DNA from: Peribacillus loiseleuriae
GTDB taxonomy: Bacteria > Bacillota > Bacilli > Bacillales > DSM-1321
Length of the DNA stretch: 64,000 bases
Reading direction: 5' to 3'
NCBI RefSeq assembly: GCF_001183985.1
Contig: NZ_LFZW01000001.1
Location: forward strand, 1,147,812-1,211,811
Made by a program: the position numbers and the translations under genes. Below, in pieces: positions 1 to 64,000 of this stretch. The notes under the pieces are model-generated. The model ran no database searches. It saw nothing but the letters and a program-made list of their open reading frames with translations, and was not told the DNA's origin. Position 1 is the first letter of the stretch, and every line of letters starts with the position of its first letter.

Positions 1-1
1 G

Positions 2-550
2 GTGAATCAGCTAACGATTGAAGAAGTCCGTAGCTGGATAGGGTATGTACCGCAAGATCATTTTCTTTTTTCAAAATCAGTGAAAGATAATATTTTATTT
101 GGAAAAATGGATGCAACGGAAGAGGATTTAAAGAGCGCCATTCGATTGGCAGATTTCGAGAAAGACCTCGAAATGCTCCCTGAAAAGCTTGAAACACTTG
201 TTGGTGAAAAAGGGGTCGCTCTATCTGGTGGACAAAAACAACGGATTTCGATTGCTAGGGCATTGATTAAAAATCCAGAGATTTTGATTCTCGATGATTC
301 ATTGTCTGCAGTGGATGCGAAAACAGAAACAACCATCATTGAAAATATTCAAAGAGAGCGTGCCGGAAAAACGACAATTATCACTACCCATCGTCTATCC
401 GCTGTTCAACATGCCCAATGGATTATTGTACTCGATAACGGCAAGGTGATTGAAGAAGGAAAGCATGAAGATCTACTTGCAGAGGGTGGCTGGTATAAGG
501 AACAATATGTACGTCAACAGGTAGAGGTAGGAACTGAGGTGAACGTATGA
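2..550 (+). CDS. yheI: ABC multidrug exporter subunit YheI (C-terminal part, 5' end outside window)
   Basis: Only the last ~182 residues are present; the frame is open at the window edge, so the gene is cut by the window and not broken. What remains is the distal half of an ABC nucleotide-binding domain: a Q-loop (VPQDHFLF), the signature LSGGQKQR, Walker B ILILDDSLSAVD and the H-loop TTHRLS. The stop codon overlaps the start of the next exporter half by four bases (ATGA), as expected for the two halves of a heterodimeric exporter. In B. subtilis YheI/YheH (BmrC/BmrD) form such a multidrug pump. The D that follows ILILD, where many ABC proteins have the catalytic E, suggests that this half carries the degenerate ATP site, as is usual in heterodimers. 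The pairing with yheH makes the identity fairly secure. Confidence 0.87.
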   Translation: MNQLTIEEVRSWIGYVPQDHFLFSKSVKDNILFGKMDATEEDLKSAIRLADFEKDLEMLPEKLETLVGEKGVALSGGQKQRISIARALIKNPEILILDDSLSAVDAKTETTIIENIQRERAGKTTIITTHRLSAVQHAQWIIVLDNGKVIEEGKHEDLLAEGGWYKEQYVRQQVEVGTEVNV

Positions 551-2565
551 AAGTCGTAAAAAAGCTATACCAATATGCAACTCTATACAAAAAATTAATT
601 ATTGGCGCGCTCATCATGTTATCCATTTCCGTAGCAGCTGATTTAACAGGCCCGTTCGTTGCAAAAAAGATCATAGATTCCCATATACTTGGTATTGAAT
701 CGGAGTGGTACGAAACAGAAGAAAGTAAAGACGCCGTTCCTTACCAAGGGAACTGGTATAAACGTACTGACTATTTTACAAATCATGAAACAAGAGGGCA
801 GGAAGTCAGGGTTCTACAGGTTGGGACCCAATTTGTCTTTGTGGAAGACGCTGTCCCGTTTGATGGCAGCCGAAAGTTAGATGGAGAGGGTATAACGGTT
901 ACGAAAAATGGGCAATCGGAGACGTTTCCTGCAACAGTTTTAGAAAAACAAGACTTAATGAGCTTTTATCAACCAGAGATTGCTAGAATTTTCATGCTTG
1001 TAGCTCTTTATTTCGGTCTTGTTTTAATCTCCTCGCTGTTTCAATATTACCAAAGCTATTATTTGCAAAAATCAGCAAATCGAATTATCCAACGTATGCG
1101 CAATGACCTCTTCACGCATATGTCGAGGCTACCGATTCGCTATTTTGATAAATTACCAGCTGGCAAGGTTGTAGCTAGAATTACGAATGATACAGAAGCG
1201 ATCCGTGAGCTGTATGTAACGGTTCTTGCGAATTTTTTCTCAAGTACGATTAATATTATCGGGGTATTCATTGCCTTATTCATTTTGAACCCAACGATCG
1301 CACTGGCAGCTCTAGTTCTAGTCCCAATCCTATTGATTTGGACGATTATTTATCGGAAGTTTGCTTCAAAGTATAACCATATCATTCGAGCAAGAATCAG
1401 TGATATTAATGGAATGATCAATGAATCCATTTCTGGGATGACAATCATTCAAGCATTTAACCAAGGAAAAGGTGCAAAGGAATCTTTTGAAAGATTGAAC
1501 GAAGAGCATTTTACGTATCAAAATAAAATGCTGAACTTAAATTCACTAACAGGTCACAATTTAATTGGCATATTAAAAACAAGTGCATTGGTGCTGTTCA
1601 TCTGGTATTTCGGGGGCATGTCTATGACCGTTTCTAGCGCTATTTCTTTAGGTATGTTGTATGCGGTTGTAGATTTTATCAATCGTTTATTGCAACCAGT
1701 TCAAGGAATTGTCAACCAGTTCGCAAACCTGGAGCAAGCATTAGTGGCTGGCGAACGAGCATTCAGCTTATTGGATGAACCAGGAATTTTAGTTGAGGAT
1801 AAAAGCATCATGCGCTACAAAGGAAATGTAGAATTTAAGGACGTATCATTTGGTTATAAAGAAAATGAATATGTGTTAAAGGATATAACTTTCCAAGCGA
1901 AGCAAGGGGAAACTGTTGCCTTGGTAGGTCAAACTGGGTCAGGAAAAAGCTCGATTATGAATCTACTATTTCGGTTCTATGATACGAATAAAGGGAAAAT
2001 TACGATTGATGGGAAGGATATTCAAGACATTCCGCATCAAACCCTAAGAGAGCATATGGGGATCGTACTTCAAGACCCTTATTTATTCACAGGGACAATA
2101 GCCTCCAATATTAACCTTGATAATGAAGCGATTTCTCGGGAAGCGATTGAGAAAGCACTACGTGATGTTGGCGGTGATAAAGTATTAAGTCACTTATCGC
2201 AAGGATTAGATGAACCGGTTATTGAAAAAGGCAGTACGCTTTCTTCTGGACAGCGACAGCTCATCTCATTTGCCCGGGCACTGGCCTTTAACCCGGCCAT
2301 TCTCATTTTAGACGAAGCGACCGCAAGCATTGATACTGAAACTGAGGCAATCATTCAATCCGGGATGGATGTTTTGAAAAAAGGTAGAACAACTTTCATC
2401 ATAGCTCATCGACTTTCAACGATTAAAAACGCAGATCAAATTCTTGTGCTTGATAAAGGACGAATTGTTGAAAAGGGAAATCATGATGAATTGATGGCCC
2501 TGAAAGGAAAGTATTATCAAATGTATGAACTACAAAAAGGCCAGAAGAACGGGCTTGCAGGATAG
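547..2565 (+). CDS. yheH: ABC multidrug exporter subunit YheH (membrane and ATPase half)
   Basis: 672-residue fused exporter half: an N-terminal transmembrane domain (first membrane helix about residues 15-40) followed by an ABC ATPase domain with Walker A GQTGSGKS, signature LSSGQRQ, Walker B ILILDEATASID and the H-loop AHRLS. An extra soluble insertion of about 100 residues between the first two membrane helices (roughly residues 50-140) and the length match what I recall of B. subtilis YheH (BmrD). The start overlaps the yheI stop, so the two are translationally coupled. The catalytic Glu is present here, so this half should hold the competent ATP site. Likely substrates are hydrophobic drugs. 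A terminator-like hairpin follows directly. Confidence 0.9.
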   Translation: MKVVKKLYQYATLYKKLIIGALIMLSISVAADLTGPFVAKKIIDSHILGIESEWYETEESKDAVPYQGNWYKRTDYFTNHETRGQEVRVLQVGTQFVFVEDAVPFDGSRKLDGEGITVTKNGQSETFPATVLEKQDLMSFYQPEIARIFMLVALYFGLVLISSLFQYYQSYYLQKSANRIIQRMRNDLFTHMSRLPIRYFDKLPAGKVVARITNDTEAIRELYVTVLANFFSSTINIIGVFIALFILNPTIALAALVLVPILLIWTIIYRKFASKYNHIIRARISDINGMINESISGMTIIQAFNQGKGAKESFERLNEEHFTYQNKMLNLNSLTGHNLIGILKTSALVLFIWYFGGMSMTVSSAISLGMLYAVVDFINRLLQPVQGIVNQFANLEQALVAGERAFSLLDEPGILVEDKSIMRYKGNVEFKDVSFGYKENEYVLKDITFQAKQGETVALVGQTGSGKSSIMNLLFRFYDTNKGKITIDGKDIQDIPHQTLREHMGIVLQDPYLFTGTIASNINLDNEAISREAIEKALRDVGGDKVLSHLSQGLDEPVIEKGSTLSSGQRQLISFARALAFNPAILILDEATASIDTETEAIIQSGMDVLKKGRTTFIIAHRLSTIKNADQILVLDKGRIVEKGNHDELMALKGKYYQMYELQKGQKNGLAG

Positions 2566-2581
2566 GAATAAATAGATGGTG

Positions 2582-2657
2582 AACGGCTTTAGACTAATTG
2601 GACACTCTTACTACATTAGTAAATGGAGGGCCATCTAGTATGGAGCCGTTTTTTTTA
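2582..2657 (+). terminator. Probable Rho-independent terminator of yheIH
   Basis: AACGGCT at 2582 can pair with AGCCGTT at 2644-2650, which runs into a T tract. The loop is long (about 55 nt) and contains a possible inner pairing. The rest of the gap to the next gene (to 3078) shows no convincing reading frame. Confidence 0.55.
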
Positions 2658-3078
2658 CCCTTTTTTATTTTGCATTTTTCGGTCAACAACCATGGTTTCA
2701 GCGATATTGGCTAGATTTGTGTAACAAGGTGCAAGGATGGGACATTGGATGCGTTAATAGCAGCCTGAGGAAGTCATTTCATCTTATCGTAGCGACAAGA
2801 TTGGAGAATATGCGTCAAATAAAAAATCCTTCATATACACGATTTCATTAATTTCCCCTGACATTCAGATCTAACAATTCAAACTCAAAATTATGCGCAA
2901 AACAAGAAAACTTTTCTTTCAGGCATACCTTCTTTATTTCAACATATATAGCATGTAATCGCTACTTCGAGAGAATACAGTATATTCCCTTTATTTGTGT
3001 GGTCTTTTCATATAAAATGGAAATAAAAAGGCTTGGTAGAAAAATAATCCAATTGAGTACAGTGAATGGAGCGGTTTA

Positions 3079-3660
3079 ATGACTCAACCGATATTATTAT
3101 TTGTACTTTCTTATGCTTTTGGCTGCATAAATGGTGCTTATTATCTTAGTAAATGGGAGATGGGAAAAGATATTCGCGAACTTGGGAGCGGGAATGCTGG
3201 GGCAAAAAACGCAGGCCGCCATCTAGGGAAAAAAGGTTTTTTTTTTACGGTTGTCATTGACGCTATCAAGGTGTTTATGGCTTTACTCATCGTTAATACC
3301 CAAATAGAAATCGGCGAAATGGTCATTATATTATGTGCTTTCGGTTTATTAATCGGACATATTTGGCCAATTCAGCTACAATTTCGTGGCGGAAAAGGAG
3401 TTGTGGTTCTTTTAGCAGTTACCCTTTATCTTGTCCCAGTCGCTATTTTGGTGACAGGACTTGTCATGGGAATCGGTTATTTATTGTTTCGTAGATTTAC
3501 AATTCCCGGTTTGATATCGATGATGACAATTCCGATTACTACTTGGGTAACAGGTCATTCACGGATTTATTCAATAGGCTTGCTGTGTATGTTGATTCTT
3601 GTACTACTCGTTCATATACCGAACAGCAGGAAGGAAGAAAGAAAACTAAAAACGACTTAG
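3079..3660 (+). CDS. PlsY-type glycerol-3-phosphate acyltransferase paralogue
   Basis: 193-residue polytopic membrane protein of the PlsY family, which transfers acyl groups from acyl-phosphate to glycerol-3-phosphate. The family motifs are visible: an N-terminal membrane helix with the segment SYAFGCINGAYYLSK, the loop GSGNAGAKNAGR (GSGNPGATN in canonical PlsY) and the loop FRGGKGV. The substitution of canonical residues in the first loop argues for a paralogue and not the housekeeping enzyme. GGAGCGG precedes the ATG at good spacing. The next gene starts 13 bases downstream, and an LtaS-type gene follows that, so the three probably form one operon acting on glycerol-phosphate or lipid substrates at the membrane. 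The exact acceptor is unknown. Confidence 0.82.
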   Translation: MTQPILLFVLSYAFGCINGAYYLSKWEMGKDIRELGSGNAGAKNAGRHLGKKGFFFTVVIDAIKVFMALLIVNTQIEIGEMVIILCAFGLLIGHIWPIQLQFRGGKGVVVLLAVTLYLVPVAILVTGLVMGIGYLLFRRFTIPGLISMMTIPITTWVTGHSRIYSIGLLCMLILVLLVHIPNSRKEERKLKTT

Positions 3661-3673
3661 GAGAGTGAACATA

Positions 3674-5266
3674 GTGGAATTTGTTTATAAAATCGCTTCA
3701 GAGCAAAATGAGTTCGAGCAAATTTATAAACTTAATTATCAAACATTCGTGGAAGAAATTCCTCAACACGACCAAAACGAACAGCAGCGATTGATTGATC
3801 GTTTTGACAAACAAAATACATACGTGATTGCTAAGAAAAATCAGGAAGTTGTTGGGATGATCGCTATTAGATCCAACCGTCCATTTTCATTGGATCAAAA
3901 ACTAACTAATTTGGACGACTATTTACCGAGTGATGCGAACCCTTGTGAAATAAGACTACTTACTGTTAAAGATGAATTTAGAAAAAGTCCCGTTTTTTAT
4001 AAATTAGTTGAATTATTAGTCAGCTATTGCTTGGAGAAAAAATATAATATGGCGCTCATATCAGGTGTTGAGCAACAAATCCCATTATACAAAAGAATGG
4101 GTTTTCAAGCATTCGGGGAGGTAGTCGGAACAGAGCGAGCCAAGTTTCAGCCAATGTATTTGACAAAAGAGCGGTTTGAAAACTCTACAAAGGTATTCAA
4201 GCGGCTAATAGCTAAAAAATCCAATGAATCTAGCAAAGTTTCGTTTCTTCCAGGTCCGGTACAGCTTCATCCTGAAGTAGTAAAGACTTTCGCTCTGCCT
4301 GCTATCTCACATCGATCAGATGTATTTATGAATGAAATGGACAAGATACGGAACACTCTTTGTGACATGACAGAAGCTAAGTATGCAGAAGTTGTAGTTG
4401 GGACTGGCACATTAGGGAATGATATGGTGTCTGTTCAGCTATCTCAGATTGAAGGAAATGGCTTGATTTTGGCAAATGGGGAATTTGGTTATCGACTGAT
4501 TGACCATGCCTTGCGCTTTAAATTGTCATTTTATACGATTGAAAAAGAATGGAATACGCCCATTTCGATATCAGAGATTGAACATGTCCTAAGAGAAAAC
4601 CCGAACATTAGCTGGATCTGGACGGTACATTGTGAAACTTCAACTGGCTATTTATTTGATTTGGAAAAAATTGAAGAGCTTTGTCTTCGTTATGGCATTG
4701 AATTATGTGTCGATGCATGTAGCTCGGTTGGCGTTGTTCCTGTGTCCTTCAAAAATGTACTGATAGCGACGACAGTCAGTGGAAAGGCTCTAGGATCATA
4801 TCCTGGTCTGGTTATTGTTTTTCATCGGGAAAAGCTACATCCGAATTCTAAATTACCAAGGTATTTAGATATTGGAATGTATCAAGATTATGAAGGTGTT
4901 CCTTTTACCCATTCTTCTAATCTATTAAAAGCATTACACGTTGCATTGCAAAATGTAGATAGCAGCATAATCGAAACAAAAGCGGCATTCATCAGAAAAT
5001 TTTTGGAAGAAAACGGCTATAATTATTTAGGGGACGAAGCCTATTCACCAGGCATTATTACCATTTGTTTGCCATCCTATCATTCTTCCAAAATGCTAGG
5101 TGATTATTTGAAAAGTAAAAACATCCTTACAAGCTATGAAAGTAACTATTTATTAAAGCGAAACTGGCTCCAAATTTCGTTAATGGGTCATCATAGTGAA
5201 GAATCAATACGTACTCTGTTTCTTGCTTTGACGCAAGCTAAAACAGCCTTTGCTAGTAAGGTGTGA
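3674..5266 (+). CDS. Fusion of a GNAT-like acyltransferase domain and a class V aminotransferase
   Basis: About 530 residues in two parts. Residues ~1-175 resemble a GNAT/N-acyl-amino-acid synthase fold (EIRLLTVKDEFRK, then YKRMGFQAFGE near the end). From ~185 the protein is a fold-type I, class V aminotransferase of the serine-glyoxylate / 2-aminoethylphosphonate transaminase type: FLPGPVQLHPEV, then VDACSSVG, and a PLP lysine in TVSGKALGSYPG (about K371). The frame is open from GTG 3665, but AGGAG at 3659-3663 overlaps that codon; GTG 3674 lies 10 bases beyond it and is the better start. The gene sits between a PlsY paralogue and an LtaS-type gene (gap of 6 bases), suggesting a role in modifying a lipid or polymer precursor. 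The substrate is unknown. Confidence 0.75.
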   Translation: MEFVYKIASEQNEFEQIYKLNYQTFVEEIPQHDQNEQQRLIDRFDKQNTYVIAKKNQEVVGMIAIRSNRPFSLDQKLTNLDDYLPSDANPCEIRLLTVKDEFRKSPVFYKLVELLVSYCLEKKYNMALISGVEQQIPLYKRMGFQAFGEVVGTERAKFQPMYLTKERFENSTKVFKRLIAKKSNESSKVSFLPGPVQLHPEVVKTFALPAISHRSDVFMNEMDKIRNTLCDMTEAKYAEVVVGTGTLGNDMVSVQLSQIEGNGLILANGEFGYRLIDHALRFKLSFYTIEKEWNTPISISEIEHVLRENPNISWIWTVHCETSTGYLFDLEKIEELCLRYGIELCVDACSSVGVVPVSFKNVLIATTVSGKALGSYPGLVIVFHREKLHPNSKLPRYLDIGMYQDYEGVPFTHSSNLLKALHVALQNVDSSIIETKAAFIRKFLEENGYNYLGDEAYSPGIITICLPSYHSSKMLGDYLKSKNILTSYESNYLLKRNWLQISLMGHHSEESIRTLFLALTQAKTAFASKV

Positions 5267-5272
5267 TGGGAT

Positions 5273-7126
5273 ATGACGAAGAAGGGAATACGTGTTACTC
5301 CGAAGTTGCTGTTTTTATTTGCATGTACATGTATGTGGTTGAAGACCGTTATCGTTTCATTTATTGGTTTTGATATCGCCATTCATTCATGGTTCGATGC
5401 TCTGCTTCTTATTGTCAATCCAATCGGTTCCTTGCTTTTATTAATTGGACTTAGCATTTACTTTACAAAAAGCCTTCATATTAACTGGCTTTTAGTGATT
5501 ATGCTACTAGTAACAGGATTGCTTTATGGCGATTTACTTTATTACCGTTTTTATATTGATTATGTGACCGTTTCTATTTTATTTCAATTTAAAAATGTTG
5601 GTGGAATTGGACCAAGTACATTCGAGTTGATGAAGGCGTGGGATTTACTCTTATTTGTTGATGTATTACTTATTGCTTGGCTCTCAAAAAGTTCTGCTAT
5701 TCGGCCTCAAGAAATAAGTGTGCATTTCAAAAAACGATTTATTAGCTTTAGTATAGTACTACTTATTTTATTAGCAGGTCTTGGGTGGAGCCAGTCTCCT
5801 TATCTTTTCTCTGCCTCGTATAACAGGGAGCAGATGGTTAAAAGTGTCGGTCCTTACAATTATCATCTTTATGACATCGTAATGGGGCTTCGTCCCACTA
5901 TAGATCGTGCGGTAGCCACGCATGTAGATACTGGGAAAATTGAGGAGTACGTGGCGAATCAACAGGATGAGACGACGGATTTATTTGGACTGGCAAAAGG
6001 AAAGAATATCGTGTTAATCAGTATGGAGTCGACGCAAAATTTTGTAATCAATCAAAAAGTGAATGGCCGAGAAATTACTCCTTTTTTGAATAACTTGATT
6101 GGAGAAAGTTTTTATTTCAATCAGATTTATGACCAGACGGCACAAGGGAAAACATCAGATTCCGAGTTTATGATTGATACAAGTTTATACCCGCTGTCTG
6201 GAGGATCTGTTTTCGTTCGACGGCCTAAGAATACGTTTAATAGTTTACAACATATATTGAAAGAAAATGGTGCGTATTATTCTGCCTCCTTTCATGGCAA
6301 TGACCCGTCCTTTTGGAATCGAGAAAAGATGTATGAAAACTTAGGGTATGACCATTTTTTTTCTAAGCAAGATTATCAGGTAACTGATGAAAATTCAGTG
6401 AATTATGGCATTAAAGATATTCCTTTTTTTGAACAATCTGTAGAGCATATGAAAACAATGCCTGAACCTTATCTTGCAAAGTTAATTACATTGACGAATC
6501 ATTTTCCATTTTTACTGGATGAGAATGACCAACTGATCGCGATGGGCAATACCGACGAAGGTGTCGTAAATCGGTATGTGACAACAGTTCGTTATCAGGA
6601 CGAAGCAATCAAGCGGTTGTTTCAAACGCTTAAAGATAATGGGATGTATAAAGACACAATCTTTGTGTTGTATGGAGATCATTACGGCATTTCAAAAAAA
6701 TATGAAGCGGCGTTAAGTCAAATGCTGGGTGATGAATATTCACCAATTAATCATAGTCATTACCGTCAAGTACCAGTGATTATCCATATCCCTGGTCAGA
6801 AAGGGGAGACTATTGCTGTCCCAGGCGGAGAGATCGACATCCGGCCAACTCTTTTACATCTATTAGGTATAAAAGCAGAAGATACAATATCGTTCGGTCG
6901 CAACTTATTCACTAGATCAGCAAACCATCCCGTGATTTTCAGAGATGGTGGCTTCGTGAATGATACGTATATTTACCAAGATGGGGTTTGCTATAATAAA
7001 ACAACGGGAGAACAGCTAGATCATGTTGCATGTGAACCATATCAAAAAAACGTTCATGATGAATTAGGGCTATCAGATGATATTATATATGGGGATTTAT
7101 TGCGGTTTACAAGTAGAAAAGATTAA
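5273..7126 (+). CDS. LtaS-type lipoteichoic acid synthase / phosphoglycerol transferase
   Basis: 617-residue membrane sulfatase-fold enzyme. Roughly five N-terminal transmembrane segments (residues ~1-180) precede an extracellular catalytic domain. The nucleophile lies in YDQTAQGKTSDSEF (Thr about residue 294), with the metal-binding segments MESTQ and YGDHYGI further along; this matches LtaS-family enzymes, which move phosphoglycerol from phosphatidylglycerol onto a polyglycerolphosphate chain. Bacilli have several paralogues (LtaS, YfnI, YvgJ, YqgS), and I cannot say which this is. It closes a three-gene set with a PlsY-like and a GNAT/aminotransferase gene. A repeat element with a stem-loop directly follows and may end transcription. 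Confidence 0.87.
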   Translation: MTKKGIRVTPKLLFLFACTCMWLKTVIVSFIGFDIAIHSWFDALLLIVNPIGSLLLLIGLSIYFTKSLHINWLLVIMLLVTGLLYGDLLYYRFYIDYVTVSILFQFKNVGGIGPSTFELMKAWDLLLFVDVLLIAWLSKSSAIRPQEISVHFKKRFISFSIVLLILLAGLGWSQSPYLFSASYNREQMVKSVGPYNYHLYDIVMGLRPTIDRAVATHVDTGKIEEYVANQQDETTDLFGLAKGKNIVLISMESTQNFVINQKVNGREITPFLNNLIGESFYFNQIYDQTAQGKTSDSEFMIDTSLYPLSGGSVFVRRPKNTFNSLQHILKENGAYYSASFHGNDPSFWNREKMYENLGYDHFFSKQDYQVTDENSVNYGIKDIPFFEQSVEHMKTMPEPYLAKLITLTNHFPFLLDENDQLIAMGNTDEGVVNRYVTTVRYQDEAIKRLFQTLKDNGMYKDTIFVLYGDHYGISKKYEAALSQMLGDEYSPINHSHYRQVPVIIHIPGQKGETIAVPGGEIDIRPTLLHLLGIKAEDTISFGRNLFTRSANHPVIFRDGGFVNDTYIYQDGVCYNKTTGEQLDHVACEPYQKNVHDELGLSDDIIYGDLLRFTSRKD

Positions 7127-7130
7127 AAAA

Positions 7131-7268
7131 AAGAGGTAGTCTAAAAAAGTGGATGTCCCAAGCAAAGGGTCAGCCCGCGCAACAACTAAATGCAGTATAG
7201 GATAAGTGTATGAAACACTACATACTGAATTAGAGTGCGAGGTCTGACCCTTATGAGACTCCCTTACC
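7131..7268. repeat. Hairpin repeat family, copy R1 (GGGTCTGACCC type)
   Basis: Inner arms AAAGGGTCAGCC (about 7165) and GGTCTGACCCTT (about 7241) are inverted, with further outer partial complementarity (GGTAGTCT near 7135, AGACTCCC near 7256). Related copies lie at 11621, 12787, 55183 and 60750. All copies are intergenic and can fold into a long stem-loop; this one separates convergent genes. Confidence 0.6.
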
Positions 7269-7280
7269 GTTATAAAATGA

Positions 7281-8453
7281 TTAAACGGTAAGTACCAATT
7301 TACTTTTTTCCAATGCTACTGTAAAATCTTTAATCAAATCATCTGGATTTTCAAGGCCTGCTGATAGACGAAGCAGGCTTTTGGTGATGCCTCTTTTTTC
7401 CCTTTCTTCGTCAGGCATTGCAGCGTGTGACATCTTCGCTGGATAAGATAAAATCGTTTCGACAGCACCAAGGCTTACAGCAAAAACTGGTAGAGTGACG
7501 TTATCAACAAAGGAGCGTAGAATGTCTTCATTTTCTAATTCAAAAGAAAATACCGCACCGGCTGACTTCGCTTGTTGCTTTTGCAACGTAAACTGTGGAT
7601 GACTTGCTAGTCCTGGATAATGAACCTTTTTTACAAGGGGATGTGATTCTAGGAATGCCGCGATTTTTTTAGTAGATTGGACTGAGTGTTCCATTCGAAC
7701 GTGCAAGGTTTTCAAACCGCGCATCACAAGCCAAGCATCCTGCACGCCAAGAACTGCTCCGAATGAATTTTGTAGGAAGCCAAGTTTTTCTGCTAATTCT
7801 GGATTCCGCACGACGGCAAGCCCGGCTACGACATCGCTATGTCCGGATAAAAATTTAGTTGCGCTATGAAGGACAATATCTGCTCCCAATGTTAGCGGCT
7901 TTTGCAACGCTGGTGTTAAAAATGTATTATCCACATACGTTAACGCGTTAATTTCCTTCGCAATACAACAGATTCCATGAATATCTGTTACCTTCAAAAG
8001 GGGATTGGAAGGAGTTTCTATATAAATGGCTTTCGTATTGGGCTGAATAGCTGCTTTCACATTTTCTAAGTCCGTCATATCAACAAAGCTATGTTCAATA
8101 TTGAAACGGGAAAGTACTTGTGTGACCATCCGGAAGGTTCCGCCATACACGTCTTCAGATACAATCACATGGTCACCAGCCGACAGCAGCATAAAAGCTG
8201 TGGAGATTGCTGCCATCCCTGATGAGAAGGCAAAGCCATTTGTACCTTCCTCAAGTCCAGCAATAATCTCTTCTAATGCTTCGCGAGTCGGATTCGCGCT
8301 TCTGCTGTAATCGTATTTCCCGAACTGATCACAATCAAGTTGATGGAAGGTAGAAGCATGTTGAATGGGCACGCTAACCGCTCCATTCGTTGCATCAAAT
8401 TTATGGTTATTATGAAGAAGCAATGTTTCAAAACTGAAATGATCTGTTGTCAT
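7281..8453 (-). CDS. metC: Cystathionine beta-lyase MetC
   Basis: 390-residue Cys/Met-metabolism PLP enzyme (fold type I). Landmarks: YDYSRSANPTR, SSGMAAIS, the ETPSNPLL segment, and the PLP lysine in HSATKFLSGHSD (K200). It should cleave cystathionine to homocysteine, ammonia and pyruvate in methionine synthesis. The ATG follows GGAGG at 7 bases and overlaps the stop of metI by four bases, matching the B. subtilis metI-metC (yjcI-yjcJ) pair. A SAM riboswitch upstream of metI controls both. Within this family beta-lyase, gamma-lyase and gamma-synthase are hard to separate by motif; the order and pairing decide the call. Confidence 0.88.
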   Translation of the reverse strand: MTTDHFSFETLLLHNNHKFDATNGAVSVPIQHASTFHQLDCDQFGKYDYSRSANPTREALEEIIAGLEEGTNGFAFSSGMAAISTAFMLLSAGDHVIVSEDVYGGTFRMVTQVLSRFNIEHSFVDMTDLENVKAAIQPNTKAIYIETPSNPLLKVTDIHGICCIAKEINALTYVDNTFLTPALQKPLTLGADIVLHSATKFLSGHSDVVAGLAVVRNPELAEKLGFLQNSFGAVLGVQDAWLVMRGLKTLHVRMEHSVQSTKKIAAFLESHPLVKKVHYPGLASHPQFTLQKQQAKSAGAVFSFELENEDILRSFVDNVTLPVFAVSLGAVETILSYPAKMSHAAMPDEEREKRGITKSLLRLSAGLENPDDLIKDFTVALEKSKLVLTV

Positions 8454-9559
8454 GCTAATGCCTCCTTTTTTATTTTAGCAAATGCTTGATCTAGGTCTTG
8501 GATGATATCTTCCGCTGCTTCAATTCCTACAGAGAATCGGAGCAGCCTATTACAAATGCCGTTTGCGATTCTTATTTCTTCAGGGATGTCTCCATGTGTC
8601 TGGGTGGCAGGATAGGTAATAAAACTTTCAGTCCCACCAAGGCTTTCTGCAAATGAGATAAGTTCCAAGTTTTGTAAAAATGAATTCACGTATTGTTCTT
8701 CGCTTACCCGGAAAGAAAGCATACCGCCTTTTCCTGGATAGAGAACATCTGTAACCAATTCATGGGTAGAAAGATAATCTGCAAGCTTCCGTGCGTTTTG
8801 ATTATGTCTTTCCATCCGCAAAGCAAGTGTCTTCATTCCGCGCATTAACAGCCATGAGTCGAATGGACTCAGTACAGCACCAGCACTGTTATGGTGATGC
8901 GCCAGAGCCTCAGAAAGATCTTTCCCTTTTGATACAATGAGCCCGGCAAGCACATCATTATGTCCGCCTAAATATTTCGTAGCACTGTGAATCACAATAT
9001 CGGCACCGCTTTCAATCGGTTTTTGAAGAAGAGGCGTATAGAACGTATTATCGACGATTAATAGGACTCCGTATTGTTTGGCAATGGCTGACACTGCGTC
9101 AATATCCGTTTCCTGCATAAGCGGGTTTGTAGGCGTTTCAAGAAAAATCGCTTTTGTTTGAGGGGTAATACTGTTTTTAATCACTGTTATGTTACTTGTG
9201 TCAACATATGTACATGTTAACCCCCATTTTTTAAAATCCTTTTCAAGCAAGCGATAAGTACCGCCGTATAAATCATTGCTGACAATCCATTCATCTCCAG
9301 TCTGGAAAAGGGAAAGGACTGTGAAAATGGCAGCCATTCCAGAACTACAAGCAAAACCTTGATCGCCACCTTCAAGTTCAGCTATCGCTTTTTCAAGCAA
9401 CTGCCGAGTTGGGTTTCCTGAACGAGAATAATCATATCCAGTTGATTGGCCAATACCATTATGGCGATAAGCAGTTGAGAAATATATAGGAGGACTTACT
9501 GCACCAGTTGCAGTTTCACTTCGATTCCCTAATTGGGCTAGTTGTGTATCAATCTTCAC
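8450..9559 (-). CDS. metI: Cystathionine gamma-synthase / O-acetylhomoserine thiolyase MetI
   Basis: 369-residue Cys/Met-metabolism PLP enzyme with YDYSRSGNPTR, SSGMAAIF, ETPTNPLM and the PLP lysine in HSATKYLGGHND (K195). It should condense an activated homoserine with cysteine or sulfide, the step before MetC. The start is GTG, preceded by AAAGGAG at a somewhat long 12-base spacing. A SAM riboswitch and its terminator lie immediately upstream, so expression should stop when S-adenosylmethionine is plentiful. The coding region overlaps metC by four bases. Confidence 0.9.
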   Translation of the reverse strand: MKIDTQLAQLGNRSETATGAVSPPIYFSTAYRHNGIGQSTGYDYSRSGNPTRQLLEKAIAELEGGDQGFACSSGMAAIFTVLSLFQTGDEWIVSNDLYGGTYRLLEKDFKKWGLTCTYVDTSNITVIKNSITPQTKAIFLETPTNPLMQETDIDAVSAIAKQYGVLLIVDNTFYTPLLQKPIESGADIVIHSATKYLGGHNDVLAGLIVSKGKDLSEALAHHHNSAGAVLSPFDSWLLMRGMKTLALRMERHNQNARKLADYLSTHELVTDVLYPGKGGMLSFRVSEEQYVNSFLQNLELISFAESLGGTESFITYPATQTHGDIPEEIRIANGICNRLLRFSVGIEAAEDIIQDLDQAFAKIKKEALA

Positions 9560-9589
9560 TATGGTTCACGGCTCCTTTTTAAGAAAATA

Positions 9590-9617
9590 AAAAAGTCTTC
9601 TTTAAGAAGAAGACTTT
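9590..9617 (-). terminator. Riboswitch-controlled terminator before metI
   Basis: On the minus strand AAAGTCTTCTT pairs with AAGAAGACTTT and is followed by a run of T. It lies between the S-box aptamer and the metI ribosome binding site, as expected for the expression platform. Confidence 0.9.
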
Positions 9618-9643
9618 AAAATCGCATCAGAATGCAGTCTCTT

Positions 9644-9750
9644 CTTATCTATCAAGCTAAATAGCTTGATGGAATTAGCACCTTGGCAATATTTACGATT
9701 GCTGGTTGCTGAGGCGTCACAGGGCCAGTCCCTCGACCTCTCTTGATAAG
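9644..9750 (-). promoter_or_regulatory. SAM-I (S-box) riboswitch aptamer
   Basis: Read on the minus strand, the 5' arm CTTATCAAGAG is followed by GAGGGACTGGCCC, TGACGCC and CAGCAACC, the conserved S-box core. The closing strand GATAAGAAG lies at 9641-9649. It sits upstream of metI, a classical S-box target. Binding of S-adenosylmethionine should favour the terminator at 9590-9617. Confidence 0.95.
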
Positions 9751-10092
9751 AAAAATTGATTATTTAGTTAATTATGAATTTACTATACTTTTTCTTTAAT
9801 GTCAAATAAAAGAAGTTCGTAATTTATACAATATAAATATATACGAAACTATCAGGAGATCGTGATAAGTAAAGTATATATGCACTAACTAGTGTAATCA
9901 AAATGGGAGGGATTAATAACGGATAAAATATGCTCCTTATTATCGCCTCAATCATGTTGCTTTGATATTTATATTACCTAGCTCTTATAAAATCAAATCT
10001 TATGTGAAGCAGATCAGTATCGGCTACCTTTTTTTTATTTGTTTTAAGCGCAAAACATTTGTACAATAATATTGTATGTAGAATTTTCAAAA

Positions 10093-10107
10093 ACTAAAGC
10101 GCTAACA
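10093..10107 (+). promoter_or_regulatory. Possible weak cre site upstream of fumC
   Basis: CTAAAGCGCTAACA resembles the CcpA operator WTGNAANCGNWNNCA but with two mismatches. It lies about 85 bases before the fumC start. The rest of the 9751-10186 gap shows AT-rich promoter-like DNA and no reading frame I would support. Confidence 0.25.
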
Positions 10108-10186
10108 AGAGAAGTACAAAGGGGATTCCTATTAAGTGGGACTGTATTAGCGTGATATCGATGATGAGAGAGCAGGAGGAGAAGAA

Positions 10187-11569
10187 ATGGAATACAGAAT
10201 TGAGAAAGATACAATGGGGGAAGTAAAGGTTCCTTATGACAAATATTGGGGTGCACAAACGGAAAGAAGCCGAAACAACTTCAAAATAGGGAATGAAAAA
10301 ATGCCGATTGAATTAATTCACGCATTTGCTTATGTAAAACAAGCCGCTGCTAAAGTAAATTTCGATCTTGGTGATTTATCTGAAACGAAGAAAAATGCCA
10401 TTGTAAAAATATGTGGTGAAATTCTAGAGGGCACATTAGACGAGCACTTTCCACTCGTTGTCTGGCAAACAGGTAGCGGTACACAAAGTAATATGAACGT
10501 AAACGAAGTCATCGCAAACAAAGGAAACGAGTGGTTGAAGGAAAAGGGTAGTGACGAAAAGCTTCATCCAAATGATGATGTAAACAAAGGGCAAAGCTCG
10601 AATGACACATTCCCAACCGCGATGCATATAGCAGCGTATGTTGAAGTAGCGAGCAAATTGGTTCCGGCAATCAAAGTGCTTCGCGATACATTTGCAGCGA
10701 AAGAAAAGGAATTTGCAGACATCGTGAAGATTGGCCGTACCCACTTACAAGATGCTACACCAATTACGCTTGGGCAAGAAATTAGCGGCTGGAGAGCGAT
10801 GCTTGATAAATCACTTAATATGGTTGAAGAAAGCAGCAAGCATATCTTAAACCTGGCCCTTGGTGGAACAGCAGTTGGTACTGGAATTAACACCAAGCCG
10901 GAATTTGCTGCGTTATCCGCAAAACAAATGGCAGCTGATACTGGATTTGATTTTGTTACATCGGATAATAAGTTCCATGCATTAACAAGTCACGACGAAA
11001 TTGCCTATGCTCATGGCGCAATCAAAGCCCTTGCAGCTGATCTAATGAAAATTGCCAACGATGTAAGATGGTTAGCAAGCGGCCCAAGAAGCGGGATTGC
11101 TGAAATCGCTATACCTGAAAATGAACCAGGGAGTTCCATCATGCCTGGTAAAGTGAACCCAACTCAAAGTGAAGCTTTAACGATGATCGCTGTTCAAGTA
11201 GTCGGCAATGATACAGCAATCTCGTTCGCTGCGAGCCAAGGAAACTTTGAATTGAACGTATTCAAGCCTGTTATTATTTACAATTTCCTGCAATCTGTAA
11301 AATTATTGTCTGACGGAATTCACTCGTTCAATGACAACTGTGCAGTAGGAATTACAGCAAACCTAGACAAAATTAAGGGAAATGTTGAGCGTTCATTAAT
11401 GCTTGTAACAGCACTTAATCCGCATATCGGCTACGAAAAAGCAGCTGAAATTGCAAAAACAGCATTCAAAAACAACTCAACATTAAAAGAAACAGCCCTT
11501 AAACTAGGCTACCTAAACGAAGAACAATTCGAGGAGTGGGTAAATCCGCAAAATATGGTGAATAACTAA
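10187..11569 (+). CDS. fumC: Class II fumarate hydratase FumC
   Basis: 460 residues, normal for the iron-free fumarase of the aspartase/fumarase superfamily, which interconverts fumarate and L-malate in the TCA cycle. The signature [13 protein letters not shown] is at about residues 315-327, and the active-site segments [14 protein letters not shown] and [10 protein letters not shown] are intact. The start ATG follows AGGAGGAGAAGAA. The closest relatives to exclude are aspartase and argininosuccinate lyase; [10 protein letters not shown] and the overall length favour fumarase. It is called citG in B. subtilis. Transcription probably ends within the hairpin repeat that follows. Confidence 0.95.
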
Positions 11570-11620
11570 GTAAGCGGAAGTGTAGCAACAGGCGCAATAA
11601 AAACACTCAAGTTAGAGGTG

Positions 11621-11713
11621 TGTTAAGAGGGTCTGGCCACGTACTCTTTACTACGTATAAAATGTACGATCACTTATTTTTCTGAATATAAGAGTTGCGT
11701 GGCCCGCCCCTGT
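11621..11713. repeat. Hairpin repeat family, copy R2 (diverged)
   Basis: AGAGGGTCTGGCCACG at about 11626 faces GCGTGGCCCGCCCCTG at about 11697, an inverted pair like the other copies but with GGCC in place of GACC. It lies directly after fumC. Confidence 0.5.
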
Positions 11714-11754
11714 GGTTTTGATTAAACTCAATCATGTAAATAGGAGGAATGAAT

Positions 11755-11997
11755 ATGACATTATGTCCGCTTTGCAATGGACTTCGAAAAATCCATGTTA
11801 CATGCACAGAATGTGAATCCGAAATGAAGGATATGGGAAAAGCCATGGACTATGATGATGAGTATAGTGCTTATATGGACATTAATACCTTAAAGCAAAA
11901 CGATGGCTTTCCAGATTCATTAATAAAAGGTCAATGTCCACATTTAATGAAATGTTTGAACTGTAATCACGATGAGGTAATCTTGGTACAAGAATAA
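11755..11997 (+). CDS. Small cysteine-rich (zinc-ribbon-like) protein, function unknown
   Basis: 80 residues with paired cysteines, CPLC near the N-terminus, then CTEC, and CPHLMKCLNC near the C-terminus: a likely zinc-binding ribbon with an acidic middle. An ATG at 11749 is in frame, but AGGAGG at 11742-11747 leaves only one base before it; ATG 11755 has the ideal 7-base gap and is the better start. A strong terminator follows at once, so it is transcribed alone. I do not recognise a function. Confidence 0.75.
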   Translation: MTLCPLCNGLRKIHVTCTECESEMKDMGKAMDYDDEYSAYMDINTLKQNDGFPDSLIKGQCPHLMKCLNCNHDEVILVQE

Positions 11998-12043
11998 AAA
12001 AACGAATCGACTCCTCGACAATAGAGAATCGATTCGTTTTTTA
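11995..12043 (+). terminator. Rho-independent terminator
   Basis: AAAACGAATCGA pairs with TCGATTCGTTTT and ends in a T run, directly after the small zinc-ribbon gene. Confidence 0.85.
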
Positions 12044-12133
12044 TTCATCAAAAGTAAAATTCACAGGTTCTTCTTCTAAAGGGATACTAATTTCCATATT
12101 CGTTGGAGGAATAGTGTGTTCTATAATTTCAAT
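12041..12133 (-). pseudogene. Possible C-terminal fragment of an eroded gene
   Basis: A 30-codon minus-strand frame (containing HTIPPTNMEISIPLEEEPVN) ends in TAA. It has no start codon and begins right after an in-frame TAA. Its composition is protein-like, and the neighbouring frame upstream continues plausibly, as after a frameshift. The parent family is not recognised. Confidence 0.25.
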
Positions 12134-12183
12134 TTAATATTGATCAGTTCACACATAACCACTACTCTTTTAAAAAGAGGCAT

Positions 12184-12675
12184 TTATAACAATTTATATA
12201 AATAGTATTCATTAACGGGTGCTCCGTTTATAATCAATGAATGAACTTTCTCACCCTCCAAGACAAAACCCATCTTTCGATATAAATTGAATGCTTTAAT
12301 ATTGTCTTTTATAACAGTTAATCCTAATCTTGATAGTTCATTTTCTTTTGCCCACTCGAATACTTGATTGAATAATTTAGATGCGATACCTCGCCCTTGA
12401 AACTCTTCAAGGACACCTAATACGAGATAAGCAGAATGTTGATTCCTTTTTACATTCCCGCCAAATGCTGCGATAAAACCTACGAGTTCATCTTCACTTT
12501 CGGCAACAAAGATCATCGATTTCTTTTCAGATAAAATTCTTTCAATGGACTTGCTCTGTTGTTCTAGTGATGTGTTTCTTTCACCAGGTTCAAATAACAT
12601 AAAATTAGAGTCATCAATTTGTTTACTTAATTCGATAAAACTTTCTGCATCACGAACTTCAATGGGTCTAATCAT
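12184..12675 (-). CDS. GNAT family N-acetyltransferase
   Basis: 163 residues with the complete GNAT fold: IRPIEVRDAESF at the N-terminus, the acetyl-CoA loop EEFQGRGIASKLF (about residues 90-102) and the ending NLYRKMGFVLEGE. It should transfer acetyl from acetyl-CoA to an amine; the substrate is not predictable. GTG at 12678 and ATG at 12675 are adjacent, with GGGG 6-9 bases upstream; either could be used. It is a monocistronic gene flanked by repeats. Confidence 0.85.
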   Translation of the reverse strand: MIRPIEVRDAESFIELSKQIDDSNFMLFEPGERNTSLEQQSKSIERILSEKKSMIFVAESEDELVGFIAAFGGNVKRNQHSAYLVLGVLEEFQGRGIASKLFNQVFEWAKENELSRLGLTVIKDNIKAFNLYRKMGFVLEGEKVHSLIINGAPVNEYYLYKLL

Positions 12676-12786
12676 CACTTATTACCCCTTTCTATCTATG
12701 GATTTATGTAATCAAAACAAGTATTTCATCTGCACTTTTAGATGCGAAGATTTTAGTTGTTACTATATATTCAAAAGAAATAGTAA

Positions 12787-12912
12787 AAAGAGGGTGTCCC
12801 ATAACGAAAGGGTCAGACACCGCAACCATAATACACTGTTCAATTTAAGCGTAAGTACCACTATGAACTGCGTATAAAGTGCGTGGTCCGACCCTTTTTG
12901 GGCACCCTTTAG
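12787..12912. repeat. Hairpin repeat family, copy R3 (best-preserved long form)
   Basis: The outer arms AAAGAGGGTGTCCCA (from about 12787) and TGGGCACCCTTT (to about 12911) are nearly perfect inverted repeats. They continue inward as GAAAGGGTCAGAC and GGTCCGACCCTTT. The centre is AT-rich and carries no gene. Same family as R1, R2, R4 and R5. Confidence 0.65.
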
Positions 12913-12955
12913 TGCTGTTAATTTCACCTTAACAGAAGATTTAGTATTTTCCTAT

Positions 12956-14689
12956 CTATGCCAATTGCTGCTCAGCGAATTCACGATATAAGTCATGTGA
13001 TTGTGTTAATTCGTGATGGGTACCAATGCCTGTTACTTGTCCTTTTTCGATGAATATTATTTTATCAGCATCGACGATTGTTGATAATCGATGGGCGATG
13101 ACGAATGTAGTGCGACCTACCATTAATCGTGTTAAAGCTTGTTGGACAACACTTTCTGATTGGCTATCTAAGCTTGCTGTTGCTTCATCCATCATGAGAA
13201 TTTTAGGGTCGCGTAAAAAAGCACGGGCGATAGCAATCCGCTGTCTTTGCCCACCTGATAGTTTTACACCACGCTCGCCAACTTCCGTGTCCAATCCTTT
13301 CGGGAAAGCTTCAATAAATTGATCGGCGTATGCCATTTTGGCTACTTCCCATAGACGTTCATCAGATATTTGTGCTGAATCATACAAACCATAACATAAA
13401 TTTTCGCGAATTGTCCCAGCCATCATGGCACTTTCTTGGGATACATAGCCAATTTGACTGCGCCATGAATCAAGTGATAATTGATTTATTGGCGTGTTAC
13501 CGATTTGTATTTCTCCAGTAGTAGGCTCATAAAATCGTTCGAGTAAACCGAACATCGTCGTTTTACCGCTTCCGCTTGGTCCGGCAAAAGCTATCATTTC
13601 ACCAGGTTGAGCTTCAAGTGAGACATTTTCTAAAACAGGTTCATTTTCACTATAGGCAAATGACACGTTTGAAACTCGAATCGTCTCGTTGGTAATATCC
13701 ATTTCTATACCGTCTTGACCTGACTCTAATGGCAGTTCTAAAATCTCAATAATCCGCTCTGTTGCTCCTTTTGCTTTTTGTAATTGCGTAAAGAACATCG
13801 CAAAGGATGTGATTGGCATAATAATTTGGAACAGATAAAGTAAAAAGGCGATAAGTGAACCAGTCGACATCGTTCCATTTGCTACTCGCATGCCGCCATA
13901 CCCAATAATCATCACAATGACGACCATAATCACGAGGTACATGATTGGTCCGATTAATGCAAAGATGCGGGCTTCCTTTAACCCGTAACCAAGTAATTTT
14001 TCAATGCCTGTTAGCCCACTTGTTTCTTCATTCTGTTCAGCGGTTGAGGATTTCATTAGGCGAATTTCACTAAGCGTTTGTTGAATTTGTCCTGTGAAAG
14101 TGGCCGTTTCGTCTTGTAAACCACGTGAGACTTTTGCCATTTTACGACCAAGTGGAATCATAATGACTAATGTAATGGGAACAGAAATTAACATTAGAAG
14201 TGTCATTTTCCAATCCATGACAAGTAAGATGATAATGGCACCAATGATAGAAATAATACCTGTAATAAATTGTGGGAAATGATTCGAAATTAAATCTCGT
14301 ACGACACTTGTATCATTAACGACCCGACTCACCGTTTCACCGCTCGATTGTTTATCAAAATAGCTGACTGGCAATCTAATTAATTTTATCCACATACGAT
14401 CACGCAGCCTGGCGACAATCTTATGACCGACTAGGCTTAATAAATAAATGGAGAATCCACTTATGATCGCTTGGATAATAAAGGCTGCCCCGATGCCGAT
14501 CATGAGTGGAATACTTAATGAAGCAACTGAGAAACCGTCTACTAAATTTTTCGTCAATAATGGCACAACAAGGCCAGCAATAGTTGTCAAAAGGCTTGCT
14601 GTTAAACCGATAATGAGTGCCATCTTCGGGATATTCGTTGATAAAATTAGGGAAATAAATGGCTTTAAGCCACCTTTTTGATTCTTCAT
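12956..14689 (-). CDS. bmrA: Homodimeric-type ABC multidrug exporter (BmrA/YvcC-like)
   Basis: 577-residue half-transporter: six membrane helices (residues ~1-300, including the coupling segment PVSYFDKQSSGETVSRVVND) and an ABC domain with Walker A GPSGSGKT, signature LSGGQRQR, Walker B ILMMDEATASLDS and AHRLS. Length and motifs match B. subtilis BmrA. The catalytic Glu is present, so a homodimer would have two competent ATP sites. AGGAG precedes the ATG by 9 bases. No partner half is next to it. The alternative is another MsbA/LmrA-type lipid or drug exporter. Confidence 0.8.
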   Translation of the reverse strand: MKNQKGGLKPFISLILSTNIPKMALIIGLTASLLTTIAGLVVPLLTKNLVDGFSVASLSIPLMIGIGAAFIIQAIISGFSIYLLSLVGHKIVARLRDRMWIKLIRLPVSYFDKQSSGETVSRVVNDTSVVRDLISNHFPQFITGIISIIGAIIILLVMDWKMTLLMLISVPITLVIMIPLGRKMAKVSRGLQDETATFTGQIQQTLSEIRLMKSSTAEQNEETSGLTGIEKLLGYGLKEARIFALIGPIMYLVIMVVIVMIIGYGGMRVANGTMSTGSLIAFLLYLFQIIMPITSFAMFFTQLQKAKGATERIIEILELPLESGQDGIEMDITNETIRVSNVSFAYSENEPVLENVSLEAQPGEMIAFAGPSGSGKTTMFGLLERFYEPTTGEIQIGNTPINQLSLDSWRSQIGYVSQESAMMAGTIRENLCYGLYDSAQISDERLWEVAKMAYADQFIEAFPKGLDTEVGERGVKLSGGQRQRIAIARAFLRDPKILMMDEATASLDSQSESVVQQALTRLMVGRTTFVIAHRLSTIVDADKIIFIEKGQVTGIGTHHELTQSHDLYREFAEQQLA

Positions 14690-14714
14690 TGTCTATAACT
14701 CCTATCAATTCGAT

Positions 14715-14924
14715 CTATCTTTTGTTGGTGGAGAGTGGAGGGGTTCCAGCTACAGTTCTTCCATTATGACGAGCACGAGGTTTCATGTCAATAATATGAT
14801 CAGCCTCGGGTATGACTTCAAGCATTGTGCTTAGGTAACGAAAATGATATTGCCCAAATCTTGCAGCTGCTTCATGATAATTATTAATTCTTATGTATCT
14901 TTTGGAAGCAATCCAGCCGTTGAT
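14715..14924 (-). pseudogene. Remnant of an unrecognised gene upstream of the BmrA-like exporter
   Basis: A 69-codon minus-strand frame is open from just after an in-frame TAA to a TAG. It has protein-like content (GWIASKRYIRINNYHEAAAR, later MLEVIPEADHIIDMKPRAR) but no early start codon or ribosome binding site. It ends 26 bases before the exporter start. It is probably the C-terminal end of a lost gene. I cannot assign the family. Confidence 0.35.
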
Positions 14925-15106
14925 TTATCAAGAATTTAGAGGACAATCGTTAGACCTGAGTCAAGAATAGATACTAACCTTCGTGGGTACATACTATAAG
15001 TTTGTGGGAGGCATTAGAAACATAGGTGAGAGATGAAGAAACTTCACTATGTGTTCCTTTGAACCGTATCATATTTAGATAAGGTTTCAACGTTGCTCTC
15101 ATTTGT

Positions 15107-15146
15107 AAAAGATGCTTAGACAGATTATCTAAGCATCTTTTGTGTT
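15107..15146. terminator. Hairpin, likely terminator
   Basis: AAAAGATGCTTAGA (15107-15120) pairs with TCTAAGCATCTTTT (15128-15141), a 14-bp perfect stem, followed by TGTG and not a long T run. No intact gene ends just upstream; it may belong to a lost gene. The rest of 14930-15281 holds the promoter region of the ugp-type operon. Confidence 0.5.
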
Positions 15147-15281
15147 AAGAATTTGTAAATTTATTTACTTAAATCGTTTTCATTTAGTTCTATTTAACTT
15201 TTATGTAATGAATTGGTAAATGTTGTTATTTAAGCTTGAAAATATGTTTAAATGGGTTTGACGAAGGATGGAGGTTGAACA

Positions 15282-16409
15282 ATGAAGCACGTAGAATTGA
15301 TGGATATTTCCAAGTCGTACGATAAACAAACCAATGTATTGGATGAAATTAACCTTTCGATTAACAAGGGTGAGTTCTTTGTTTTAGTCGGTCCCTCTGG
15401 ATGTGGAAAAAGCACATTATTAAGAATGGTTGCAGGGTTAGAAGAAATAACCGGAGGCGTACTGAAGCTAAATGATGAAGTAGCAAATCATCTACCACCT
15501 AAAAATAGAAATTTATCTATGGTTTTTCAAAATTATGCACTTTACCCACATTTAACAGTAGAGCAAAATATCCTTTTTGGTTTAGATGTTAAGAGGGTTA
15601 ATAAAAAAGAACAAAAAAGAAGACTCATGGAAACGGCAGAAATGATCGGTTTAAGTGAATTATTGAAAAGAAAACCTAAGGAACTATCTGGTGGCCAAAG
15701 GCAGAGAGTGGCATTGGCTAGGTCAGTTGTAAGTGAAGCACCACTTTGCTTAATGGATGAACCACTATCAAATTTAGATGCCAAATTGCGGGCGCATATG
15801 CGCGTTGAAATACGTAGATTGCAAAGAAAGTTGGGTCTCACAATGATCTATGTCACCCATGATCAAGTCGAGGCAATGACAATGGGTGACAGGATTATGG
15901 TTTTGAATGATGGGAAAGTACAACAAGTTGGAAAACCGATTACTTTATATAACGAACCAGCCAATACATTTGTAGCCTCTTTTATTGGCTCCCCAAAGAT
16001 GAATATGGGAAAAGCGGAGTTATTCGTTGAGAATCGTCAAATTAAAGTGGAGGACAAGCTTACGTTTCATTTAAGTCCATCAGATTTAATACATATACCA
16101 GCAGACAAAAAGACAATGATTGGCATTAGAGCAGAACATATTTATCCAGCAACTGAACAAGATGCAACTAATTATTTGGAAGTCGTTGGTGTGGAGCAGT
16201 TAGGAAATGAAACGATTATTGTTTTTGAAGAATTAGGAGGCCATCTATGGAATGCTAAATGGCCGGGCCAATGGGCGATTAATCTGGGTGATAAGGTTCC
16301 GGTTAACATTTCAGTTCAAAATTTTTGTTTCTTTGATGCAGAAAATGGTCAATTAATACAACCCGCATATCAAGAACAAAATCAAGAGCAAGAGGTCATC
16401 GCACAATGA
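15282..16409 (+). CDS. ugpC: ABC importer ATPase, UgpC/MalK type
   Basis: 375 residues: an ATPase domain with Walker [11 protein letters not shown]-loop FQNYALYPH, signature LSGGQRQR, Walker [12 protein letters not shown] and H-loop THDQ, then a C-terminal regulatory OB-type domain (MGIRAEHIYP). This is the CUT1-family layout. It energises the adjacent permeases UgpA and UgpE; its stop overlaps the start of ugpA by four bases. GGAGG lies 7 bases before the ATG. With a UgpB-like lipoprotein and phosphodiesterases next door, uptake of glycerol-3-phosphate or glycerophosphodiesters is the likely role; sugar uptake is the alternative. The promoter region carries no clear Pho box that I can defend. 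Confidence 0.84.
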   Translation: MKHVELMDISKSYDKQTNVLDEINLSINKGEFFVLVGPSGCGKSTLLRMVAGLEEITGGVLKLNDEVANHLPPKNRNLSMVFQNYALYPHLTVEQNILFGLDVKRVNKKEQKRRLMETAEMIGLSELLKRKPKELSGGQRQRVALARSVVSEAPLCLMDEPLSNLDAKLRAHMRVEIRRLQRKLGLTMIYVTHDQVEAMTMGDRIMVLNDGKVQQVGKPITLYNEPANTFVASFIGSPKMNMGKAELFVENRQIKVEDKLTFHLSPSDLIHIPADKKTMIGIRAEHIYPATEQDATNYLEVVGVEQLGNETIIVFEELGGHLWNAKWPGQWAINLGDKVPVNISVQNFCFFDAENGQLIQPAYQEQNQEQEVIAQ

Positions 16410-17344
16410 ATACAGAATCTGCTATGCCGTTTGAGTATAATCAAGTTCATTTCGAGGAGTTAAAAAAACAACAGCGTAAAAAAGTTTTCTTGAAAGGCCT
16501 TTTATTCTTATTACCCTCATTACTTTTATTTAGTATTTTTATATTTTATCCAATGATCCGCACGGTATATTTAAGTTTCTTTTTAACAAATCAAGCAGGT
16601 ATAACAACAGTTTTTGTTGGAATGCAAAATTATATCGATATCTTCACATCTCCAATATTTATGAAAAGTTTAACATCAACATTTTTATTTGTTTTATTCA
16701 CAGTACCGGGAACGATTATTGTAAGCTTGTTTTTGGCAGTTATTGCAAATGAAAAGATAAAAGGGATCGGCTTTTTCCGAATGATATTTTCATCCACAAT
16801 GGGGGTATCTGTAGCTGCTGCTTCTGTTTTTTGGCTATTTTTATTTCACCCGAGTATTGGATTTTTTAACAAAATATTAGTGACGTTCGGTTTTGACAAA
16901 ATCGGTTGGTTAACGAATCCAGAATGGGCTCTTGCTTCTGTTTCATTATCAACAATTTGGATGAATATTGGTTTCACATTTTTAATTATTCTTGGTGGGT
17001 TGCAATCCATTGACTCTCACCTATATGAAAGTGCAAATATAGATGGTGCGGGATTTTTTTACAAATTACGGCGGATTACGATCCCTATGCTTTCTCCTAC
17101 CTTATTCTTTGTAGTCACAGTTTCAATCATTAATTCCTTCCAAACCTTTGGCCAAATCGATATGTTAACAAAAGGCGGGCCAAGTAACGAAACAAATCTT
17201 ATCGTTTACTCGATTTATCGTGAAGCGTTTGTAAACTATCAGTATGGTACAGCAAGTGCACAGGCTGTCATCTTGTTCATTATTATACTCATCATGACAG
17301 TGATCCAGTTCAAGCTTGGAGAAAGGAAGGTCCATTATCAATGA
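16406..17344 (+). CDS. ugpA: ABC importer permease, UgpA type
   Basis: 312-residue integral membrane permease of the MalF/UgpA class, with a long cytosolic N-terminus, about six helices and the EAA loop ESANIDGAGFFYKLRRITIPML that docks on the ATPase. The start ATG overlaps the ugpC stop and its own stop overlaps the ugpE start, so the three genes are translationally coupled. It forms the channel with UgpE. Confidence 0.87.
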   Translation: MNTESAMPFEYNQVHFEELKKQQRKKVFLKGLLFLLPSLLLFSIFIFYPMIRTVYLSFFLTNQAGITTVFVGMQNYIDIFTSPIFMKSLTSTFLFVLFTVPGTIIVSLFLAVIANEKIKGIGFFRMIFSSTMGVSVAAASVFWLFLFHPSIGFFNKILVTFGFDKIGWLTNPEWALASVSLSTIWMNIGFTFLIILGGLQSIDSHLYESANIDGAGFFYKLRRITIPMLSPTLFFVVTVSIINSFQTFGQIDMLTKGGPSNETNLIVYSIYREAFVNYQYGTASAQAVILFIIILIMTVIQFKLGERKVHYQ

Positions 17345-18159
17345 GGATGCCACTTTCTAAAAAGATCAGCTTATATACATTGCTCACGGTATCGGCATTT
17401 CTAGTATTTGTCCCTATCATCTTTGCTTTCTTGATGAGCTTTATGAACAGTCAGGATGCGATGTTAGGTAAAATAATCCCTTCTGTTTGGACACTTGATA
17501 ATTACGTGAAGGCATTCGAACGTTTACCATTGCTGAAATTTCTATTCAACAGTTTAATGACTTCTCTGCTCATTATGATCGGTCAGTTAGTCTTGTCTAG
17601 TTTAGCGGCTTACGCATTTGTTTTTCTGAAATTTAAAGGGAGGGATGCTTTATTCTTTTTGTTTATCGCAACCATGATGATCCCATTTGAAGCGTCGATT
17701 ATCCCGAACTTTCAAACGGTTAAAGGGATGAATTTATTAGATACATATCCAGGGTTGGCCTTGCCTTTCTTGGCTACAGCATTTGGTACTTTTTTATTAA
17801 GACAAACATTTAAACAAATTCCTAAAGAACTTAAAGAGGCAAGTGAAATTGCTGGGATGGGCCATTTTAAATTTTATTTAACAGTCGTATTACCCGTTGC
17901 AAAAACAAGTCTAGTTACATTAGCACTTTATGGCTTCTTAACGGCTTGGAATATGTACTTATGGCCGCTTTTATCCACAACAAATGATCATGTACGAACC
18001 GTCCAAATTGGCTTAAAGCAATTGCAATCACAAGAAACAGTCAATCAATGGGGAGTTGTAATGGCTGGTGCCATGGTTGTGGCCATTCCTACGCTGATTT
18101 TATTATTCGTAGGGCAGAAGAGACTCCAAAAAGGGTTAGCTGAAGGTGCACTTAAATAA
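17341..18159 (+). CDS. ugpE: ABC importer permease, UgpE type
   Basis: 272-residue MalG/UgpE-class permease with six helices and the EAA loop EASEIAGMGHFKFYLTVVLP. It is the second half of the import channel. It follows ugpA with a four-base overlap. The gap to ugpB is 51 bases and contains a fresh ribosome binding site (AAAGGAG), consistent with higher translation of the binding protein. Confidence 0.87.
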   Translation: MRMPLSKKISLYTLLTVSAFLVFVPIIFAFLMSFMNSQDAMLGKIIPSVWTLDNYVKAFERLPLLKFLFNSLMTSLLIMIGQLVLSSLAAYAFVFLKFKGRDALFFLFIATMMIPFEASIIPNFQTVKGMNLLDTYPGLALPFLATAFGTFLLRQTFKQIPKELKEASEIAGMGHFKFYLTVVLPVAKTSLVTLALYGFLTAWNMYLWPLLSTTNDHVRTVQIGLKQLQSQETVNQWGVVMAGAMVVAIPTLILLFVGQKRLQKGLAEGALK

Positions 18160-18210
18160 TGATGGGTTCAATGATTATCAAATAGAAAAAAACTAAAGGA
18201 GACTATTACA

Positions 18211-19554
18211 ATGATAAAAAAGTTTTTCGCTTTACTTATGGCAAGTTTATTAGTGATTCTAGCTGGTTGTGGTTCAAATCAAACATCAAGTACTGAGAAA
18301 GGATCTACATCTGAAAAAGATGACAAACAAGTTGTTACATTCTGGCATTCCATGAGTGGCGTGCCTCAAGAAACATTAAATAGTATTGTAGAGGAATATA
18401 ATAATTCCCAAGATAAGGTTCAAGTAAATGCAGAATTCCAAGGAACGTATGAAGAGTCACTTCCGAAGTTTCATAGTGTTGGTGGAACGAAAGATGCTCC
18501 GACCATGATTCAAGTACAAGAAATTGGTTCAATGTCTATGATTAATAGCGGGAATATTGAAGCTATTCAAAAATTTATCGATGCTGAAAATTATGATATG
18601 AGTGGTCTCGAAGAAAATATTGTGAACTATTACAAAGTAGATGACAAATTCTATTCCATGCCTTTTAACTCCTCAACACCTGTCATGTACTACAATAAAG
18701 ATGCATTTAAAAAAGCTGGATTAGATCCTGAAAAAGCTCCAGAAACGTTTGAAGAAGTAGAAGAAGCAGGTAAGAAAATTGTTAAAAGTAATGACCAAAT
18801 GAAAGGATTCGCTTTACAAGCATATGGTTGGTTATTTGAAGAGTTATTAGCTAATCAAGGTGGATTACTGTTAAATAACGACAATGGTCGCACAGATACA
18901 CCTACAGCAGTCGAATTTGATAATGAAAAAGGGAAATCAATCTTCGAATGGGCAAAAAGAATGACGGATGCTGGAACTTTTGCAAACTATGGAACAAACT
19001 CTGATAATATGCTTTCTGGCTTCTTAGCAGGCGATGTAGCGATGTTTTTACAATCATCAGCTTCTTCAAGAGACGTGATTGACAATGCTCCTTTTGAAGT
19101 GGGCGTAGCTTTCTTACCTCATCCTGAAGCTGAGGAACGTCAAGGTGTTGCGATTGGCGGTGCAAGTTTATGGATGTCAAGCGGGAAAGAAGAAGCAGAA
19201 CAAAATGCAGCTTGGGAATTTATGAAATATTTACAAACACCAGCAGTACAAGCTAAATGGCATGTAGGAACAGGCTACTTTGCCATTAATCCAGCTGCTT
19301 ATGATGAGCAAGTTGTTAAAGATGCATACAAAGAAATGCCACAATTACAAGTTTCTGTACAACAGCTTCAAGCTACAAAACCGTCTTTTGCGACACAAGG
19401 CGCATTAATGGATATGATTCCGGCAGAACGTAAAATTATCGAAACCGCACTTGAAACAGTTTATAACCGTGGAGATGTAGATGAAGCATTCAATAGTGCT
19501 GTTGAACAGGTGAATGCAGCGATTGAACAATCTAATGCAGCAAGAGGAAAGTAA
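18211..19554 (+). CDS. ugpB: Glycerol-3-phosphate-type solute-binding lipoprotein, UgpB-like
   Basis: 447 residues. The N-terminus is a lipoprotein signal with lipobox LAGC (Cys20), so the mature protein is anchored outside the membrane. The body is a family 1 extracellular solute-binding protein; FWHSMSGVPQ, the FQGTYEESL segment, and MIQVQEIGS are close to UgpB proteins, which bind glycerol-3-phosphate and glycerophosphodiesters. It delivers ligand to UgpAE. A terminator follows, so the transport operon ends here and the phosphodiesterase gene downstream is separately transcribed. Confidence 0.85.
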   Translation: MIKKFFALLMASLLVILAGCGSNQTSSTEKGSTSEKDDKQVVTFWHSMSGVPQETLNSIVEEYNNSQDKVQVNAEFQGTYEESLPKFHSVGGTKDAPTMIQVQEIGSMSMINSGNIEAIQKFIDAENYDMSGLEENIVNYYKVDDKFYSMPFNSSTPVMYYNKDAFKKAGLDPEKAPETFEEVEEAGKKIVKSNDQMKGFALQAYGWLFEELLANQGGLLLNNDNGRTDTPTAVEFDNEKGKSIFEWAKRMTDAGTFANYGTNSDNMLSGFLAGDVAMFLQSSASSRDVIDNAPFEVGVAFLPHPEAEERQGVAIGGASLWMSSGKEEAEQNAAWEFMKYLQTPAVQAKWHVGTGYFAINPAAYDEQVVKDAYKEMPQLQVSVQQLQATKPSFATQGALMDMIPAERKIIETALETVYNRGDVDEAFNSAVEQVNAAIEQSNAARGK

Positions 19555-19587
19555 TTTTTAATGATCGTTGATAAAGTAAAAAGAACG

Positions 19588-19620
19588 AGAATAAAGCGAA
19601 AAAATGCTTTGTTCTCTATT
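19588..19620 (+). terminator. Terminator of the ugp-type operon
   Basis: AGAATAAAGC (19588-19597) pairs with GCTTTGTTCT (19606-19615) with one mismatch and is followed by a T-rich stretch. The remaining gap to 20040 contains a GC-rich motif near 19832 (GGACGGGGCTTCGCG, shared in part with 46007) and a small GGTGGCGTTTTAACGCC hairpin near 19980. Confidence 0.65.
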
Positions 19621-20040
19621 TCTTTATCCCTAAGTACAAGGGGCGTCCTCATTTGGTAAGTTTAATCAATTTTATTGGAAAATAAACAGGCATAGTTGAA
19701 AATTGTATAGATATTTGGCTTTGCTCACGACACCTTATTAGATTGGTTTTGCTATTAAGATGTAAACCTTCCTTCATATTAATTCATGGCATTAAAATAC
19801 TATATCGATTTTGAATGAGGGACATGGGGACGGGGCTTCGCGACTTATCTATATAGACAACCTACTTTGCAGATATCCGTCCTTTATTAAGAAAGTACTT
19901 CAAAGTCCGGCTCCACACCGCCACCATTGTGATTAGGCGAGTGTAGCCTGCTTAATGTATAGAACCTTCATGTTAAATGGTGGCGTTTTAACGCCATATT
20001 CATTTTATAAGAAAGAAAGAAAGAAAGGATTGTGTAAATC

Positions 20041-20808
20041 ATGATTCAAACTAAAATATTTGGTCACCGTGGAAGTATGGGCACTATGCCAGAAAATACT
20101 CTATTAGGATTTTACCAGGCGTGTGAGTGGGGTGTAGATGGTATTGAGCTCGATGTACAATTGACAAAAGACGGAGAATTAGTAGTGATTCATGATGAAA
20201 AAATCGATAGAACGACAGATGGTACAGGTTATGTGAAGGACTATACTCTACAAGAATTAAAACAGTTTAGTGCAGGAGTAAAATTCTCGAATTTAGCCTT
20301 GTTTGATAAACATGTTTGGTCTAAAGAACGTATACCAACCCTAGAAGAAGTCTTAGAAATGATTACACCTTATCAAATTGAATTAAATCTAGAATTGAAA
20401 ACAGATATGTTTCCTTACTATGGGATTGAAGAAAAGGTTTTAGCGATTGTTCATCAATTTGATTATGCCGATAAAGTAATTTATTCTTCATTTCATTTAC
20501 CAACTATACTAAAATTGAAAAAATTTGAGCCAAGTGCGAGAATTGCATGGTTAGTAGTTTATGAACTCAGTCGTCCTTCTGAGTATATTCAAAGTTTAGC
20601 ATTAGAAGGGTTACATCTTCATAAAGATTTACTATTAAACAAAGAGAATTATGGTCTAAGTGCAGATGATTTTAAGATCAGAGCGTGGACAGTAAATGAT
20701 CCAAAAGAAATGGAACAACTAGTAAACATGAATAATATAGATACCATTATGACAGATTTTCCAAAGGAAGCTCTTTTCTTAAGAAATGCTCACTCAGTAA
20801 AATTTTGA
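20041..20808 (+). CDS. ugpQ: Cytosolic glycerophosphodiester phosphodiesterase (UgpQ type)
   Basis: 255 residues of the GDPD TIM-barrel family. The catalytic motifs GHRGSMGTMPENT (residues ~8-20) and ELDVQLTKDGELVVIHDEKIDRTT in sequence supply the metal ligands and the two histidines. It should hydrolyse glycerophosphodiesters to glycerol-3-phosphate plus an alcohol. No signal peptide, so it acts in the cytosol on what the ugp-type importer brings in. Located 0.5 kb after ugpB with its own ribosome binding site; a hairpin terminator lies downstream. Confidence 0.88.
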   Translation: MIQTKIFGHRGSMGTMPENTLLGFYQACEWGVDGIELDVQLTKDGELVVIHDEKIDRTTDGTGYVKDYTLQELKQFSAGVKFSNLALFDKHVWSKERIPTLEEVLEMITPYQIELNLELKTDMFPYYGIEEKVLAIVHQFDYADKVIYSSFHLPTILKLKKFEPSARIAWLVVYELSRPSEYIQSLALEGLHLHKDLLLNKENYGLSADDFKIRAWTVNDPKEMEQLVNMNNIDTIMTDFPKEALFLRNAHSVKF

Positions 20809-20950
20809 TTTTTGATTTAAGATACTGATGACCAGCATCACCCGAACAAAATACGCTGCTAGACTTCTATGGAATAGTTGAGGAACGATTCAATTCAATT
20901 AAACACTATACGTATGTGAAGTACTGTGTTGATAAAATAAGCTAAACAAT

Positions 20951-21010
20951 GAGCAGATGGAGTAGAGGTTTCCTGTAATAGACCTCCGCTTTTCCATCTG
21001 CTTTTATTTT
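20951..21010 (+). terminator. Terminator after the cytosolic phosphodiesterase gene
   Basis: GAGCAGATGGA (20951) pairs with TCCATCTGCTT (20994-21004), with an inner GAGGT/ACCTC stem, and ends in TTTTATTTT. The rest of the gap to 21359 is AT-rich with no gene seen; TTTACA..TGTAAC at about 21249 is a very weak Pho-like pair. Confidence 0.7.
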
Positions 21011-21359
21011 GATTTTTCCATTTTTAGTGTCATGGAGTTCACAAGTAAACTAGTTAGGAGTTAAAATGTATTACTTATGAAAGGATTTTGAACTTACTTA
21101 GTAGTTCAACTTTCTTCAATTACTCCCATCTCCTTTGAATGAACCGAATCCTAAAACCCATTTTAATAAACAATATTAAACAAGTGTGATTATTACGAGG
21201 GTATATAGGTGAAAAATAGAAATGAATGATTAAAATTTTTCGTGACGTTTACAAAATAACTGTAACTGGCCTTTCTAGCATTTTATCGTATAAATAACTG
21301 GAAGTTGAAAAAATCCAATTTTAGGGTATTGTACATCGTTTTATGAAGGAGATTATCGG

Positions 21360-22259
21360 ATGAAAAAAATATTGCCTGCTATTATCTTTTTATTTTTCAT
21401 TTTCGGGGTGTATGCCACAATGGATAGTCCATGGATGGAGAATCGAGCAGAAGTTGACATGAATTCGTTTATTGTGATTGGACACCGCGGTGCTTCGGGG
21501 TATGCTCCCGAGCATACGATTCCTTCTTATGAACTTGCTTTAAAACTGGGTGCGGATTATTTGGAAATCGACTTGCAGATGACGAAAGATGGAAAGTTAG
21601 TTGCGATGCATGACGACTTGGTCGATCGGACAACCGATGGTGAAGGAAAAGTATCTTCCTATACACTCGCAGAGCTTCAAAAGCTTGATGCAGGATCATG
21701 GTTTAACAAAGAACATAAGAAGTTTGCTGAATCAGTTTATGAGAATTTGAAGGTACCTTCATTAGAGGAAATCATCGACACGTTTGGAGAGACAGCCAAT
21801 TATTATATCGAAACGAAGAATCCGGACAAATATCCAGGTGTGGAAAAAGAATTACTCAAAATATTAAATGATAATGGATTAATAGGTTCAGGTGCTATAA
21901 AAGGAAGAGTAATGATTCAATCATTTAGCGAAAAAAGTCTTCGGAAGATTCATGCAAGTAATCCAGATATTCCGCTCATTCAATTAATAAAATACCAAGG
22001 GAGAGCCAAAGTCTCAAATAGTCAAATCAAGAAATGGAAAGAGTATGCAAGTGGGATTGGACCCAACTATCGAATGATTGATAAAAACTACATTCATACG
22101 ATTAGAAAGGCCGGCTTGTGGATTCATCCGTATACAATAGATAACCAAGAAGATATGAAAAAATTAATTGGGTATGGTATTACAGGTGCGTTTACTGATT
22201 TGGCTGACCGGCTTGTCCAGGCAAGTAAAGAGGTTCCAACACCGACTAATTATGAATAA
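21360..22259 (+). CDS. Exported or membrane-anchored glycerophosphodiester phosphodiesterase
   Basis: 299 residues. An N-terminal hydrophobic segment (residues ~4-20) acts as signal or anchor, without a lipobox cysteine. The GDPD catalytic core follows: GHRGASGYAPEHT, then EIDLQMTKDGKLVAMHDDLVDRTTDG and ETKNP. This second GDPD is likely to degrade glycerophosphodiesters or teichoic-acid-type polyglycerolphosphate outside the cell, feeding the ugp-type importer. ATG follows GGAG at about 9 bases. It is similar in role to GlpQ of B. subtilis, but I would not equate the two. Confidence 0.85.
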   Translation: MKKILPAIIFLFFIFGVYATMDSPWMENRAEVDMNSFIVIGHRGASGYAPEHTIPSYELALKLGADYLEIDLQMTKDGKLVAMHDDLVDRTTDGEGKVSSYTLAELQKLDAGSWFNKEHKKFAESVYENLKVPSLEEIIDTFGETANYYIETKNPDKYPGVEKELLKILNDNGLIGSGAIKGRVMIQSFSEKSLRKIHASNPDIPLIQLIKYQGRAKVSNSQIKKWKEYASGIGPNYRMIDKNYIHTIRKAGLWIHPYTIDNQEDMKKLIGYGITGAFTDLADRLVQASKEVPTPTNYE

Positions 22260-22362
22260 AAGTTAAAAAATAGTATGGACCATTTATAAAAACTATACCT
22301 CTTTTGTTTTTGTTCTTGGTAGTTGTATAAAAGATTCCCAAATTAAATCTAATTTCCCAACT

Positions 22363-22395
22363 AGCTTTACTTCAAAAAGAAGTAAAGCTTTTCTA
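22363..22395 (+). terminator. Rho-independent terminator
   Basis: A perfect 11-bp stem AGCTTTACTTC / GAAGTAAAGCT with an AAAAA loop, followed by TTTTCT. It ends transcription of the exported phosphodiesterase gene. Confidence 0.85.
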
Positions 22396-22510
22396 ATCTA
22401 AGTGATAAGGCTGGTCAAAGAGAAAAGCTAGCGAGGAAGAATTATTTCCTTTCAATTAATTTCTAGTATTCTATTAACTATTCAAGAGTAATAGCAATTT
22501 TACAAGTCAG

Positions 22511-23878
22511 TTAAAACAAATGCTCACAATATTCCCGAATTAGTCTCGAGGCTTTCGTTTGGCTGATGCATAGGTCTTTCGCAACTTTCCTAGACGATTT
22601 ATATGTTTGGTAAGACCTCCTAATTAAGAACCGTTTCGTTTCATCAAGTGCTTTATCGTATGACGTGGGAAGAGCAAGCTGGGTGACTTGTTCTACATTG
22701 TCTGTGATTAAATCAGGCAAGTCAGCCACCTGAATGACTGAGTCGCTAATGACGACTAAACGTTCAATTAAGTTTTCCAGCTGACGGACATTGCCTGGCC
22801 ATGAATAATGAATTAATATGTTCAGGCATTCTTCCGAGATGACTTTGTTGTCATGGTATTTTTCATTGAATTTATTTAAGAAATTGTAAGTGAGTGGAAT
22901 AATATCTTCTTTTCGCTCACGCAATGGCGGCAGGTGAATATCGATCACATTCAACCGATAAAATAAATCTTCACGGAATCTTTTATCATTAACCATTTCA
23001 ATTAAATTCTGGTTCGTTGCAGCAATGATACGGATGTCGACTTTTTTCATTTCGCTGCCACCAACGGGAATAAATTGTTTATCCTGAATGACTTGTAAAA
23101 GCTTAGCCTGTAAAGCGAGCGGCATTTCTCCGATTTCATCAAGAAAAACAGTACCGCCATCCGCCGCCTCGATCAATCCAGATTTTCCGGTTTTACTAGC
23201 ACCGGTAAATGCGCCTTTGGAATAACCGAATAGTTCCGATTCGAGCAGTTCTTCTGGAATGGCTGCGCAGTTAATCGTCAAGAACGGACCGCTTTTCCGC
23301 TTACTAATCTGGTGAATGAAATGGGCAAAGACGCCTTTCCCTGTTCCTGATTCTCCCTGAATTAAAATTGTTGAATCAGTTGGCGCCACTTTTTCGCAGA
23401 AAGACAGGATGCGGTGGATTTTTCCGCTGTTTGTAATAATTCGACCCAATTCATTATCATTTTGAGTTGTTGTTAACTCATCAACCGTTTCATTTGCTTT
23501 TACCATTTTATACGTATGTGTTTCGGTAGAAGTAATAACAACGAGATCGATTTCCCCCCTATCATTTAAGATTGGAATCGCTGACGTCAGTAATTCAGCC
23601 CCGATATACGTTTGTTGCTTCATATAGCAAGGTTTTTTTCTTTTATATACTTCTGGTACGATGGATGGTTTCCAATAACCTTTTTCAAATAGGTCGATAT
23701 TGTATTGGCCAATGACGTCAGTTGGTTTCAGGCCATAATGGCGCTCACATGCCTGGTTTACGTAAAGAATTCGCTTATCGCAATCGAGAACGAAAATTTC
23801 ATCTGAGGAGTGATCGAGAATTTTTAATAGAGTTTGTAGTGTCATTTCAACATGATCTGTTGTATTTGGACTTTTCAT
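22511..23878 (-). CDS. Sigma-54-dependent transcriptional activator (PAS, AAA+, Fis-type HTH)
   Basis: About 455 residues. An N-terminal PAS domain (roughly residues 15-120) probably senses a ligand. The central AAA+ domain has Walker A GESGTGKG (about 175-182) and GAFTGA (about 222-227), the loop that contacts sigma-54, plus FLDEIGE and the GNVRQLENL segment. A short Fis-type helix-turn-helix ends the protein. The architecture resembles RocR/AcoR-type SigL activators of Bacillus. The frame is open to 23929, but GAGG lies 7 bases before TTG 23881 and 10 before ATG 23878, so the start is one of these. It is divergent from the reductase/Rieske operon, whose upstream region holds a sigma-54 promoter, and is the obvious regulator of it. 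Confidence 0.9.
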
Positions 23879-23960
23879 CAATTGTATTTCCTCACTTTCA
23901 AAAAGGTAATGAGTTATTTTTGATGACAAATTTATGATATTGAACTAATTATAACTCAAC

Positions 23961-23975
23961 TTGATAGCGTTTTCA
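23961..23975 (+). promoter_or_regulatory. Candidate cre (CcpA) site in the divergent regulatory region
   Basis: TTGATAGCGTTTTCA matches WTGNAANCGNWNNCA at all fixed positions but one. It lies between the activator gene and the -24/-12 promoter. The core ATAGCGT recurs inverted at about 24004-24010, so the pair could instead be a binding site for the activator. Confidence 0.45.
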
Positions 23976-24019
23976 TGTTAAATTTTGGATTTTTCGTGTG
24001 TTTACGCTATTTTTAAAAG

Positions 24020-24036
24020 TTGGCACGCTACTTGCA
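24020..24036 (+). promoter_or_regulatory. Sigma-54 (SigL) -24/-12 promoter
   Basis: TTGGCACGCTACTTGCA contains TGGCAC and TTGC at the exact spacing of the sigma-54 consensus (TGGCAC-N5-TTGC). It lies about 110 bases before the first gene of the Rieske operon and next to the divergent GAFTGA-type activator. Confidence 0.93.
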
Positions 24037-24144
24037 TATATAAAAGTGACAGGATGCAAAGCAAGCGTGTCAATAATCTTTACCTGATTTTTAACATTAA
24101 CAACGCGGAAATCTACAAATTAATACAGCTAGGGAGGAATGAGG

Positions 24145-25164
24145 ATGGAAAAACAGCATGAGGTTTTTGACATCACAATTATTGGAGGAGGGCCAGTTGG
24201 TTTGTTTACTGCTTTTTATGCGGGAATGCGCCAGGCATCGGTGAAAATTATCGAAAGTCTTCCTCAGCTCGGCGGCCAGTTGTCTGCTTTGTACCCTGAA
24301 AAATATATTTATGACATTGCTGGTTTTCCGAAAGTATGGGCCCAGGAACTCATTGATCAATTACTCGTGCAAGTGAATCAGTTTGAAACGACTATTTGCC
24401 TCAAGCAATCGGTTGAAAGCATCGTTCGAACAGTCGATGGGGGGTTCGCGATTACGACGAACGAAGAAACTCATTATACAAAAGCTGTGATTATCACAGC
24501 TGGAAATGGAGCATTCCAACCGCGTCACTTGAAGATTGAAGGTGAAGAAAAATTTGAAAACGTTAACCTTCATTATTTCGTAAAGGATTTAGACCGATTT
24601 AGCGGAAAGAAAGTAGTTGTGTTTGGCGGTGGCGATTCAGCAGTTGACTGGGCACTTATGCTTGAACCGATTGCGGAAAAAGTAACGCTGATTCACCGAC
24701 GAGACAAATTCCGCGCCCATGAGCATAGTGTAGACCAGTTGAAACAGTCAAAAGTGGAGGTTTTAACGCCATACGTGCCTACTAAATTAGTCGGCGATGA
24801 AAAAATAGAAAAAGTGATTGTGACTCAGGCCAAGAGTGGAGAATCGATAGAATTTGAAGTCGATGATGTCCTTGTTAATTACGGCTTTGTTTCCTCGCTA
24901 GGCCCGATTAAAGACTGGGGTCTTGAAATCGAAAGTAATTCCATCGTCGTTAACTCTAAGATGGAAACGAATATCACAGGCATATATGCTGCAGGTGATA
25001 TTTGCACGTACGAAGGGAAAGTGAAGTTGATCGCAAGTGGTTTTGGTGAAGCGCCGACAGCTGTTAGTAATGCAAAAGTATACATTGATCCGAGCTCGAA
25101 AGTTCAGCCTCTTCACAGCACCTCCATTATGGGGGAAAAAGAAAAAAGCGGATCAGTTGTTTAA
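24145..25164 (+). CDS. Ferredoxin-NADP+ reductase, YumC/YcgT type
   Basis: 339-residue flavoprotein of the thioredoxin-reductase-like FNR class: FAD motif [14 protein letters not shown] near the N-terminus, NAD(P)H motif [11 protein letters not shown] mid-protein, and the second FAD segment [14 protein letters not shown]. The CxxC of thioredoxin reductases is absent, which fits ferredoxin reduction. ATG 24139 is in frame but only one base from GGGAGG; ATG 24145, 7 bases away, is the better start. It opens the sigma-54-dependent operon and should pass electrons from NADPH to the ferredoxin encoded next, which would feed the Rieske oxygenase. Confidence 0.88.
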
Positions 25165-25184
25165 TTTTATTTAAATGAATATAA

Positions 25185-25445
<261 letters not shown>

Positions 25446-25546
25446 TTAAGTAGATTGTTCATTTATTACTAAAAATGTTTGATAAAATCTTAGCCTTGCT
25501 TGCAAGTGATTACTACTATTTATGTATGTATGGGGGAGAATGAATT

Positions 25547-26632
25547 ATGGCTTATAATAAAGTAAAAAATGCAACGAATCGAACGTTTGAAAGAACATTG
25601 ACTTATGATAAATATACAGATCCGAAAGTACTTGAAAAAGAAATGGATCTTGTATTCTCTAAATCTTGGCAGCTTGTAGGGCATGTCAGCCAATTGGAGA
25701 AAGTAGGTTCTTTCTTCACGACTGAAGTAGCAAACGAACCAATTATCGTCAATCGCGGCCAGGATGAAGTTATCCGAGCTTTTTATAATGTTTGCCCACA
25801 TCGTGCGACAAAGCTTGAAAAAAGTGAATCTGGTAAGAAGAAAATTTTACAATGTAGTTATCACGGCTGGACGTTCAAATTGGATGGAACATTAAATAAA
25901 GCGCCGAACTTTAGAGGCGAAGAAGATGAAGCTTGTGTACAGGACGCTTGTTTGCGCTCGGTCCGTATGGAAATCATGGAATCTTTAATCTTTGTCAACT
26001 TAGACGATAACGCGCAGCCACTTAGCGAATCTTATGGTGATTTCTTCGACCGTTTGAACAAAAATCCGTTTTTAAGTGAGTTAAAAAGGACACACCAAAC
26101 ATCACGGGTGATTAAAGCGAACTGGAAAGCGTTTATTGATAATTATTTAGAATGTGACCACTGCCATGTCGCTCATCCAAGCTTTGTTCAAGCATTAGAC
26201 ATGGATGATTATCAAATCATTACATGTGAAAACTATTCTCTTCAAGGTTCAATCGTTAAACCAGATAAAAATTATGGAACAGTTGATTTAAATCAGGCGG
26301 AAATGCAAGGTGGATCTTTCTACTGGCTATGGCCAAACTTAATGTTGACTATTTATCCGGGTCCTGGCAATATGGCGACGATTCAATTGGTGCCAATTGA
26401 TCATGAAACAACTTTGATTCTTTACACGTATTATTTCCGTGATGAGAATTTGACTCAAGAAGAAAAAGATTTAGTTGCTTTTGCTGAACAAGTTCGCCTG
26501 GAAGATGTTGAGCTTGTTGAGTTAGAACAAATCGGTTTCCGCTCTCGTGCATTTAATAAAGGTAGATATTCGTCTTCAGAAAAAGCGATTGTACAATTTC
26601 ATGAAATGGTATTGGAGGCCCTCAATGAGTAA
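25547..26632 (+). CDS. Rieske non-haem iron oxygenase, catalytic subunit (carnitine/betaine monooxygenase-like)
   Basis: 361 residues. The Rieske [2Fe-2S] ligands are C83-x-H85 and C103-x2-H106. The mononuclear iron site is H205-x4-H210, with D320 (in RLEDVEL) as third ligand. The residue three before H205, normally the bridging aspartate, is glutamate (E202 in NYLECDHCH). From memory, this Glu is a feature described for carnitine monooxygenase CntA (E205, H208, H213, D323), and the spacing here is the same with an offset of three. That places the protein among oxygenases acting on quaternary amines. It lacks an adjacent CntB-type reductase; the ferredoxin and FNR genes upstream would replace it. 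GGGGGAG precedes the ATG. The substrate is inferred only: carnitine, betaine or stachydrine-like. Confidence 0.88.
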   Translation: MAYNKVKNATNRTFERTLTYDKYTDPKVLEKEMDLVFSKSWQLVGHVSQLEKVGSFFTTEVANEPIIVNRGQDEVIRAFYNVCPHRATKLEKSESGKKKILQCSYHGWTFKLDGTLNKAPNFRGEEDEACVQDACLRSVRMEIMESLIFVNLDDNAQPLSESYGDFFDRLNKNPFLSELKRTHQTSRVIKANWKAFIDNYLECDHCHVAHPSFVQALDMDDYQIITCENYSLQGSIVKPDKNYGTVDLNQAEMQGGSFYWLWPNLMLTIYPGPGNMATIQLVPIDHETTLILYTYYFRDENLTQEEKDLVAFAEQVRLEDVELVELEQIGFRSRAFNKGRYSSSEKAIVQFHEMVLEALNE

Positions 26633-28076
26633 ATTAGCGAATGAAGCACAATCGACGAAGCAGTTTTTGATGATTAATGGTGAAAAAGTAGAACCAGCGA
26701 AATATGCTCCACTCTACTCGCCTTACTCGGGGGATGAAATCGCCCAAATTGCGATGGCAGATAAAGAGCTGACTATTCAGGCAATTACCGCTGCTTACAA
26801 CGCACGTGGAGTAATGGCAAAAATGCCGGCATATCAGCGAGCAGAAATTTTGGGGAAAGTTGCAGTATTATTAACAGACAAAGCGGATGAAGCGGCAGAG
26901 ATTATTTCTCGCGAATCTGCCAAGCCGATTATGTTCGCAAAAGCGGAAGTAGCAAGAACGATTGAAACGTATAAATTTTCTGCTGAAGAAGCAAAGAGAA
27001 TACACGGAGAAACGATTCCTTTTGATGCAGCTGTTGGCGGCGTCGGCCGAATCGGTTACACTTTAAGAGAAGCGATTGGGGTCATTGGAGCGATTACTCC
27101 ATTTAACTTTCCAATGAACCTCGTTGCTCATAAGGTAGGTCCGGCAATAGCAGCTGGCAATACCATTGTTCTGAAGCCAGCGTCACAAACCCCGTTGTCT
27201 GCTCTTTTTATCGCGGGAATTTTTGAAGAAGCTGGTCTTCCTGCTGGCGTATTAAATGTGGTAACAGGTCCCGGAGGTACGGTCGGGGAAGCGATTGTAG
27301 AGGACGATCGGGTAAGTATGGTCACATTCACAGGCAGCCCGAGCGTCGGTATCGGTATTCGGAACAAGGCTGGCTTGAAAAAGACAACCCTTGAACTTGG
27401 ATCAAATTCGGCATTAATTATCGACAAAGACGTTGACATTGATCAAATTATTGAACGTTGCATTATGGGGGCTTTCTCTAACCAGGGCCAAGTGTGTATT
27501 TCCTTACAGCGTGTATATGCGCATGTAGATGTGTATGAAGAATTTGTTGCGAAGTTCACAAATGCTGCTAAGAAGTTAAAAATTGGCGACCCACTAGATC
27601 CTGACACATATATTTCAGCTTTAATTTCAAAAGGGGAAGCAGAACGTGTACTAGACTGGATTGAGGAAACGAAAGGTAGTTCTGCAACAATTGAAGCGGG
27701 TGGCAAACTGCAAGCTGGAATTCTTCTGCCAACCATTATTACAGAAGCGGATCATTCGTTAAAAGTATCTTGTCAAGAAGCATTTGCTCCAGTTGTCGTT
27801 GTGAACAAAGTGGCTTCAGTTAAAGAAGCAATTGAGCAAGTTAACGATTCTCGCTTCGGATTACAGGCTGGCATCTACACAAACAATGTGAAAAACGCTT
27901 TGTACGCTTCACAGGAATTGCATGTGGGCGGTGTAATCATTAATGATGTGCCAACTTATCGTGTCGACCAAATGCCATACGGTGGTGTGAAAGACAGTGG
28001 CACAGGTCGTGAAGGAATAAAATACGCGGTGGAAGAAATGACTGAAATGAAATTGGTCGTTTGGAACCAAAGCTAA
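26625..28076 (+). CDS. NAD(P)-dependent aldehyde dehydrogenase
   Basis: 483 residues of the ALDH superfamily: ITPFNFPMN, the cofactor-binding segment VTFTGSPSVG, the catalytic Glu in LELGSNSA, and the nucleophile Cys in NQGQVCISLQR. The frame extends upstream to 26547, but GGAGG lies 6 bases before ATG 26625, which overlaps the Rieske gene by 8 bases, so this is the start. In this operon the likely substrate is the aldehyde released by the oxygenase; for carnitine cleavage that would be malic semialdehyde, giving malate. Relatives include lactaldehyde and succinate-semialdehyde dehydrogenases, so the substrate remains inference. Confidence 0.9.
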   Translation: MSKLANEAQSTKQFLMINGEKVEPAKYAPLYSPYSGDEIAQIAMADKELTIQAITAAYNARGVMAKMPAYQRAEILGKVAVLLTDKADEAAEIISRESAKPIMFAKAEVARTIETYKFSAEEAKRIHGETIPFDAAVGGVGRIGYTLREAIGVIGAITPFNFPMNLVAHKVGPAIAAGNTIVLKPASQTPLSALFIAGIFEEAGLPAGVLNVVTGPGGTVGEAIVEDDRVSMVTFTGSPSVGIGIRNKAGLKKTTLELGSNSALIIDKDVDIDQIIERCIMGAFSNQGQVCISLQRVYAHVDVYEEFVAKFTNAAKKLKIGDPLDPDTYISALISKGEAERVLDWIEETKGSSATIEAGGKLQAGILLPTIITEADHSLKVSCQEAFAPVVVVNKVASVKEAIEQVNDSRFGLQAGIYTNNVKNALYASQELHVGGVIINDVPTYRVDQMPYGGVKDSGTGREGIKYAVEEMTEMKLVVWNQS

Positions 28077-28095
28077 AAAAAAGAGGGAGATCAGT

Positions 28096-29190
28096 GTGAA
28101 ACAATTTAAAATAGCAGTTATTGCCGGAGACGGTATCGGTCCTGAAGTCATTCGTGAAGGGGTAAAAGTATTAAATAAAGTGGCTCAACTGGATTCAAAC
28201 TTCCAATTTGAATTTACATATTTTCCGTGGGGATGTGAGTTTTACGCGGAAAATGGAAAAATGATGGATGATGATGGAATTGACCAGCTGAAAGAATTTG
28301 ACGCGATTTATTTGGGTGCAGTCGGATTTCCCGGCGTCCCTGACCACATCTCACTGTGGGATCTGCTGTTAAAAATTCGTAAAAGCTTTGATCAATATGT
28401 GAATATTCGACCTGTGACATTGTTAAAAGGAGCGCACTTGCCACTTGTTGATGTGAAACGCGAAGACATCGACATGCTGTTTATTCGCGAAAACAGTGAA
28501 GGTGAATATTCAGGCGCAGGGGACTGGCTGTTTAAAGGGCAGGAACACGAAGTCGTTTTGCAAAACAGTGTGTTTTCCCGTAAAGGCACGGAGCGTATCA
28601 TCCGTTACGCGTTTGAAACGGCGAAAAAAGAAGGCAGGTCGTTGACAAGTATATCTAAAGCAAACGCTCTCAATTATTCAATGGTTTTCTGGGACCAGGT
28701 ATTTGAAGAAGTAAGTGCCCAATATCCTGAAGTTGAAACAGCTTCTTATCTTGTTGACGCGGCAGCAATGCTGATGATTAAAGATCCAAAACGCTTTGAA
28801 GTCGTTGTGACATCAAACTTGTTCGGCGATATTTTAACGGATTTAGGCGCAGCTCTTGCTGGTGGGATAGGCCTTGCAGCTGGAGCGAATATAAATCCTG
28901 AAAGAGATTTCCCATCGATGTTTGAGCCGATTCATGGATCAGCACCTGACATTGCAGGCAAAGGCATCGGTAACCCGCTCGCATCAATTTGGTCAGCAAG
29001 CCAGATGCTTGACTTTTTCGGCTATGAAGCGCATGGAAAAGTTGTTCTTGAGGCGATTGAGCAGCTTTTGTTAGAAGATCAAGTACTAACACCAGATATG
29101 AATGGGACGGCGTCTACTTCAGAAGTGGGAGACCGAGTGTCAGAACTTATTGCGACAATCATATCATCTAAGGATATAGCAGTGAAATAA
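28096..29190 (+). CDS. Tartrate / D-malate dehydrogenase (decarboxylating), TtuC/YcsA family
   Basis: 364-residue member of the isocitrate/isopropylmalate dehydrogenase family: GDGIGPEV near the N-terminus, NIRPVTLL, IRENSEGEYSG, NLFGDILTDLGAALAGG and FEPIHGSAPDIAGKG. The segments IRENSEGEY and AANINPERDFPSMFEP-like composition favour the tartrate/D-malate subgroup over LeuB or Icd. Such enzymes oxidatively decarboxylate D-malate to pyruvate and CO2. GTG start after GAGGGAG. As the last enzyme of the operon it would complete a route from L-carnitine: cleavage keeps the C3 stereocentre, so (R)-carnitine gives (R)- that is D-malate. No leu genes are nearby. Confidence 0.85.
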   Translation: MKQFKIAVIAGDGIGPEVIREGVKVLNKVAQLDSNFQFEFTYFPWGCEFYAENGKMMDDDGIDQLKEFDAIYLGAVGFPGVPDHISLWDLLLKIRKSFDQYVNIRPVTLLKGAHLPLVDVKREDIDMLFIRENSEGEYSGAGDWLFKGQEHEVVLQNSVFSRKGTERIIRYAFETAKKEGRSLTSISKANALNYSMVFWDQVFEEVSAQYPEVETASYLVDAAAMLMIKDPKRFEVVVTSNLFGDILTDLGAALAGGIGLAAGANINPERDFPSMFEPIHGSAPDIAGKGIGNPLASIWSASQMLDFFGYEAHGKVVLEAIEQLLLEDQVLTPDMNGTASTSEVGDRVSELIATIISSKDIAVK

Positions 29191-29245
29191 TGAATAGCTA
29201 GGTATCGTGTGAAGAAAATTTTTTTCATGCAATACCAGCTAGATT

Positions 29246-29259
29246 TTAAAGCGCTTTCA
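29246..29259 (+). promoter_or_regulatory. cre (CcpA) site before the symporter genes
   Basis: TTAAAGCGCTTTCA differs from the ideal palindrome TGAAAGCGCTTTCA at one base. It lies just upstream of the ribosome binding site of the small DUF3311 gene, where CcpA would act as a roadblock or repressor under glucose. Confidence 0.7.
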
Positions 29260-29275
29260 ATAAGGGGGATTTAAA

Positions 29276-29464
29276 TTGAAAAAACTTATTATTTTGCTAA
29301 GTCTCATACCTGCAATTGGTTCATTAACGGTTATGAATCGTTTGGAACCTTATATTCTTGGATTACCCTTCATTGTTTTCTGGTCAGCCTCTTGGCTGAT
29401 AATAACGTCAATCTGTCTTTATATTAGCTGCATTCTTCAAGAGAAACAGGAGGAGAATAAATGA
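29276..29464 (+). CDS. DUF3311-type small membrane protein, symporter partner
   Basis: 62 residues with two hydrophobic helices (about residues 3-20 and 28-50) and a charged tail EKQEENK. The start is TTG, 7 bases after GGGGG. Its stop overlaps the start of the sodium:solute symporter gene by four bases. Such small proteins are commonly paired with SSS-family symporters (for example YhjC with YhjB in B. subtilis). It may help assembly or activity of the transporter; the exact role is unknown. Confidence 0.8.
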   Translation: MKKLIILLSLIPAIGSLTVMNRLEPYILGLPFIVFWSASWLIITSICLYISCILQEKQEENK

Positions 29465-30942
29465 ACAGTTCCATATTAATTATTATTGCGACTCTTGTTT
29501 TGGCTATTTATTTAGGTATCCGCGCACGAAAAGGGCAGGAAATGAAGCTAGAGCAGTGGGCAGTTGGGGGCAGGAGCTTCGGTGGTTTAATCATGTTTGT
29601 TCTAATGGCAGGAGAGATGTTTTCAACGTTTGTATTCCTCGGGGCAAGCGGAGCAGCCTACAGGTTTGGTGCTCCAGCAATTTATATATTTTGTGCCCTT
29701 ACTTATATCGTTCCTTTCTGGATTTTACCCCCTATTTGGCGTTATGCAAAAAAGCATAACTTGCTGACACAATCTGATTTTTTTGCAAAAAAGTATAATA
29801 GTAAGCCATTGGGATTGCTAGTCGCGATTATTGGTGTCGTTTCAATGATTCCTTATATTGTTATCCAATTAAAAGGCTTCCAAATTATTGCTTCAGAGGC
29901 ATCGTTCGGTATGATTTCTCCAACGATAGCTGTTTGGATGGGCATGATAGTTGTGACCGTTTTCGTTTACGTTTCAGGAATTCACGGATCAGCATGGACA
30001 TCTATGCTAAAAGATATCCTCATGCTTGTCGTTATTCTGATTTTGGGCATTTACTTGCCGATTCATTTTTTCGGTGGTATACAGCCGATGTTTGAAACAT
30101 TGGAAGCAACCAAACCAGGCTTCTTATTGTTTGCTGACAAGGGCTTGAGCATCCCGTGGTATATTTCCCTTTGCGTCATTGTTGCATTGGGTCAGTATAT
30201 GTGGCCGCATTGTTTCGGCGCCAGTTTATCTTCTCATAACGAATCAACCCTGCGGAAAAACGCGGCAATATTACCTTTGTATCAAATCGTTCTTGTCTTT
30301 ATTATATTTATCGGCTTTACTGCTGCTATTCAAATCCCGAACTTACAAGGAGCAGAATCGGATCTTGCTTTGTTTAAACTAGCAAAGACAGCATTTCCAT
30401 CTTGGTTTATCGGCGTTGTCGGATCAGCCGGGATGCTTGCAGCTCTTATTCCTTGTTCGATGTTAATTTTGACGGCATCGACAATTTTATCAAAAAATAT
30501 TTATAAAGCCATTAAACCTAATACATCGAATGAAAAACTTGCTAAATTAACACGTATTTTCGTCCCAATCGTATCATTAATTTCCTTGTATTTTACATTC
30601 TTTGGTGGCAACACAATGCTTTCATTGCTGACGATGGCTTATACCTTTGTACTGCAGCTGTTCCCGCCATTAATATTCAGTTTATTGAAGAAAAACCCAA
30701 TCAGTAAAGCGGGTGCTTCTGTTGGAATGATTGTTGGGGTGGGATTGGTTGCTTACTACACATTGGCAGGGACGACAATGGCTACGTTATTCCCATCGTC
30801 TCCTCAATTCATTCAGGACCTTGATATTGGGATTGCGTCAATTTCTGTGAACACGATCATCATGCTTGCTGTCAGTGCCTTCACACGCAAAGTCAAACTA
30901 ACGATTCAAGAAGATACTGTCAGTCAGAAAATTACCTCTTGA
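29461..30942 (+). CDS. Sodium:solute symporter (SSS family)
   Basis: 493 residues, about 13 hydrophobic helices, with the SSS N-terminal pattern VGGRSFGGLIMFVLMAGEM and the GHYMWP-like segment LGQYMWPHCFGASLSSHN. It should import an organic solute with sodium. Positioned after the Rieske/ALDH/D-malate dehydrogenase genes and behind a cre site, it is the likely importer of the operon's substrate, although carnitine uptake is more often by BCCT or ABC systems. The DUF3311 partner gene overlaps its start. Confidence 0.86.
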   Translation: MNSSILIIIATLVLAIYLGIRARKGQEMKLEQWAVGGRSFGGLIMFVLMAGEMFSTFVFLGASGAAYRFGAPAIYIFCALTYIVPFWILPPIWRYAKKHNLLTQSDFFAKKYNSKPLGLLVAIIGVVSMIPYIVIQLKGFQIIASEASFGMISPTIAVWMGMIVVTVFVYVSGIHGSAWTSMLKDILMLVVILILGIYLPIHFFGGIQPMFETLEATKPGFLLFADKGLSIPWYISLCVIVALGQYMWPHCFGASLSSHNESTLRKNAAILPLYQIVLVFIIFIGFTAAIQIPNLQGAESDLALFKLAKTAFPSWFIGVVGSAGMLAALIPCSMLILTASTILSKNIYKAIKPNTSNEKLAKLTRIFVPIVSLISLYFTFFGGNTMLSLLTMAYTFVLQLFPPLIFSLLKKNPISKAGASVGMIVGVGLVAYYTLAGTTMATLFPSSPQFIQDLDIGIASISVNTIIMLAVSAFTRKVKLTIQEDTVSQKITS

Positions 30943-31138
30943 TTCAGGAAACTTGGCAGAATCAAAAAACCGTCCACTTACGGGATTGGAATCTGCTACA
31001 ACCTATTAACCTATTACGTAAGGAATCTATAGACGACCATGCTTGACTCTACAATATATCAAGTATGGCCAATGAAAATTTGTTTAAGTGGAGCGCTTCA
31101 CCAGAAAACAACTTAGTAGTTAAAGGAAGGAAGCCCGA

Positions 31139-32890
31139 ATGAACATACACAAAATCGTTTTAGAAAAAAATGTACCTTGTCAGCTATCGGATAACACAAT
31201 TTTATATGCTGATGTTTATCGCCCAGATGATGATCAACAGCATCCAGTATTACTTACCCGTCTACCATATAATAAAAGTCATCCATTTTATTCTCATCGC
31301 TATTTGGACACGAATCGATTAGTCGAAAATGGGTATGTGGTGATTGTTCAAGATGTAAGGGGACGTTTTGCTTCAGAAGGAGATTTTTTCCCCTTTAAAT
31401 ATGAAGGAAAAGATGGATTCGAAGCTGTTGAATGGGCTGCTGAGCTGCCATATTCTAATGGGAAAGTTGGGATGTATGGCCTTTCTTATTACGGATTTAC
31501 TCAGTTACTAGCAGCTGCTGAAAATCCGCCACATTTAAAGGCGATCTTCCCTGCTCAGACATTTAATGATTTAAGGGAAGGAAGCTTTTATCAAAATGGA
31601 ACGTATGGGCTAGGATTGAATATAACTTGGGCTTTAGAATCAATTGCGCCAGATGCGATAAAACGTAAATTTACTGATCCAAAGGAGTATCAACAGAAAA
31701 TGCGTCGCTTAGCTGAACTAATCGATAACATTGAAGAAGAATTTCGCTTCTTCCCACTTAAAGAATGGCCCGCATTAAAGGAACTAGGTGTTGCCAATTA
31801 CTTTTATGAAATGTTGGAATATGATTTGAAAGATAAGGTGTGGGATGAACTTTCGTTAGGAGTAGAAAAATTAAAAGGAATAACTGTTCCTGCGTTTCAT
31901 CTGGGGGGATGGTACGATAATTTACTAAGTCCAACCATTGCAAACTATCTTCATTCAAAAGAAAACGTAAACCAGCCACAAAAGTTAATGATCGGTCCGT
32001 GGACACATGGTGATTTTAGTTCCCAGATTGGGCAAAGAAAATTTGGACAACACGCTTCACAGGACTGGATTGATTATAAGGAAGATTTAACAAATTTACA
32101 TCTCCGCTGGTTCGATTATTGGTTAAAAGAAAAAGAAACAAAAATTCTACAAGAAAAACCAGTGAAAATTTTTGTGATGGGGACGAATACATGGCGGGAA
32201 GAAGATGCATGGCCACTCCCACAAACGAAATATGTTCCTTACTATTTCCATAGCAAAGGGAAAGCAAATACTAGATTTGGGGACGGCAGGTTGTCCATTG
32301 ACATGCAAGGAGAAGAAATGACAGATCATTTTATTTTTGACCCATCAAACCCAGTACCAAGTACGGGTGGAGGTACCCTTTTTGATCAAATAGGTTCGAT
32401 TGGCCCGATGGATCAAAGAATGGTCGAAGAACGAGAAGATATTTTAGTATATGCGAGTGAGGTATTAAGAGAGGCTATGGAAGTGACCGGTCCAATAAAG
32501 GTTATTCTCTATGCAAAAACCGATGCCTGCTCCACCGATTTTACAGCTAAATTAGTGGATGTTGCTCCGGATGGGACCGCTTTTAATTTAACAGATGGGA
32601 TTGTTCGATCATCTTTTCGTAACAGCTATAAAAAGGAAACTGAAAGTATTCAAGGTCAAATCCTACCTTATGAAATCGATCTATGGGCAACGAGTAACGT
32701 GTTCCTAGCTGGTCACCAACTAAGAGTGGAGATTTCGTCTAGTAACTTCCCACGCTTCGATGTGAATTTTAACAATGGTACAACCACGCTGAACGGTACA
32801 AATTATAGTACAGCGAGCCAAACTATTTATCACAATGAAGTGTACCCCTCTCATATTTTGTTACCGGTCATCCCATGCAATGAAAACTAA
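31139..32890 (+). CDS. CocE/NonD family alpha/beta hydrolase (X-Pro dipeptidyl-peptidase S15-like)
   Basis: 583 residues. N-terminal alpha/beta hydrolase: LYADVYRPDD, DVRGRFASEG and the nucleophile elbow GLSYYG (Ser about residue 118). An all-helical cap follows, with the HLGGWYDN and GPWTHGDF segments giving the acidic and His residues. A C-terminal jelly-roll domain (from ~340, ending EISSSNFPRFDVNFNNG) completes the CocE layout. Such enzymes hydrolyse esters or amides (cocaine esterase, acyl-amino-acid ester hydrolase). GGAAGGAAG precedes the ATG. It has its own terminator and may or may not work with the Rieske operon upstream; hydrolysis of an acyl ester of the same substrate is possible but unsupported. 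Confidence 0.83.
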   Translation: MNIHKIVLEKNVPCQLSDNTILYADVYRPDDDQQHPVLLTRLPYNKSHPFYSHRYLDTNRLVENGYVVIVQDVRGRFASEGDFFPFKYEGKDGFEAVEWAAELPYSNGKVGMYGLSYYGFTQLLAAAENPPHLKAIFPAQTFNDLREGSFYQNGTYGLGLNITWALESIAPDAIKRKFTDPKEYQQKMRRLAELIDNIEEEFRFFPLKEWPALKELGVANYFYEMLEYDLKDKVWDELSLGVEKLKGITVPAFHLGGWYDNLLSPTIANYLHSKENVNQPQKLMIGPWTHGDFSSQIGQRKFGQHASQDWIDYKEDLTNLHLRWFDYWLKEKETKILQEKPVKIFVMGTNTWREEDAWPLPQTKYVPYYFHSKGKANTRFGDGRLSIDMQGEEMTDHFIFDPSNPVPSTGGGTLFDQIGSIGPMDQRMVEEREDILVYASEVLREAMEVTGPIKVILYAKTDACSTDFTAKLVDVAPDGTAFNLTDGIVRSSFRNSYKKETESIQGQILPYEIDLWATSNVFLAGHQLRVEISSSNFPRFDVNFNNGTTTLNGTNYSTASQTIYHNEVYPSHILLPVIPCNEN

Positions 32891-32901
32891 AAATAATATC
32901 G

Positions 32902-32932
32902 AAAAGGTTGCTATTTATTAGCAACTTTTTTC
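32902..32932 (+). terminator. Terminator of the CocE-type gene
   Basis: AAGGTTGCTA / TAGCAACTTTTTT stem-loop with a short ATTTAT loop, starting 12 bases after the stop. Confidence 0.85.
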
Positions 32933-32937
32933 AATGT

Positions 32938-33075
32938 CTGCCTAAAAGACGTTACCCTCATTCTTATGGGTATATCGCTGTTTTCTTCACTGTATGGTTG
33001 GCTATCGGGGCAGGAGAGAAAAAGATTATTCATAAATTTGTTAATATAATGAAAGCAATAGAAGAAATATTTTGA
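32938..33075 (+). pseudogene. Possible small membrane-protein remnant
   Basis: A 45-codon frame (PKRRYPHSYGYIAVFFTVW, then GAGEKKIIHKFVNIMKAIEE) ends in TGA and looks protein-like, with one hydrophobic helix. There is no start codon or ribosome binding site, and the frame runs back into the preceding terminator. It is probably a decayed gene end. The family is not recognised. Confidence 0.25.
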
Positions 33076-33192
33076 GGTGTAACCGATATTTTTATCCTTT
33101 TATAATCGTATTCTATCGGTATCATTATTGAATATGCTAATAGCATACTAACCAAAATTAGAGACAATTAAAAAGCATCCAATAAGATGCTC

Positions 33193-33375
33193 TTAATGAG
33201 TGATATTTGAAGTTAATCTCTCGTAATATTCCGCTAATGCAGTAAAAGGTTTTTTTGGTTCCCAAGGTATGTCTTTATTAGTTGCTCCATTATGTTGACC
33301 ATGTTGTTTATGGTCTGGTAAAAGAGGAGTGGAATCAAAAATAAAAGTATTAACTGTAAAAAAGAACCTTTAGCG
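33193..33375 (-). pseudogene. C-terminal gene remnant, family unknown
   Basis: A minus-strand frame of about 60 codons contains FIFDSTPLLPDHKQHGQH, then NKDIPWEPKKPFTALAEYY, and ends in TAA at 33193-33195. It has no start codon. Composition is typical of a soluble protein C-terminus. A short hairpin (GCATC/GATGC near 33175) follows its stop like a terminator, supporting a once-functional gene end. Confidence 0.35.
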
Positions 33376-33411
33376 GATGAGTTCAACCAAACGAAAAAGG
33401 GGACCCTTCGG

Positions 33412-34305
33412 TCACCCTCTTCGTTTGATTTGCTTTTTCCATTGATAAGTTGATAGCACGACTCCTCCCACAATGAATAGGGACCCTAATAATTCTACAC
33501 TGGTAATTGGTTTGGTTAGTAAAAAGAACCCTGTAACCATGGCGACAAAGGGCTCTAAATTAGATAATATAGATGCCTTTGAAGCATTAACATGCCGAAT
33601 GTTGTTATTCCAAATAAGTGTGGCTATGCCATGAACAATAACAGCTGTTCCAATTAATAGCGCCCAATCAGAAATATCAAAGCTGATCCGAATGGGATCG
33701 TCTAATGAAAAAGCGAATGGGATCGATACAATAAATCCTACAAGGTTTGAATATAAAGTAATCGTAAGAGGGTCTATTCTTTGAGAGAGTACTCTTGTCA
33801 TAATTATCATAATTGCGAAAGTAATCATTGTAACAACAATCCATAGTAAACCTTTATCTATGTGAATCGTTGATAAATTTCCTTTCGTTACAACAAAATA
33901 AATGCCGATGAATGCAAGAATGGACCCCATCAACATACGAATCGTTAACCTTTCTTTTAAAAATACAGCGGCTAAAAAACCAGTTAAAAGCGGAGTAGTA
34001 GCTAAAATTAGTGCGGATGTGGTTGGATCAGCTGTTTGTAATCCTGTAAAAAAAGACCATTGATTAACAAATACACCAATAACCCCTAGTGCAAAAAGGC
34101 AAATTAAATCTGCTTTATTCACACGTCTACTAGATTTTTTGTACAAAGATAATCCAATTAAAACTAGGACAATAAACAATAGTCTCAGCATAGTTAGCAT
34201 AGTTGGAGAGAAATCTTGAACTAATATTTTTCCAAAGACAAAATTACTTCCCCATACGACAACACATAAAATCAGCCAAGAATAAGCCTTTAACATATAA
34301 AACAT
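33412..34305 (-). CDS. EamA/DMT-family membrane permease
   Basis: About 297 residues, ten hydrophobic helices in two EamA repeats: WGSNFVFGKILVQDFSPTMLTMLR in the first half and the LSNLEPFVAMVTGFFLL segment in the second, both typical of drug/metabolite transporters. The frame is open to 34368, but AGGA 6 bases before ATG 34305 marks the likely start. The exported or imported compound cannot be predicted. It stands alone, between a gene remnant and a gene-poor stretch (34306-34800) in which I see only AT-rich DNA. Confidence 0.85.
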   Translation of the reverse strand: MFYMLKAYSWLILCVVVWGSNFVFGKILVQDFSPTMLTMLRLLFIVLVLIGLSLYKKSSRRVNKADLICLFALGVIGVFVNQWSFFTGLQTADPTTSALILATTPLLTGFLAAVFLKERLTIRMLMGSILAFIGIYFVVTKGNLSTIHIDKGLLWIVVTMITFAIMIIMTRVLSQRIDPLTITLYSNLVGFIVSIPFAFSLDDPIRISFDISDWALLIGTAVIVHGIATLIWNNNIRHVNASKASILSNLEPFVAMVTGFFLLTKPITSVELLGSLFIVGGVVLSTYQWKKQIKRRG

Positions 34306-34806
34306 CACCGTTCCTATAACAAAATTCCATTGGTCTATTATAAACATAATAGTTTGTTCCGTATACAATTTTGTCCGGTTACATCTAATTCACTAGATTG
34401 TCTACTGCTTTTAGATATTTACTCTCAAGAGTGGTCCCTGCTAGTTAACGAACATCTAAAATGATTAAATTGACTTGTTGGTGTAATTTTATTATTTAAA
34501 AATAATCAATGTACACGTCATTAACGATGACCTTCGTTTCAAGGAATCCTGTATTTTTGCTAATCACTCCATTTCGGATGATGTTTGGTTTTCTAATATA
34601 TCCTTTTTTGCTAGGTGAAGTTTTGAAAAAACTAAGTCCATTTAGGGGTGTTCTAGCGGGTACTAATGTTTAAATCTAAATGGTTTTTCATATGTAATAT
34701 TTATATCTTAAAAAAATGAAAATTGATTAAAACCCCCAACAATATTTATTGCAGTCCATCATTAAATAAAGGGAAGGATGAATTTTTATATGAGGGATGG
34801 ATGGAA

Positions 34807-34965
34807 ATGGTGAAAAGATACCGAGGAAAAACATTAAGTAAGCTCCCCTCAAAAGGACGAGGAGACTGCCCTTTATGTGGTAAAAAAAGAATTAAATTAT
34901 TGTACTCTCATAAAACGGACACAAAAAACATTATTCAAGTTTGTAAAAACTGCCGACATAAATAA
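34807..34965 (+). CDS. Small zinc-ribbon protein, unknown function
   Basis: 52 residues, basic, with CPLC and CKNC pairs (about positions 21-24 and 46-49) that could hold one zinc ion. The frame is open from TTG 34723, but no ribosome binding site fits there. GAGGG at 34792-34796 gives 4 bases to ATG 34801 and 10 to ATG 34807; one of these two is used. A terminator follows immediately, which supports a real short gene. Confidence 0.6.
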   Translation: MVKRYRGKTLSKLPSKGRGDCPLCGKKRIKLLYSHKTDTKNIIQVCKNCRHK

Positions 34966-34997
34966 GTTCGCCAAGGTTGCTTCGGCGACTTTTTTTG
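34965..34997 (+). terminator. Terminator after the small zinc-ribbon gene
   Basis: AGTTCGCC pairs imperfectly with GGCGACT and is followed by seven T. Between here and 35170, a short unstarted frame (GLDELIRLLNKLEAKNLL) on the plus strand may be a fossil; nothing else was seen. Confidence 0.7.
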
Positions 34998-35174
34998 TTG
35001 AACGGACAGGGGAGGGTAAGAAGTTTTAGCAATACCTAATATGGGTTAAAGGTTTGGTCGGTTTGGATGAGTTAATCCGTTTACTTAATAAACTAGAGGC
35101 TAAAAATCTGCTTTATATTCTAAAAAAAGTAGAAATGAAGGTGTTATGAGGAAGTTACCGTTCATTGAAAACAA

Positions 35175-35210
35175 TAAAAAAGCAGTGCAATTTCATGAAA
35201 TGCACTGCTC
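35175..35210 (-). terminator. Terminator of msmX
   Basis: On the minus strand GCAGTGCATTTCATG pairs with its near-perfect complement ending GCACTGC, followed by TTTTTTATT. Confidence 0.88.
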
Positions 35211-35259
35211 CTTTATAAGTTTTCATAGATTTCGGCACTCTAAAAGAGGAGGTTCGAAA

Positions 35260-36396
35260 TTATCTGACTGCTTCTTTTACCTGGTTTACTTCAGATAAAG
35301 GTCTGATGCGTTGTTCTGTTTCGACATCGAAGAAATGCGCTTTATTCATATCCAGTGCCATTTCCAAATTATCGCCTGCTTGAACAATTGTCCGAGCATC
35401 AACACGTGCAACGAAATCTTGGCCTCCTAGTGAAGAGTAAAGCATGAATTCAGCCCCCATTAGCTCAGCTACTTCAATATGGGCATTCATTCTCGTCTCT
35501 GGAGAAGATTCAATGAATAAAGGCTCATCGTGGAAGTCTTCAGGGCGAATTCCCAAAATGATTTCTTTTCCTACATAGCCTTGATCACGAAGAAGCTTCA
35601 TTTTTCCTTCAGGGATTGCGATAGATTGGTCGCCAATTTTAACAAACCCATTTTCCAGTTTTCCATTTAAGAAGTTCATGGCTGGAGAACCGATGAAACC
35701 GCCCACAAAAACATTTTCAGGTCTTTCATACACATCTTTAGGAGCACCAACTTGTTGGATGATACCGTCTTTCATAACAACAAGGCGTGTGGCCATCGTC
35801 ATTGCTTCTGTTTGGTCATGGGTAACATAAATTGTTGTTGTGTTTAAGCGTTTGTGCAGTTTTGCAATTTCAGCACGCATTTGCACACGTAGCTTAGCAT
35901 CAAGGTTCGACAATGGTTCATCCATCAGGAAGACTTTTGCGTCACGGACGATTGCACGACCAAGGGCAACACGTTGACGTTGACCACCGGAAAGGGCTTT
36001 AGGTTTACGGTCCAAGTATACTTCTAGACCGAGAATTTTCGCCGCTTCTTTCACGCGTTGATCAATTTCAGCTTTCGGCATTTTACGAAGTTTTAGCCCG
36101 AATGCCATATTATCATATACAGACATATGTGGGTATAGTGCATAGTTTTGGAAGACCATCGCGATATCACGATCTTTAGGTGGAACATCATTCACACGCT
36201 TTCCATCAATGAAGAAATCACCTTTTGAAATTTCTTCAAGTCCTGCGATCATGCGTAATGTTGTCGATTTACCGCAACCAGAAGGACCTACGAAAACGAT
36301 AAATTCCTTATCTTCAATTTGTAGATTGAAATCTTCTACAGCCGTTACTTTATTATCGTAGATTTTAAAAATATGTTCTAATTGTAATTCTGCCAT
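35260..36396 (-). CDS. msmX: Multiple-sugar ABC importer ATPase MsmX (UgpC family)
   Basis: 378 residues: an ATPase domain with Walker [11 protein letters not shown]-loop [28 protein letters not shown] and the H-loop, then a C-terminal MalK-type regulatory domain ([12 protein letters not shown]). It is encoded alone, without permeases, which is the hallmark of MsmX, the shared ATPase of several sugar importers in Bacillus. GGGAGG lies 8 bases before the ATG. A perfect-match cre site lies 41-55 bases upstream. It is clearly distinct from the UgpC-type gene at 15.3 kb. Confidence 0.9.
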
Positions 36397-36436
36397 TTAT
36401 AAAACCTCCCAATCACTTGTCTATGAATCTATTGTA

Positions 36437-36451
36437 TTGGAAGCGCATTCA
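36437..36451 (-). promoter_or_regulatory. cre (CcpA) site upstream of msmX
   Basis: TTGGAAGCGCATTCA fits WTGNAANCGNWNNCA at every fixed position. It lies between msmX and the PucR/CdaR-type gene, probably within the msmX promoter. Confidence 0.75.
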
Positions 36452-36511
36452 AAATAGTATGGACAGGGTGCACAAAAATGATAGCTTGTTTTTATGCATG
36501 TTGCCATAGAT

Positions 36512-37402
36512 TTAAAATTCTGATAACAAAATTAGTAAATAAGCAGGTAATGCATGATTAAAGGTTCTAACATCAAGGCCCGTTTTATCAATAAATTTAT
36601 CGATGCGATATTGCAGACTGTTGCGATGAATATAAAGCATTTTAGCAGCTAAACTTGCATTTGAATTGCATTCAATATACGTTTTTACTGTACCAATTAG
36701 TTCTTTATCTAACAATGTTTCACCGAGTAATTGTGTGGTGAACCATTGTTTTTCTTCTTCTGAAATGCCTTCGAGAAAAAGAAGAGGAAGTAAATCAGCA
36801 AGAACGACTACTTTCTGATTTTGGATAAGATTCTTAACTTTAAGATAGTATTTCTTTTCCATTTCATAGTGAGAGGATAACTCTTTATCTACTAAATGAA
36901 AACTACCTAGGAATATTTCAATCTTTGTATAAAAATCACTTTCCAGCGTTTGAAGCATAGCCACTAGTTCTTCTTTTCTTAGACGATCTTCTGTTTTTTC
37001 CTCGATTAAAGAACCAGATTTATCACCCGTCCATACTAATATCGCATTTGAAGAAATGAATGACAGTAATGCTTCTTCAAAATCACGATAGGAAAAATCA
37101 TTGTGATCAAAGTGGAAGTGGGTGAAACGCACATGTTCCCAGCGTGTTTTGGGCAAATTTCCATTCTTATGCAACAAAAAGTCACTCCAAGGCTGTTTGG
37201 CGGAAGTATCGTTTCGCCCGTCGAATGAATCCATATGGAATAAGAGACTAAGAAGGTTGATTTCTTCCGGTGTAATGGCTGATTTCGGTATGCCGATTTC
37301 AGAGCCAATATCATCACTAAACCATAAGTACTGTTCAATATTAGAAGCATTCTGCTTATGGGAAATCGAATTTGGATATTTGTTTAGTAATTTTTCTATC
37401 AT
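36512..37402 (-). CDS. PucR/CdaR-type transcriptional regulator
   Basis: About 296 residues. The C-terminal ~60 residues are the PucR-type helix-turn-helix: VKTYIECNSNASLAAKMLYIHRNSLQYRIDKF in sequence, with the invariant HRNSLQYR. The N-terminal region is uncharacterised and carries no recognisable sensor. The frame is open to 37447, but AAAGG 9 bases before ATG 37402 gives the better start. Situated just upstream of msmX in the same direction, it may control sugar uptake genes; that is inference. Confidence 0.75.
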   Translation of the reverse strand: MIEKLLNKYPNSISHKQNASNIEQYLWFSDDIGSEIGIPKSAITPEEINLLSLLFHMDSFDGRNDTSAKQPWSDFLLHKNGNLPKTRWEHVRFTHFHFDHNDFSYRDFEEALLSFISSNAILVWTGDKSGSLIEEKTEDRLRKEELVAMLQTLESDFYTKIEIFLGSFHLVDKELSSHYEMEKKYYLKVKNLIQNQKVVVLADLLPLLFLEGISEEEKQWFTTQLLGETLLDKELIGTVKTYIECNSNASLAAKMLYIHRNSLQYRIDKFIDKTGLDVRTFNHALPAYLLILLSEF

Positions 37403-37576
37403 AATGGACTGCCTTTCTTGTTTGTATTCCGGGGAAGCTGTCTTCATTATAACGAAATTTCAACTATTAGAACAATTTGATGTGCCTTTTTTTAGACGAG
37501 GAGTGTTAAAGCGACTGAGGAAAGACTCTTTTATAAAAAAATCAGCCCCCCACACAAGAATATTAATAAAAAATTC

Positions 37577-37611
37577 AGAAAGAGACAGAACCGTGTTGGT
37601 CCCGTCTCTTT
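37577..37611 (-). terminator. Terminator
   Basis: On the minus strand AAAAGAGACGGGA can pair with the downstream GTCTCTTT arm, followed by a T-rich tract; it ends the small gene at 37621. Confidence 0.6.
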
Positions 37612-37620
37612 TCATTCCGG

Positions 37621-37806
37621 TTAATTATTTATTTGAGGGGGCTCTTCGTCATGAAAATCATGCGACTCCTCAATGTTTTGTTTGCTTCCTGATTGATAGA
37701 CGTTTCCACCTGCCATGCCTTCGTTAATAATACGATCGACATCTAAATAGGCCGAATCTTTTCCTTCGTAATCGGTATCTTTGAGGAATGTATACTTTTC
37801 CTTCAT
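37621..37806 (-). CDS. Small acidic protein, conserved-type, unknown function
   Basis: 61 residues, very polar and acidic, without hydrophobic helices (KDTDYEGKDSAYLDVDRII, later NVYQSGSKQN). AGGAGG lies 8 bases before the ATG and a terminator follows, so it is a convincing single gene. It has the look of small Bacillus spore or stress proteins, but I do not recognise the family. Confidence 0.7.
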   Translation of the reverse strand: MKEKYTFLKDTDYEGKDSAYLDVDRIINEGMAGGNVYQSGSKQNIEESHDFHDEEPPQINN

Positions 37807-37942
37807 GTAGGGATCCTCCTGTAGAGTTCTTTGGCACCTTCATCTAAAGAATAGTAGCAACCATCTAGTTGTTTGCCTAAACCTTGTTAGAGATGTTCAA
37901 AGTGCTTTTCATTTGGTTATAGTGTTACCGAAGAAAAAGGCA

Positions 37943-38080
37943 TTATTCATAAACGCGAAAGATCATTAAGTCGTGAATTATGCTCGTTAGCTTCTTCATA
38001 TCAGCAGTAGCGGGTTCTGAATCTCGATATTCAATCCTACCATCAGGATGATAAATGGTTTGAAACTGTTTTTTTATCAT
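37943..38080 (-). CDS. yheE: YheE-like small protein, probably N-terminally truncated
   Basis: 45 codons: a polar N-terminus (MIKKQFQTIYHPDGRIEYRD) and the ending KKLTSIIHDLMIFRVYE. From memory this ending resembles the C-terminus of B. subtilis YheE (DUF5342), a ~72-residue protein encoded next to yheD/yheC, the same neighbourhood as here. The frame remains open for about 18 codons before the ATG (VLVRIRCSW), also YheE-like, but with no start codon or ribosome binding site, and the rest seems shifted to another frame. Either a short functional form or a decaying copy. Too short for routine gene finding. Confidence 0.45.
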   Translation of the reverse strand: MIKKQFQTIYHPDGRIEYRDSEPATADMKKLTSIIHDLMIFRVYE

Positions 38081-38267
38081 AATAAACATCCATGAGCATC
38101 TGATCCTAACTAAAACGATGAAAAAGGTTCAAGTACTCAAATTATATCACCTTATGAAGGTGGAAGTGTGGAGCTGATTTTTTAAAAGCCCCGCTCCTTT
38201 TCCACAGAAAATGAAATTGTCTATCCGGGCAATTGTTTGTCTTCATATAACGGTTGTCACCTGAAAA

Positions 38268-38329
38268 TGAGTGCTCACATGGTTACCTTTATAAATGAGA
38301 TTAGTTGTAGTATAAAGGAAGAGCACTCA
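38268..38329 (-). terminator. Two-tier hairpin after the YheC/YheD cluster
   Basis: TGAGTGCTC / GAGCACTCA form the outer stem and CCTTTATA / TATAAAGG the inner one. On the minus strand it is followed by TTTTC only, so termination strength is uncertain. It lies just beyond the last YheC/YheD-type gene. Confidence 0.5.
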
Positions 38330-38338
38330 GTTTTGCTA

Positions 38339-39535
38339 TCATGGAAGAAGCTTTGGCAGACCAATTTCTCTGAATATTTTTCGCAAATGCTTATGACGGG
38401 CTGCTTCAATTTCCGGCTCATCGAATTGCATAGGCTTTGCGTTCACTTCATAAATAAAAAGATTCCCATTAAGATCTTCACCAATATCAATTGAAAATTC
38501 TCCGAAAAAACCAAATGACTTCGAAAGAATGATTCCGCATTGTTCAGCAATCGTTTTAAATTGCTCGTCAAGTTCTGCCGATTGCAATCGATTATATGGA
38601 TAAAGCTTTCCGCCTCTTGGAATATGTGTGGTTATTTCCTGGGTTTGAGACATCCGAACCGCTTTACCTGTTACAAGATGGACACCATTCTGATAATGAA
38701 CAAGGATTCGATAATCAAAGCGATGGCCACGCAATTTTCTGGGTTCTATCGCACGCTGAGCAATGTATTTTTTTCGTATTAGTCTGTCTGCTTCGGACTT
38801 CCAATAATCATCGAAAGCAGGGTAGGTTTCTGTGCCACTCGTTTTTTTTACCATTATCGCTGATTGATTTGTTAAGGAAAGTGCTGCAATGCCGCTTCCG
38901 CGATTGCCTTTTCCTGGCTTTACATAAATTTCGCGATGATTTTCAAGAAAATCTTTAAGTACTTGGGATGTAGACAGCAGAATGGTTTCCGGTAAAAACG
39001 GACTTAGTCCGGGACTTTTAGCTAACGCTGCAAACATATCGTATTTATGAAAAAAACCAGGATTAAAAACCGAGATGTTACGAGCTTTAAAATCATTCAG
39101 TAATGATTGGAACGTAGCGCTTTCTTCAAATGAACGAAAGGGAATCCGGTTGTAGATGACACATGGCTTGGGAACGGAGACCTTCATCCATGTTTCATAA
39201 TCAGCACTATAAACGAGACCAAGTCCGGTATTGGCTAAAGCATCTTCCGCGGTAAAAATAAATGAGAAGATCCCATGCTTTAAAAGCTCTTGATGCAAGT
39301 CGTAAAATAAAGGCAGGTTTCCAGCGATCCCGAATTTGTTCTTTTTGTTTTGGCAGGTCATGATACCAACGGTCAATATTCGATTTCCGTGCTCTAGCTT
39401 TGATTGGATTGAAAAGGACGGTAATGGGATCTCTTCACTAGAATGGATTTGTGTAGTTTCTTGACCAAAATAGGCCTCTTGACCAGAAGAACGATGCGAC
39501 CACAAACGATTGGTTAAATCGTAATACAATTTCAT
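38339..39535 (-). CDS. YheC/YheD-type endospore coat-associated ATP-grasp protein (copy 4)
   Basis: 398 residues. The C-terminal half is ATP-grasp-like: YVKPGKGNRGSGI binds the nucleotide, and the end GEFSIDIGEDLNGNLFIYEVNAKP supplies metal ligands, as in the YheC/YheD family. These proteins are annotated as spore coat-associated in B. subtilis; a ligase reaction is implied by the fold but is not known. The ATG overlaps the preceding gene stop by four bases. Last of four consecutive paralogues. Confidence 0.83.
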   Translation of the reverse strand: MKLYYDLTNRLWSHRSSGQEAYFGQETTQIHSSEEIPLPSFSIQSKLEHGNRILTVGIMTCQNKKNKFGIAGNLPLFYDLHQELLKHGIFSFIFTAEDALANTGLGLVYSADYETWMKVSVPKPCVIYNRIPFRSFEESATFQSLLNDFKARNISVFNPGFFHKYDMFAALAKSPGLSPFLPETILLSTSQVLKDFLENHREIYVKPGKGNRGSGIAALSLTNQSAIMVKKTSGTETYPAFDDYWKSEADRLIRKKYIAQRAIEPRKLRGHRFDYRILVHYQNGVHLVTGKAVRMSQTQEITTHIPRGGKLYPYNRLQSAELDEQFKTIAEQCGIILSKSFGFFGEFSIDIGEDLNGNLFIYEVNAKPMQFDEPEIEAARHKHLRKIFREIGLPKLLP

Positions 39536-40908
39536 TTCTGTAAGCCGCCAGTACTGGCGAGTGATTGCTCTGTTAAATAGACGGCATAGTCAAGAGCAAG
39601 CTTCCTTGTTAATAATTCAAATTCTCGCAATTTAGGATGAGAAAAAATCGACCGTCCGGGCTTTGAATTGGCTTCAAACATCCAGACTTGCCCTTGCTTA
39701 TCTAGGCCTAAGTCAAAACCAATTTCAGCAACAATCCCATCCAAGTGCTCTTCAATCGCCTCACTTAAGATAAGTGCAGCTTTAGACAGTTGTTGATGAA
39801 CCTCAAACACTGTATCATCATCACCAAATAGCTCATCAAGTGTCATAATAGTCCCACCGTTTTTTACATGGGTTGTGATGCTGCCTTCACCAGCAATTTT
39901 TGCGGCAATTGCAGTAACCTGCCAATCTCCATCAAGGTCTTTATTTGTATGGACCCGGAAATCGATTGGACGGCGGTTATTACGGATTAAGGATATCCCC
40001 TGTTGTACGATTAAATGATCAATCCGCTTGTTTTTAAACACATGCTTTAGCATTGATTCAAGGGTGGAGAAGCGCTTTAGTCGATTTTCATTTTCATGAT
40101 CACGATAACGACAGTAGTATACATCATCATGCTTATCATAAAGGACTTGGTGAATCCCTAATCCAAGGCTACCGTGAATCGGCTTTATATAAACTTGGCG
40201 ATGTTCCGAAAGCATCGTTTCGACAATTGAAAAAGACTGAAATGGATAGGTGACTGGTAGGTAGGGGATAGCACGTTCATCGTCAATTAACCGCTCATAT
40301 ACATCCCATTTATTAAAAAAGCCAGGATTATACCAAGGAATGGAATAGTCGGTTTGGAATTTTCGTTTCACTTCCTTCGGACCCGTTTTATTCTCTGTTT
40401 TTCGGTTGGGTAAACGGTCATAGATGACATTTGGAAACGGAAATTCACAGATGTCCCATTGATTGTCCTGGTACACATAGCCACGAATCGTTTCTTGTTC
40501 CCAGTTGATGTGGTTTTCGCCAAAAATGAAGGGAATGCAGCCGGTTGTTTTATTCAGAGATAAAAGCTTAGAAAAAAATGAAGAACGTTCGCCTAATGGC
40601 TTAGTTAAAAAAGGTCCAAAGCCCGCTGAAAAAATGCCAACTAGTGGACCGATATGAATGCTGTTCTGATAAGGGAACACATGCAAGGAAGTTTCTGTTT
40701 CTGGAAAGTATAGCGTTTCAGCAAGGGATCGTGAAAGAGCAAAGGTTTGCCGAATGGAAGGGTTGCTTCTTATGTCAGCTTGATGTGCACGATGTCCAAA
40801 GCAAACGGCTTCCTTATCTGCAAAATCGACAACCCCGCAAAGATCAGACGGGTAATAAAAAACATCTCCCAACATATCAGTTATTTCACAGGGATAGATT
40901 TTCTTCAA
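39532..40908 (-). CDS. YheC/YheD-type endospore coat-associated ATP-grasp protein (copy 3)
   Basis: About 458 residues with YIKPIHGSLGLGIHQV (nucleotide loop), PIDFRVHTNKDLDG and the metal-binding end EIGFDLGLDKQGQVWMFEANSKPG. The frame reaches GTG 40917, but AGGTGA lies 5 bases before TTG 40908, the more likely start. It overlaps the 3' end of the preceding paralogue by about 20 bases and the next gene by four, so the genes are transcribed and probably translated together. Confidence 0.82.
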   Translation of the reverse strand: MKKIYPCEITDMLGDVFYYPSDLCGVVDFADKEAVCFGHRAHQADIRSNPSIRQTFALSRSLAETLYFPETETSLHVFPYQNSIHIGPLVGIFSAGFGPFLTKPLGERSSFFSKLLSLNKTTGCIPFIFGENHINWEQETIRGYVYQDNQWDICEFPFPNVIYDRLPNRKTENKTGPKEVKRKFQTDYSIPWYNPGFFNKWDVYERLIDDERAIPYLPVTYPFQSFSIVETMLSEHRQVYIKPIHGSLGLGIHQVLYDKHDDVYYCRYRDHENENRLKRFSTLESMLKHVFKNKRIDHLIVQQGISLIRNNRRPIDFRVHTNKDLDGDWQVTAIAAKIAGEGSITTHVKNGGTIMTLDELFGDDDTVFEVHQQLSKAALILSEAIEEHLDGIVAEIGFDLGLDKQGQVWMFEANSKPGRSIFSHPKLREFELLTRKLALDYAVYLTEQSLASTGGLQK

Positions 40909-41983
40909 CGGTTTCACCTGCTTTCACTAAGTTGTCGGTAAGATATTGACAATAAGCAATTGGAGCTTCATATAGGGCTTCTTTTTTTTCTGGCTGTAGC
41001 GTTTCAATAATTTTCCGACCAGGTTTTGAGTTGATATCAAGAATCCACACGCGATTTTTTCGATCAATTCCAAGGTCAATCCCTAGTTCAAAAAGCGGCT
41101 GAAATCTTGCTTCGAGCTCTTCCGGTAGCGTACGAAGGATATGCCCAATAGTAAGTTCAATATATTTTTGATGGGGATTGGCAATTTCTTTCATAAACTT
41201 TTCATAGGTAATGGCCTTGCCGCCTGTCGCTAAATTTGATGTGATGCAATCCTTGTTTCCCTTACGAATGCCTCTACCTTGTTCCACCCAGTGATTGGTC
41301 GCGTCTTTTTGCAAGAGGATGCGCAGATCGAATGGTTCATTATCAAGATTGGATAATGGTAAATAAGGCTGGATAAGGAATTGGAATTTGTTTAAGAGTG
41401 ATTCAATCCATCTATGAAGCTGTTCTTTTGATTTGAAGTGTCTATCATATCGTTTTCCATTTTTCGTCATTGTTACGAGCGTACCGTTATCAACCTTAGA
41501 CAAAAGATAAATTCCAGTCCCCCTCGATCCGAATGAAGGCTTTAGCAGAATCTGTTCATATTCATGAAGATGATTCCAAACGGTTTTTGAATCTGTAGCC
41601 TGTGCTGTTACGGGTATATAAGCTTGAAGCAGTGGTAGATCATTGAGTTTGCTGTAAACTTCCCATTTACTAGGAAGGCCATGGCCGAGAAATTGAGCTT
41701 GTTTCTTTAGCCAGTTCATTTTGTTTCGTGCTTTTTGATTGTCTCTGGTTAATCCATGAAAGCTGCGATCATAGATAAATGTTGGAATCGTAAACCTTTC
41801 AGATTCCCAAAGATTAGTTACCTGATTGTACGATTCACCTTGAATTGTTTTAGCCTCTGTGTTAACTCCAGAAGGCCTGAACCGAAACACCTCCATCCCA
41901 CTTTTACTGGCTTTTTTTGCAATTCCGGTACTATAATGTTGTTCCTTTGATAAATCGGATAATAAGATGCCTAGGGAAACCAT
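40886..41983 (-). CDS. yheC: YheC-like endospore coat-associated ATP-grasp protein (copy 2)
   Basis: 365 residues, the length I recall for B. subtilis YheC. ATP-grasp landmarks: LLKPSFGSRGTGIYLL, PFDLRILLQKD and ELGIDLGIDRKNRVWILDINSKPG. AAAGGAG lies before the ATG at good spacing. Follows copy 1 after 28 bases. Role as a spore coat-associated protein is taken from the B. subtilis family; biochemical activity is unknown. Confidence 0.8.
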   Translation of the reverse strand: MVSLGILLSDLSKEQHYSTGIAKKASKSGMEVFRFRPSGVNTEAKTIQGESYNQVTNLWESERFTIPTFIYDRSFHGLTRDNQKARNKMNWLKKQAQFLGHGLPSKWEVYSKLNDLPLLQAYIPVTAQATDSKTVWNHLHEYEQILLKPSFGSRGTGIYLLSKVDNGTLVTMTKNGKRYDRHFKSKEQLHRWIESLLNKFQFLIQPYLPLSNLDNEPFDLRILLQKDATNHWVEQGRGIRKGNKDCITSNLATGGKAITYEKFMKEIANPHQKYIELTIGHILRTLPEELEARFQPLFELGIDLGIDRKNRVWILDINSKPGRKIIETLQPEKKEALYEAPIAYCQYLTDNLVKAGETVEENLSL

Positions 41984-42011
41984 AGTTCCTGCTCCTTTCC
42001 AATGGTAATGA

Positions 42012-43376
42012 TTAGGACCCCTTACTTACATACAATGTGTTCATATATTCAACGATGTTTTTCACAGAGGGACGAATTTTATCAGAGTCTGCATGAAATT
42101 TCTTCGAAGGTTTTGAGTTCACTTCAATAATCCAAGGATGGTTATCCGAGTCAAGTGCTAAGTCAATGCCAAGCTCTCCGAATAAATCATCCCGCTTGCT
42201 TTCAACTGTTTTGGCAACGTTTAAAGCAAGGCTGGACAAGCTTTTATAAATACGAATCGCTTCTGGTCGTTCGAAAACAGAGGAGAGAAATGCAGCTGCA
42301 TTTTTCATTTCGCCTCCTTGAGCGAGATTTGATACAATATGTCCGGCATTGCCAAGCCTTGCGACAATGGATGTGATCGCCCATTCTTGCTTTTTGTTTT
42401 TATTCAGTAATACTCGAAAATCCGTTTTATGCCCATCAATATCGAGTAATGGAATGCCCCTTTGAACAATATAGGAACGTTTTTTGATGTTTTTCATAAG
42501 GGCTCGATAAAGCTGCTCTTCGGTTTCAATCAGATGAGTGTCTTGTATATTACTTGAATGCTCTAGGACCCATCCTTCTGAAACACGTGAAAGCTTACAA
42601 ATATTTCGACCTTGACTTCCAAACGCCGGCTTTACAAATACCTCTGTATGAGATTGTAAAAAAGTTACAAATTCTACTTCTGATTGGAACAGAATGGTTT
42701 CAGGCAAGTACGGAGCAAGCGAATCCTCGGTTAATAGAAGTTCATGAGTGTCCCATTTAGACAGAAAACTTCCATTGAAAAAGGGAATAGCAGCTTCGTT
42801 TAATAACGTACTGAAACGATGGAATGATTCTGAGTTTTCCAGTTTTCTTGAATGAATCCGGTTATACACAACATCGGGTATAGGCAGCGACATCCATTCC
42901 CAGCCATCATCATTTGGAAGGTACCCTGTCAATCCCTTTGGTTCAACAAGAGTTTGCAGAGGAATGACGAAAAAAAGAAACCCATTCATGCAACAAAACC
43001 TGTACATTTCCCTAAAAAAGACTTCCATTTCTCCAAATCCATTCGTTTCACTTGGTGTATGATGGGTGAGAAGTGCTAGAATAGGGCCAATAGATAGCCG
43101 AGAACTTAAAGGGCAAAAGCCTATTTGAACAAAGAATGAACGATTAGGAAGTGCTAGAAGCTGAAGTACATTTCCGGGAATCTTAAGTTGTGCTAAGTTA
43201 TCTTGATGGATACTTACGAACACGTCTATTTGTTTGGAACCTACTTGTAATGAGATACGGGTGGAGTCTGTTAACTGCCACTTTTTTAAAAGAAATGGAG
43301 GGACATAAATAGTGGGAGTACGACCCGCAGTACTTTTATCTGCAATTATTGAAACTTTGTCGTATAATACTTTCAT
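42012..43376 (-). CDS. yheD: YheD-like endospore coat-associated ATP-grasp protein (copy 1)
   Basis: 454 residues, matching YheD length. It has an N-terminal region (~1-110, including VYVPPFLL-like TIYVPPFLLKKWQ) absent from copy 2, then the ATP-grasp core: VKPAFGSQGRNICKL, KTDFRVLLNKNKKQEW and GELGIDLALDSDNHPWIIEVNSKPS. ATG 43382 is in frame but one base from GAGG; ATG 43376 is 7 bases away and preferred. First gene of the four-gene run. In the region upstream to 43776, only hairpins (CATCAGC/GCTGATG near 43510) and no gene were seen. Confidence 0.82.
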   Translation of the reverse strand: MKVLYDKVSIIADKSTAGRTPTIYVPPFLLKKWQLTDSTRISLQVGSKQIDVFVSIHQDNLAQLKIPGNVLQLLALPNRSFFVQIGFCPLSSRLSIGPILALLTHHTPSETNGFGEMEVFFREMYRFCCMNGFLFFVIPLQTLVEPKGLTGYLPNDDGWEWMSLPIPDVVYNRIHSRKLENSESFHRFSTLLNEAAIPFFNGSFLSKWDTHELLLTEDSLAPYLPETILFQSEVEFVTFLQSHTEVFVKPAFGSQGRNICKLSRVSEGWVLEHSSNIQDTHLIETEEQLYRALMKNIKKRSYIVQRGIPLLDIDGHKTDFRVLLNKNKKQEWAITSIVARLGNAGHIVSNLAQGGEMKNAAAFLSSVFERPEAIRIYKSLSSLALNVAKTVESKRDDLFGELGIDLALDSDNHPWIIEVNSKPSKKFHADSDKIRPSVKNIVEYMNTLYVSKGS

Positions 43377-43776
43377 TGTCATTCCTCGTTTACGCTCGGT
43401 ATAGATAAGTCATACCACTTAATTTAGGCGCTTGCACTATTCTGGGTTATTGTATGTTCAATGAATAAAGAGTGTGTACAGCAGCCTATTAATTTTTGTT
43501 ATAAACTGCCATCAGCGAGTGTCTTTCCGGCTGATGGTTAGTTGAACTCGAATAAAAGGAGGCACTATTTGGAAAACGCCTTCCTTTTACGCCAGGTCAA
43601 TTGCCTAAAAGCTAAGAGAAATTGGCTACACAGCTTAGGAATGTCGTAGTTGAGCATTTATTTACTCCTGAAAGCATTTAAAGTAAGATCATGAACGCTT
43701 CCTTTAAATAGGATATGAATGAATGGATACAAGGAGAAGTAAAAAAAGTCATAACAACTAAAAAAGCCTGAATACG

Positions 43777-43995
43777 ATGCTCGCTCAATTCGGAGTACAT
43801 CAACTTGGAGAAAAATTAGAAAACTCTGCTATAGAATTTGTATTGAGTCAATATGATAGCTGGATTAGCGAATATCACTATCAAACCTTGGATGAGTCTT
43901 ACCTTCCGAAAACGAAGAAAAAATTTCAGAAACAATTCCGACTTTTTTTCCGTGCATACTTCAAATTAGGAGGAATCATCGGGATCGTTCAATAA
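43777..43995 (+). CDS. Uncertain small ORF between yheD and yheA
   Basis: A 72-codon frame (LENSAIEFVLSQYDSWISEY, later KKKFQKQFRLFFRAYFKLGG) with protein-like composition but no ribosome binding site before ATG 43777. A different frame just upstream (MNEWIQGEVKKVITTKKA, from about 43715) has a similar look, so this may be the second half of a frameshifted gene. Family not recognised. It lies immediately before the yheA promoter region. Confidence 0.35.
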   Translation: MLAQFGVHQLGEKLENSAIEFVLSQYDSWISEYHYQTLDESYLPKTKKKFQKQFRLFFRAYFKLGGIIGIVQ

Positions 43996-44083
43996 TTCAT
44001 TGCTGTTTTTTTGGATAATATGTGTAATTTTCATTTTGGTTTGGTATAGTGGAAATGAGAAATCCATGAATGGGGGAATATAA

Positions 44084-44434
44084 ATGAGTAATCTGTATGA
44101 TTCAGCATATGATTTAGAAAAAGCAATCCGTGAGAGTAACGAATACAAGGACCTAAAAAGTCTATTTGACCAAGTGAACGGTGACCCATCTGCAAAAGGC
44201 ATGTTCGAGAACTTCCGTAATCTGCAAATGAACTTGCAACAAAAACAAATGACAGGGCAAGAGATTATGCCAGAAGAAGTGGAACAAGCGCAAAAAACTG
44301 TGGCACTTGTTCAACAGCATCCAACGATTTCAAAACTAATGGAAGCAGAACAACGAATGAGCATGGCAATTGCTGATTTAAACAAAATTATCATGAAACC
44401 GCTAGAAGATCTTTACGGCGCTCCACAACAATAA
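44084..44434 (+). CDS. yheA: YheA/YlbF/YmcA family protein YheA
   Basis: 116-residue all-helical soluble protein: YDSAYDLEKAIRESNEYKDL at the start, then LFDQVNGDPSAKGMFENFR and a long coiled helix. This is the UPF0342/YheA branch of the YlbF-YmcA family, whose better-known members act with RNase Y and in biofilm, competence and sporulation control. The function of YheA is not established. GGGGGAATATAA precedes the ATG and a terminator closes the gene. Location after yheD/yheC agrees with B. subtilis. Confidence 0.9.
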   Translation: MSNLYDSAYDLEKAIRESNEYKDLKSLFDQVNGDPSAKGMFENFRNLQMNLQQKQMTGQEIMPEEVEQAQKTVALVQQHPTISKLMEAEQRMSMAIADLNKIIMKPLEDLYGAPQQ

Positions 44435-44496
44435 TCGTTCAAACTTCTGACGATATAGTAAAGGAATCACGTCAGGGTGCAAACAATCAAATCGTA

Positions 44497-44538
44497 AACA
44501 AAAAAACACATGGCTCATTGAAAATGCCATGTGTTTTT
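44497..44538 (+). terminator. Terminator of yheA
   Basis: AAAAAACACATGGC pairs with GCCATGTGTTTTTT around an AT-rich loop. The sequence is nearly the same as the terminator at 47486, and similarity continues beyond the T run. Confidence 0.88.
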
Positions 44539-44559
44539 TTGTTTACTAATGTTTTTTAC

Positions 44560-44630
44560 AGACTTTCCGAACGAGAAAGCCCATGCAGGGTGTTAGCCCG
44601 TCTTTAGACATGAGGTGATGAGATCAAATA
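44560..44630. repeat. Stem-loop relic resembling the left flank of the tnpB element at 47.5 kb
   Basis: GAAAGCCCATGCAGGGTGTTAGCCC followed by CTTTAGAC and GGTGATGA has the same layout as 47545-47600 (AGGGTGTAGCCCAACG, GGGGGAGATGA). A TATAAT-containing stretch near 44690 is also like the upstream region of that tnpB. No coding sequence remains. Confidence 0.35.
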
Positions 44631-44843
44631 TGGAGTTCCACTAAACCAAAGGTTTGTGGCGCTTTAAGTATTTGAAAAAAACCAACAATTGTATAATATA
44701 CCTATATAGGATGTACGTTTACAGGCGAAATAAGTAGAAGCATAAACTGTCTTTTAATAGATTACAATAAGATTGATTTCCTTAAATCAAGTATACCTAT
44801 CAAAAGGATATGCACGTCTAGTAAGCTCATTATTAAAAAAAGA

Positions 44844-44872
44844 TTGACGGAAGCTCGAAAACGTAATAAGAT
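44844..44872 (+). promoter_or_regulatory. Sigma-A promoter of znuA
   Basis: TTGACG (44844-44849) and TAAGAT (44867-44872) with exactly 17 bases between. Two Zur-like operators lie just downstream. Confidence 0.7.
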
Positions 44873-44874
44873 TT

Positions 44875-44895
44875 AATTCGAAATCATTACGTTTT
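44875..44895 (+). promoter_or_regulatory. Zur box 1
   Basis: Read on the minus strand, the core CGTAATGATTTCGA fits the Bacillus Zur operator pattern CGTAATNATTNCGA at every fixed position. It overlaps the expected transcription start. Confidence 0.75.
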
Positions 44896-44927
44896 AAAAA
44901 ATGATGTTATGTATATTTATTCTATAT

Positions 44928-44948
44928 AAATCGTAATAATTCTAATTT
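44928..44948 (+). promoter_or_regulatory. Zur box 2
   Basis: The core TCGTAATAATTCTAAT fits the Zur operator with one deviation and has AAA/TTT flanks. It lies about 30 bases before znuA. Binding of zinc-loaded Zur at both boxes should repress the gene. Confidence 0.75.
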
Positions 44949-44978
44949 ATAAATCATGTAATGAAGGGAAGATGAGAA

Positions 44979-45923
44979 TTGGGGAAATATTTAAGTGTGA
45001 TTCTAATATTTCTATTGTTATTAAGTGGTTGTTCTAATGCAGCTAAGACAAAAGGTGGAAGTGAAAATACAAATCCGAAAAAATTGCAAATTGTCACGAC
45101 TTTCTACCCTATGTATTATTTTACGAAACAAGTTGCTGGTGATGTAGCAAATGTTAACCTCTTAATACCGAGCGGCGTTGAACCACATGATTGGGATCCA
45201 ACTGCAAAAGATATAGCTAGAATTCAAGATTCAGATGTATTTATTTTCAATAGCCCATACTTTGAAACATGGACGGAAAAAGTATTTAAAAGTATTGATA
45301 TGTCTAAATTAAAAGTGGTTGAGGCATCGAAGGGTATCGAACTAATGGATTCTGATGAAGAGGAAGATCATCATCACACAGATCATCATGTTTCTAAAGA
45401 TCCCCATGTATGGCTTTCCCCTGTATTAGCTGCAAAAGAGGTTGTCAATATCGCAAAAGCTTTAGAAGAAGTTGATCCGGGGAATAAAGAACAATATGAG
45501 AAAAATGCAGAAGCAATTACAGCAAAACTTGCCGATTTAGATCAGTTATATAAAGGAACGATTGATAAGGCGCAACGAAAAGATTTCGTAACACAGCATG
45601 CCGCATTTGGTTATTTAGCGAAACAATATGGTTTAACACAGATTCCAATCGCAGGAATCTCCCCTGACGCAGAACCTACACTGGGGAAATTAGCAGAATT
45701 GGCGAAACTTACAAAAGAAAAGAATGTAAAAATAGTCTACTTCGAGGGACTTACCTCTTCAAAAGTGGCACAAACGTTAGCTAATGAGATCGGTGCTGAT
45801 ACTGAGGTATTAAATCCATTGGAAGGATTAACAAAAGAAGAAGAAAAACAAGGTTTAGACTATATAGGAGTTATGGAAAAAAATTTAGCAGCGTTAAAAA
45901 TGTCATTATATAATTCCAAATGA
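44979..45923 (+). CDS. znuA: Zinc ABC transporter substrate-binding lipoprotein ZnuA/AdcA
   Basis: 314 residues. Lipoprotein signal with lipobox LSGC (Cys18). Cluster A-I metal-binding protein landmarks: TFYPMYYF, PSGVEPHDWDP (His ligand), an acidic His-rich loop DEEEDHHHTDHHV (about residues 125-140) before DPHVWLSP, TQHAAFGYLA, and a late acidic ligand. His-rich loops are typical of zinc and not manganese binders. The start is TTG. Two Zur boxes upstream support zinc control. The genes for the ATPase (ZnuC) and membrane subunit (ZnuB) are not adjacent, so it must use a transporter encoded elsewhere. Confidence 0.9.
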   Translation: MGKYLSVILIFLLLLSGCSNAAKTKGGSENTNPKKLQIVTTFYPMYYFTKQVAGDVANVNLLIPSGVEPHDWDPTAKDIARIQDSDVFIFNSPYFETWTEKVFKSIDMSKLKVVEASKGIELMDSDEEEDHHHTDHHVSKDPHVWLSPVLAAKEVVNIAKALEEVDPGNKEQYEKNAEAITAKLADLDQLYKGTIDKAQRKDFVTQHAAFGYLAKQYGLTQIPIAGISPDAEPTLGKLAELAKLTKEKNVKIVYFEGLTSSKVAQTLANEIGADTEVLNPLEGLTKEEEKQGLDYIGVMEKNLAALKMSLYNSK

Positions 45924-45995
45924 TAACGATGAGGGGGAATAAAAAGCAATTTGGTGAAGCGCTCCAGTTATCCTGAAAAGGGATGGTTGGGGTGT

Positions 45996-46035
45996 GTTTT
46001 TCTGTGGAAAAGGGGCGGGGCTTCGCAAAATCAGC
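45996..46035. repeat. Short GC-rich motif, second copy at 38168-38210 (inverted)
   Basis: TCTGTGGAAAAGGGGCGGGG followed by CTT and AAAATCAGCT occurs here and, with few changes, on the opposite strand near 38.2 kb. Part of it (GGGGCTTCGC) recurs at about 19834. No function seen. Confidence 0.4.
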
Positions 46036-46049
46036 TTCGTAAAAATATA

Positions 46050-46190
46050 TTTGAATCATAAAAAGTCAAATGTACTTTCTTTATAAGTGTTGTGATTGTA
46101 TTTGCTGTTTGGCAACTAATAAGTGAATCCAATATCAAAACGGCAAAAATCTTCCCATCCTATGTTCTACCGTCCATTTTTTCTTCATAA
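46050..46190 (+). pseudogene. N-terminal remnant of an ABC permease (SsuC/TauC/ThiX-like)
   Basis: A 46-codon frame beginning at a TTG and ending TAA reads NHKKSNVLSFISVVIVFAVW, then QLISESNIKTAKIFPS and YVLPSIFSS, the typical start of a nitrate/sulfonate/thiamine-precursor-type permease (hydrophobic helix, then FPSPYVLPS-like segment). No ribosome binding site; the remainder of the gene is missing. It lies directly after znuA. Confidence 0.5.
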
Positions 46191-46214
46191 ATTGGAGTAG
46201 GAGGGGTGGTCAAC

Positions 46215-47081
46215 ATGGTGTATCGCTTACTAGCCGTGAATATTGATGGGACATTGCTTCAATCGAATGGCCGTTTACATAAATCCACGAGGGAAGCTAT
46301 TGAATATGTACATCAAAAAGGTGTGAATGTAGCCCTTGTAACATCAAGAAATTATCTCTCAGCAAAGAAAGTAGCGAAAGCGTTGAAAATTAATCCGATG
46401 CTGATTGCTCATCAAGGAGCTTTTGTCGGTTCAACGATTGAGAAACCAATTTTTATAAAAAGAATGAGTGAAGAATTAACACTTGAAATGGTTCAGCTGC
46501 TTGAAAAAACAGAATGCCAGATTCAATTAATCCGGGAAAAATCCTTGATTGGAAATCGAATGAATCTTCCTGAAAATTTGCTAGGAAAAACGATAATCTA
46601 CAAAAATGAGCCAAGTGTATATTCGCAACACTTTGTAGATGTTTTAAGCGAAGAGTTGAACGAACAGCCGTTTTCACCAGTGAAAATCGATGTGATTTTT
46701 AAAAGTCGTAAAGATCAAACTGATTTGTTAATTTTACTAAAAGAGCTGTTCCCTGAAGTGGAAGTGATTGATAATCATTATCAAAAAATTGCAATTGTTC
46801 CAAAGGGTGTTTCAAAATGGAACGGGATTCTTTATTTAGCGGACTATTTAGGCGTTAAAAGAAATGAAATTGTCGCAATTGGTGATGATGAGGATGACTT
46901 CGAAATGATTTCCGAATCAGGCCTTGGAGTTGCTATGGGAAATGCTCCAAATGAGGTGAAGCTTGCTGCTGCATGGGTAACCCGAACGAATGATGAACAT
47001 GGTGTGGCGTATATGCTGAAGGAGTTTTTCAGAAAGCAGTATGATATTGAATTTTTAACGAAGATGAACGTGTTGAAATAA
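46215..47081 (+). CDS. yhaX: HAD-superfamily Cof-type phosphatase YhaX
   Basis: 288 residues of the Cof/HAD-IIB class. The first HAD motif is VNIDGTLLQ, in which the usual first Asp is Asn (N-I-D instead of D-I-D), a change in the nucleophile position worth noting. Motif II TSRN, a cap domain, and the late motif GDDEDDFEMISESGLGVAMGNA with a conserved Lys before it are intact. The frame is open from GTG 46206, but AGGAGGGG fits ATG 46215 at 8 bases. Position between yheA and hemZ agrees with B. subtilis yhaX. If Asn is at the nucleophile position, phosphatase activity may be reduced or absent. Confidence 0.85.
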   Translation: MVYRLLAVNIDGTLLQSNGRLHKSTREAIEYVHQKGVNVALVTSRNYLSAKKVAKALKINPMLIAHQGAFVGSTIEKPIFIKRMSEELTLEMVQLLEKTECQIQLIREKSLIGNRMNLPENLLGKTIIYKNEPSVYSQHFVDVLSEELNEQPFSPVKIDVIFKSRKDQTDLLILLKELFPEVEVIDNHYQKIAIVPKGVSKWNGILYLADYLGVKRNEIVAIGDDEDDFEMISESGLGVAMGNAPNEVKLAAAWVTRTNDEHGVAYMLKEFFRKQYDIEFLTKMNVLK

Positions 47082-47223
47082 TCACCAAAGAATAAATTCC
47101 ATTTCAATAAACCGGACAAAAGCTATATAGGTAAAACTAATAATCCATTATAGAGCAGATTATTCTTCTTTCTCGAAGTTAATCATTATAATAGAAGATT
47201 AACAAGAGGATAGGAGTGATACG

Positions 47224-47442
47224 ATGAAACAACGGTATCTTTTTGAATATGAAGTGCTTTCCACTCAGAAAAAAGGTGAATTTAGTCAAGTAGCCGAAAC
47301 AGAAGAACGGGCTAAAGCATTAATCCACGAAAGAATTGTTGACTTGGAATTTACTGAGGATGAAGATGTGGTGATTGGAAAGTTATTAAAAGTATTAGAT
47401 GCAGAAAAACAAATTTTTCAATGTGAAGGCTGCGAATCTTAA
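47224..47442 (+). CDS. Small conserved-type hypothetical protein
   Basis: 72 residues, mixed charge, with ETEERAKALIHERIVDLEF in the middle and a terminal CEGC pair. AGGAG lies 8 bases before the ATG and a terminator follows 45 bases after the stop. Real gene by context; function not recognised. The C-terminal CxxC might bind a metal. Confidence 0.7.
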   Translation: MKQRYLFEYEVLSTQKKGEFSQVAETEERAKALIHERIVDLEFTEDEDVVIGKLLKVLDAEKQIFQCEGCES

Positions 47443-47485
47443 TTTATCATCCTTCTATACTAACAAAACAACAATTTGCATACAA

Positions 47486-47524
47486 AAAACACATGGTTTT
47501 GAAACTCGCCATGTGTTTTTTGTT
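47486..47524 (+). terminator. Terminator, duplicate of that after yheA
   Basis: AAAAAACACATGG...CCATGTGTTTTTT stem-loop, closely matching 44497-44538. Confidence 0.85.
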
Positions 47525-47537
47525 GATTTATCATTTT

Positions 47538-47990
47538 CCGAAAGAAGACTCCCTCTTCAATCGTGTGAAGGGTGTAGCCCAACGATAAGGGGGAGATGAA
47601 TTTCGGTTAGGCGTTAGCCTAGTAGCCCTTTTATTTGCTGTTTTTTTGACTCGGAACAGAACGAATGTTTGTATTTTGTATAATCAATGGTAAAATGTAA
47701 GTAGGATATAGGAGGTAAATCGTATGTTGGTTAATAAGGCCTATAAATTCCGCATCTATCCAAACAAAGATCAAGCCATACTGATCAATAAAACGATAGG
47801 CTGTTCACCTTTCGTGTGTAACTTCTTTCTTGGTAAACAAAAAGAAATAAATCTTAAAAAAGAAGCTATAAGACTTCTAACCGTAGGGACTACGGGGATC
47901 GCCTAAGCTATAACTGATTGATAAATTGGTGTTCCTAGGAATTCGCCACTTCAAATTTTCGTTAGAAAATGAAGTCGCGGGTAGTTCAAT
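47538..47990 (+). mobile_element. Deleted IS200/IS605-type element (tnpB only, internal deletion)
   Basis: A stem-loop-rich left flank (47538-47620) is followed by a promoter-like stretch and a ribosome binding site (GGAGGT), then a tnpB relic (47724-47906). After it comes an intact-looking right end: CCACTTCAAATTTTCGTTAG with a complementary GAAAATGAAG arm, then GCGGGTAGTTCAA (to about 47989). This right end plus the 3' end of tnpB is where such elements encode their guide (omega) RNA scaffold. No tnpA transposase is present, so the element cannot move by itself. The plus-strand stretch 47991-48387 holds no gene. Confidence 0.75.
47724..47906 (+). pseudogene. tnpB: tnpB (OrfB) with a large in-frame internal deletion
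   Basis: 60 codons that join the N-terminus of TnpB (NKAYKFRIYPNKDQAILINK, up to FLGKQKE) directly to its C-terminus (INLKKEAIRLLTVGTTGIA). Full-length TnpB is around 370-400 residues, so the RuvC nuclease and zinc-finger parts are gone. The join is in frame, and ATG and GGAGGT are intact, so a 60-residue peptide could still be made, but not a nuclease. Confidence 0.85.
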
Positions 47991-48387
47991 CATTCATGTT
48001 TTACCTACATGATCTAATGATTACGAGTTAAGTGCACCCTAATCTTCAAGTTTACATTATGAAAAGAGTAACTTAAACGACGATAATCAAAGGAAAGGGA
48101 AATTAAAGAAATTACCTCTTGTATAATTGAAATGGATTAATAAAGCTTTATAATTCAAACACCGATTGTGTTTGTTTATAATAGGGAGTTCCTACGGTGA
48201 CTCTTATTCGTCCAATATGAATAGATCAGTTTAACCGAACTAAATGGGCGGTAATAAATACTTATACTATCCATTGTTTTTGGACAAACTGATAAAGGGA
48301 ACTACTGTTTAAATTTTAATCTAGGCACAAGTTATGCGAGATTATTCAAAACAACAAACAAAAAATAGTGAAGTGAGGAGGGGGATT

Positions 48388-48804
48388 ATGGGAGTTCAGG
48401 CGGAGAAAATTTTTGTGAATTTGCCGGTTAAAGATTTGAATAAATCCGTTGACTTTTTTTCGAAAATAGGATTCGAATTTAACGCTCAATTTACCGATGA
48501 AAATGCAACATGTATGGTTATCAGTGATCATATATTTGTCATGTTGTTGGTGGAAGATTATTTTAAAGATTTTACAAAAAAAGAAATTCCGGATGCAACT
48601 AAAAATTCAGAAGTTATTTTGGCAATATCTGTTGAAAGTAAGGGGAAAGTTGATGAGCTTGTCGATAGGGCTTTAGCAGCAGGTGGCAAGGCTTCAAGTG
48701 ATCCGGTTGATCATGGCTTTATGTATCAATGGAGTTTTCAAGATATAGACGGTCATCAATGGGAGTTATGTTATATGGATGACAGTGCAGTTCATCAAGC
48801 TTAA
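48388..48804 (+). CDS. VOC/glyoxalase-family protein
   Basis: 138 residues: a vicinal oxygen chelate fold with VNLPVKDLNKSVDFFSKIGFEF at the start and DPVDHGFMYQWSFQDIDGHQWELCYMD at the end, where the D-x-D-G-H-x-W-E pattern places the metal ligand. Members include glyoxalases, dioxygenases and resistance proteins; the substrate is unknown. The frame is open from 48334, but GAGGAGGGGG fits ATG 48388. Monocistronic. Confidence 0.82.
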   Translation: MGVQAEKIFVNLPVKDLNKSVDFFSKIGFEFNAQFTDENATCMVISDHIFVMLLVEDYFKDFTKKEIPDATKNSEVILAISVESKGKVDELVDRALAAGGKASSDPVDHGFMYQWSFQDIDGHQWELCYMDDSAVHQA

Positions 48805-49064
48805 GAATTATCTAACCCTTAATGAACTATAATGGGAGTCTGAATGCTGTAGTGTAACGACTGCATAGAGTGAATGTTGCTAGTAGTAATATTAGAAAAT
48901 TTTAAAAGCAAGGCATCATAATAGAGAACAAATTTTCAACTTAATAATAGTTACAGGAATTTAGTTTGCTTTTTCTTAGCCTTACTAGGTGACAGATATA
49001 GAGGTAATATGTTATGGTGTCATTTCTACATACTATTTAAGATTAAAGGACGAGGTGTAAGACT

Positions 49065-49337
49065 ATGAACAAAACTGAATTAGTAAGTGCTGTAGCAGCA
49101 CAAGCAGAACTAACAAAAGAAGACGCTAAAAAAGCAGTAGATGCATTGATTGAAACGATCTCTAATACGCTTTCTAAAGAAGAGAAAATCCAATTAGTTG
49201 GATTTGGCACATTTGAAGTGCGCGACCGAGCAGCTCGTACAGGTAGAAACCCACAAACAGGTGAAGAAATTCAAATCGCTGCTTCCAAAGTTCCTGCATT
49301 TAAACCAGGTAAGGAATTAAAAGAAGCTGTGAAATAA
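49065..49337 (+). CDS. hup: HU-type nucleoid DNA-binding protein
   Basis: 90 residues, the standard HU length, with [11 protein letters not shown] at the start, [21 protein letters not shown] (the DNA-binding arm) and the end [16 protein letters not shown]. It compacts and bends DNA as a dimer. B. subtilis hbs lies in another neighbourhood, so this may be a second HU gene; that cannot be told from the window. Terminator at 49365-49404. Confidence 0.93.
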
Positions 49338-49364
49338 GTAATTCTATTTATAATCATGTAAAAG

Positions 49365-49404
49365 TACTCTGGGGATAAGATAGTCTCCAGAGTATTTTCT
49401 ATTT
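49365..49404 (+). terminator. Terminator of the HU gene
   Basis: TACTCTGGGGA pairs with TCTCCAGAGTA, followed by TTTTCTATTT. The remaining 49405-49662 stretch shows AT-rich DNA only. Confidence 0.8.
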
Positions 49405-49662
49405 AAAAGAGTTTGAAAACTGTTATCTAGCAAGCAAAGTAAGGTATGTATATCATTTAACTAATCATTCGTTTACCTGCCATTCAGTTATCGGCCGAAA
49501 TGACTTATAAAAGGTCGGAAAAATATGGATTTCAATTGTTCGGAAAAAATGATGGATTAGTCGCTAGCAAATTGATTTGGCTGTTGTTAACATTGACCGA
49601 ACTAGTCCAATTCTGTAAAATGAAAAGGATATTTACGAAATAAAATTAAACAGGTGATCATT

Positions 49663-51171
49663 TTGCAAATTGAAATAAAGGGATTACATGATGAGCGGTT
49701 TGAACGTCCGCTTCGAAATATTGCGAACTTATTTTATGAAGAAACGGAAATTGTTTTTGGCGAGGCCAATGATGCTGATTTTGAGGTGACACTTCAGTAT
49801 GAAGTAACTGATAAAATTATCGTATCTGCAGCACTACTGGAAAAAACTACGAAAAAAAGCTATATAGCTGGTTATGAGCAAGAACTGATTGCAGCAAAAA
49901 CAGATAAAGAGCAGTTTAAACAAGTGAAGCGAGCTGTTTCCCATGTGTATTTGGATGTGCTTCAGAAGATCACAGGTATCACACAGAAATGGGGCATCTT
50001 AACGGGAATCCGTCCTACCAAACTCCTCCATCAAAAGCTTCAACAAGGACTTTCGAAAGAACAAGCACATGCTGAACTCCGTGAAGATTATTTAATTTCT
50101 GATGAGAAAATTGATCTGATGCAGCGTATCGTCGATCGGCAATTAGCAGCCATACCGGACTTATACGATTTGAAACAAGAAGTGAGCATCTATATCGGGA
50201 TTCCATTCTGCCCAACAAAATGTGCATATTGTACATTCCCAGCCTATGCGATTAATGGCAGACAAGGTTCTGTGACTTCATTCCTTGGGGGTCTTCATTA
50301 TGAAATTAAAGAAATGGGTCGCTGGATGAAAGAACATAATGTAAAAATCACCACGATTTATTATGGGGGCGGTACACCAACAAGTATTACTGCAGAAGAA
50401 ATGGATATGCTGTACGAAGAAATGTATGCAAGTTTCCCAGATGTTGAAAAGGTTCGTGAAATAACGGTTGAAGCAGGGCGTCCGGATACGATCACACCCG
50501 AAAAGCTCGAAGTACTGAAAAAGTGGAATATTGACCGGATTAGTGTGAATCCACAATCGTATATTCAGGAGACGCTGAAGGCAATCGGTCGCCATCATAC
50601 GGTTGAAGAAACGATCACGAAGTTCCATCTCTCAAGAAAGATGGGCATGAACAATATTAATATGGATTTAATTATTGGGCTTCCAGGAGAGGAGCTCCCT
50701 GAATTCCAGGTAACATTGGATGAAACGGAAAAGCTACTGCCTGAATCGCTGACTGTGCATACCTTATCGTTCAAACGTGCTTCTGAAATGACACGCAATA
50801 AGCAAAAGTATAAAGTAGCTTCACGTGAAGAAGCCGAGAAAATGATGCGAACGGCCGAAAGCTGGACAGAAAAACATGGTTACACGCCATATTACTTATA
50901 TCGCCAGAAGAATATTCTCGGTAACCTTGAAAATGTCGGCTATTCCTTCCCAGGTCAAGAAAGCTTGTATAACATCATGATCATGGAAGAACAGCAAACC
51001 ATTATCGGGCTTGGCTGTGGGGCGGCGAGTAAGTTCCTTGACCCAGTTACAGGGAAAATTACTCATTTTGCAAACCCGAAGGATCCTAAGTCATACAATG
51101 ACAATTTTGAACACTATACGGAGAAGAAGATAGAAATTCTTGAGGAACTGTTCGGAGTTATACAAAAATAA
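49663..51171 (+). CDS. hemZ: Oxygen-independent coproporphyrinogen III dehydrogenase HemZ
   Basis: 502 residues. Radical SAM enzyme: the [4Fe-4S]-binding motif is CPTKCAYC (C183, C187, C190), followed by YYGGGTPTSI and the HemN-like core DRISVNPQSYIQETLKAIGR in sequence. It should convert coproporphyrinogen III to protoporphyrinogen IX without oxygen. A GTG at 49654 is in frame, but it overlaps a perfect AGGTGATC ribosome binding site; TTG 49663, 5 bases beyond AGGTGA, gives the start MQIEIKG, as in B. subtilis HemZ. Located after yhaX as in B. subtilis, though a tnpB relic, a VOC gene and a HU gene have come between. Confidence 0.92.
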   Translation: MQIEIKGLHDERFERPLRNIANLFYEETEIVFGEANDADFEVTLQYEVTDKIIVSAALLEKTTKKSYIAGYEQELIAAKTDKEQFKQVKRAVSHVYLDVLQKITGITQKWGILTGIRPTKLLHQKLQQGLSKEQAHAELREDYLISDEKIDLMQRIVDRQLAAIPDLYDLKQEVSIYIGIPFCPTKCAYCTFPAYAINGRQGSVTSFLGGLHYEIKEMGRWMKEHNVKITTIYYGGGTPTSITAEEMDMLYEEMYASFPDVEKVREITVEAGRPDTITPEKLEVLKKWNIDRISVNPQSYIQETLKAIGRHHTVEETITKFHLSRKMGMNNINMDLIIGLPGEELPEFQVTLDETEKLLPESLTVHTLSFKRASEMTRNKQKYKVASREEAEKMMRTAESWTEKHGYTPYYLYRQKNILGNLENVGYSFPGQESLYNIMIMEEQQTIIGLGCGAASKFLDPVTGKITHFANPKDPKSYNDNFEHYTEKKIEILEELFGVIQK

Positions 51172-51179
51172 CCTAAGGA

Positions 51180-51219
51180 GAACCCTAGACCAGGTTAGAA
51201 ATGGTGAGGGTTCTTTTTT
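51180..51219 (+). terminator. Terminator of hemZ
   Basis: AGAACCCT pairs with AGGGTTCT across a loop and is followed by TTTTTG. Confidence 0.85.
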
Positions 51220-51312
51220 GAAATTTATGTTTATAATGACACGGAATCTTACGAAACAAATAAATATGCGTCGAATCCAAGATTTATGGGTCAAGACACA
51301 GATGTACCTCTA
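51217..51312 (+). pseudogene. Possible small-gene remnant between hemZ and the YkgA-like gene
   Basis: An unstarted plus-strand frame reads FEIYVYNDTESYETNKYASN and continues RFMGQDTDVPLIKSTWQ before passing into the antisense of the next gene. The composition is protein-like, but no start codon or ribosome binding site exists. Family unknown. Confidence 0.3.
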
Positions 51313-51338
51313 ATCAAAAGCACCTGGCAAACCGTGTA

Positions 51339-52187
51339 TTATTCCCGTACAAGTGGCATTGTGCAGCATCTAAATGAACCACCTGATTTAATAATTTCGG
51401 AAATGTCTACTTCAATTAATTCGTACCCTCTCATTCGGAGCTGATGATTCACCATCTTATTGCTGGGCAGACTGAAGACTTTTTTTCTTCCTATTGAAAG
51501 TACGTTTGCACCTAACGTGAATTGTTCTTCGTCATTAACTTCAATCAGGTCAAAACGTGAACGAAGCATATCGATTTCTTTATGTTCAAATGCTTCTGGA
51601 AAAATTAGTGCTTCAGTCGGCGAAAGGATATTGAATACACAATCCAAGTGTAGGAATTTTTCCTGAAACGGCATGGCAATGATTTCAAAATGCGGAAGAA
51701 GACTTTGCAATTGTCTGATAGACTTTTCATGGGTTCGAGAACTGATTCCAATGTAGATTGATTTTCGGTCAATCAATACATCTCCACCTTCAATATACTC
51801 CGTTGTTAAGTCGAAAAATGGCAGATGCTCCTCTATAAGCCAAGACTTTAATACATGGTCCTCCCCTTGTCGCAAATGATTCGCCATTTCGGCCACAAAT
51901 ACAGTTTTTCCAATGGTGAACCCGATGTCCCGTGTGAAAACTTGTTCAGGAAATGCTTCAAGGGCGGGAAGTTTATATACTTTCACATCTAATTCTTTTA
52001 ATCGTTCAATAAATTGCTCATGTTGCTGCATTGCCAGTTTTCGATCAATGTTCTCATCTTTGAATTGCTTTTGAGTTTCATTGATTACTTCGCGAATTTC
52101 CATATATTGTGGCTCACAGACAATCACTTTTTTTAAAAGATCATATTCACTCATGCAATAGCTTGCGGCATCATGACCTATTATCAT
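51339..52187 (-). CDS. Dimethylargininase/arginine-deiminase-like amidinohydrolase (YkgA-like)
   Basis: 282 residues of the guanidino-group-modifying fold: a FTRDIGF segment (substrate-binding Asp), EGGDVLI, the catalytic His in EKFLHLDCVF, and the catalytic Cys near the C-terminus in SGGSFRCCTMPLVRE. This is the DDAH / YkgA group, which hydrolyses a guanidino or amidino substrate such as dimethylarginine; the true substrate is unknown. GGGGG lies before the ATG. Converges with hemZ. Confidence 0.85.
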   Translation of the reverse strand: MIIGHDAASYCMSEYDLLKKVIVCEPQYMEIREVINETQKQFKDENIDRKLAMQQHEQFIERLKELDVKVYKLPALEAFPEQVFTRDIGFTIGKTVFVAEMANHLRQGEDHVLKSWLIEEHLPFFDLTTEYIEGGDVLIDRKSIYIGISSRTHEKSIRQLQSLLPHFEIIAMPFQEKFLHLDCVFNILSPTEALIFPEAFEHKEIDMLRSRFDLIEVNDEEQFTLGANVLSIGRKKVFSLPSNKMVNHQLRMRGYELIEVDISEIIKSGGSFRCCTMPLVRE

Positions 52188-52316
52188 ACTTATCCCCCTA
52201 ATTGGACTATTTCTTGTATTCTTTCCTTTTTTATCACTTAGAAAACATCAGAAATTAAAGGATTTAAGAAAAAGAAGGAGAAAAGAGCCATGTAGAATTT
52301 ATTTTAATAAAAGTAC

Positions 52317-52460
52317 GTGTTCAAAAAGGAGGATAAAAAGAGTCAAGAAGTTCGAGGAGTGATCGTCTCCAACCTTTCGTGTATACAGTAATACGTGAGA
52401 ACACGAGAGACAGAGCTTTGATGCAATTCGCAAGCTTTTCTACCGGACTTTTTGAACAAC
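52317..52460 (+). repeat. MITE-like element with GTTCAAAAAG inverted ends, copy 1
   Basis: Starts GTGTTCAAAAAGGAGGATAA and ends CGGACTTTTTGAACAAC, giving ~10-bp terminal inverted repeats. The centre contains GAGAGACAGAGC. A second copy in opposite orientation lies at 62894-63013. No coding frame inside. The stretch 52461-52594 shows nothing further. Confidence 0.65.
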
Positions 52461-52594
52461 CTCTAAAAGCGGTGGTGAATGGATTTCATCATTTGATTTA
52501 GAGAATGCATGAATGGTGGTCCGAACGCTCAATTGTTTGTTTTACTTAAAAGCCGGCGCGGTTCATGCACCAGCTTTTGTTGACGCATGTCTCT

Positions 52595-52783
52595 TTAACG
52601 GTGAAAGAGAAGAAGTTTACCTGCTGAAGAAGTGCAACGATGTGTTTTGTATTCAAAGTTTTTTTCCAGTAATAATCGCTGACCTAATTCTTTTGCCAAT
52701 TCATCATTTTCAGCTGTAAAAGCCTCATCTAACAATTTTTCCCCGGTTGGTTCAAAGACTGTCAATTTGTAGGTTCCGCTCAT
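52595..52783 (-). CDS. yhzD: YhzD-like small protein
   Basis: 62 residues: LTVFEPTGEKLLDEAFTAEN at the start and EYKTHRCTSSAGKLLLFH at the end. From memory this closely resembles B. subtilis YhzD (61 residues), a protein of unknown function. AAAGGAG lies 9 bases before the ATG. The opposite-strand reading frame at 52513 is a shadow. Confidence 0.78.
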   Translation of the reverse strand: MSGTYKLTVFEPTGEKLLDEAFTAENDELAKELGQRLLLEKNFEYKTHRCTSSAGKLLLFHR

Positions 52784-53040
52784 GTAAAACTCTCCTTTTA
52801 TTTTAGAATTTCATATAGAGATAATTTTATAATATTCCTTTTTTTGTAATGTTTATACCATTAATATCAAGTTTTGCGTGTTGTACATGGATAGGAATTC
52901 CGTTAAGATAAAAGAAGAATGGTGTATTACCCACTTTAACAGGCGATAATACCTTACGTTCATTTTTATGAGTGAATCAAGAAAATAGGTACGGATAAAA
53001 AAACTACTGATGGAAGTGTCACTTTATAGGGGGGAATCAG

Positions 53041-53940
53041 TTGGCTTTACAAATTAAAGGAGTAACAAAAAAATTTGGGGAATTTACTGCTGTCAATAAT
53101 CTTAATTTCACAATTCCTGAGAAAGAAATGTTTGGTTTTTTAGGTGGTAATGGTGCTGGTAAAACAACAACGTTTCGGATGATTCTTGGGCTACTTGACC
53201 CAACAGAAGGGGAAATTGTTTGGAATGGAAACAAGATAGACTATGCGAGCAGCTCTTTAATCGGCTACCTTCCTGAGGAACGTGGTCTTTACCCGAAGCT
53301 AAAGGTGCGCGATCAAATTGTTTACCTGGCAAGATTAAGAGGTATGAACAAAGGAAAAGCTTTGAAGGAGCTAGAATATTGGCTTGATCGCTTTAAGGTT
53401 CCAGAATATATCGATAAGCGTGTTGAAGAGCTTTCTAAGGGAAATCAGCAAAAAATCCAGTTGATCGCTTCCATGATTCACAAACCGGAATTGCTTATTC
53501 TTGATGAACCATTTAGCGGGCTAGATCCGGTGAATGTGGAGATGTTGAAAGATGCTGTCATCGACTTGCGGGATAGTGGCACGACAATTGTTTTTTCAAG
53601 CCATCGAATGGAGCATGTTGAAGAAATGTGTGAGCATCTTTGTATTATGCATAAGGGATCACCTGTTGTTGAAGGTAAACTGAAAGAAATTAAACGTTCA
53701 TTTGGGAAAAAGAATGTGTCGATTCGAGCTGATTTTGATTTATCTTTCTTGGATTCTTATCCTGGCGTAACGAAAGTCAAGACAACGATGGAAGGGAAGA
53801 TTCTACAGGTAACGGGAGAGGATGTTGCTGCGAGTATCATTCGTGATCTTGTTCCTAAAGGATTTGTTCGGAAATTCGAATTGGAAGAGCCGTCATTGAC
53901 AGATATCTTTATCGAAAAAGTGGGTGCAGCCTATGAATAA
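53041..53940 (+). CDS. yhaQ: ABC transporter ATPase YhaQ (sodium-efflux/NatA type)
   Basis: 299 residues: Walker A GGNGAGKTT, signature ELSKGNQQK, Walker B LLILDEPFSGLDP and H-loop SSHRMEHVE, then a C-terminal DUF4162-type region. The start is TTG, after GGGGGGAATCAG. It forms a pair with the permease YhaP (8-base overlap), as in B. subtilis, and resembles NatA of sodium exporters. The true substrate is unknown. Confidence 0.91.
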   Translation: MALQIKGVTKKFGEFTAVNNLNFTIPEKEMFGFLGGNGAGKTTTFRMILGLLDPTEGEIVWNGNKIDYASSSLIGYLPEERGLYPKLKVRDQIVYLARLRGMNKGKALKELEYWLDRFKVPEYIDKRVEELSKGNQQKIQLIASMIHKPELLILDEPFSGLDPVNVEMLKDAVIDLRDSGTTIVFSSHRMEHVEEMCEHLCIMHKGSPVVEGKLKEIKRSFGKKNVSIRADFDLSFLDSYPGVTKVKTTMEGKILQVTGEDVAASIIRDLVPKGFVRKFELEEPSLTDIFIEKVGAAYE

Positions 53941-55183
53941 ATTTTGGATTGTGCTTTCGCATACCTATATATCAAAATTAAAAACGAAATCTTTCATCAT
54001 TACTACAGTCATTATGATGGCATTGGTTCTTATTCTTTCAAACATGACGAATATTTTGAAGGCATTCGGAAGTGATGAACAAGAGCAGGTTGCCGTCATC
54101 GATCAAACGGGTGATCATTTATTTGATAGCTATAAAGCTGAAGTAGAAGCTGTGAACGACGAAATTACGATTATCGCTTCCCAAGATGAAGGAAATGTAG
54201 AGAAAAAGGTAACAGATGAAGAAATCAGGGGGTATTTACTACTTGAAAAAGACGTGAACTATGGCTTAAAAGGAACGTATAAAGCCAATCAAATATCAGA
54301 TTCATTGATTAGCAATGATTTATTTCTAGCGCTTTCTCACTTGAAAAGCAAACGTACAGCAAGCGAATTGAATTTGACTGACCAGCAAATCGTACAATTG
54401 AATACACCCCCAGCTTATGAAACAATTGCTCTTGCAGAAAATGCAAAATCAGAGGAAGATCTGAATCAAGCTCGGGGTCTCGTTTATGTGCTTTTATTCG
54501 TCATTTATTTTGGTGTGTTAATGTATGCAACGATGATTGCGATGGAAGTGGCTACAGAAAAAACATCACGAGTGATGGAAATTTTGATTTCAAGTGTCTC
54601 GCCCATTACCCAAATGTTTGCGAAAATATTGGGTGTTGCCTTGCTGAGTCTTACCCAAATGATCTTATTTTTCGGAGTGGGTTATGTCTCGATTAAACGA
54701 AATTTGACTGATATGAATGAAGGATTCTTCGCGATTTTTGGTTTTGGTAACACGAATATATCCACTATTATTTATGCGATCATATTCGCTATGCTTGGTT
54801 ATCTTTTGTATGCGACACTTGCCGCATGCCTTGGCTCTGTCGTCAGCAAAATAGAAGATGTACAGCAAATGATTTCTCCGATGACCATGCTTGTTGTCAT
54901 TGCCTTCCTGATTGCAATGTTTGGCCTTGGCAATCCTTCAGCTAGTTATATTACCATCACATCATTTATTCCATTTTTCAGCCCGATGATCATGTTTTTA
55001 CGAGTTGGCATGCTTAATGTTCCTTTCTGGGAAATCGCCATAAGTATTGGCCTATTAATCGCGACGATTATCCTGCTAGGTATTGTAGGTGCTAGAATCT
55101 ATCGTGGTGGCGTCTTGATGTATGGAAGCTCGAAATCTTTAAAAAGCATTAAAAGCGCCTTACAATTATCAAAGAAAAAATAA
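53933..55183 (+). CDS. yhaP: ABC-2 type permease YhaP (NatB-like)
   Basis: 416 residues: an N-terminal helix (about 20-40), an external domain of ~150 residues, and five or six C-terminal helices with the ABC-2 segment EKTSRVMEILISSVSP. The frame is open from GTG 53924; ATG 53933 overlapping the yhaQ stop (ATGAATAA) is the more natural start, and MNKFWIVLS agrees with what I recall for B. subtilis YhaP. It forms the membrane channel for YhaQ. Confidence 0.9.
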   Translation: MNKFWIVLSHTYISKLKTKSFIITTVIMMALVLILSNMTNILKAFGSDEQEQVAVIDQTGDHLFDSYKAEVEAVNDEITIIASQDEGNVEKKVTDEEIRGYLLLEKDVNYGLKGTYKANQISDSLISNDLFLALSHLKSKRTASELNLTDQQIVQLNTPPAYETIALAENAKSEEDLNQARGLVYVLLFVIYFGVLMYATMIAMEVATEKTSRVMEILISSVSPITQMFAKILGVALLSLTQMILFFGVGYVSIKRNLTDMNEGFFAIFGFGNTNISTIIYAIIFAMLGYLLYATLAACLGSVVSKIEDVQQMISPMTMLVVIAFLIAMFGLGNPSASYITITSFIPFFSPMIMFLRVGMLNVPFWEIAISIGLLIATIILLGIVGARIYRGGVLMYGSSKSLKSIKSALQLSKKK

Positions 55184-55276
55184 GGGTCTGACCCCATACT
55201 CTATACACTGTTTATAGTCTCTTCACTTCATATAAACAATAAATAGTAGATATGGGTCTGACCCTTTTTTCTGACC
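55183..55276. repeat. Hairpin repeat family, copy R4
   Basis: AGGGTCTGACCCCATACTC at 55183 and GGGTCTGACCC at about 55256 frame an AT-rich centre. The same centre, slightly changed, is found in R5 at 60750. It starts at the yhaP stop codon. Confidence 0.65.
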
Positions 55277-55397
55277 TTTTTGTTGTGAGATAACCTCTTC
55301 TTTTCCATGAATGATAAAATGGGAAAGTGCGTTCTGTTTATGCTGCAATTAGGGTAAACTAAGAGACAAGAATCAAAAACGGAATGGAGGTTTGAGT

Positions 55398-56606
55398 ATG
55401 AGACCGATTGTTTTTTTACATGCGGCAGATTTGCATTTGGACAGTCCGTTTACGGGACTAAAATATGTACCTCAAGCATGGGCAGGCGAAATTCGGGAAA
55501 GTCCGTTTAAGGCGTTCCGCAGTATCATTGATACGGCCATTCACAAGAAGGTAGACTTTATGCTTTTATCGGGAGACTTATTTGACGGCGAAAATAGAAG
55601 CTTACGAACTCAAGTGAGGTTTCGAAGTGAAATGGAGCGTTTGAAGGCTGTTGGGATTTCTGTATATATCATTCACGGCAACCACGATCATTTGGGGGGA
55701 GCATGGATACAAGTGGATTTACCTGATAATGTTCATGTATTTTCGGAAAAAGCGGGAATGAAGTCATTTCAAAAATGTGATGGTACGCTCGTACATATTT
55801 ACGGGTTCAGCTATCCAAAGCGACATGTAACAGAGAGAATGATCGATACATATGTAAAAATAGAGGGAGCCGATTATCATATTGGACTTCTACACGGAAA
55901 TTTAGAAGGATTTACAACTCATAGCCCTTATGCTCCGTTCTCGTTACGAGATCTCACAGACAAGCATTTCGATTATTGGGCGCTTGGACATATTCATAAA
56001 AGGCAAATTGTCGCTGAGCAACCACTTGCCATTTACCCAGGAAATATTCAGGGAAGAAATCGCAAGGAAAGTGGAGAGAAGGGCTGTTATATCATCGAGC
56101 TGGAAGGTAATGATTGGAAACACGAATTTATTCGAACGGCAGAAATGATTTGGGATACAGAAACTGTAACGATTCCTGAAATAAGTACTTTTGATTCAAT
56201 CCTTGATGAGTGCAAGAATCAGTTAATAAAATACCATGATGTTACAAAAAAATATTTACTTGAACTTACAGTAGATGGCAGAAATGTTCATCAACCTGAT
56301 GTACTTAGCGAAGAATTTCTAGCTGATGTTCTCTCTATTTTGCAAGAGCAGTCAGAGAATGAGGAATGGAATGTATGGCCATATCGGATGACGATTCACA
56401 GGGACACAATACCGGTTGTTTTACAGGACACTCCGTTTACATCAGAGCTTCTCTCAAAGGTGGAACGTTTTACAGAATTTGAAGAAGCCCTACAGCCTCT
56501 ATATCGGCATGGGATTGCTAAGAAATGGCTCGATTCACTGACGGAAGAGGAGCAAGAACAAATTCTAAAAGACGCCAAACGGATGCTTTTGCAAATGCTG
56601 CATTAA
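55398..56606 (+). CDS. yhaO: SbcD-like metallophosphoesterase YhaO
   Basis: 402 residues. The calcineurin-like phosphoesterase core has the metal ligands in HAADLHLDSPF, LLSGDLFDG, HGNHDH, GLLHGNLEG and ALGHIHKRQ. It resembles the Mre11/SbcD nuclease subunit. TTG 55392 is in frame, but GGAGG fits ATG 55398 at 7 bases. yhaN, an SbcC-like ATPase, follows after 14 bases, so the two probably form a nuclease-ATPase complex acting on DNA ends. Confidence 0.91.
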   Translation: MRPIVFLHAADLHLDSPFTGLKYVPQAWAGEIRESPFKAFRSIIDTAIHKKVDFMLLSGDLFDGENRSLRTQVRFRSEMERLKAVGISVYIIHGNHDHLGGAWIQVDLPDNVHVFSEKAGMKSFQKCDGTLVHIYGFSYPKRHVTERMIDTYVKIEGADYHIGLLHGNLEGFTTHSPYAPFSLRDLTDKHFDYWALGHIHKRQIVAEQPLAIYPGNIQGRNRKESGEKGCYIIELEGNDWKHEFIRTAEMIWDTETVTIPEISTFDSILDECKNQLIKYHDVTKKYLLELTVDGRNVHQPDVLSEEFLADVLSILQEQSENEEWNVWPYRMTIHRDTIPVVLQDTPFTSELLSKVERFTEFEEALQPLYRHGIAKKWLDSLTEEEQEQILKDAKRMLLQMLH

Positions 56607-56620
56607 GGGGGGAGAGTGGT

Positions 56621-59600
56621 TTGAGAATAAGAGAGATATACGTATATGGGTATGGAAAAATGGAAAATGAACGGTTTACAAATTTGACTGAATTGCATGT
56701 GTTTTTCGGGAAAAATGAAGCAGGCAAATCGACAATCATGTCGTTTATCCACAGTATATTATTTGGCTTTCCAACCAAAGTACAAAACGAGTTACGGTAT
56801 GAACCGAAAATGCACGCTAAATATGGTGGGCTGCTTATTGTTGCAACAAAGCAATATGGCGAGATAAGAATTGAACGGGTAAAAGGAAAAGCAACGGGGG
56901 ATGTATCTGTCACTTTTGCAAATGGTGAAGTTGCTGGAGAAGAAATACTTAACAATATCCTACATGGCATGGATAAGGCCTATTATCAATCAATTTTTTC
57001 TTTTGACCTACAAGGTCTACAGGGGCTACATACGATGGGAGAAGGGGACATTGGCAAGTATTTGCTATCAGCAGGTTTAGTTGGCAATGATAAGATTCTG
57101 GATGCAGAAGGGAGATTGCAAAAAGAGCTGGATCTACGGTTTAAACCCTCTGGACAGAAGCCGCTACTTAATAGTCAAATGAAGCAGCTGAAAGTACATC
57201 AACAAAATATGAAAAATTCAGGTGATGATCAACTGAATTATAACGAACTACAAAGTGAATTGAAAGAAATTGGTGAAGAACTAGAAGAGCTGAAGAAACA
57301 ATCTCAAGTTAATGAAGAACAGCTATTTTATACAGGGGAATATCTTCGAATCAAGCCGCTTGCTGAGGAACAGGCTGTCATCCAATCGAGACTGGACCGG
57401 TTAGGTGATCAAGTTTTTCCGATTGACGGTTTAAAACGGCTGGAACAGCTAAACTCTCTTCTTATTCAGCATGAGGCCAAGCAAGTTTCACTTCAACAAC
57501 AGTATCAAGAACTGATAACTGGAAAGGAAAAGATGGCCCCTTCACCTTTTTTAGAAGAACATAAGGAAAGTATCGAAACAGCTATCGAGAGTTCTGCACT
57601 ACTTGAACAATTGGAGCTTGATAAACATAAAGAGGACAAAGCTTTAGAACTAGTAAGTAAGGAAATCGACAATCTTAAGGATGATCTGTCCTTTAAAGGC
57701 CATGTAGAAGCAATCCTGCAACTAGACTTCAGCACCTTTATGAAGGAGAAAATAAGAACGCTCGCACAAAAAAAACGAGTGTTAAGTAATGAAAAAGAGC
57801 AGCTTGATGAACGAGATAAACGAGTAAAGGGACGATTAGAGCAGTCTGAAATGAGGCTTGAAGAACTAAAATGTAGGCGCTTGCCAAAGGAGCAGAGGCT
57901 AAAGCTCGAAACAGCAAAAGATCAAAGGCAAAATAAACAGTATCATATAGTGAAAAAAGAAATGCTTGATGAACAAATTGCGGACTTGGAGCGGAACTAT
58001 AAGGTACAGGAAAAAAAAGAGCGGGATCAACTTAGTAAAAAACGTGGTATTTTTTCTTTCATTAGCTTGATTCTATTAGGCCTATCGATCTATTCGATTT
58101 TTACTAAGCAGACAATACTTACGTTTTTCTTTGTAGTTGCGCTGGTTGCTATTTGGATAGGTTTCTTCTTTTTTAAGGAGAAACACACGTTAGCCGATGA
58201 TATACGGAGACTTTCTGAGGCTAAAGAAAAGAGGGTGTCCGTTGAGAAGGAAGAATCTCAAACTCGTTCAATGGAATATGAGTCAGATGCAGCTTTGCGT
58301 TTACTTGAACAAGATCGTGAACTAGAACGATTAATAGCCAATGAAGCATTTAAGAAGGAAGAACGGGAACAAGCATTTGATGATGTGATTCACGATTTTG
58401 AAACTTGGGAAGCATCATGGAAAACAGCTCAGGCGGAAGCGATGACTATTGTTAAGGTATGGGGTATCCCAGATGAAGCGATCGAGCATGACCTAGAGGA
58501 AGTCTTTGGCTTGCTTGAAAAATTAAAAGTGAAAGTAGAAGAAAGAAATGTGATTCGTAAAAACAATGAGTATATTCATAGTGAAATACAAAATAGGAAG
58601 AAAACATTGTTTTATTATACAGGGGAGCTGGGGGAATATCCGGGTACTTGGCAGGAAGCTCTTACTATTTTAAAAAGAGCATTAAATGATTTGTTCGAAA
58701 AGAAAATTCAACTGAAACAGCATGTTGAGGAAGAAACGAAAACAATGGTTGAACTTGAGAATCACAAATCTGAAAAGGATTATGTCATCGGGCAAATACA
58801 AGAATTGTACGACAAAGCGAATGTGGCGGATGAAGATGATTTTCGCGAAAAAGCATTACGGGCTGAAGAAAGACTACAGCTTCTTAGCCAACTGAAGCTT
58901 GTCGTCATGCAACTGGAGCAGTCACGTTTACAAGGGAATCAGCTAACTGAGTATATGGGAATGGATATTAGTAAGTATACGATTGAAAATCTTGAAGCAA
59001 TCCGAAATGAAATCACTAGTAGACAATCGACGCTGCTAGAGAAACAATCGGATTGGAAACATAGAATTAAACAGCTTGAAGAGGGTGGATTATATGATGA
59101 TAGAATGCATCAATTTCATGAAGCGCGCCAAGTGTTTAACGAAGATGCCAAAGACTGGGCCAAATATGCTGTTGCACGAAGTTTGCTGAATCAAACGATT
59201 GATGCGTTCAAAAAAGAACGTCTCCCTAGTGTTATAAACAAAGCAGAAGAGTATTTTTCCTATTTAACGGATGGACAGTATAGCCGAATTTTCCTGAATC
59301 ATGATACGGAAGGATTCACTGTCCAGCGCTCTGATCATCTGATGTTTGATGTCAATGAAGTGAGTCGTGGCACTGCCGAACAAATATACGTAGCGATTCG
59401 CCTTGCGCTCGCGGACCACACATTCAAGGAGGATCCTTTTCCGCTTATCATTGATGATAGCTTTGTGAATTTTGACAGTAAACGAACAGGAAACACGATT
59501 GCTTTATTAGCGAAAATATCTGAACAAAGGCAAATTATTTTCTTTACATGCCATGAACATCTGCTCAACTATTTTTCACAAGGAAGCTTGACCTATTTAT

Positions 59601-59626
59601 CTAATCCTATGGGTGCCTCTTTATGA
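56621..59626 (+). CDS. yhaN: SbcC/Rad50-like ATPase YhaN with central membrane segments
   Basis: About 1001 residues. N-terminal Walker A in FFGKNEAGKST (about residues 28-38) and a C-terminal ABC-type half ending LIIDDSFVNFD, separated by long coiled coils, as in Rad50/SbcC. In the middle (roughly residues 477-520) are two hydrophobic helices (FISLILLGLSIYSIF and FFVVALVAIWIGFFFF), so the coiled-coil apex is predicted to sit in the membrane. The frame is open from 56525, but GGGGGGAGAG fits TTG 56621 and gives MRIREIYVYGYG. Follows yhaO directly; the nuclease partner is likely YhaO. Confidence 0.9.
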   Translation: MRIREIYVYGYGKMENERFTNLTELHVFFGKNEAGKSTIMSFIHSILFGFPTKVQNELRYEPKMHAKYGGLLIVATKQYGEIRIERVKGKATGDVSVTFANGEVAGEEILNNILHGMDKAYYQSIFSFDLQGLQGLHTMGEGDIGKYLLSAGLVGNDKILDAEGRLQKELDLRFKPSGQKPLLNSQMKQLKVHQQNMKNSGDDQLNYNELQSELKEIGEELEELKKQSQVNEEQLFYTGEYLRIKPLAEEQAVIQSRLDRLGDQVFPIDGLKRLEQLNSLLIQHEAKQVSLQQQYQELITGKEKMAPSPFLEEHKESIETAIESSALLEQLELDKHKEDKALELVSKEIDNLKDDLSFKGHVEAILQLDFSTFMKEKIRTLAQKKRVLSNEKEQLDERDKRVKGRLEQSEMRLEELKCRRLPKEQRLKLETAKDQRQNKQYHIVKKEMLDEQIADLERNYKVQEKKERDQLSKKRGIFSFISLILLGLSIYSIFTKQTILTFFFVVALVAIWIGFFFFKEKHTLADDIRRLSEAKEKRVSVEKEESQTRSMEYESDAALRLLEQDRELERLIANEAFKKEEREQAFDDVIHDFETWEASWKTAQAEAMTIVKVWGIPDEAIEHDLEEVFGLLEKLKVKVEERNVIRKNNEYIHSEIQNRKKTLFYYTGELGEYPGTWQEALTILKRALNDLFEKKIQLKQHVEEETKTMVELENHKSEKDYVIGQIQELYDKANVADEDDFREKALRAEERLQLLSQLKLVVMQLEQSRLQGNQLTEYMGMDISKYTIENLEAIRNEITSRQSTLLEKQSDWKHRIKQLEEGGLYDDRMHQFHEARQVFNEDAKDWAKYAVARSLLNQTIDAFKKERLPSVINKAEEYFSYLTDGQYSRIFLNHDTEGFTVQRSDHLMFDVNEVSRGTAEQIYVAIRLALADHTFKEDPFPLIIDDSFVNFDSKRTGNTIALLAKISEQRQIIFFTCHEHLLNYFSQGSLTYLSNPMGASL

Positions 59627-59735
59627 GCAAAAAATAGGAATATTGTTTCATCATGAAAATCTAATAAGTTGAAACCGAAATATTGCAAGATATGGTATAC
59701 TATTGATACTTAACATAGAACGGGGGTATATACAC

Positions 59736-60680
59736 ATGCAAAAAGGCATCATTCACTTCGGTGTTGGTGAGGCAATGGATACATATATGTATATAAAAAG
59801 CAGTAACAAGGCAGTGGCTAGTAATGGCAAGCCCTTTCTGACACTGATCCTTTCTGATAAAACAGGAGAAATAGAAGCAAAGCTATGGGATATTTCTGAA
59901 GATGATGAGCGTAATTTTTCAGGTGAAAAAACGGTCAAAGTGCTAGGAGAGGTTCAGAATTTCCGAGGACGCAGCCAGCTAAAGATTCGGAATATCCGAT
60001 TGACGACTGAACAGGATGGAGTGACTCCAGCCGATCTTATTCAAACAGCTCCATTGAGCCAGGATGAAATGATGGGGAAAATTACGCAGTATATTTTTGA
60101 AATGAAAAATCCGAATATCCAAAGAGTCACACGTCATTTACTGAAAAAATACCAAAGTGATTTCTTGACATTCCCTGCTGCAACAAAAAACCATCATGAA
60201 TTTTATTCAGGACTTGCTTATCATGTAGTTTCCATGCTTGACTTAGCGAAGGGGATCACTGCTTTATACCCAACACTTGATAAAGACCTTTTATATGCGG
60301 GAATTATTTTGCATGACCTTGGTAAAGTGAAAGAGCTATCAGGTCCAGTGTCAACTGTTTATACAACTGAAGGCAATTTACTAGGCCATATTACGATTAT
60401 GGTCAATGAAATAGGAAAAGCTGCTGATGAATTGAACATTCAAAGTGAAGAAGTCATGATTCTACAGCATCTTGTCTTGAGCCATCATGGTAAAGCAGAG
60501 TGGGGGAGTGCGAAACCACCTTTAGTTCGTGAGGCAGAGGTTCTCCACTATATTGATAACTTAGATGCGAAGATTAATATGATGAACCGTGCTCTTGAAA
60601 AGGCTAAACCAGGCGAATTTACTGAAAAAGTATTCGCTCTTGAAAATCGTTCATTTTATAAACCGACATTTTCTGAATGA
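59736..60680 (+). CDS. yhaM: 3'-5' exoribonuclease YhaM
   Basis: 314 residues, the length I recall for B. subtilis YhaM. An N-terminal OB-fold ([29 protein letters not shown]) binds nucleic acid, and an HD hydrolase domain follows ([26 protein letters not shown]). It degrades RNA, and single-stranded DNA, from the 3' end. The frame is open from 59703; GGGGG fits ATG 59736. A terminator-like stem follows. Confidence 0.93.
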
Positions 60681-60687
60681 TGATACA

Positions 60688-60727
60688 TGCACCGTGCGAA
60701 GATTTTGGCATTGGTGCTTTTTTTGTA
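60688..60727 (+). terminator. Terminator of yhaM
   Basis: GCACC pairs with GGTGC across a loop that can also pair partly, and is followed by seven T. Confidence 0.65.
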
Positions 60728-60749
60728 TTTATCCGAAAAGGAGGATGTC

Positions 60750-60842
60750 ACCAAGGATCTGACCTCATACTTTATAGACAGTTTATTATGTCATTTACAC
60801 GTCATATAACCGATAGATAGTAGATCTGGGGTCTGACCCTTT
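60750..60842. repeat. Hairpin repeat family, copy R5
   Basis: AGGATCTGACCTCATAC and GGGGTCTGACCC frame a centre homologous to R4, including ATAGATAGTAGAT. It lies between yhaM and yhaL. Confidence 0.65.
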
Positions 60843-60943
60843 CGTCATGGAACAGTCTCGATGAAAAACATGACATATATCTTCGCCCCATGCATATTCA
60901 TTAGTAATACAAGTGGGACAAGATCCCCGAAAGGAGCAAGAAC

Positions 60944-61132
60944 ATGCCAATTTGGATTTGGGTTATATTTGCAGGGATTTTAGTCAGTGCCTGGATGAGT
61001 GTTTATACGGCAAGGCAGGATCGAAAAAAGGAAAATGAGTGGATTGAACAGGAAGGGCAAAAGTATATAGAAAGAATGAAGGAAGAACAGGAAGACCGAG
61101 AAAAAGAGCAACAGCCAGGAATGGAACATTAG
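60944..61132 (+). CDS. yhaL: YhaL, small sporulation-type membrane protein
   Basis: 62 residues: one N-terminal membrane helix (residues ~3-20, IWVIFAGILVSAWMSV) and a highly charged tail (KEEQEDREKEQQ). Size and position before prsA match B. subtilis yhaL, which I recall as sporulation-related. GAAAGGAG lies 8 bases before the ATG. Confidence 0.85.
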   Translation: MPIWIWVIFAGILVSAWMSVYTARQDRKKENEWIEQEGQKYIERMKEEQEDREKEQQPGMEH

Positions 61133-61165
61133 AAAAGGCAGGTCATCAGACCTGCCTTTTTGTTT
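61131..61165 (+). terminator. Terminator of yhaL
   Basis: AAAAGGCAGGTC pairs with GACCTGCCTTTTT around an ATCA loop; it could serve both strands. Confidence 0.88.
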
Positions 61166-61237
61166 GCATAAGATTTGGGAGTTGATATGAAAGTTGCTTG
61201 TACACATCCAGCTCTTAACCTTAAATGTGTTTATGTT

Positions 61238-62110
61238 TTATTTCTTAGCCGGTTCTGCAGGCTCTTCTGTTTTGAATGCGTCTTTTAAATCATTATCATT
61301 CACTTTTAAATCTGCATCTTTCACTTCTTTATTAAGAGCTTTTTGAACTGCAGCATTATCAAGTTTAGAAAGTTTTAATTCTTTTTCGATCTCAGCCTTT
61401 GACTCTTCATAAGATTTTTTTTCTTTTTTATCTAGAAGTTGAATGATATGGAATCCATACTGGCTTTTAACAGGTTCGCTAATTTCATCTTTCTTCAATG
61501 TGTAAGCTGCGTTTTCAAATTCAGCAACCATTGCTCCTTGACCGAACCATCCAAGGTCTCCGCCTTTTTCAGCACTTCCAGTATCTGTAGAATATTCTTT
61601 TGCTAACTTAGCAAAGTCTTCACCATTTTTTAGCTTTTCTTTCACTTCTTTAGCAGTCGTTTCATCTTTAACGAGGATGTGTCTTGCATGAATTTCAGGC
61701 TTTTGATTATCGTAGTATTCTTTCATTTCTTTTTCAGTTACTTTAACACTAGCAAGTGCTGCTTTTTCTTGAAGCATTTGAACTTTAAGAGAACGCTTCA
61801 AGGCAGCTTCATCCATACCAGACTGAGCAAGTGCCATCTCATAGTTTTCTCCTAGCTGTGTCTTAAGCTCGTCCAATTTTTTGTCCAGCTCTTTATCGGT
61901 TACTTTATATTTATCTGAAAGAATCTTTTCGTATACTAGCTCTTGCAAAACTGCATCGCCATATCTTTCTTTCATTACATCGTAAAGCTCTTCTTTCGTG
62001 ATATCTCCAGCTTTGGAAGTTGCCACTGCTTTAGAATCTCCGCCGTTGCTACAAGCAGCTAGTCCAAGAAGACCCGCAATTACCATTATGGATAATGCCC
62101 ATTTTTTCAT
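61238..62110 (-). CDS. prsA: Foldase lipoprotein PrsA (peptidyl-prolyl isomerase)
   Basis: 290 residues. Lipoprotein signal with lipobox LAAC (Cys20). An N-terminal chaperone region is followed by a parvulin domain (about residues 138-228: [36 protein letters not shown]). It helps secreted proteins fold outside the membrane and is usually essential in Bacillus. AGGAG lies 9 bases before the ATG. Convergent with yhaL, as in B. subtilis. Confidence 0.95.
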
Positions 62111-62364
62111 TTAGAACAACTCCTGTTTATCTAGATTCGTGGCTGTTATGTGAATCCACAAAACTTACTATACCATATTTGGAAGTTTTTCGAAAATTAA
62201 AGTGCAAATTTTGCATCTTAGTTTGTAGAAAGTAGGTAACCGCCCACCCAATTTCCTGCCCTTTACATATGATGTAAGGATCGTTCACTCATATTGGTTC
62301 TATGCAGATTAGGCAGCTTGTTCTTTAACAAAGGCTGTCAATCAATATAAAGGAGGTAATATAT

Positions 62365-62451
62365 ATGGGCAATGGATTTAGCGGGGGATTTGCTTTGATA
62401 GTGGTTTTGTTTATTTTATTAATCATCGTTGGTGCTTCTTTTTGCGGGTAA
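62365..62451 (+). CDS. YjcZ-type sporulation microprotein, copy 1
   Basis: 28 residues: a Gly-rich start (MGNGFSGGFALIVVLFILL) and one membrane helix ending ASFCG. AAGGAGGT lies 8 bases before the ATG, a perfect ribosome binding site. Such tiny Gly-rich, single-helix proteins are annotated as the YjcZ sporulation family in Bacillus. Function is unknown. Below the length limit of routine gene finding. Confidence 0.85.
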   Translation: MGNGFSGGFALIVVLFILLIIVGASFCG

Positions 62452-62602
62452 ACACCACTTCTAATTAAAAAAACAAAAAGCCCACGCTTCTTAAAGCTAA
62501 GCTGAATAGAATATCGTAGCCGTTAAAGGGATGGTTGTAAAAAACGCAACTAGTTTTTGGAAACGGGATTGATTGTATGTACCATTGAGAGGAGGATACA
62601 CA

Positions 62603-62686
62603 ATGTCTGGAGGCGTCGGCGGAGGTTTCGCTTTGATAGTTGTACTTTTTATTCTTTTGATTATCATCGGGGCTTCATGGTTATAA
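62603..62686 (+). CDS. YjcZ-type sporulation microprotein, copy 2
   Basis: 27 residues (MSGGVGGGFALIVVLFILL, ending GASWL), nearly the same as copy 1 150 bases upstream. GAGGAGGATACACA precedes the ATG. A terminator follows after 10 bases. A tandem duplication of a spore-associated microprotein. Confidence 0.85.
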   Translation: MSGGVGGGFALIVVLFILLIIIGASWL

Positions 62687-62696
62687 AATTAGATAT

Positions 62697-62735
62697 TAAA
62701 AAAGGTGAACCACTAATGGATTCACCTTTTTTCGT
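62697..62735 (+). terminator. Terminator after the second YjcZ-type gene
   Basis: AAAAAAGGTGAACC pairs with GGATTCACCTTTTTT; a strong bidirectional-looking stem. Confidence 0.88.
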
Positions 62736-62788
62736 TCAATAAGCAAAAAGCACATCTTTTTCGATTCATTTTGGTGTCTGAACTTACT

Positions 62789-62832
62789 CTTGCTACCCAC
62801 GGGTCATAAGTCACTCGTGGGTAGTCCTTTTT
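62789..62832. terminator. Hairpin CTACCCACG/CGTGGGTAG
   Basis: A 9-bp perfect stem followed by TCCTTTTTG. It could be a terminator or the leftover right end of an IS200/IS605-type element, in which GTGGGTAGT-type hairpins are common. Confidence 0.55.
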
Positions 62833-62893
62833 GCTGTATCAAGGACCGAGAACGGTTATTCCGACCGCCGCCTATACAATTCATTCTTTATGA

Positions 62894-63013
62894 GGTTGTT
62901 CAAAAAGTCCGATAAAAAAGCTTACGATTTCTACGTCGCTCTGTCTCTCCGGTTCTCGAGACGATCGCTCGCAGACCTTCTCGGCTTTTGTTATCTTCCT
63001 TTTCGAACACACA
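62894..63013 (-). repeat. MITE-like element with GTTCAAAAAG inverted ends, copy 2
   Basis: Reverse complement of the element at 52317-52460, about 24 bases shorter: GTTGTTCAAAAAGTCCG at one end, TTCGAACACACACTTTAT at the other, and the shared GAGAGACAGAGCGAC (on the minus strand) inside. Confidence 0.6.
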
Positions 63014-63015
63014 CT

Positions 63016-63186
63016 TTATGTAAAGGATATTTCAACATACGAGGACAATAGTAAAATCGTAATTAAGATATTAATAGTCCGGAATACTTTCGTCTGGCGG
63101 TCTTCAGGAATTTCTTTTTGGATACATAATGAGTTTGTCATTCTGTTAATATTATATAGAATTAAGGCCGAGAAGATGATAAACAC
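63016..63186 (-). CDS. Possible small two-helix membrane protein
   Basis: A minus-strand frame open from 63336. AGGAG stands 11 bases before GTG 63186, which would give a 56-residue protein with helices at FIIFSALILY and INILITILLLSSYVEI around a polar loop (CIQKEIPEDRQTKVFRT). The longer ATG reading has no ribosome binding site. Family not recognised. Confidence 0.45.
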   Translation of the reverse strand: MFIIFSALILYNINRMTNSLCIQKEIPEDRQTKVFRTINILITILLLSSYVEISFT

Positions 63187-63307
63187 AATTATTATCACTC
63201 CTGAATCCCTCCCTCTAGAACAAGTCTGTATCTTTACGATACCAAATAATTTCATAAAAAGATACTTAAAACTTTTTAATTTGTTGTCTTCGCCATTTGT
63301 AAATATC

Positions 63308-63853
63308 CTAGTAATCTTTAAAAATAAGAATGTCATATCCTTGCTCAGTTTCTTCTACAAAGCTTTGTTCAGGTGACCCAACCATACATTTGAGCGCAAT
63401 AAAATCAGAAACGCATAATCCGGTGTGAATGGAAAGCAGTATGGTAAAATAATGCGCGTAATGTGGGAAAGCGTATGCGCCACCGATAAAAACACTGGTT
63501 AATACAAGAAAAGGAAAGAGTAAGGTTAATCTGTACAGTCGTTTTGGAATGGGGTCATTTATCTTGAATGAAATGAGTGGAACTACACCCCATTTTAAAT
63601 AAAGTGCAGGTCTAATTTTGGGATATTCCAAAATACAAGGACAGTAGTGTATAAGTTTATGAGTTGGATATAAGAAAAGCACTGAAAAAAGTAACACCCA
63701 GCCATAACCATCATACATGGAGACATTAGGAAAAAACGCGCTCATGCTTAAATAAATAACAATAAAAGAAAATAACGTGGTCATCATGGATAAAAATAAG
63801 ATAAATTGACTCCCGAATTGTCTATCCAAGTTGATCGACTTCCAGCTATTCAA
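63308..63853 (-). CDS. DUF3267-type membrane protein
   Basis: 181 residues with about five hydrophobic segments: NSWKSINLDRQFGSQFILFL at the start, the loop YPTHKLIHYCPCILEYPKIR, and the CVSDFIALKCMVGSPEQSFV segment before a polar tail ending GYDILIF. It matches the DUF3267 family, sometimes described as putative zincin peptidases. The frame extends a little upstream, but GGAGG fits TTG 63853 (8 bases) and gives MNSWKS, a typical family start. Function unknown. From 63854 to the window end there is only a short unstarted extension of this frame. Confidence 0.75.
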   Translation of the reverse strand: MNSWKSINLDRQFGSQFILFLSMMTTLFSFIVIYLSMSAFFPNVSMYDGYGWVLLFSVLFLYPTHKLIHYCPCILEYPKIRPALYLKWGVVPLISFKINDPIPKRLYRLTLLFPFLVLTSVFIGGAYAFPHYAHYFTILLSIHTGLCVSDFIALKCMVGSPEQSFVEETEQGYDILIFKDY

Positions 63854-64000
63854 AAAATTCGCCTCCACAAGCGGAATAGTAAGGATAATAAGATAAAGCC
63901 AATATGCTTTTCTTATAAAATCCTTCCCATACTTTACGATGATTAAGCAAAAAAATCAATAGAATATTACATGAAATAATCTGTTTGCGCTTGCAATCAT

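Follow-up and report, generated by a model that had tools for sequence, protein, structure and literature searches.

A gene cluster of Peribacillus loiseleuriae is probably an inducible, carbon-repressed operon with which an aerobic member of the Bacillaceae obtains carbon from L-carnitine and perhaps from O-acylcarnitines as well. The cluster lies in a stretch of 64,000 nt (the window), in which all operon genes were found in frame (Table 1). An earlier sequence-only reading had given the gene order as FNR, ferredoxin, oxygenase, aldehyde dehydrogenase (ALDH), dehydrogenase, DUF3311 and SSS symporter, and the coordinates confirm this order throughout. The ALDH gene overlaps the oxygenase gene by 8 nt and the DUF3311 gene overlaps the SSS gene by 4 nt. 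The conserved dyad, the perfect cre site and the CocE/NonD hydrolase are additions to that reading. The proposed route from carnitine to pyruvate is supported mainly by the context in 82 fetched oxygenase loci, to which the neighbourhood counts refer.

Table 1. Genes and control elements of the operon in the window
Feature	Position	Strand	Basis
PAS/AAA+/HTH activator, sigma-54-dependent	22511..23929	-	Pfam Sigma54_activat, AAA_lid_14, HTH_50, PAS
20-bp dyad TTGAACTAATTATAACTCAA, putative activator-binding site (UAS)	23940..23959	.	alignment of 11 loci
cre site (CcpA box), perfect, adjoining the dyad	23961..23976	-	motif match
-24/-12 sigma-54 promoter TGGCAC-N5-TTGCA, TGGCACGCTACTTGCA	24021..24036	+	0 mismatches
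TrxR-like ferredoxin-NADP reductase (FNR)	24145..25164	+	phmmer E 2e-163 to PDB 6gas (ferredoxin-NADP reductase)
Single [4Fe-4S] ferredoxin, CxxCxxC...CP	25197..25445	+	Fer4_13; PDB 1iqz E 8.9e-31
Rieske oxygenase, CntA-like	25547..26632	+	
ALDH, lactaldehyde/ALDH21-like; proposed malic semialdehyde dehydrogenase	26625..28076	+	Pfam Aldedh
Beta-decarboxylating D-malate/tartrate dehydrogenase, TTC family	28096..29190	+	TIGR02089
cre-like site before the transporter genes, one mismatch	29245..29260	.	motif match
DUF3311 small membrane protein, TTG start	29276..29464	+	Pfam PF11755
SSS-family symporter, proposed importer	29461..30942	+	Pfam SSF
CocE/NonD-family hydrolase, proposed accessory acyl-ester hydrolase	31139..32890	+	TIGR00976 460.2 bits, cut-off 66.3

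The activator had been described as divergent from a perfect -24/-12 promoter, and the operon as being under sigma-54 control. Both statements hold at the level of sequence features. The translation of the divergent activator gene contains GAFTGA, which we take to be the motif of sigma-54-dependent activators, and TGGCACGCTACTTGCA is the only perfect -24/-12 match within the window. With up to one mismatch the window contains three matches compared with 1.94 expected, and such a looser match within the window alone is no better than chance. Across the loci, the promoter is found far beyond chance: a perfect match is present in 54 of the 81 testable loci (0.025 expected) and a match with at most one mismatch in 78 of 81 (0.375, i.e. 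about 0.4, expected), the expectation being obtained by first-order resampling of the same stretches. In 72 of 82 loci a homologue of the activator is situated upstream in divergent orientation, no more than 5 kb away, and the genome encodes one RpoN. Promoter, AAA+ activator, upstream site and RpoN are all present.

The upstream site is the dyad, which looks like the binding site of the activator. Allowing three mismatches, the pattern TTGAGTTA-N4-TAACTCAA was found in 54 of 70 loci, the 11 used for its discovery included, compared with 0.1 expected. The window dyad differs from this pattern at two positions and begins 81 bp before the -24 element. When a pattern was fitted to this dyad, the genome gave a zero-mismatch match nowhere but at the dyad itself. 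The proposed carbon control is likewise supported, by the cre-like site in front of DUF3311 and by the perfect cre beside the dyad. Sites with at most one mismatch occur upstream of DUF3311 in nine of the 12 loci examined (0.1 expected); for the cre beside the dyad, 20 of the 70 intergenic regions have such a site, compared with 1.0 expected. At up to two mismatches, 50 cre-like sites were counted in the window compared with 41.5 expected, 16-base sites of this kind being common at such looseness.

The enzyme set is conserved as well: in 66 of 82 loci the oxygenase is followed by both an ALDH and a D-malate/tartrate dehydrogenase. The transporter is exchanged between operons, with a BCCT carrier in 40 loci, SSS in 21, both in two and an OpuAC-type ABC transporter in 11; in eight of the 82 none was found. 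Because a BCCT or OpuAC-type transporter is present in 53 of 82 operons, the case for a quaternary amine is stronger than it had been from the window. The SSS protein of the window scores best with the NCBIfam model MctP, below its cut-off (224.9 versus 625 bits), and SSS/DUF3311 is to our knowledge not a known carnitine carrier.

The nearest solved structure to the window oxygenase, by sequence and by model, is CntA, which in both comparisons scores above the aromatic dioxygenases. The Rieske ligands, the 2-His-1-Asp iron site, the bridging Glu205 and the Cys206/Cys209 pair are kept, and the bridging Glu, the Cys pair and the Asp are found in all 79 relatives. The equivalents of Tyr203 (Y200 in the window), Tyr225 and Tyr295 are present, the latter two in 79 of 79 Bacillota relatives; position 203 is aromatic in all 79 (70 Y, 9 F), and an aromatic residue there, for a cation-pi contact, is the criterion of group Va (PMC7948474). 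At the positions of F258, N270, Y315 and F319 of CntA, in contrast, all 79 Bacillota sequences show G, T/S, A/M/T/V and a gap, respectively, a comparison that lies in a loop and depends on the alignment. Of the seven published carnitine-pocket residues the window oxygenase retains three, whereas all are kept in the ten chosen CntA/YeaW rows. In the tree, in which long branches are flagged, 50 Bacillota-type oxygenases form a clade of their own (support 100/99) apart from proteobacterial CntA, whose ten rows form a separate clade (100/100); nearest to CntA is a mainly alphaproteobacterial clade (97/90), possibly a long-branch join. The separate clade, the pocket and the lack of a syntenic CntB speak against membership in CntA proper, and the score with NF058607 (149.8 bits, cut-off 670) against membership in the GbcA glycine betaine monooxygenases. 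The Bacillota oxygenase is predicted to resemble CntA in function without being a member of the CntA group. Stc2 and GbcA (group Vb) belong to Rieske group V like the window oxygenase, and Stc2 is described as having the same Cys pair (PMC10952381).

The closest PDB rows of the window ALDH are three bacterial ALDHs, followed by ALDH21 and lactaldehyde dehydrogenase. It is 36% identical to the MSA-DH of Acinetobacter baumannii and conserves the catalytic Cys290 and Glu256, but carries H, S and Y at the substrate residues R166, R284 and S447; judged by these residues, it is not of the A. baumannii MSA-DH type. A related locus, L059, has an ALDH that is 51% identical to the proven MSA-DH and keeps R166, R284 and S447, coupled with an oxygenase 61% identical to that of the window. 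The last enzyme is proposed from models and identity to be a TTC-family D-malate/tartrate dehydrogenase. It passes TIGR02089 (497.4 bits, cut-off 470.4), just misses the other tartrate model NF006048 (482.6 versus 501), exceeds the 3-isopropylmalate dehydrogenase model NF002898 (400.4 versus 393) and stays below TIGR00169 leuB (258.8 versus 353.2). It is 50% identical to the MDH of the A. baumannii carnitine operon, which scores 362.6 on NF002898, below the cut-off of 393. It is equally close to other TTC members, being 50-54% identical to many 'tartrate dehydrogenases'. For the A. baumannii MDH, D-malate activity is reported as proven (PMC11353897).

From these features we infer the following sequence of events. 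The PAS/AAA+ activator would bind the dyad and, by looping, open the sigma-54 promoter, which CcpA could block at the cre beside the dyad. SSS/DUF3311 would take up the substrate, and CocE could release carnitine from its acyl esters. Electrons would pass from NADPH via FNR and the [4Fe-4S] ferredoxin to the Rieske oxygenase, which would hydroxylate the carbon next to the trimethylammonium group, giving trimethylamine and malic semialdehyde. Since the R centre of L-carnitine would be left untouched, the ALDH should yield D-malate, which the TTC enzyme would oxidise and decarboxylate to pyruvate. Of the previously proposed route from carnitine to pyruvate the enzyme chain fits; carnitine as the substrate is a less firm part of it, given an oxygenase with three of seven pocket residues and a clade of its own, an ALDH of another type and a last enzyme that also passes an isopropylmalate dehydrogenase model.

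The same chain from L-carnitine via malic semialdehyde and D-malate to pyruvate, with the same stereochemistry, is reported as proven in A. baumannii (PMC11353897). Its operon (locus L084; CntA/CntB, MSA-DH, MDH, BCCT and CarR; PMC11353897) resembles that of the window in encoding an ALDH, a transporter, a beta-decarboxylating dehydrogenase and a Rieske oxygenase from the same broad group, and the chain predicted for the window leads likewise to D-malate and pyruvate. It differs in using CntB instead of FNR and a [4Fe-4S] ferredoxin, the LysR-type CarR instead of a sigma-54 activator, BCCT instead of SSS/DUF3311 and an ALDH of another subfamily, and the two oxygenases are only 36% identical. 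E. coli YeaW, about 37% identical to the window oxygenase, is described as a two-component enzyme with the reductase YeaX (PMC9508527), and E. coli strains are reported not to grow on L-carnitine (PMC11353897).

We considered several alternatives. With the same operon logic, the main substrate could be another trimethylammonium compound that yields an alpha-hydroxy or C4 aldehyde, such as an O-acylcarnitine or a different hydroxylated betaine, with free carnitine being minor or entering later. In 79 of 79 relatives, three bulky pocket residues of CntA are matched by smaller residues or a gap, and such a pocket could accept another ligand. The ALDH belongs to the lactaldehyde/ALDH21 type, and CocE and SSS travel together: among the 82 loci, 15 have a CocE/NonD homologue downstream of the oxygenase, and 13 of these also have SSS. 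We nevertheless regard this as rather unlikely, as the BCCT and OpuAC transporters of sister operons would suit free solutes of the betaine type, D-malate is the substrate suggested by the dehydrogenase and L059 uses an MSA-DH-type ALDH. The carnitine reading is also favoured by locus L066, where a BCCT is accompanied by an alpha/beta hydrolase with 31% identity to that of the A. baumannii operon, although this locus lacks the dehydrogenase.

The second alternative concerns the electron supply. FNR is present in 37 of 82 loci, ferredoxin in 28 and both in 26; with neither in 43 loci, the two are not obligatory members. They could be passengers, the oxygenase being fed by another reductase, for example a protein on contig C2 of the genome that is 38% identical to CntB. 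This reductase, however, sits in a DmmABC-like cluster together with DmmA-like and haem-dependent N-demethylase genes, and in 39 of 82 loci FNR, ferredoxin or both are encoded after the sigma-54 promoter and ahead of the oxygenase. The window operon contains no CntB, and a CntB homologue is found near the oxygenase in only one of 82 stretches (L049, 29% identity). The passenger role is therefore unlikely, and the replacement of CntB by FNR and ferredoxin, as had been proposed from the window, is supported. The genome encodes second copies of FNR and ferredoxin elsewhere (70% and 72% identical to the operon copies).

An operon for choline, glycine betaine or gamma-butyrobetaine is very improbable. 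Choline monooxygenase is another member of group Va (PMC7948474), and the BCCT of locus L006 is nearest to the glycine-betaine BCCT model (599 bits, below the cut-off of 650; 294.7 on the carnitine/gamma-butyrobetaine antiporter model). Yet betaine aldehyde, dimethylglycine and succinic semialdehyde need no beta-decarboxylating D-malate/tartrate dehydrogenase, which 70 of 82 loci have; the oxygenase reaches less than a quarter of the GbcA cut-off, and it has Tyr at position 203, where demethylating group Vb enzymes have Asn (PMC7948474). That the substrate is no quaternary amine at all and the resemblance to CntA only distant kinship is very unlikely: half of the pocket has changed, every name has been assigned by homology and the last enzyme also passes an isopropylmalate dehydrogenase model, but the aromatic residue at 203 with the Cys pair, the ranking of CntA above aromatic dioxygenases and the BCCT or OpuAC transporters argue against it.

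Carnitine remains our preferred substrate. The sequence-only reading had known of no description of such a Gram-positive arrangement, which was too strong a statement. CntA-like genes of Bacilli, including Sporosarcina newyorkensis and Bacillus smithii, are in print (PMC5433236, PMC9508527, PMC11353897), although the passages concerned name neither redox partner nor regulator. A survey of trimethylamine producers (PMC5433236) did not count 34 unique Bacilli proteins, S. newyorkensis included, as true cntA, the reasons given being their phylogenetic distance and the lack of a syntenic cntB. Eight of 11 Sporosarcina loci (L025, L028, L032, L033, L035, L036, L038 and L062) carry FNR, ferredoxin, oxygenase, ALDH, dehydrogenase and BCCT, and the published genes probably belong to the same clade as the window-type oxygenases. 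Among the literature matches listed, no title or abstract describes the FNR/ferredoxin or the sigma-54 arrangement, so that an architecture with these redox partners, this control and these transporters appears not to have been described before.

We tentatively propose that Bacillota possess a second, independently wired carnitine-cleaving system, with a CntA-like oxygenase of remodelled pocket that receives its electrons from the Bacillus-type TrxR-like FNR and a single [4Fe-4S] ferredoxin. A sigma-54 activator, bound to a phased dyad and acting by looping, would switch it on, and its importer would be exchanged between three unrelated families. If so, some operons would have dedicated FNR/ferredoxin copies and others would rely on the housekeeping pair. 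This suggests a reason for the absence of CntB in Bacilli: many operons carry FNR and ferredoxin, and others may borrow them. The sequences from Bacilli that surveys of cntA had excluded would then come from real trimethylamine producers. The changed pocket makes the question of the substrate a sharp one. The operon type recurs in many soil spore-forming bacteria, for which the data predict aerobic use of carnitine, an electron chain to the Rieske oxygenase and a clear control region of sigma-54 promoter, dyad and cre.

The eight genes of the operon were found in the order first claimed, and exact coordinates in the window could be assigned to them. The oxygenase and ALDH genes overlap by 8 nt and the DUF3311 and SSS genes by 4 nt; 85 nt separate the dehydrogenase gene from DUF3311. 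The distribution of the oxygenase in the genus is patchy: identity of at least 91% was seen in 8 of 36 same-genus genomes, the own genome counted.

Features in the window and in other records
Feature	Sequence	Position	Remark
ABC transporter gene set		window 15282-19554	glycerol-phosphate/sugar type; named by eye from ORF lists
ABC set and two following glycerophosphodiester phosphodiesterase-like genes		window 15282-22259	named by eye
Dyad	TTGAACTAATTATAACTCAA	window 23940-23959	putative activator-binding site, immediately upstream of activator gene start; from alignment of 11 loci
-24/-12 element	TGGCACGCTACTTGCA	window 24021-24036	0 mismatches; only perfect match within window
FNR start	AGGGAGGA (preceding)	window 24145	most likely start
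TTC-type dehydrogenase		window 28096-29190 (+)	last enzyme
ABC ATPase gene		window 35260-36396 (-)	
Further perfect cre		window 36437-36452	just upstream of ABC ATPase gene
Cluster with CntB-like reductase		G000:C2:58500-63600 (L128 6086-11024)	on 205-kb contig of the source genome
Complete operon version, L083		pMLY91_1 record 98609-107592	189-kb Priestia megaterium plasmid, near spore-germination genes

The operon was compared in 82 loci, namely the window, the best 80 of 586 confirmed candidates and L083; this is a non-random sample in which certain genomes are represented by two loci. The own-genome loci L001, L002, L089, and L090 and the reference loci L084–L088 were kept outside the set. 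Gene counts are lower bounds because the distance windows skip genes on the opposite side: ALDH and dehydrogenase lie upstream in L058, the dehydrogenase in L059 and OpuAC-type ABC genes in L078, and the activator lies downstream in L042, L044, L048, L059, and L063.

In this best-80-of-586 set the gene content proved to be conserved, ALDH and TTC-type dehydrogenase both being present downstream in at least 66 of the 82 loci. By the search used, ALDH, dehydrogenase or both were not found in L026, L029, L034, L039, L057, and L066. One of these, L039, looks like a decaying operon in which the oxygenase, the ferredoxin, BCCT and a short remnant of FNR are left. The transporter slot of the 82 selected loci is occupied by BCCT (40), SSS (21), both (2) or an OpuAC-type ABC system (11), with none found in 8; the BCCT model had no match in the genome of the window. 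In the Paenibacillus loci L069–L074 (L069 examined in full) the ABC genes are situated between oxygenase and ALDH. CocE occurs in at least 15 of the selected loci, 13 of these with SSS. In L066, where the dehydrogenase was not found, BCCT is accompanied by an alpha/beta hydrolase that shares 31% identity with the one in the Acinetobacter baumannii carnitine operon, and the ALDH of L059 is 51% identical to the proven malic semialdehyde dehydrogenase (MSA-DH), with R166, R284, and S447 kept.

FNR and ferredoxin, the proposed electron supply, were both recognized: FNR is TrxR-like (PDB 6gas, E 2e-163), and the ferredoxin carries a single [4Fe-4S] site (PDB 1iqz). Since the genome contains another copy of each, 70% (FNR) and 72% (ferredoxin) identical to that of the operon, the pair in the operon would seem to be duplicates dedicated to it. 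Both genes were found in 26 of the 82 selected loci, FNR only in 11, ferredoxin only in 2 and neither in 43; operons lacking the two could use the housekeeping pair. A CntB homologue was detected in one of the 82 stretches (L049, 29% identity), where it precedes the oxygenase by about 3.5 kb. The claim that the genome has no CntB-like reductase was false, as a 38% homologue is present on a second contig. There it clusters with DmmA-like and haem-dependent N-demethylase alpha-like genes near a HUMPS-family gene, possibly a dimethylamine and formaldehyde route. DUF1989, which is linked to TMAO demethylase, had no match in the source genome. A link between the operon and this DmmABC-like cluster was rejected: PF22289 passed its cut-off in 19 of the 36 same-genus genomes but exceeded 50 bits only in the source genome and one other, the rest scoring 27.7–31.5 bits, and in that other genome the best oxygenase match reached only 4.3e-41.

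The sigma-54 promoter was perfect as claimed and is conserved across related loci. Among 81 loci of the best-80-of-586 set (L016 was dropped as no stretch remained under the rule used), the -24/-12 element was perfect in 54 and had at most one mismatch in 78, as against 0.025 and 0.375 when these regions were subjected to first-order resampling. No upstream activator match was present in the three loci that deviate (L039, L078, and L079). RpoN gave one match in the genome. For sigma-70 promoters and terminators, the counts did not exceed those in shuffled sequence.

The dyad and the intergenic cre (CcpA box) were counted in 70 selected loci, 12 of the 82 being dropped for having no upstream activator match or a gap of more than 800 bases. 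The pattern TTGAGTTA-N4-TAACTCAA was present with at most three mismatches in 54 of the 70 (0.1 expected), which include the 11 loci from which it was derived; genome-wide, its looser form (2 mismatches) stayed at chance level (7 and 5 matches vs 6 and 5 in the control). With at most four mismatches (64 loci) the dyad lies 80–83 bp before the -24 element in 40 and 69, 90–92, 100–102, 112–113, 134–136 or 185 bp before it in the other 24. Post hoc, these spacings look like whole helical turns, as would suit an enhancer-binding protein that acts through looping. The phasing test (p 0.003 with unique spacings and 0.037 with cluster centres) was picked after the spacings had been seen and ignores kinship, so that the p values are descriptive only. 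In the window a perfect cre and the dyad are a single base apart. Sites with no more than one mismatch to cre were found in 20 of the 70 activator–operon regions, where 1.0 is expected. Of the 12 loci with less than 700 bases between dehydrogenase and DUF3311, 9 have such a site in front of DUF3311 (0.1 expected).

As an identity for the oxygenase, a glycine betaine or stachydrine demethylase was rejected, the GbcA model scoring far under its cut-off and position 203, a carnitine-pocket residue of CntA, being Tyr. Identity to CntA was discarded as proof of carnitine, since oxygenases from other cluster types (Rhizobium, Ruegeria, Alisedimentitalea, and a Pseudomonas plasmid) reach roughly the same identity to the window oxygenase (34–36%). 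Phylogeny was likewise no proof, the Bacillota-type oxygenases and CntA forming separate clades. F258, N270, Y315, and F319 of CntA are absent in 79 of 79 relatives, aligned without L043, L061, and L065, for which the ORF rule gave truncated proteins. Paralogous Bacillota oxygenases of 46–50% identity stand in other settings and probably serve other substrates: L109 with BCCT beside ger spore-germination genes, L110 with a TPP enzyme, a Glu-dehydrogenase-like protein and an amino-acid permease, L111 with the same layout by gene size, and L112 with FNR, a TPP enzyme and an M20 amidohydrolase.

The window ALDH does not have the MSA-DH substrate residues; its closest named PDB entries are ALDH21 and lactaldehyde dehydrogenase. 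Malic semialdehyde is, like lactaldehyde, an alpha-hydroxyaldehyde, which would make this family chemically plausible for it. In an alignment counted by hand, arginines appear at the places of R121 and R457, presumably the ALDH21 substrate arginines; this was discarded as a test. In moss, ALDH21 acts as a succinic semialdehyde dehydrogenase (PMC7823795).

The last enzyme passes TIGR02089 (497.4 vs 470.4 bits) and shares 50% identity with the A. baumannii MDH, but it also passes the isopropylmalate dehydrogenase model NF002898 (400.4 vs 393 bits), unlike the A. baumannii MDH (362.6 bits). The leuB model TIGR00169 is not passed, and many other TTC proteins are equally similar to the enzyme; D-malate would be its presumed substrate. 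TTC-type dehydrogenases 76% identical to it are present on the Peribacillus frigoritolerans plasmids NZ_OY970401.1 and NZ_CP084540.1; neither carries a close oxygenase, the plasmid of L083 being the sole plasmid record of at least 60% identity among the matches listed.

The route from carnitine via D-malate to pyruvate has been proven experimentally for A. baumannii and was also reconstructed in E. coli (PMC11353897), and the same paper names a Sporosarcina newyorkensis operon as possibly trimethylamine-forming. Bacillus smithii is named as a cntA carrier (PMC9508527). In PMC5433236, 34 unique Bacilli proteins are excluded as not true cntA, and no cntB was found in S. newyorkensis. The available portions of PMC5209329 and PMC12316311 do not describe the present operon, and among the titles and abstracts listed, with most subscription literature outside this search, none linked carnitine oxygenases of Bacillota to FNR/ferredoxin or to sigma-54.

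The gene arrangement first claimed is right. That the operon merely replicates the A. baumannii system is disfavoured by three points: the pocket has changed, the ALDH residues differ, and it is doubtful how specific the last enzyme is. The best evidence for a pathway that begins with a betaine-type solute and ends with a D-malate-like acid is the way in which parts are exchanged around the oxygenase. On this context, degradation of carnitine to pyruvate is the likely function of the operon.
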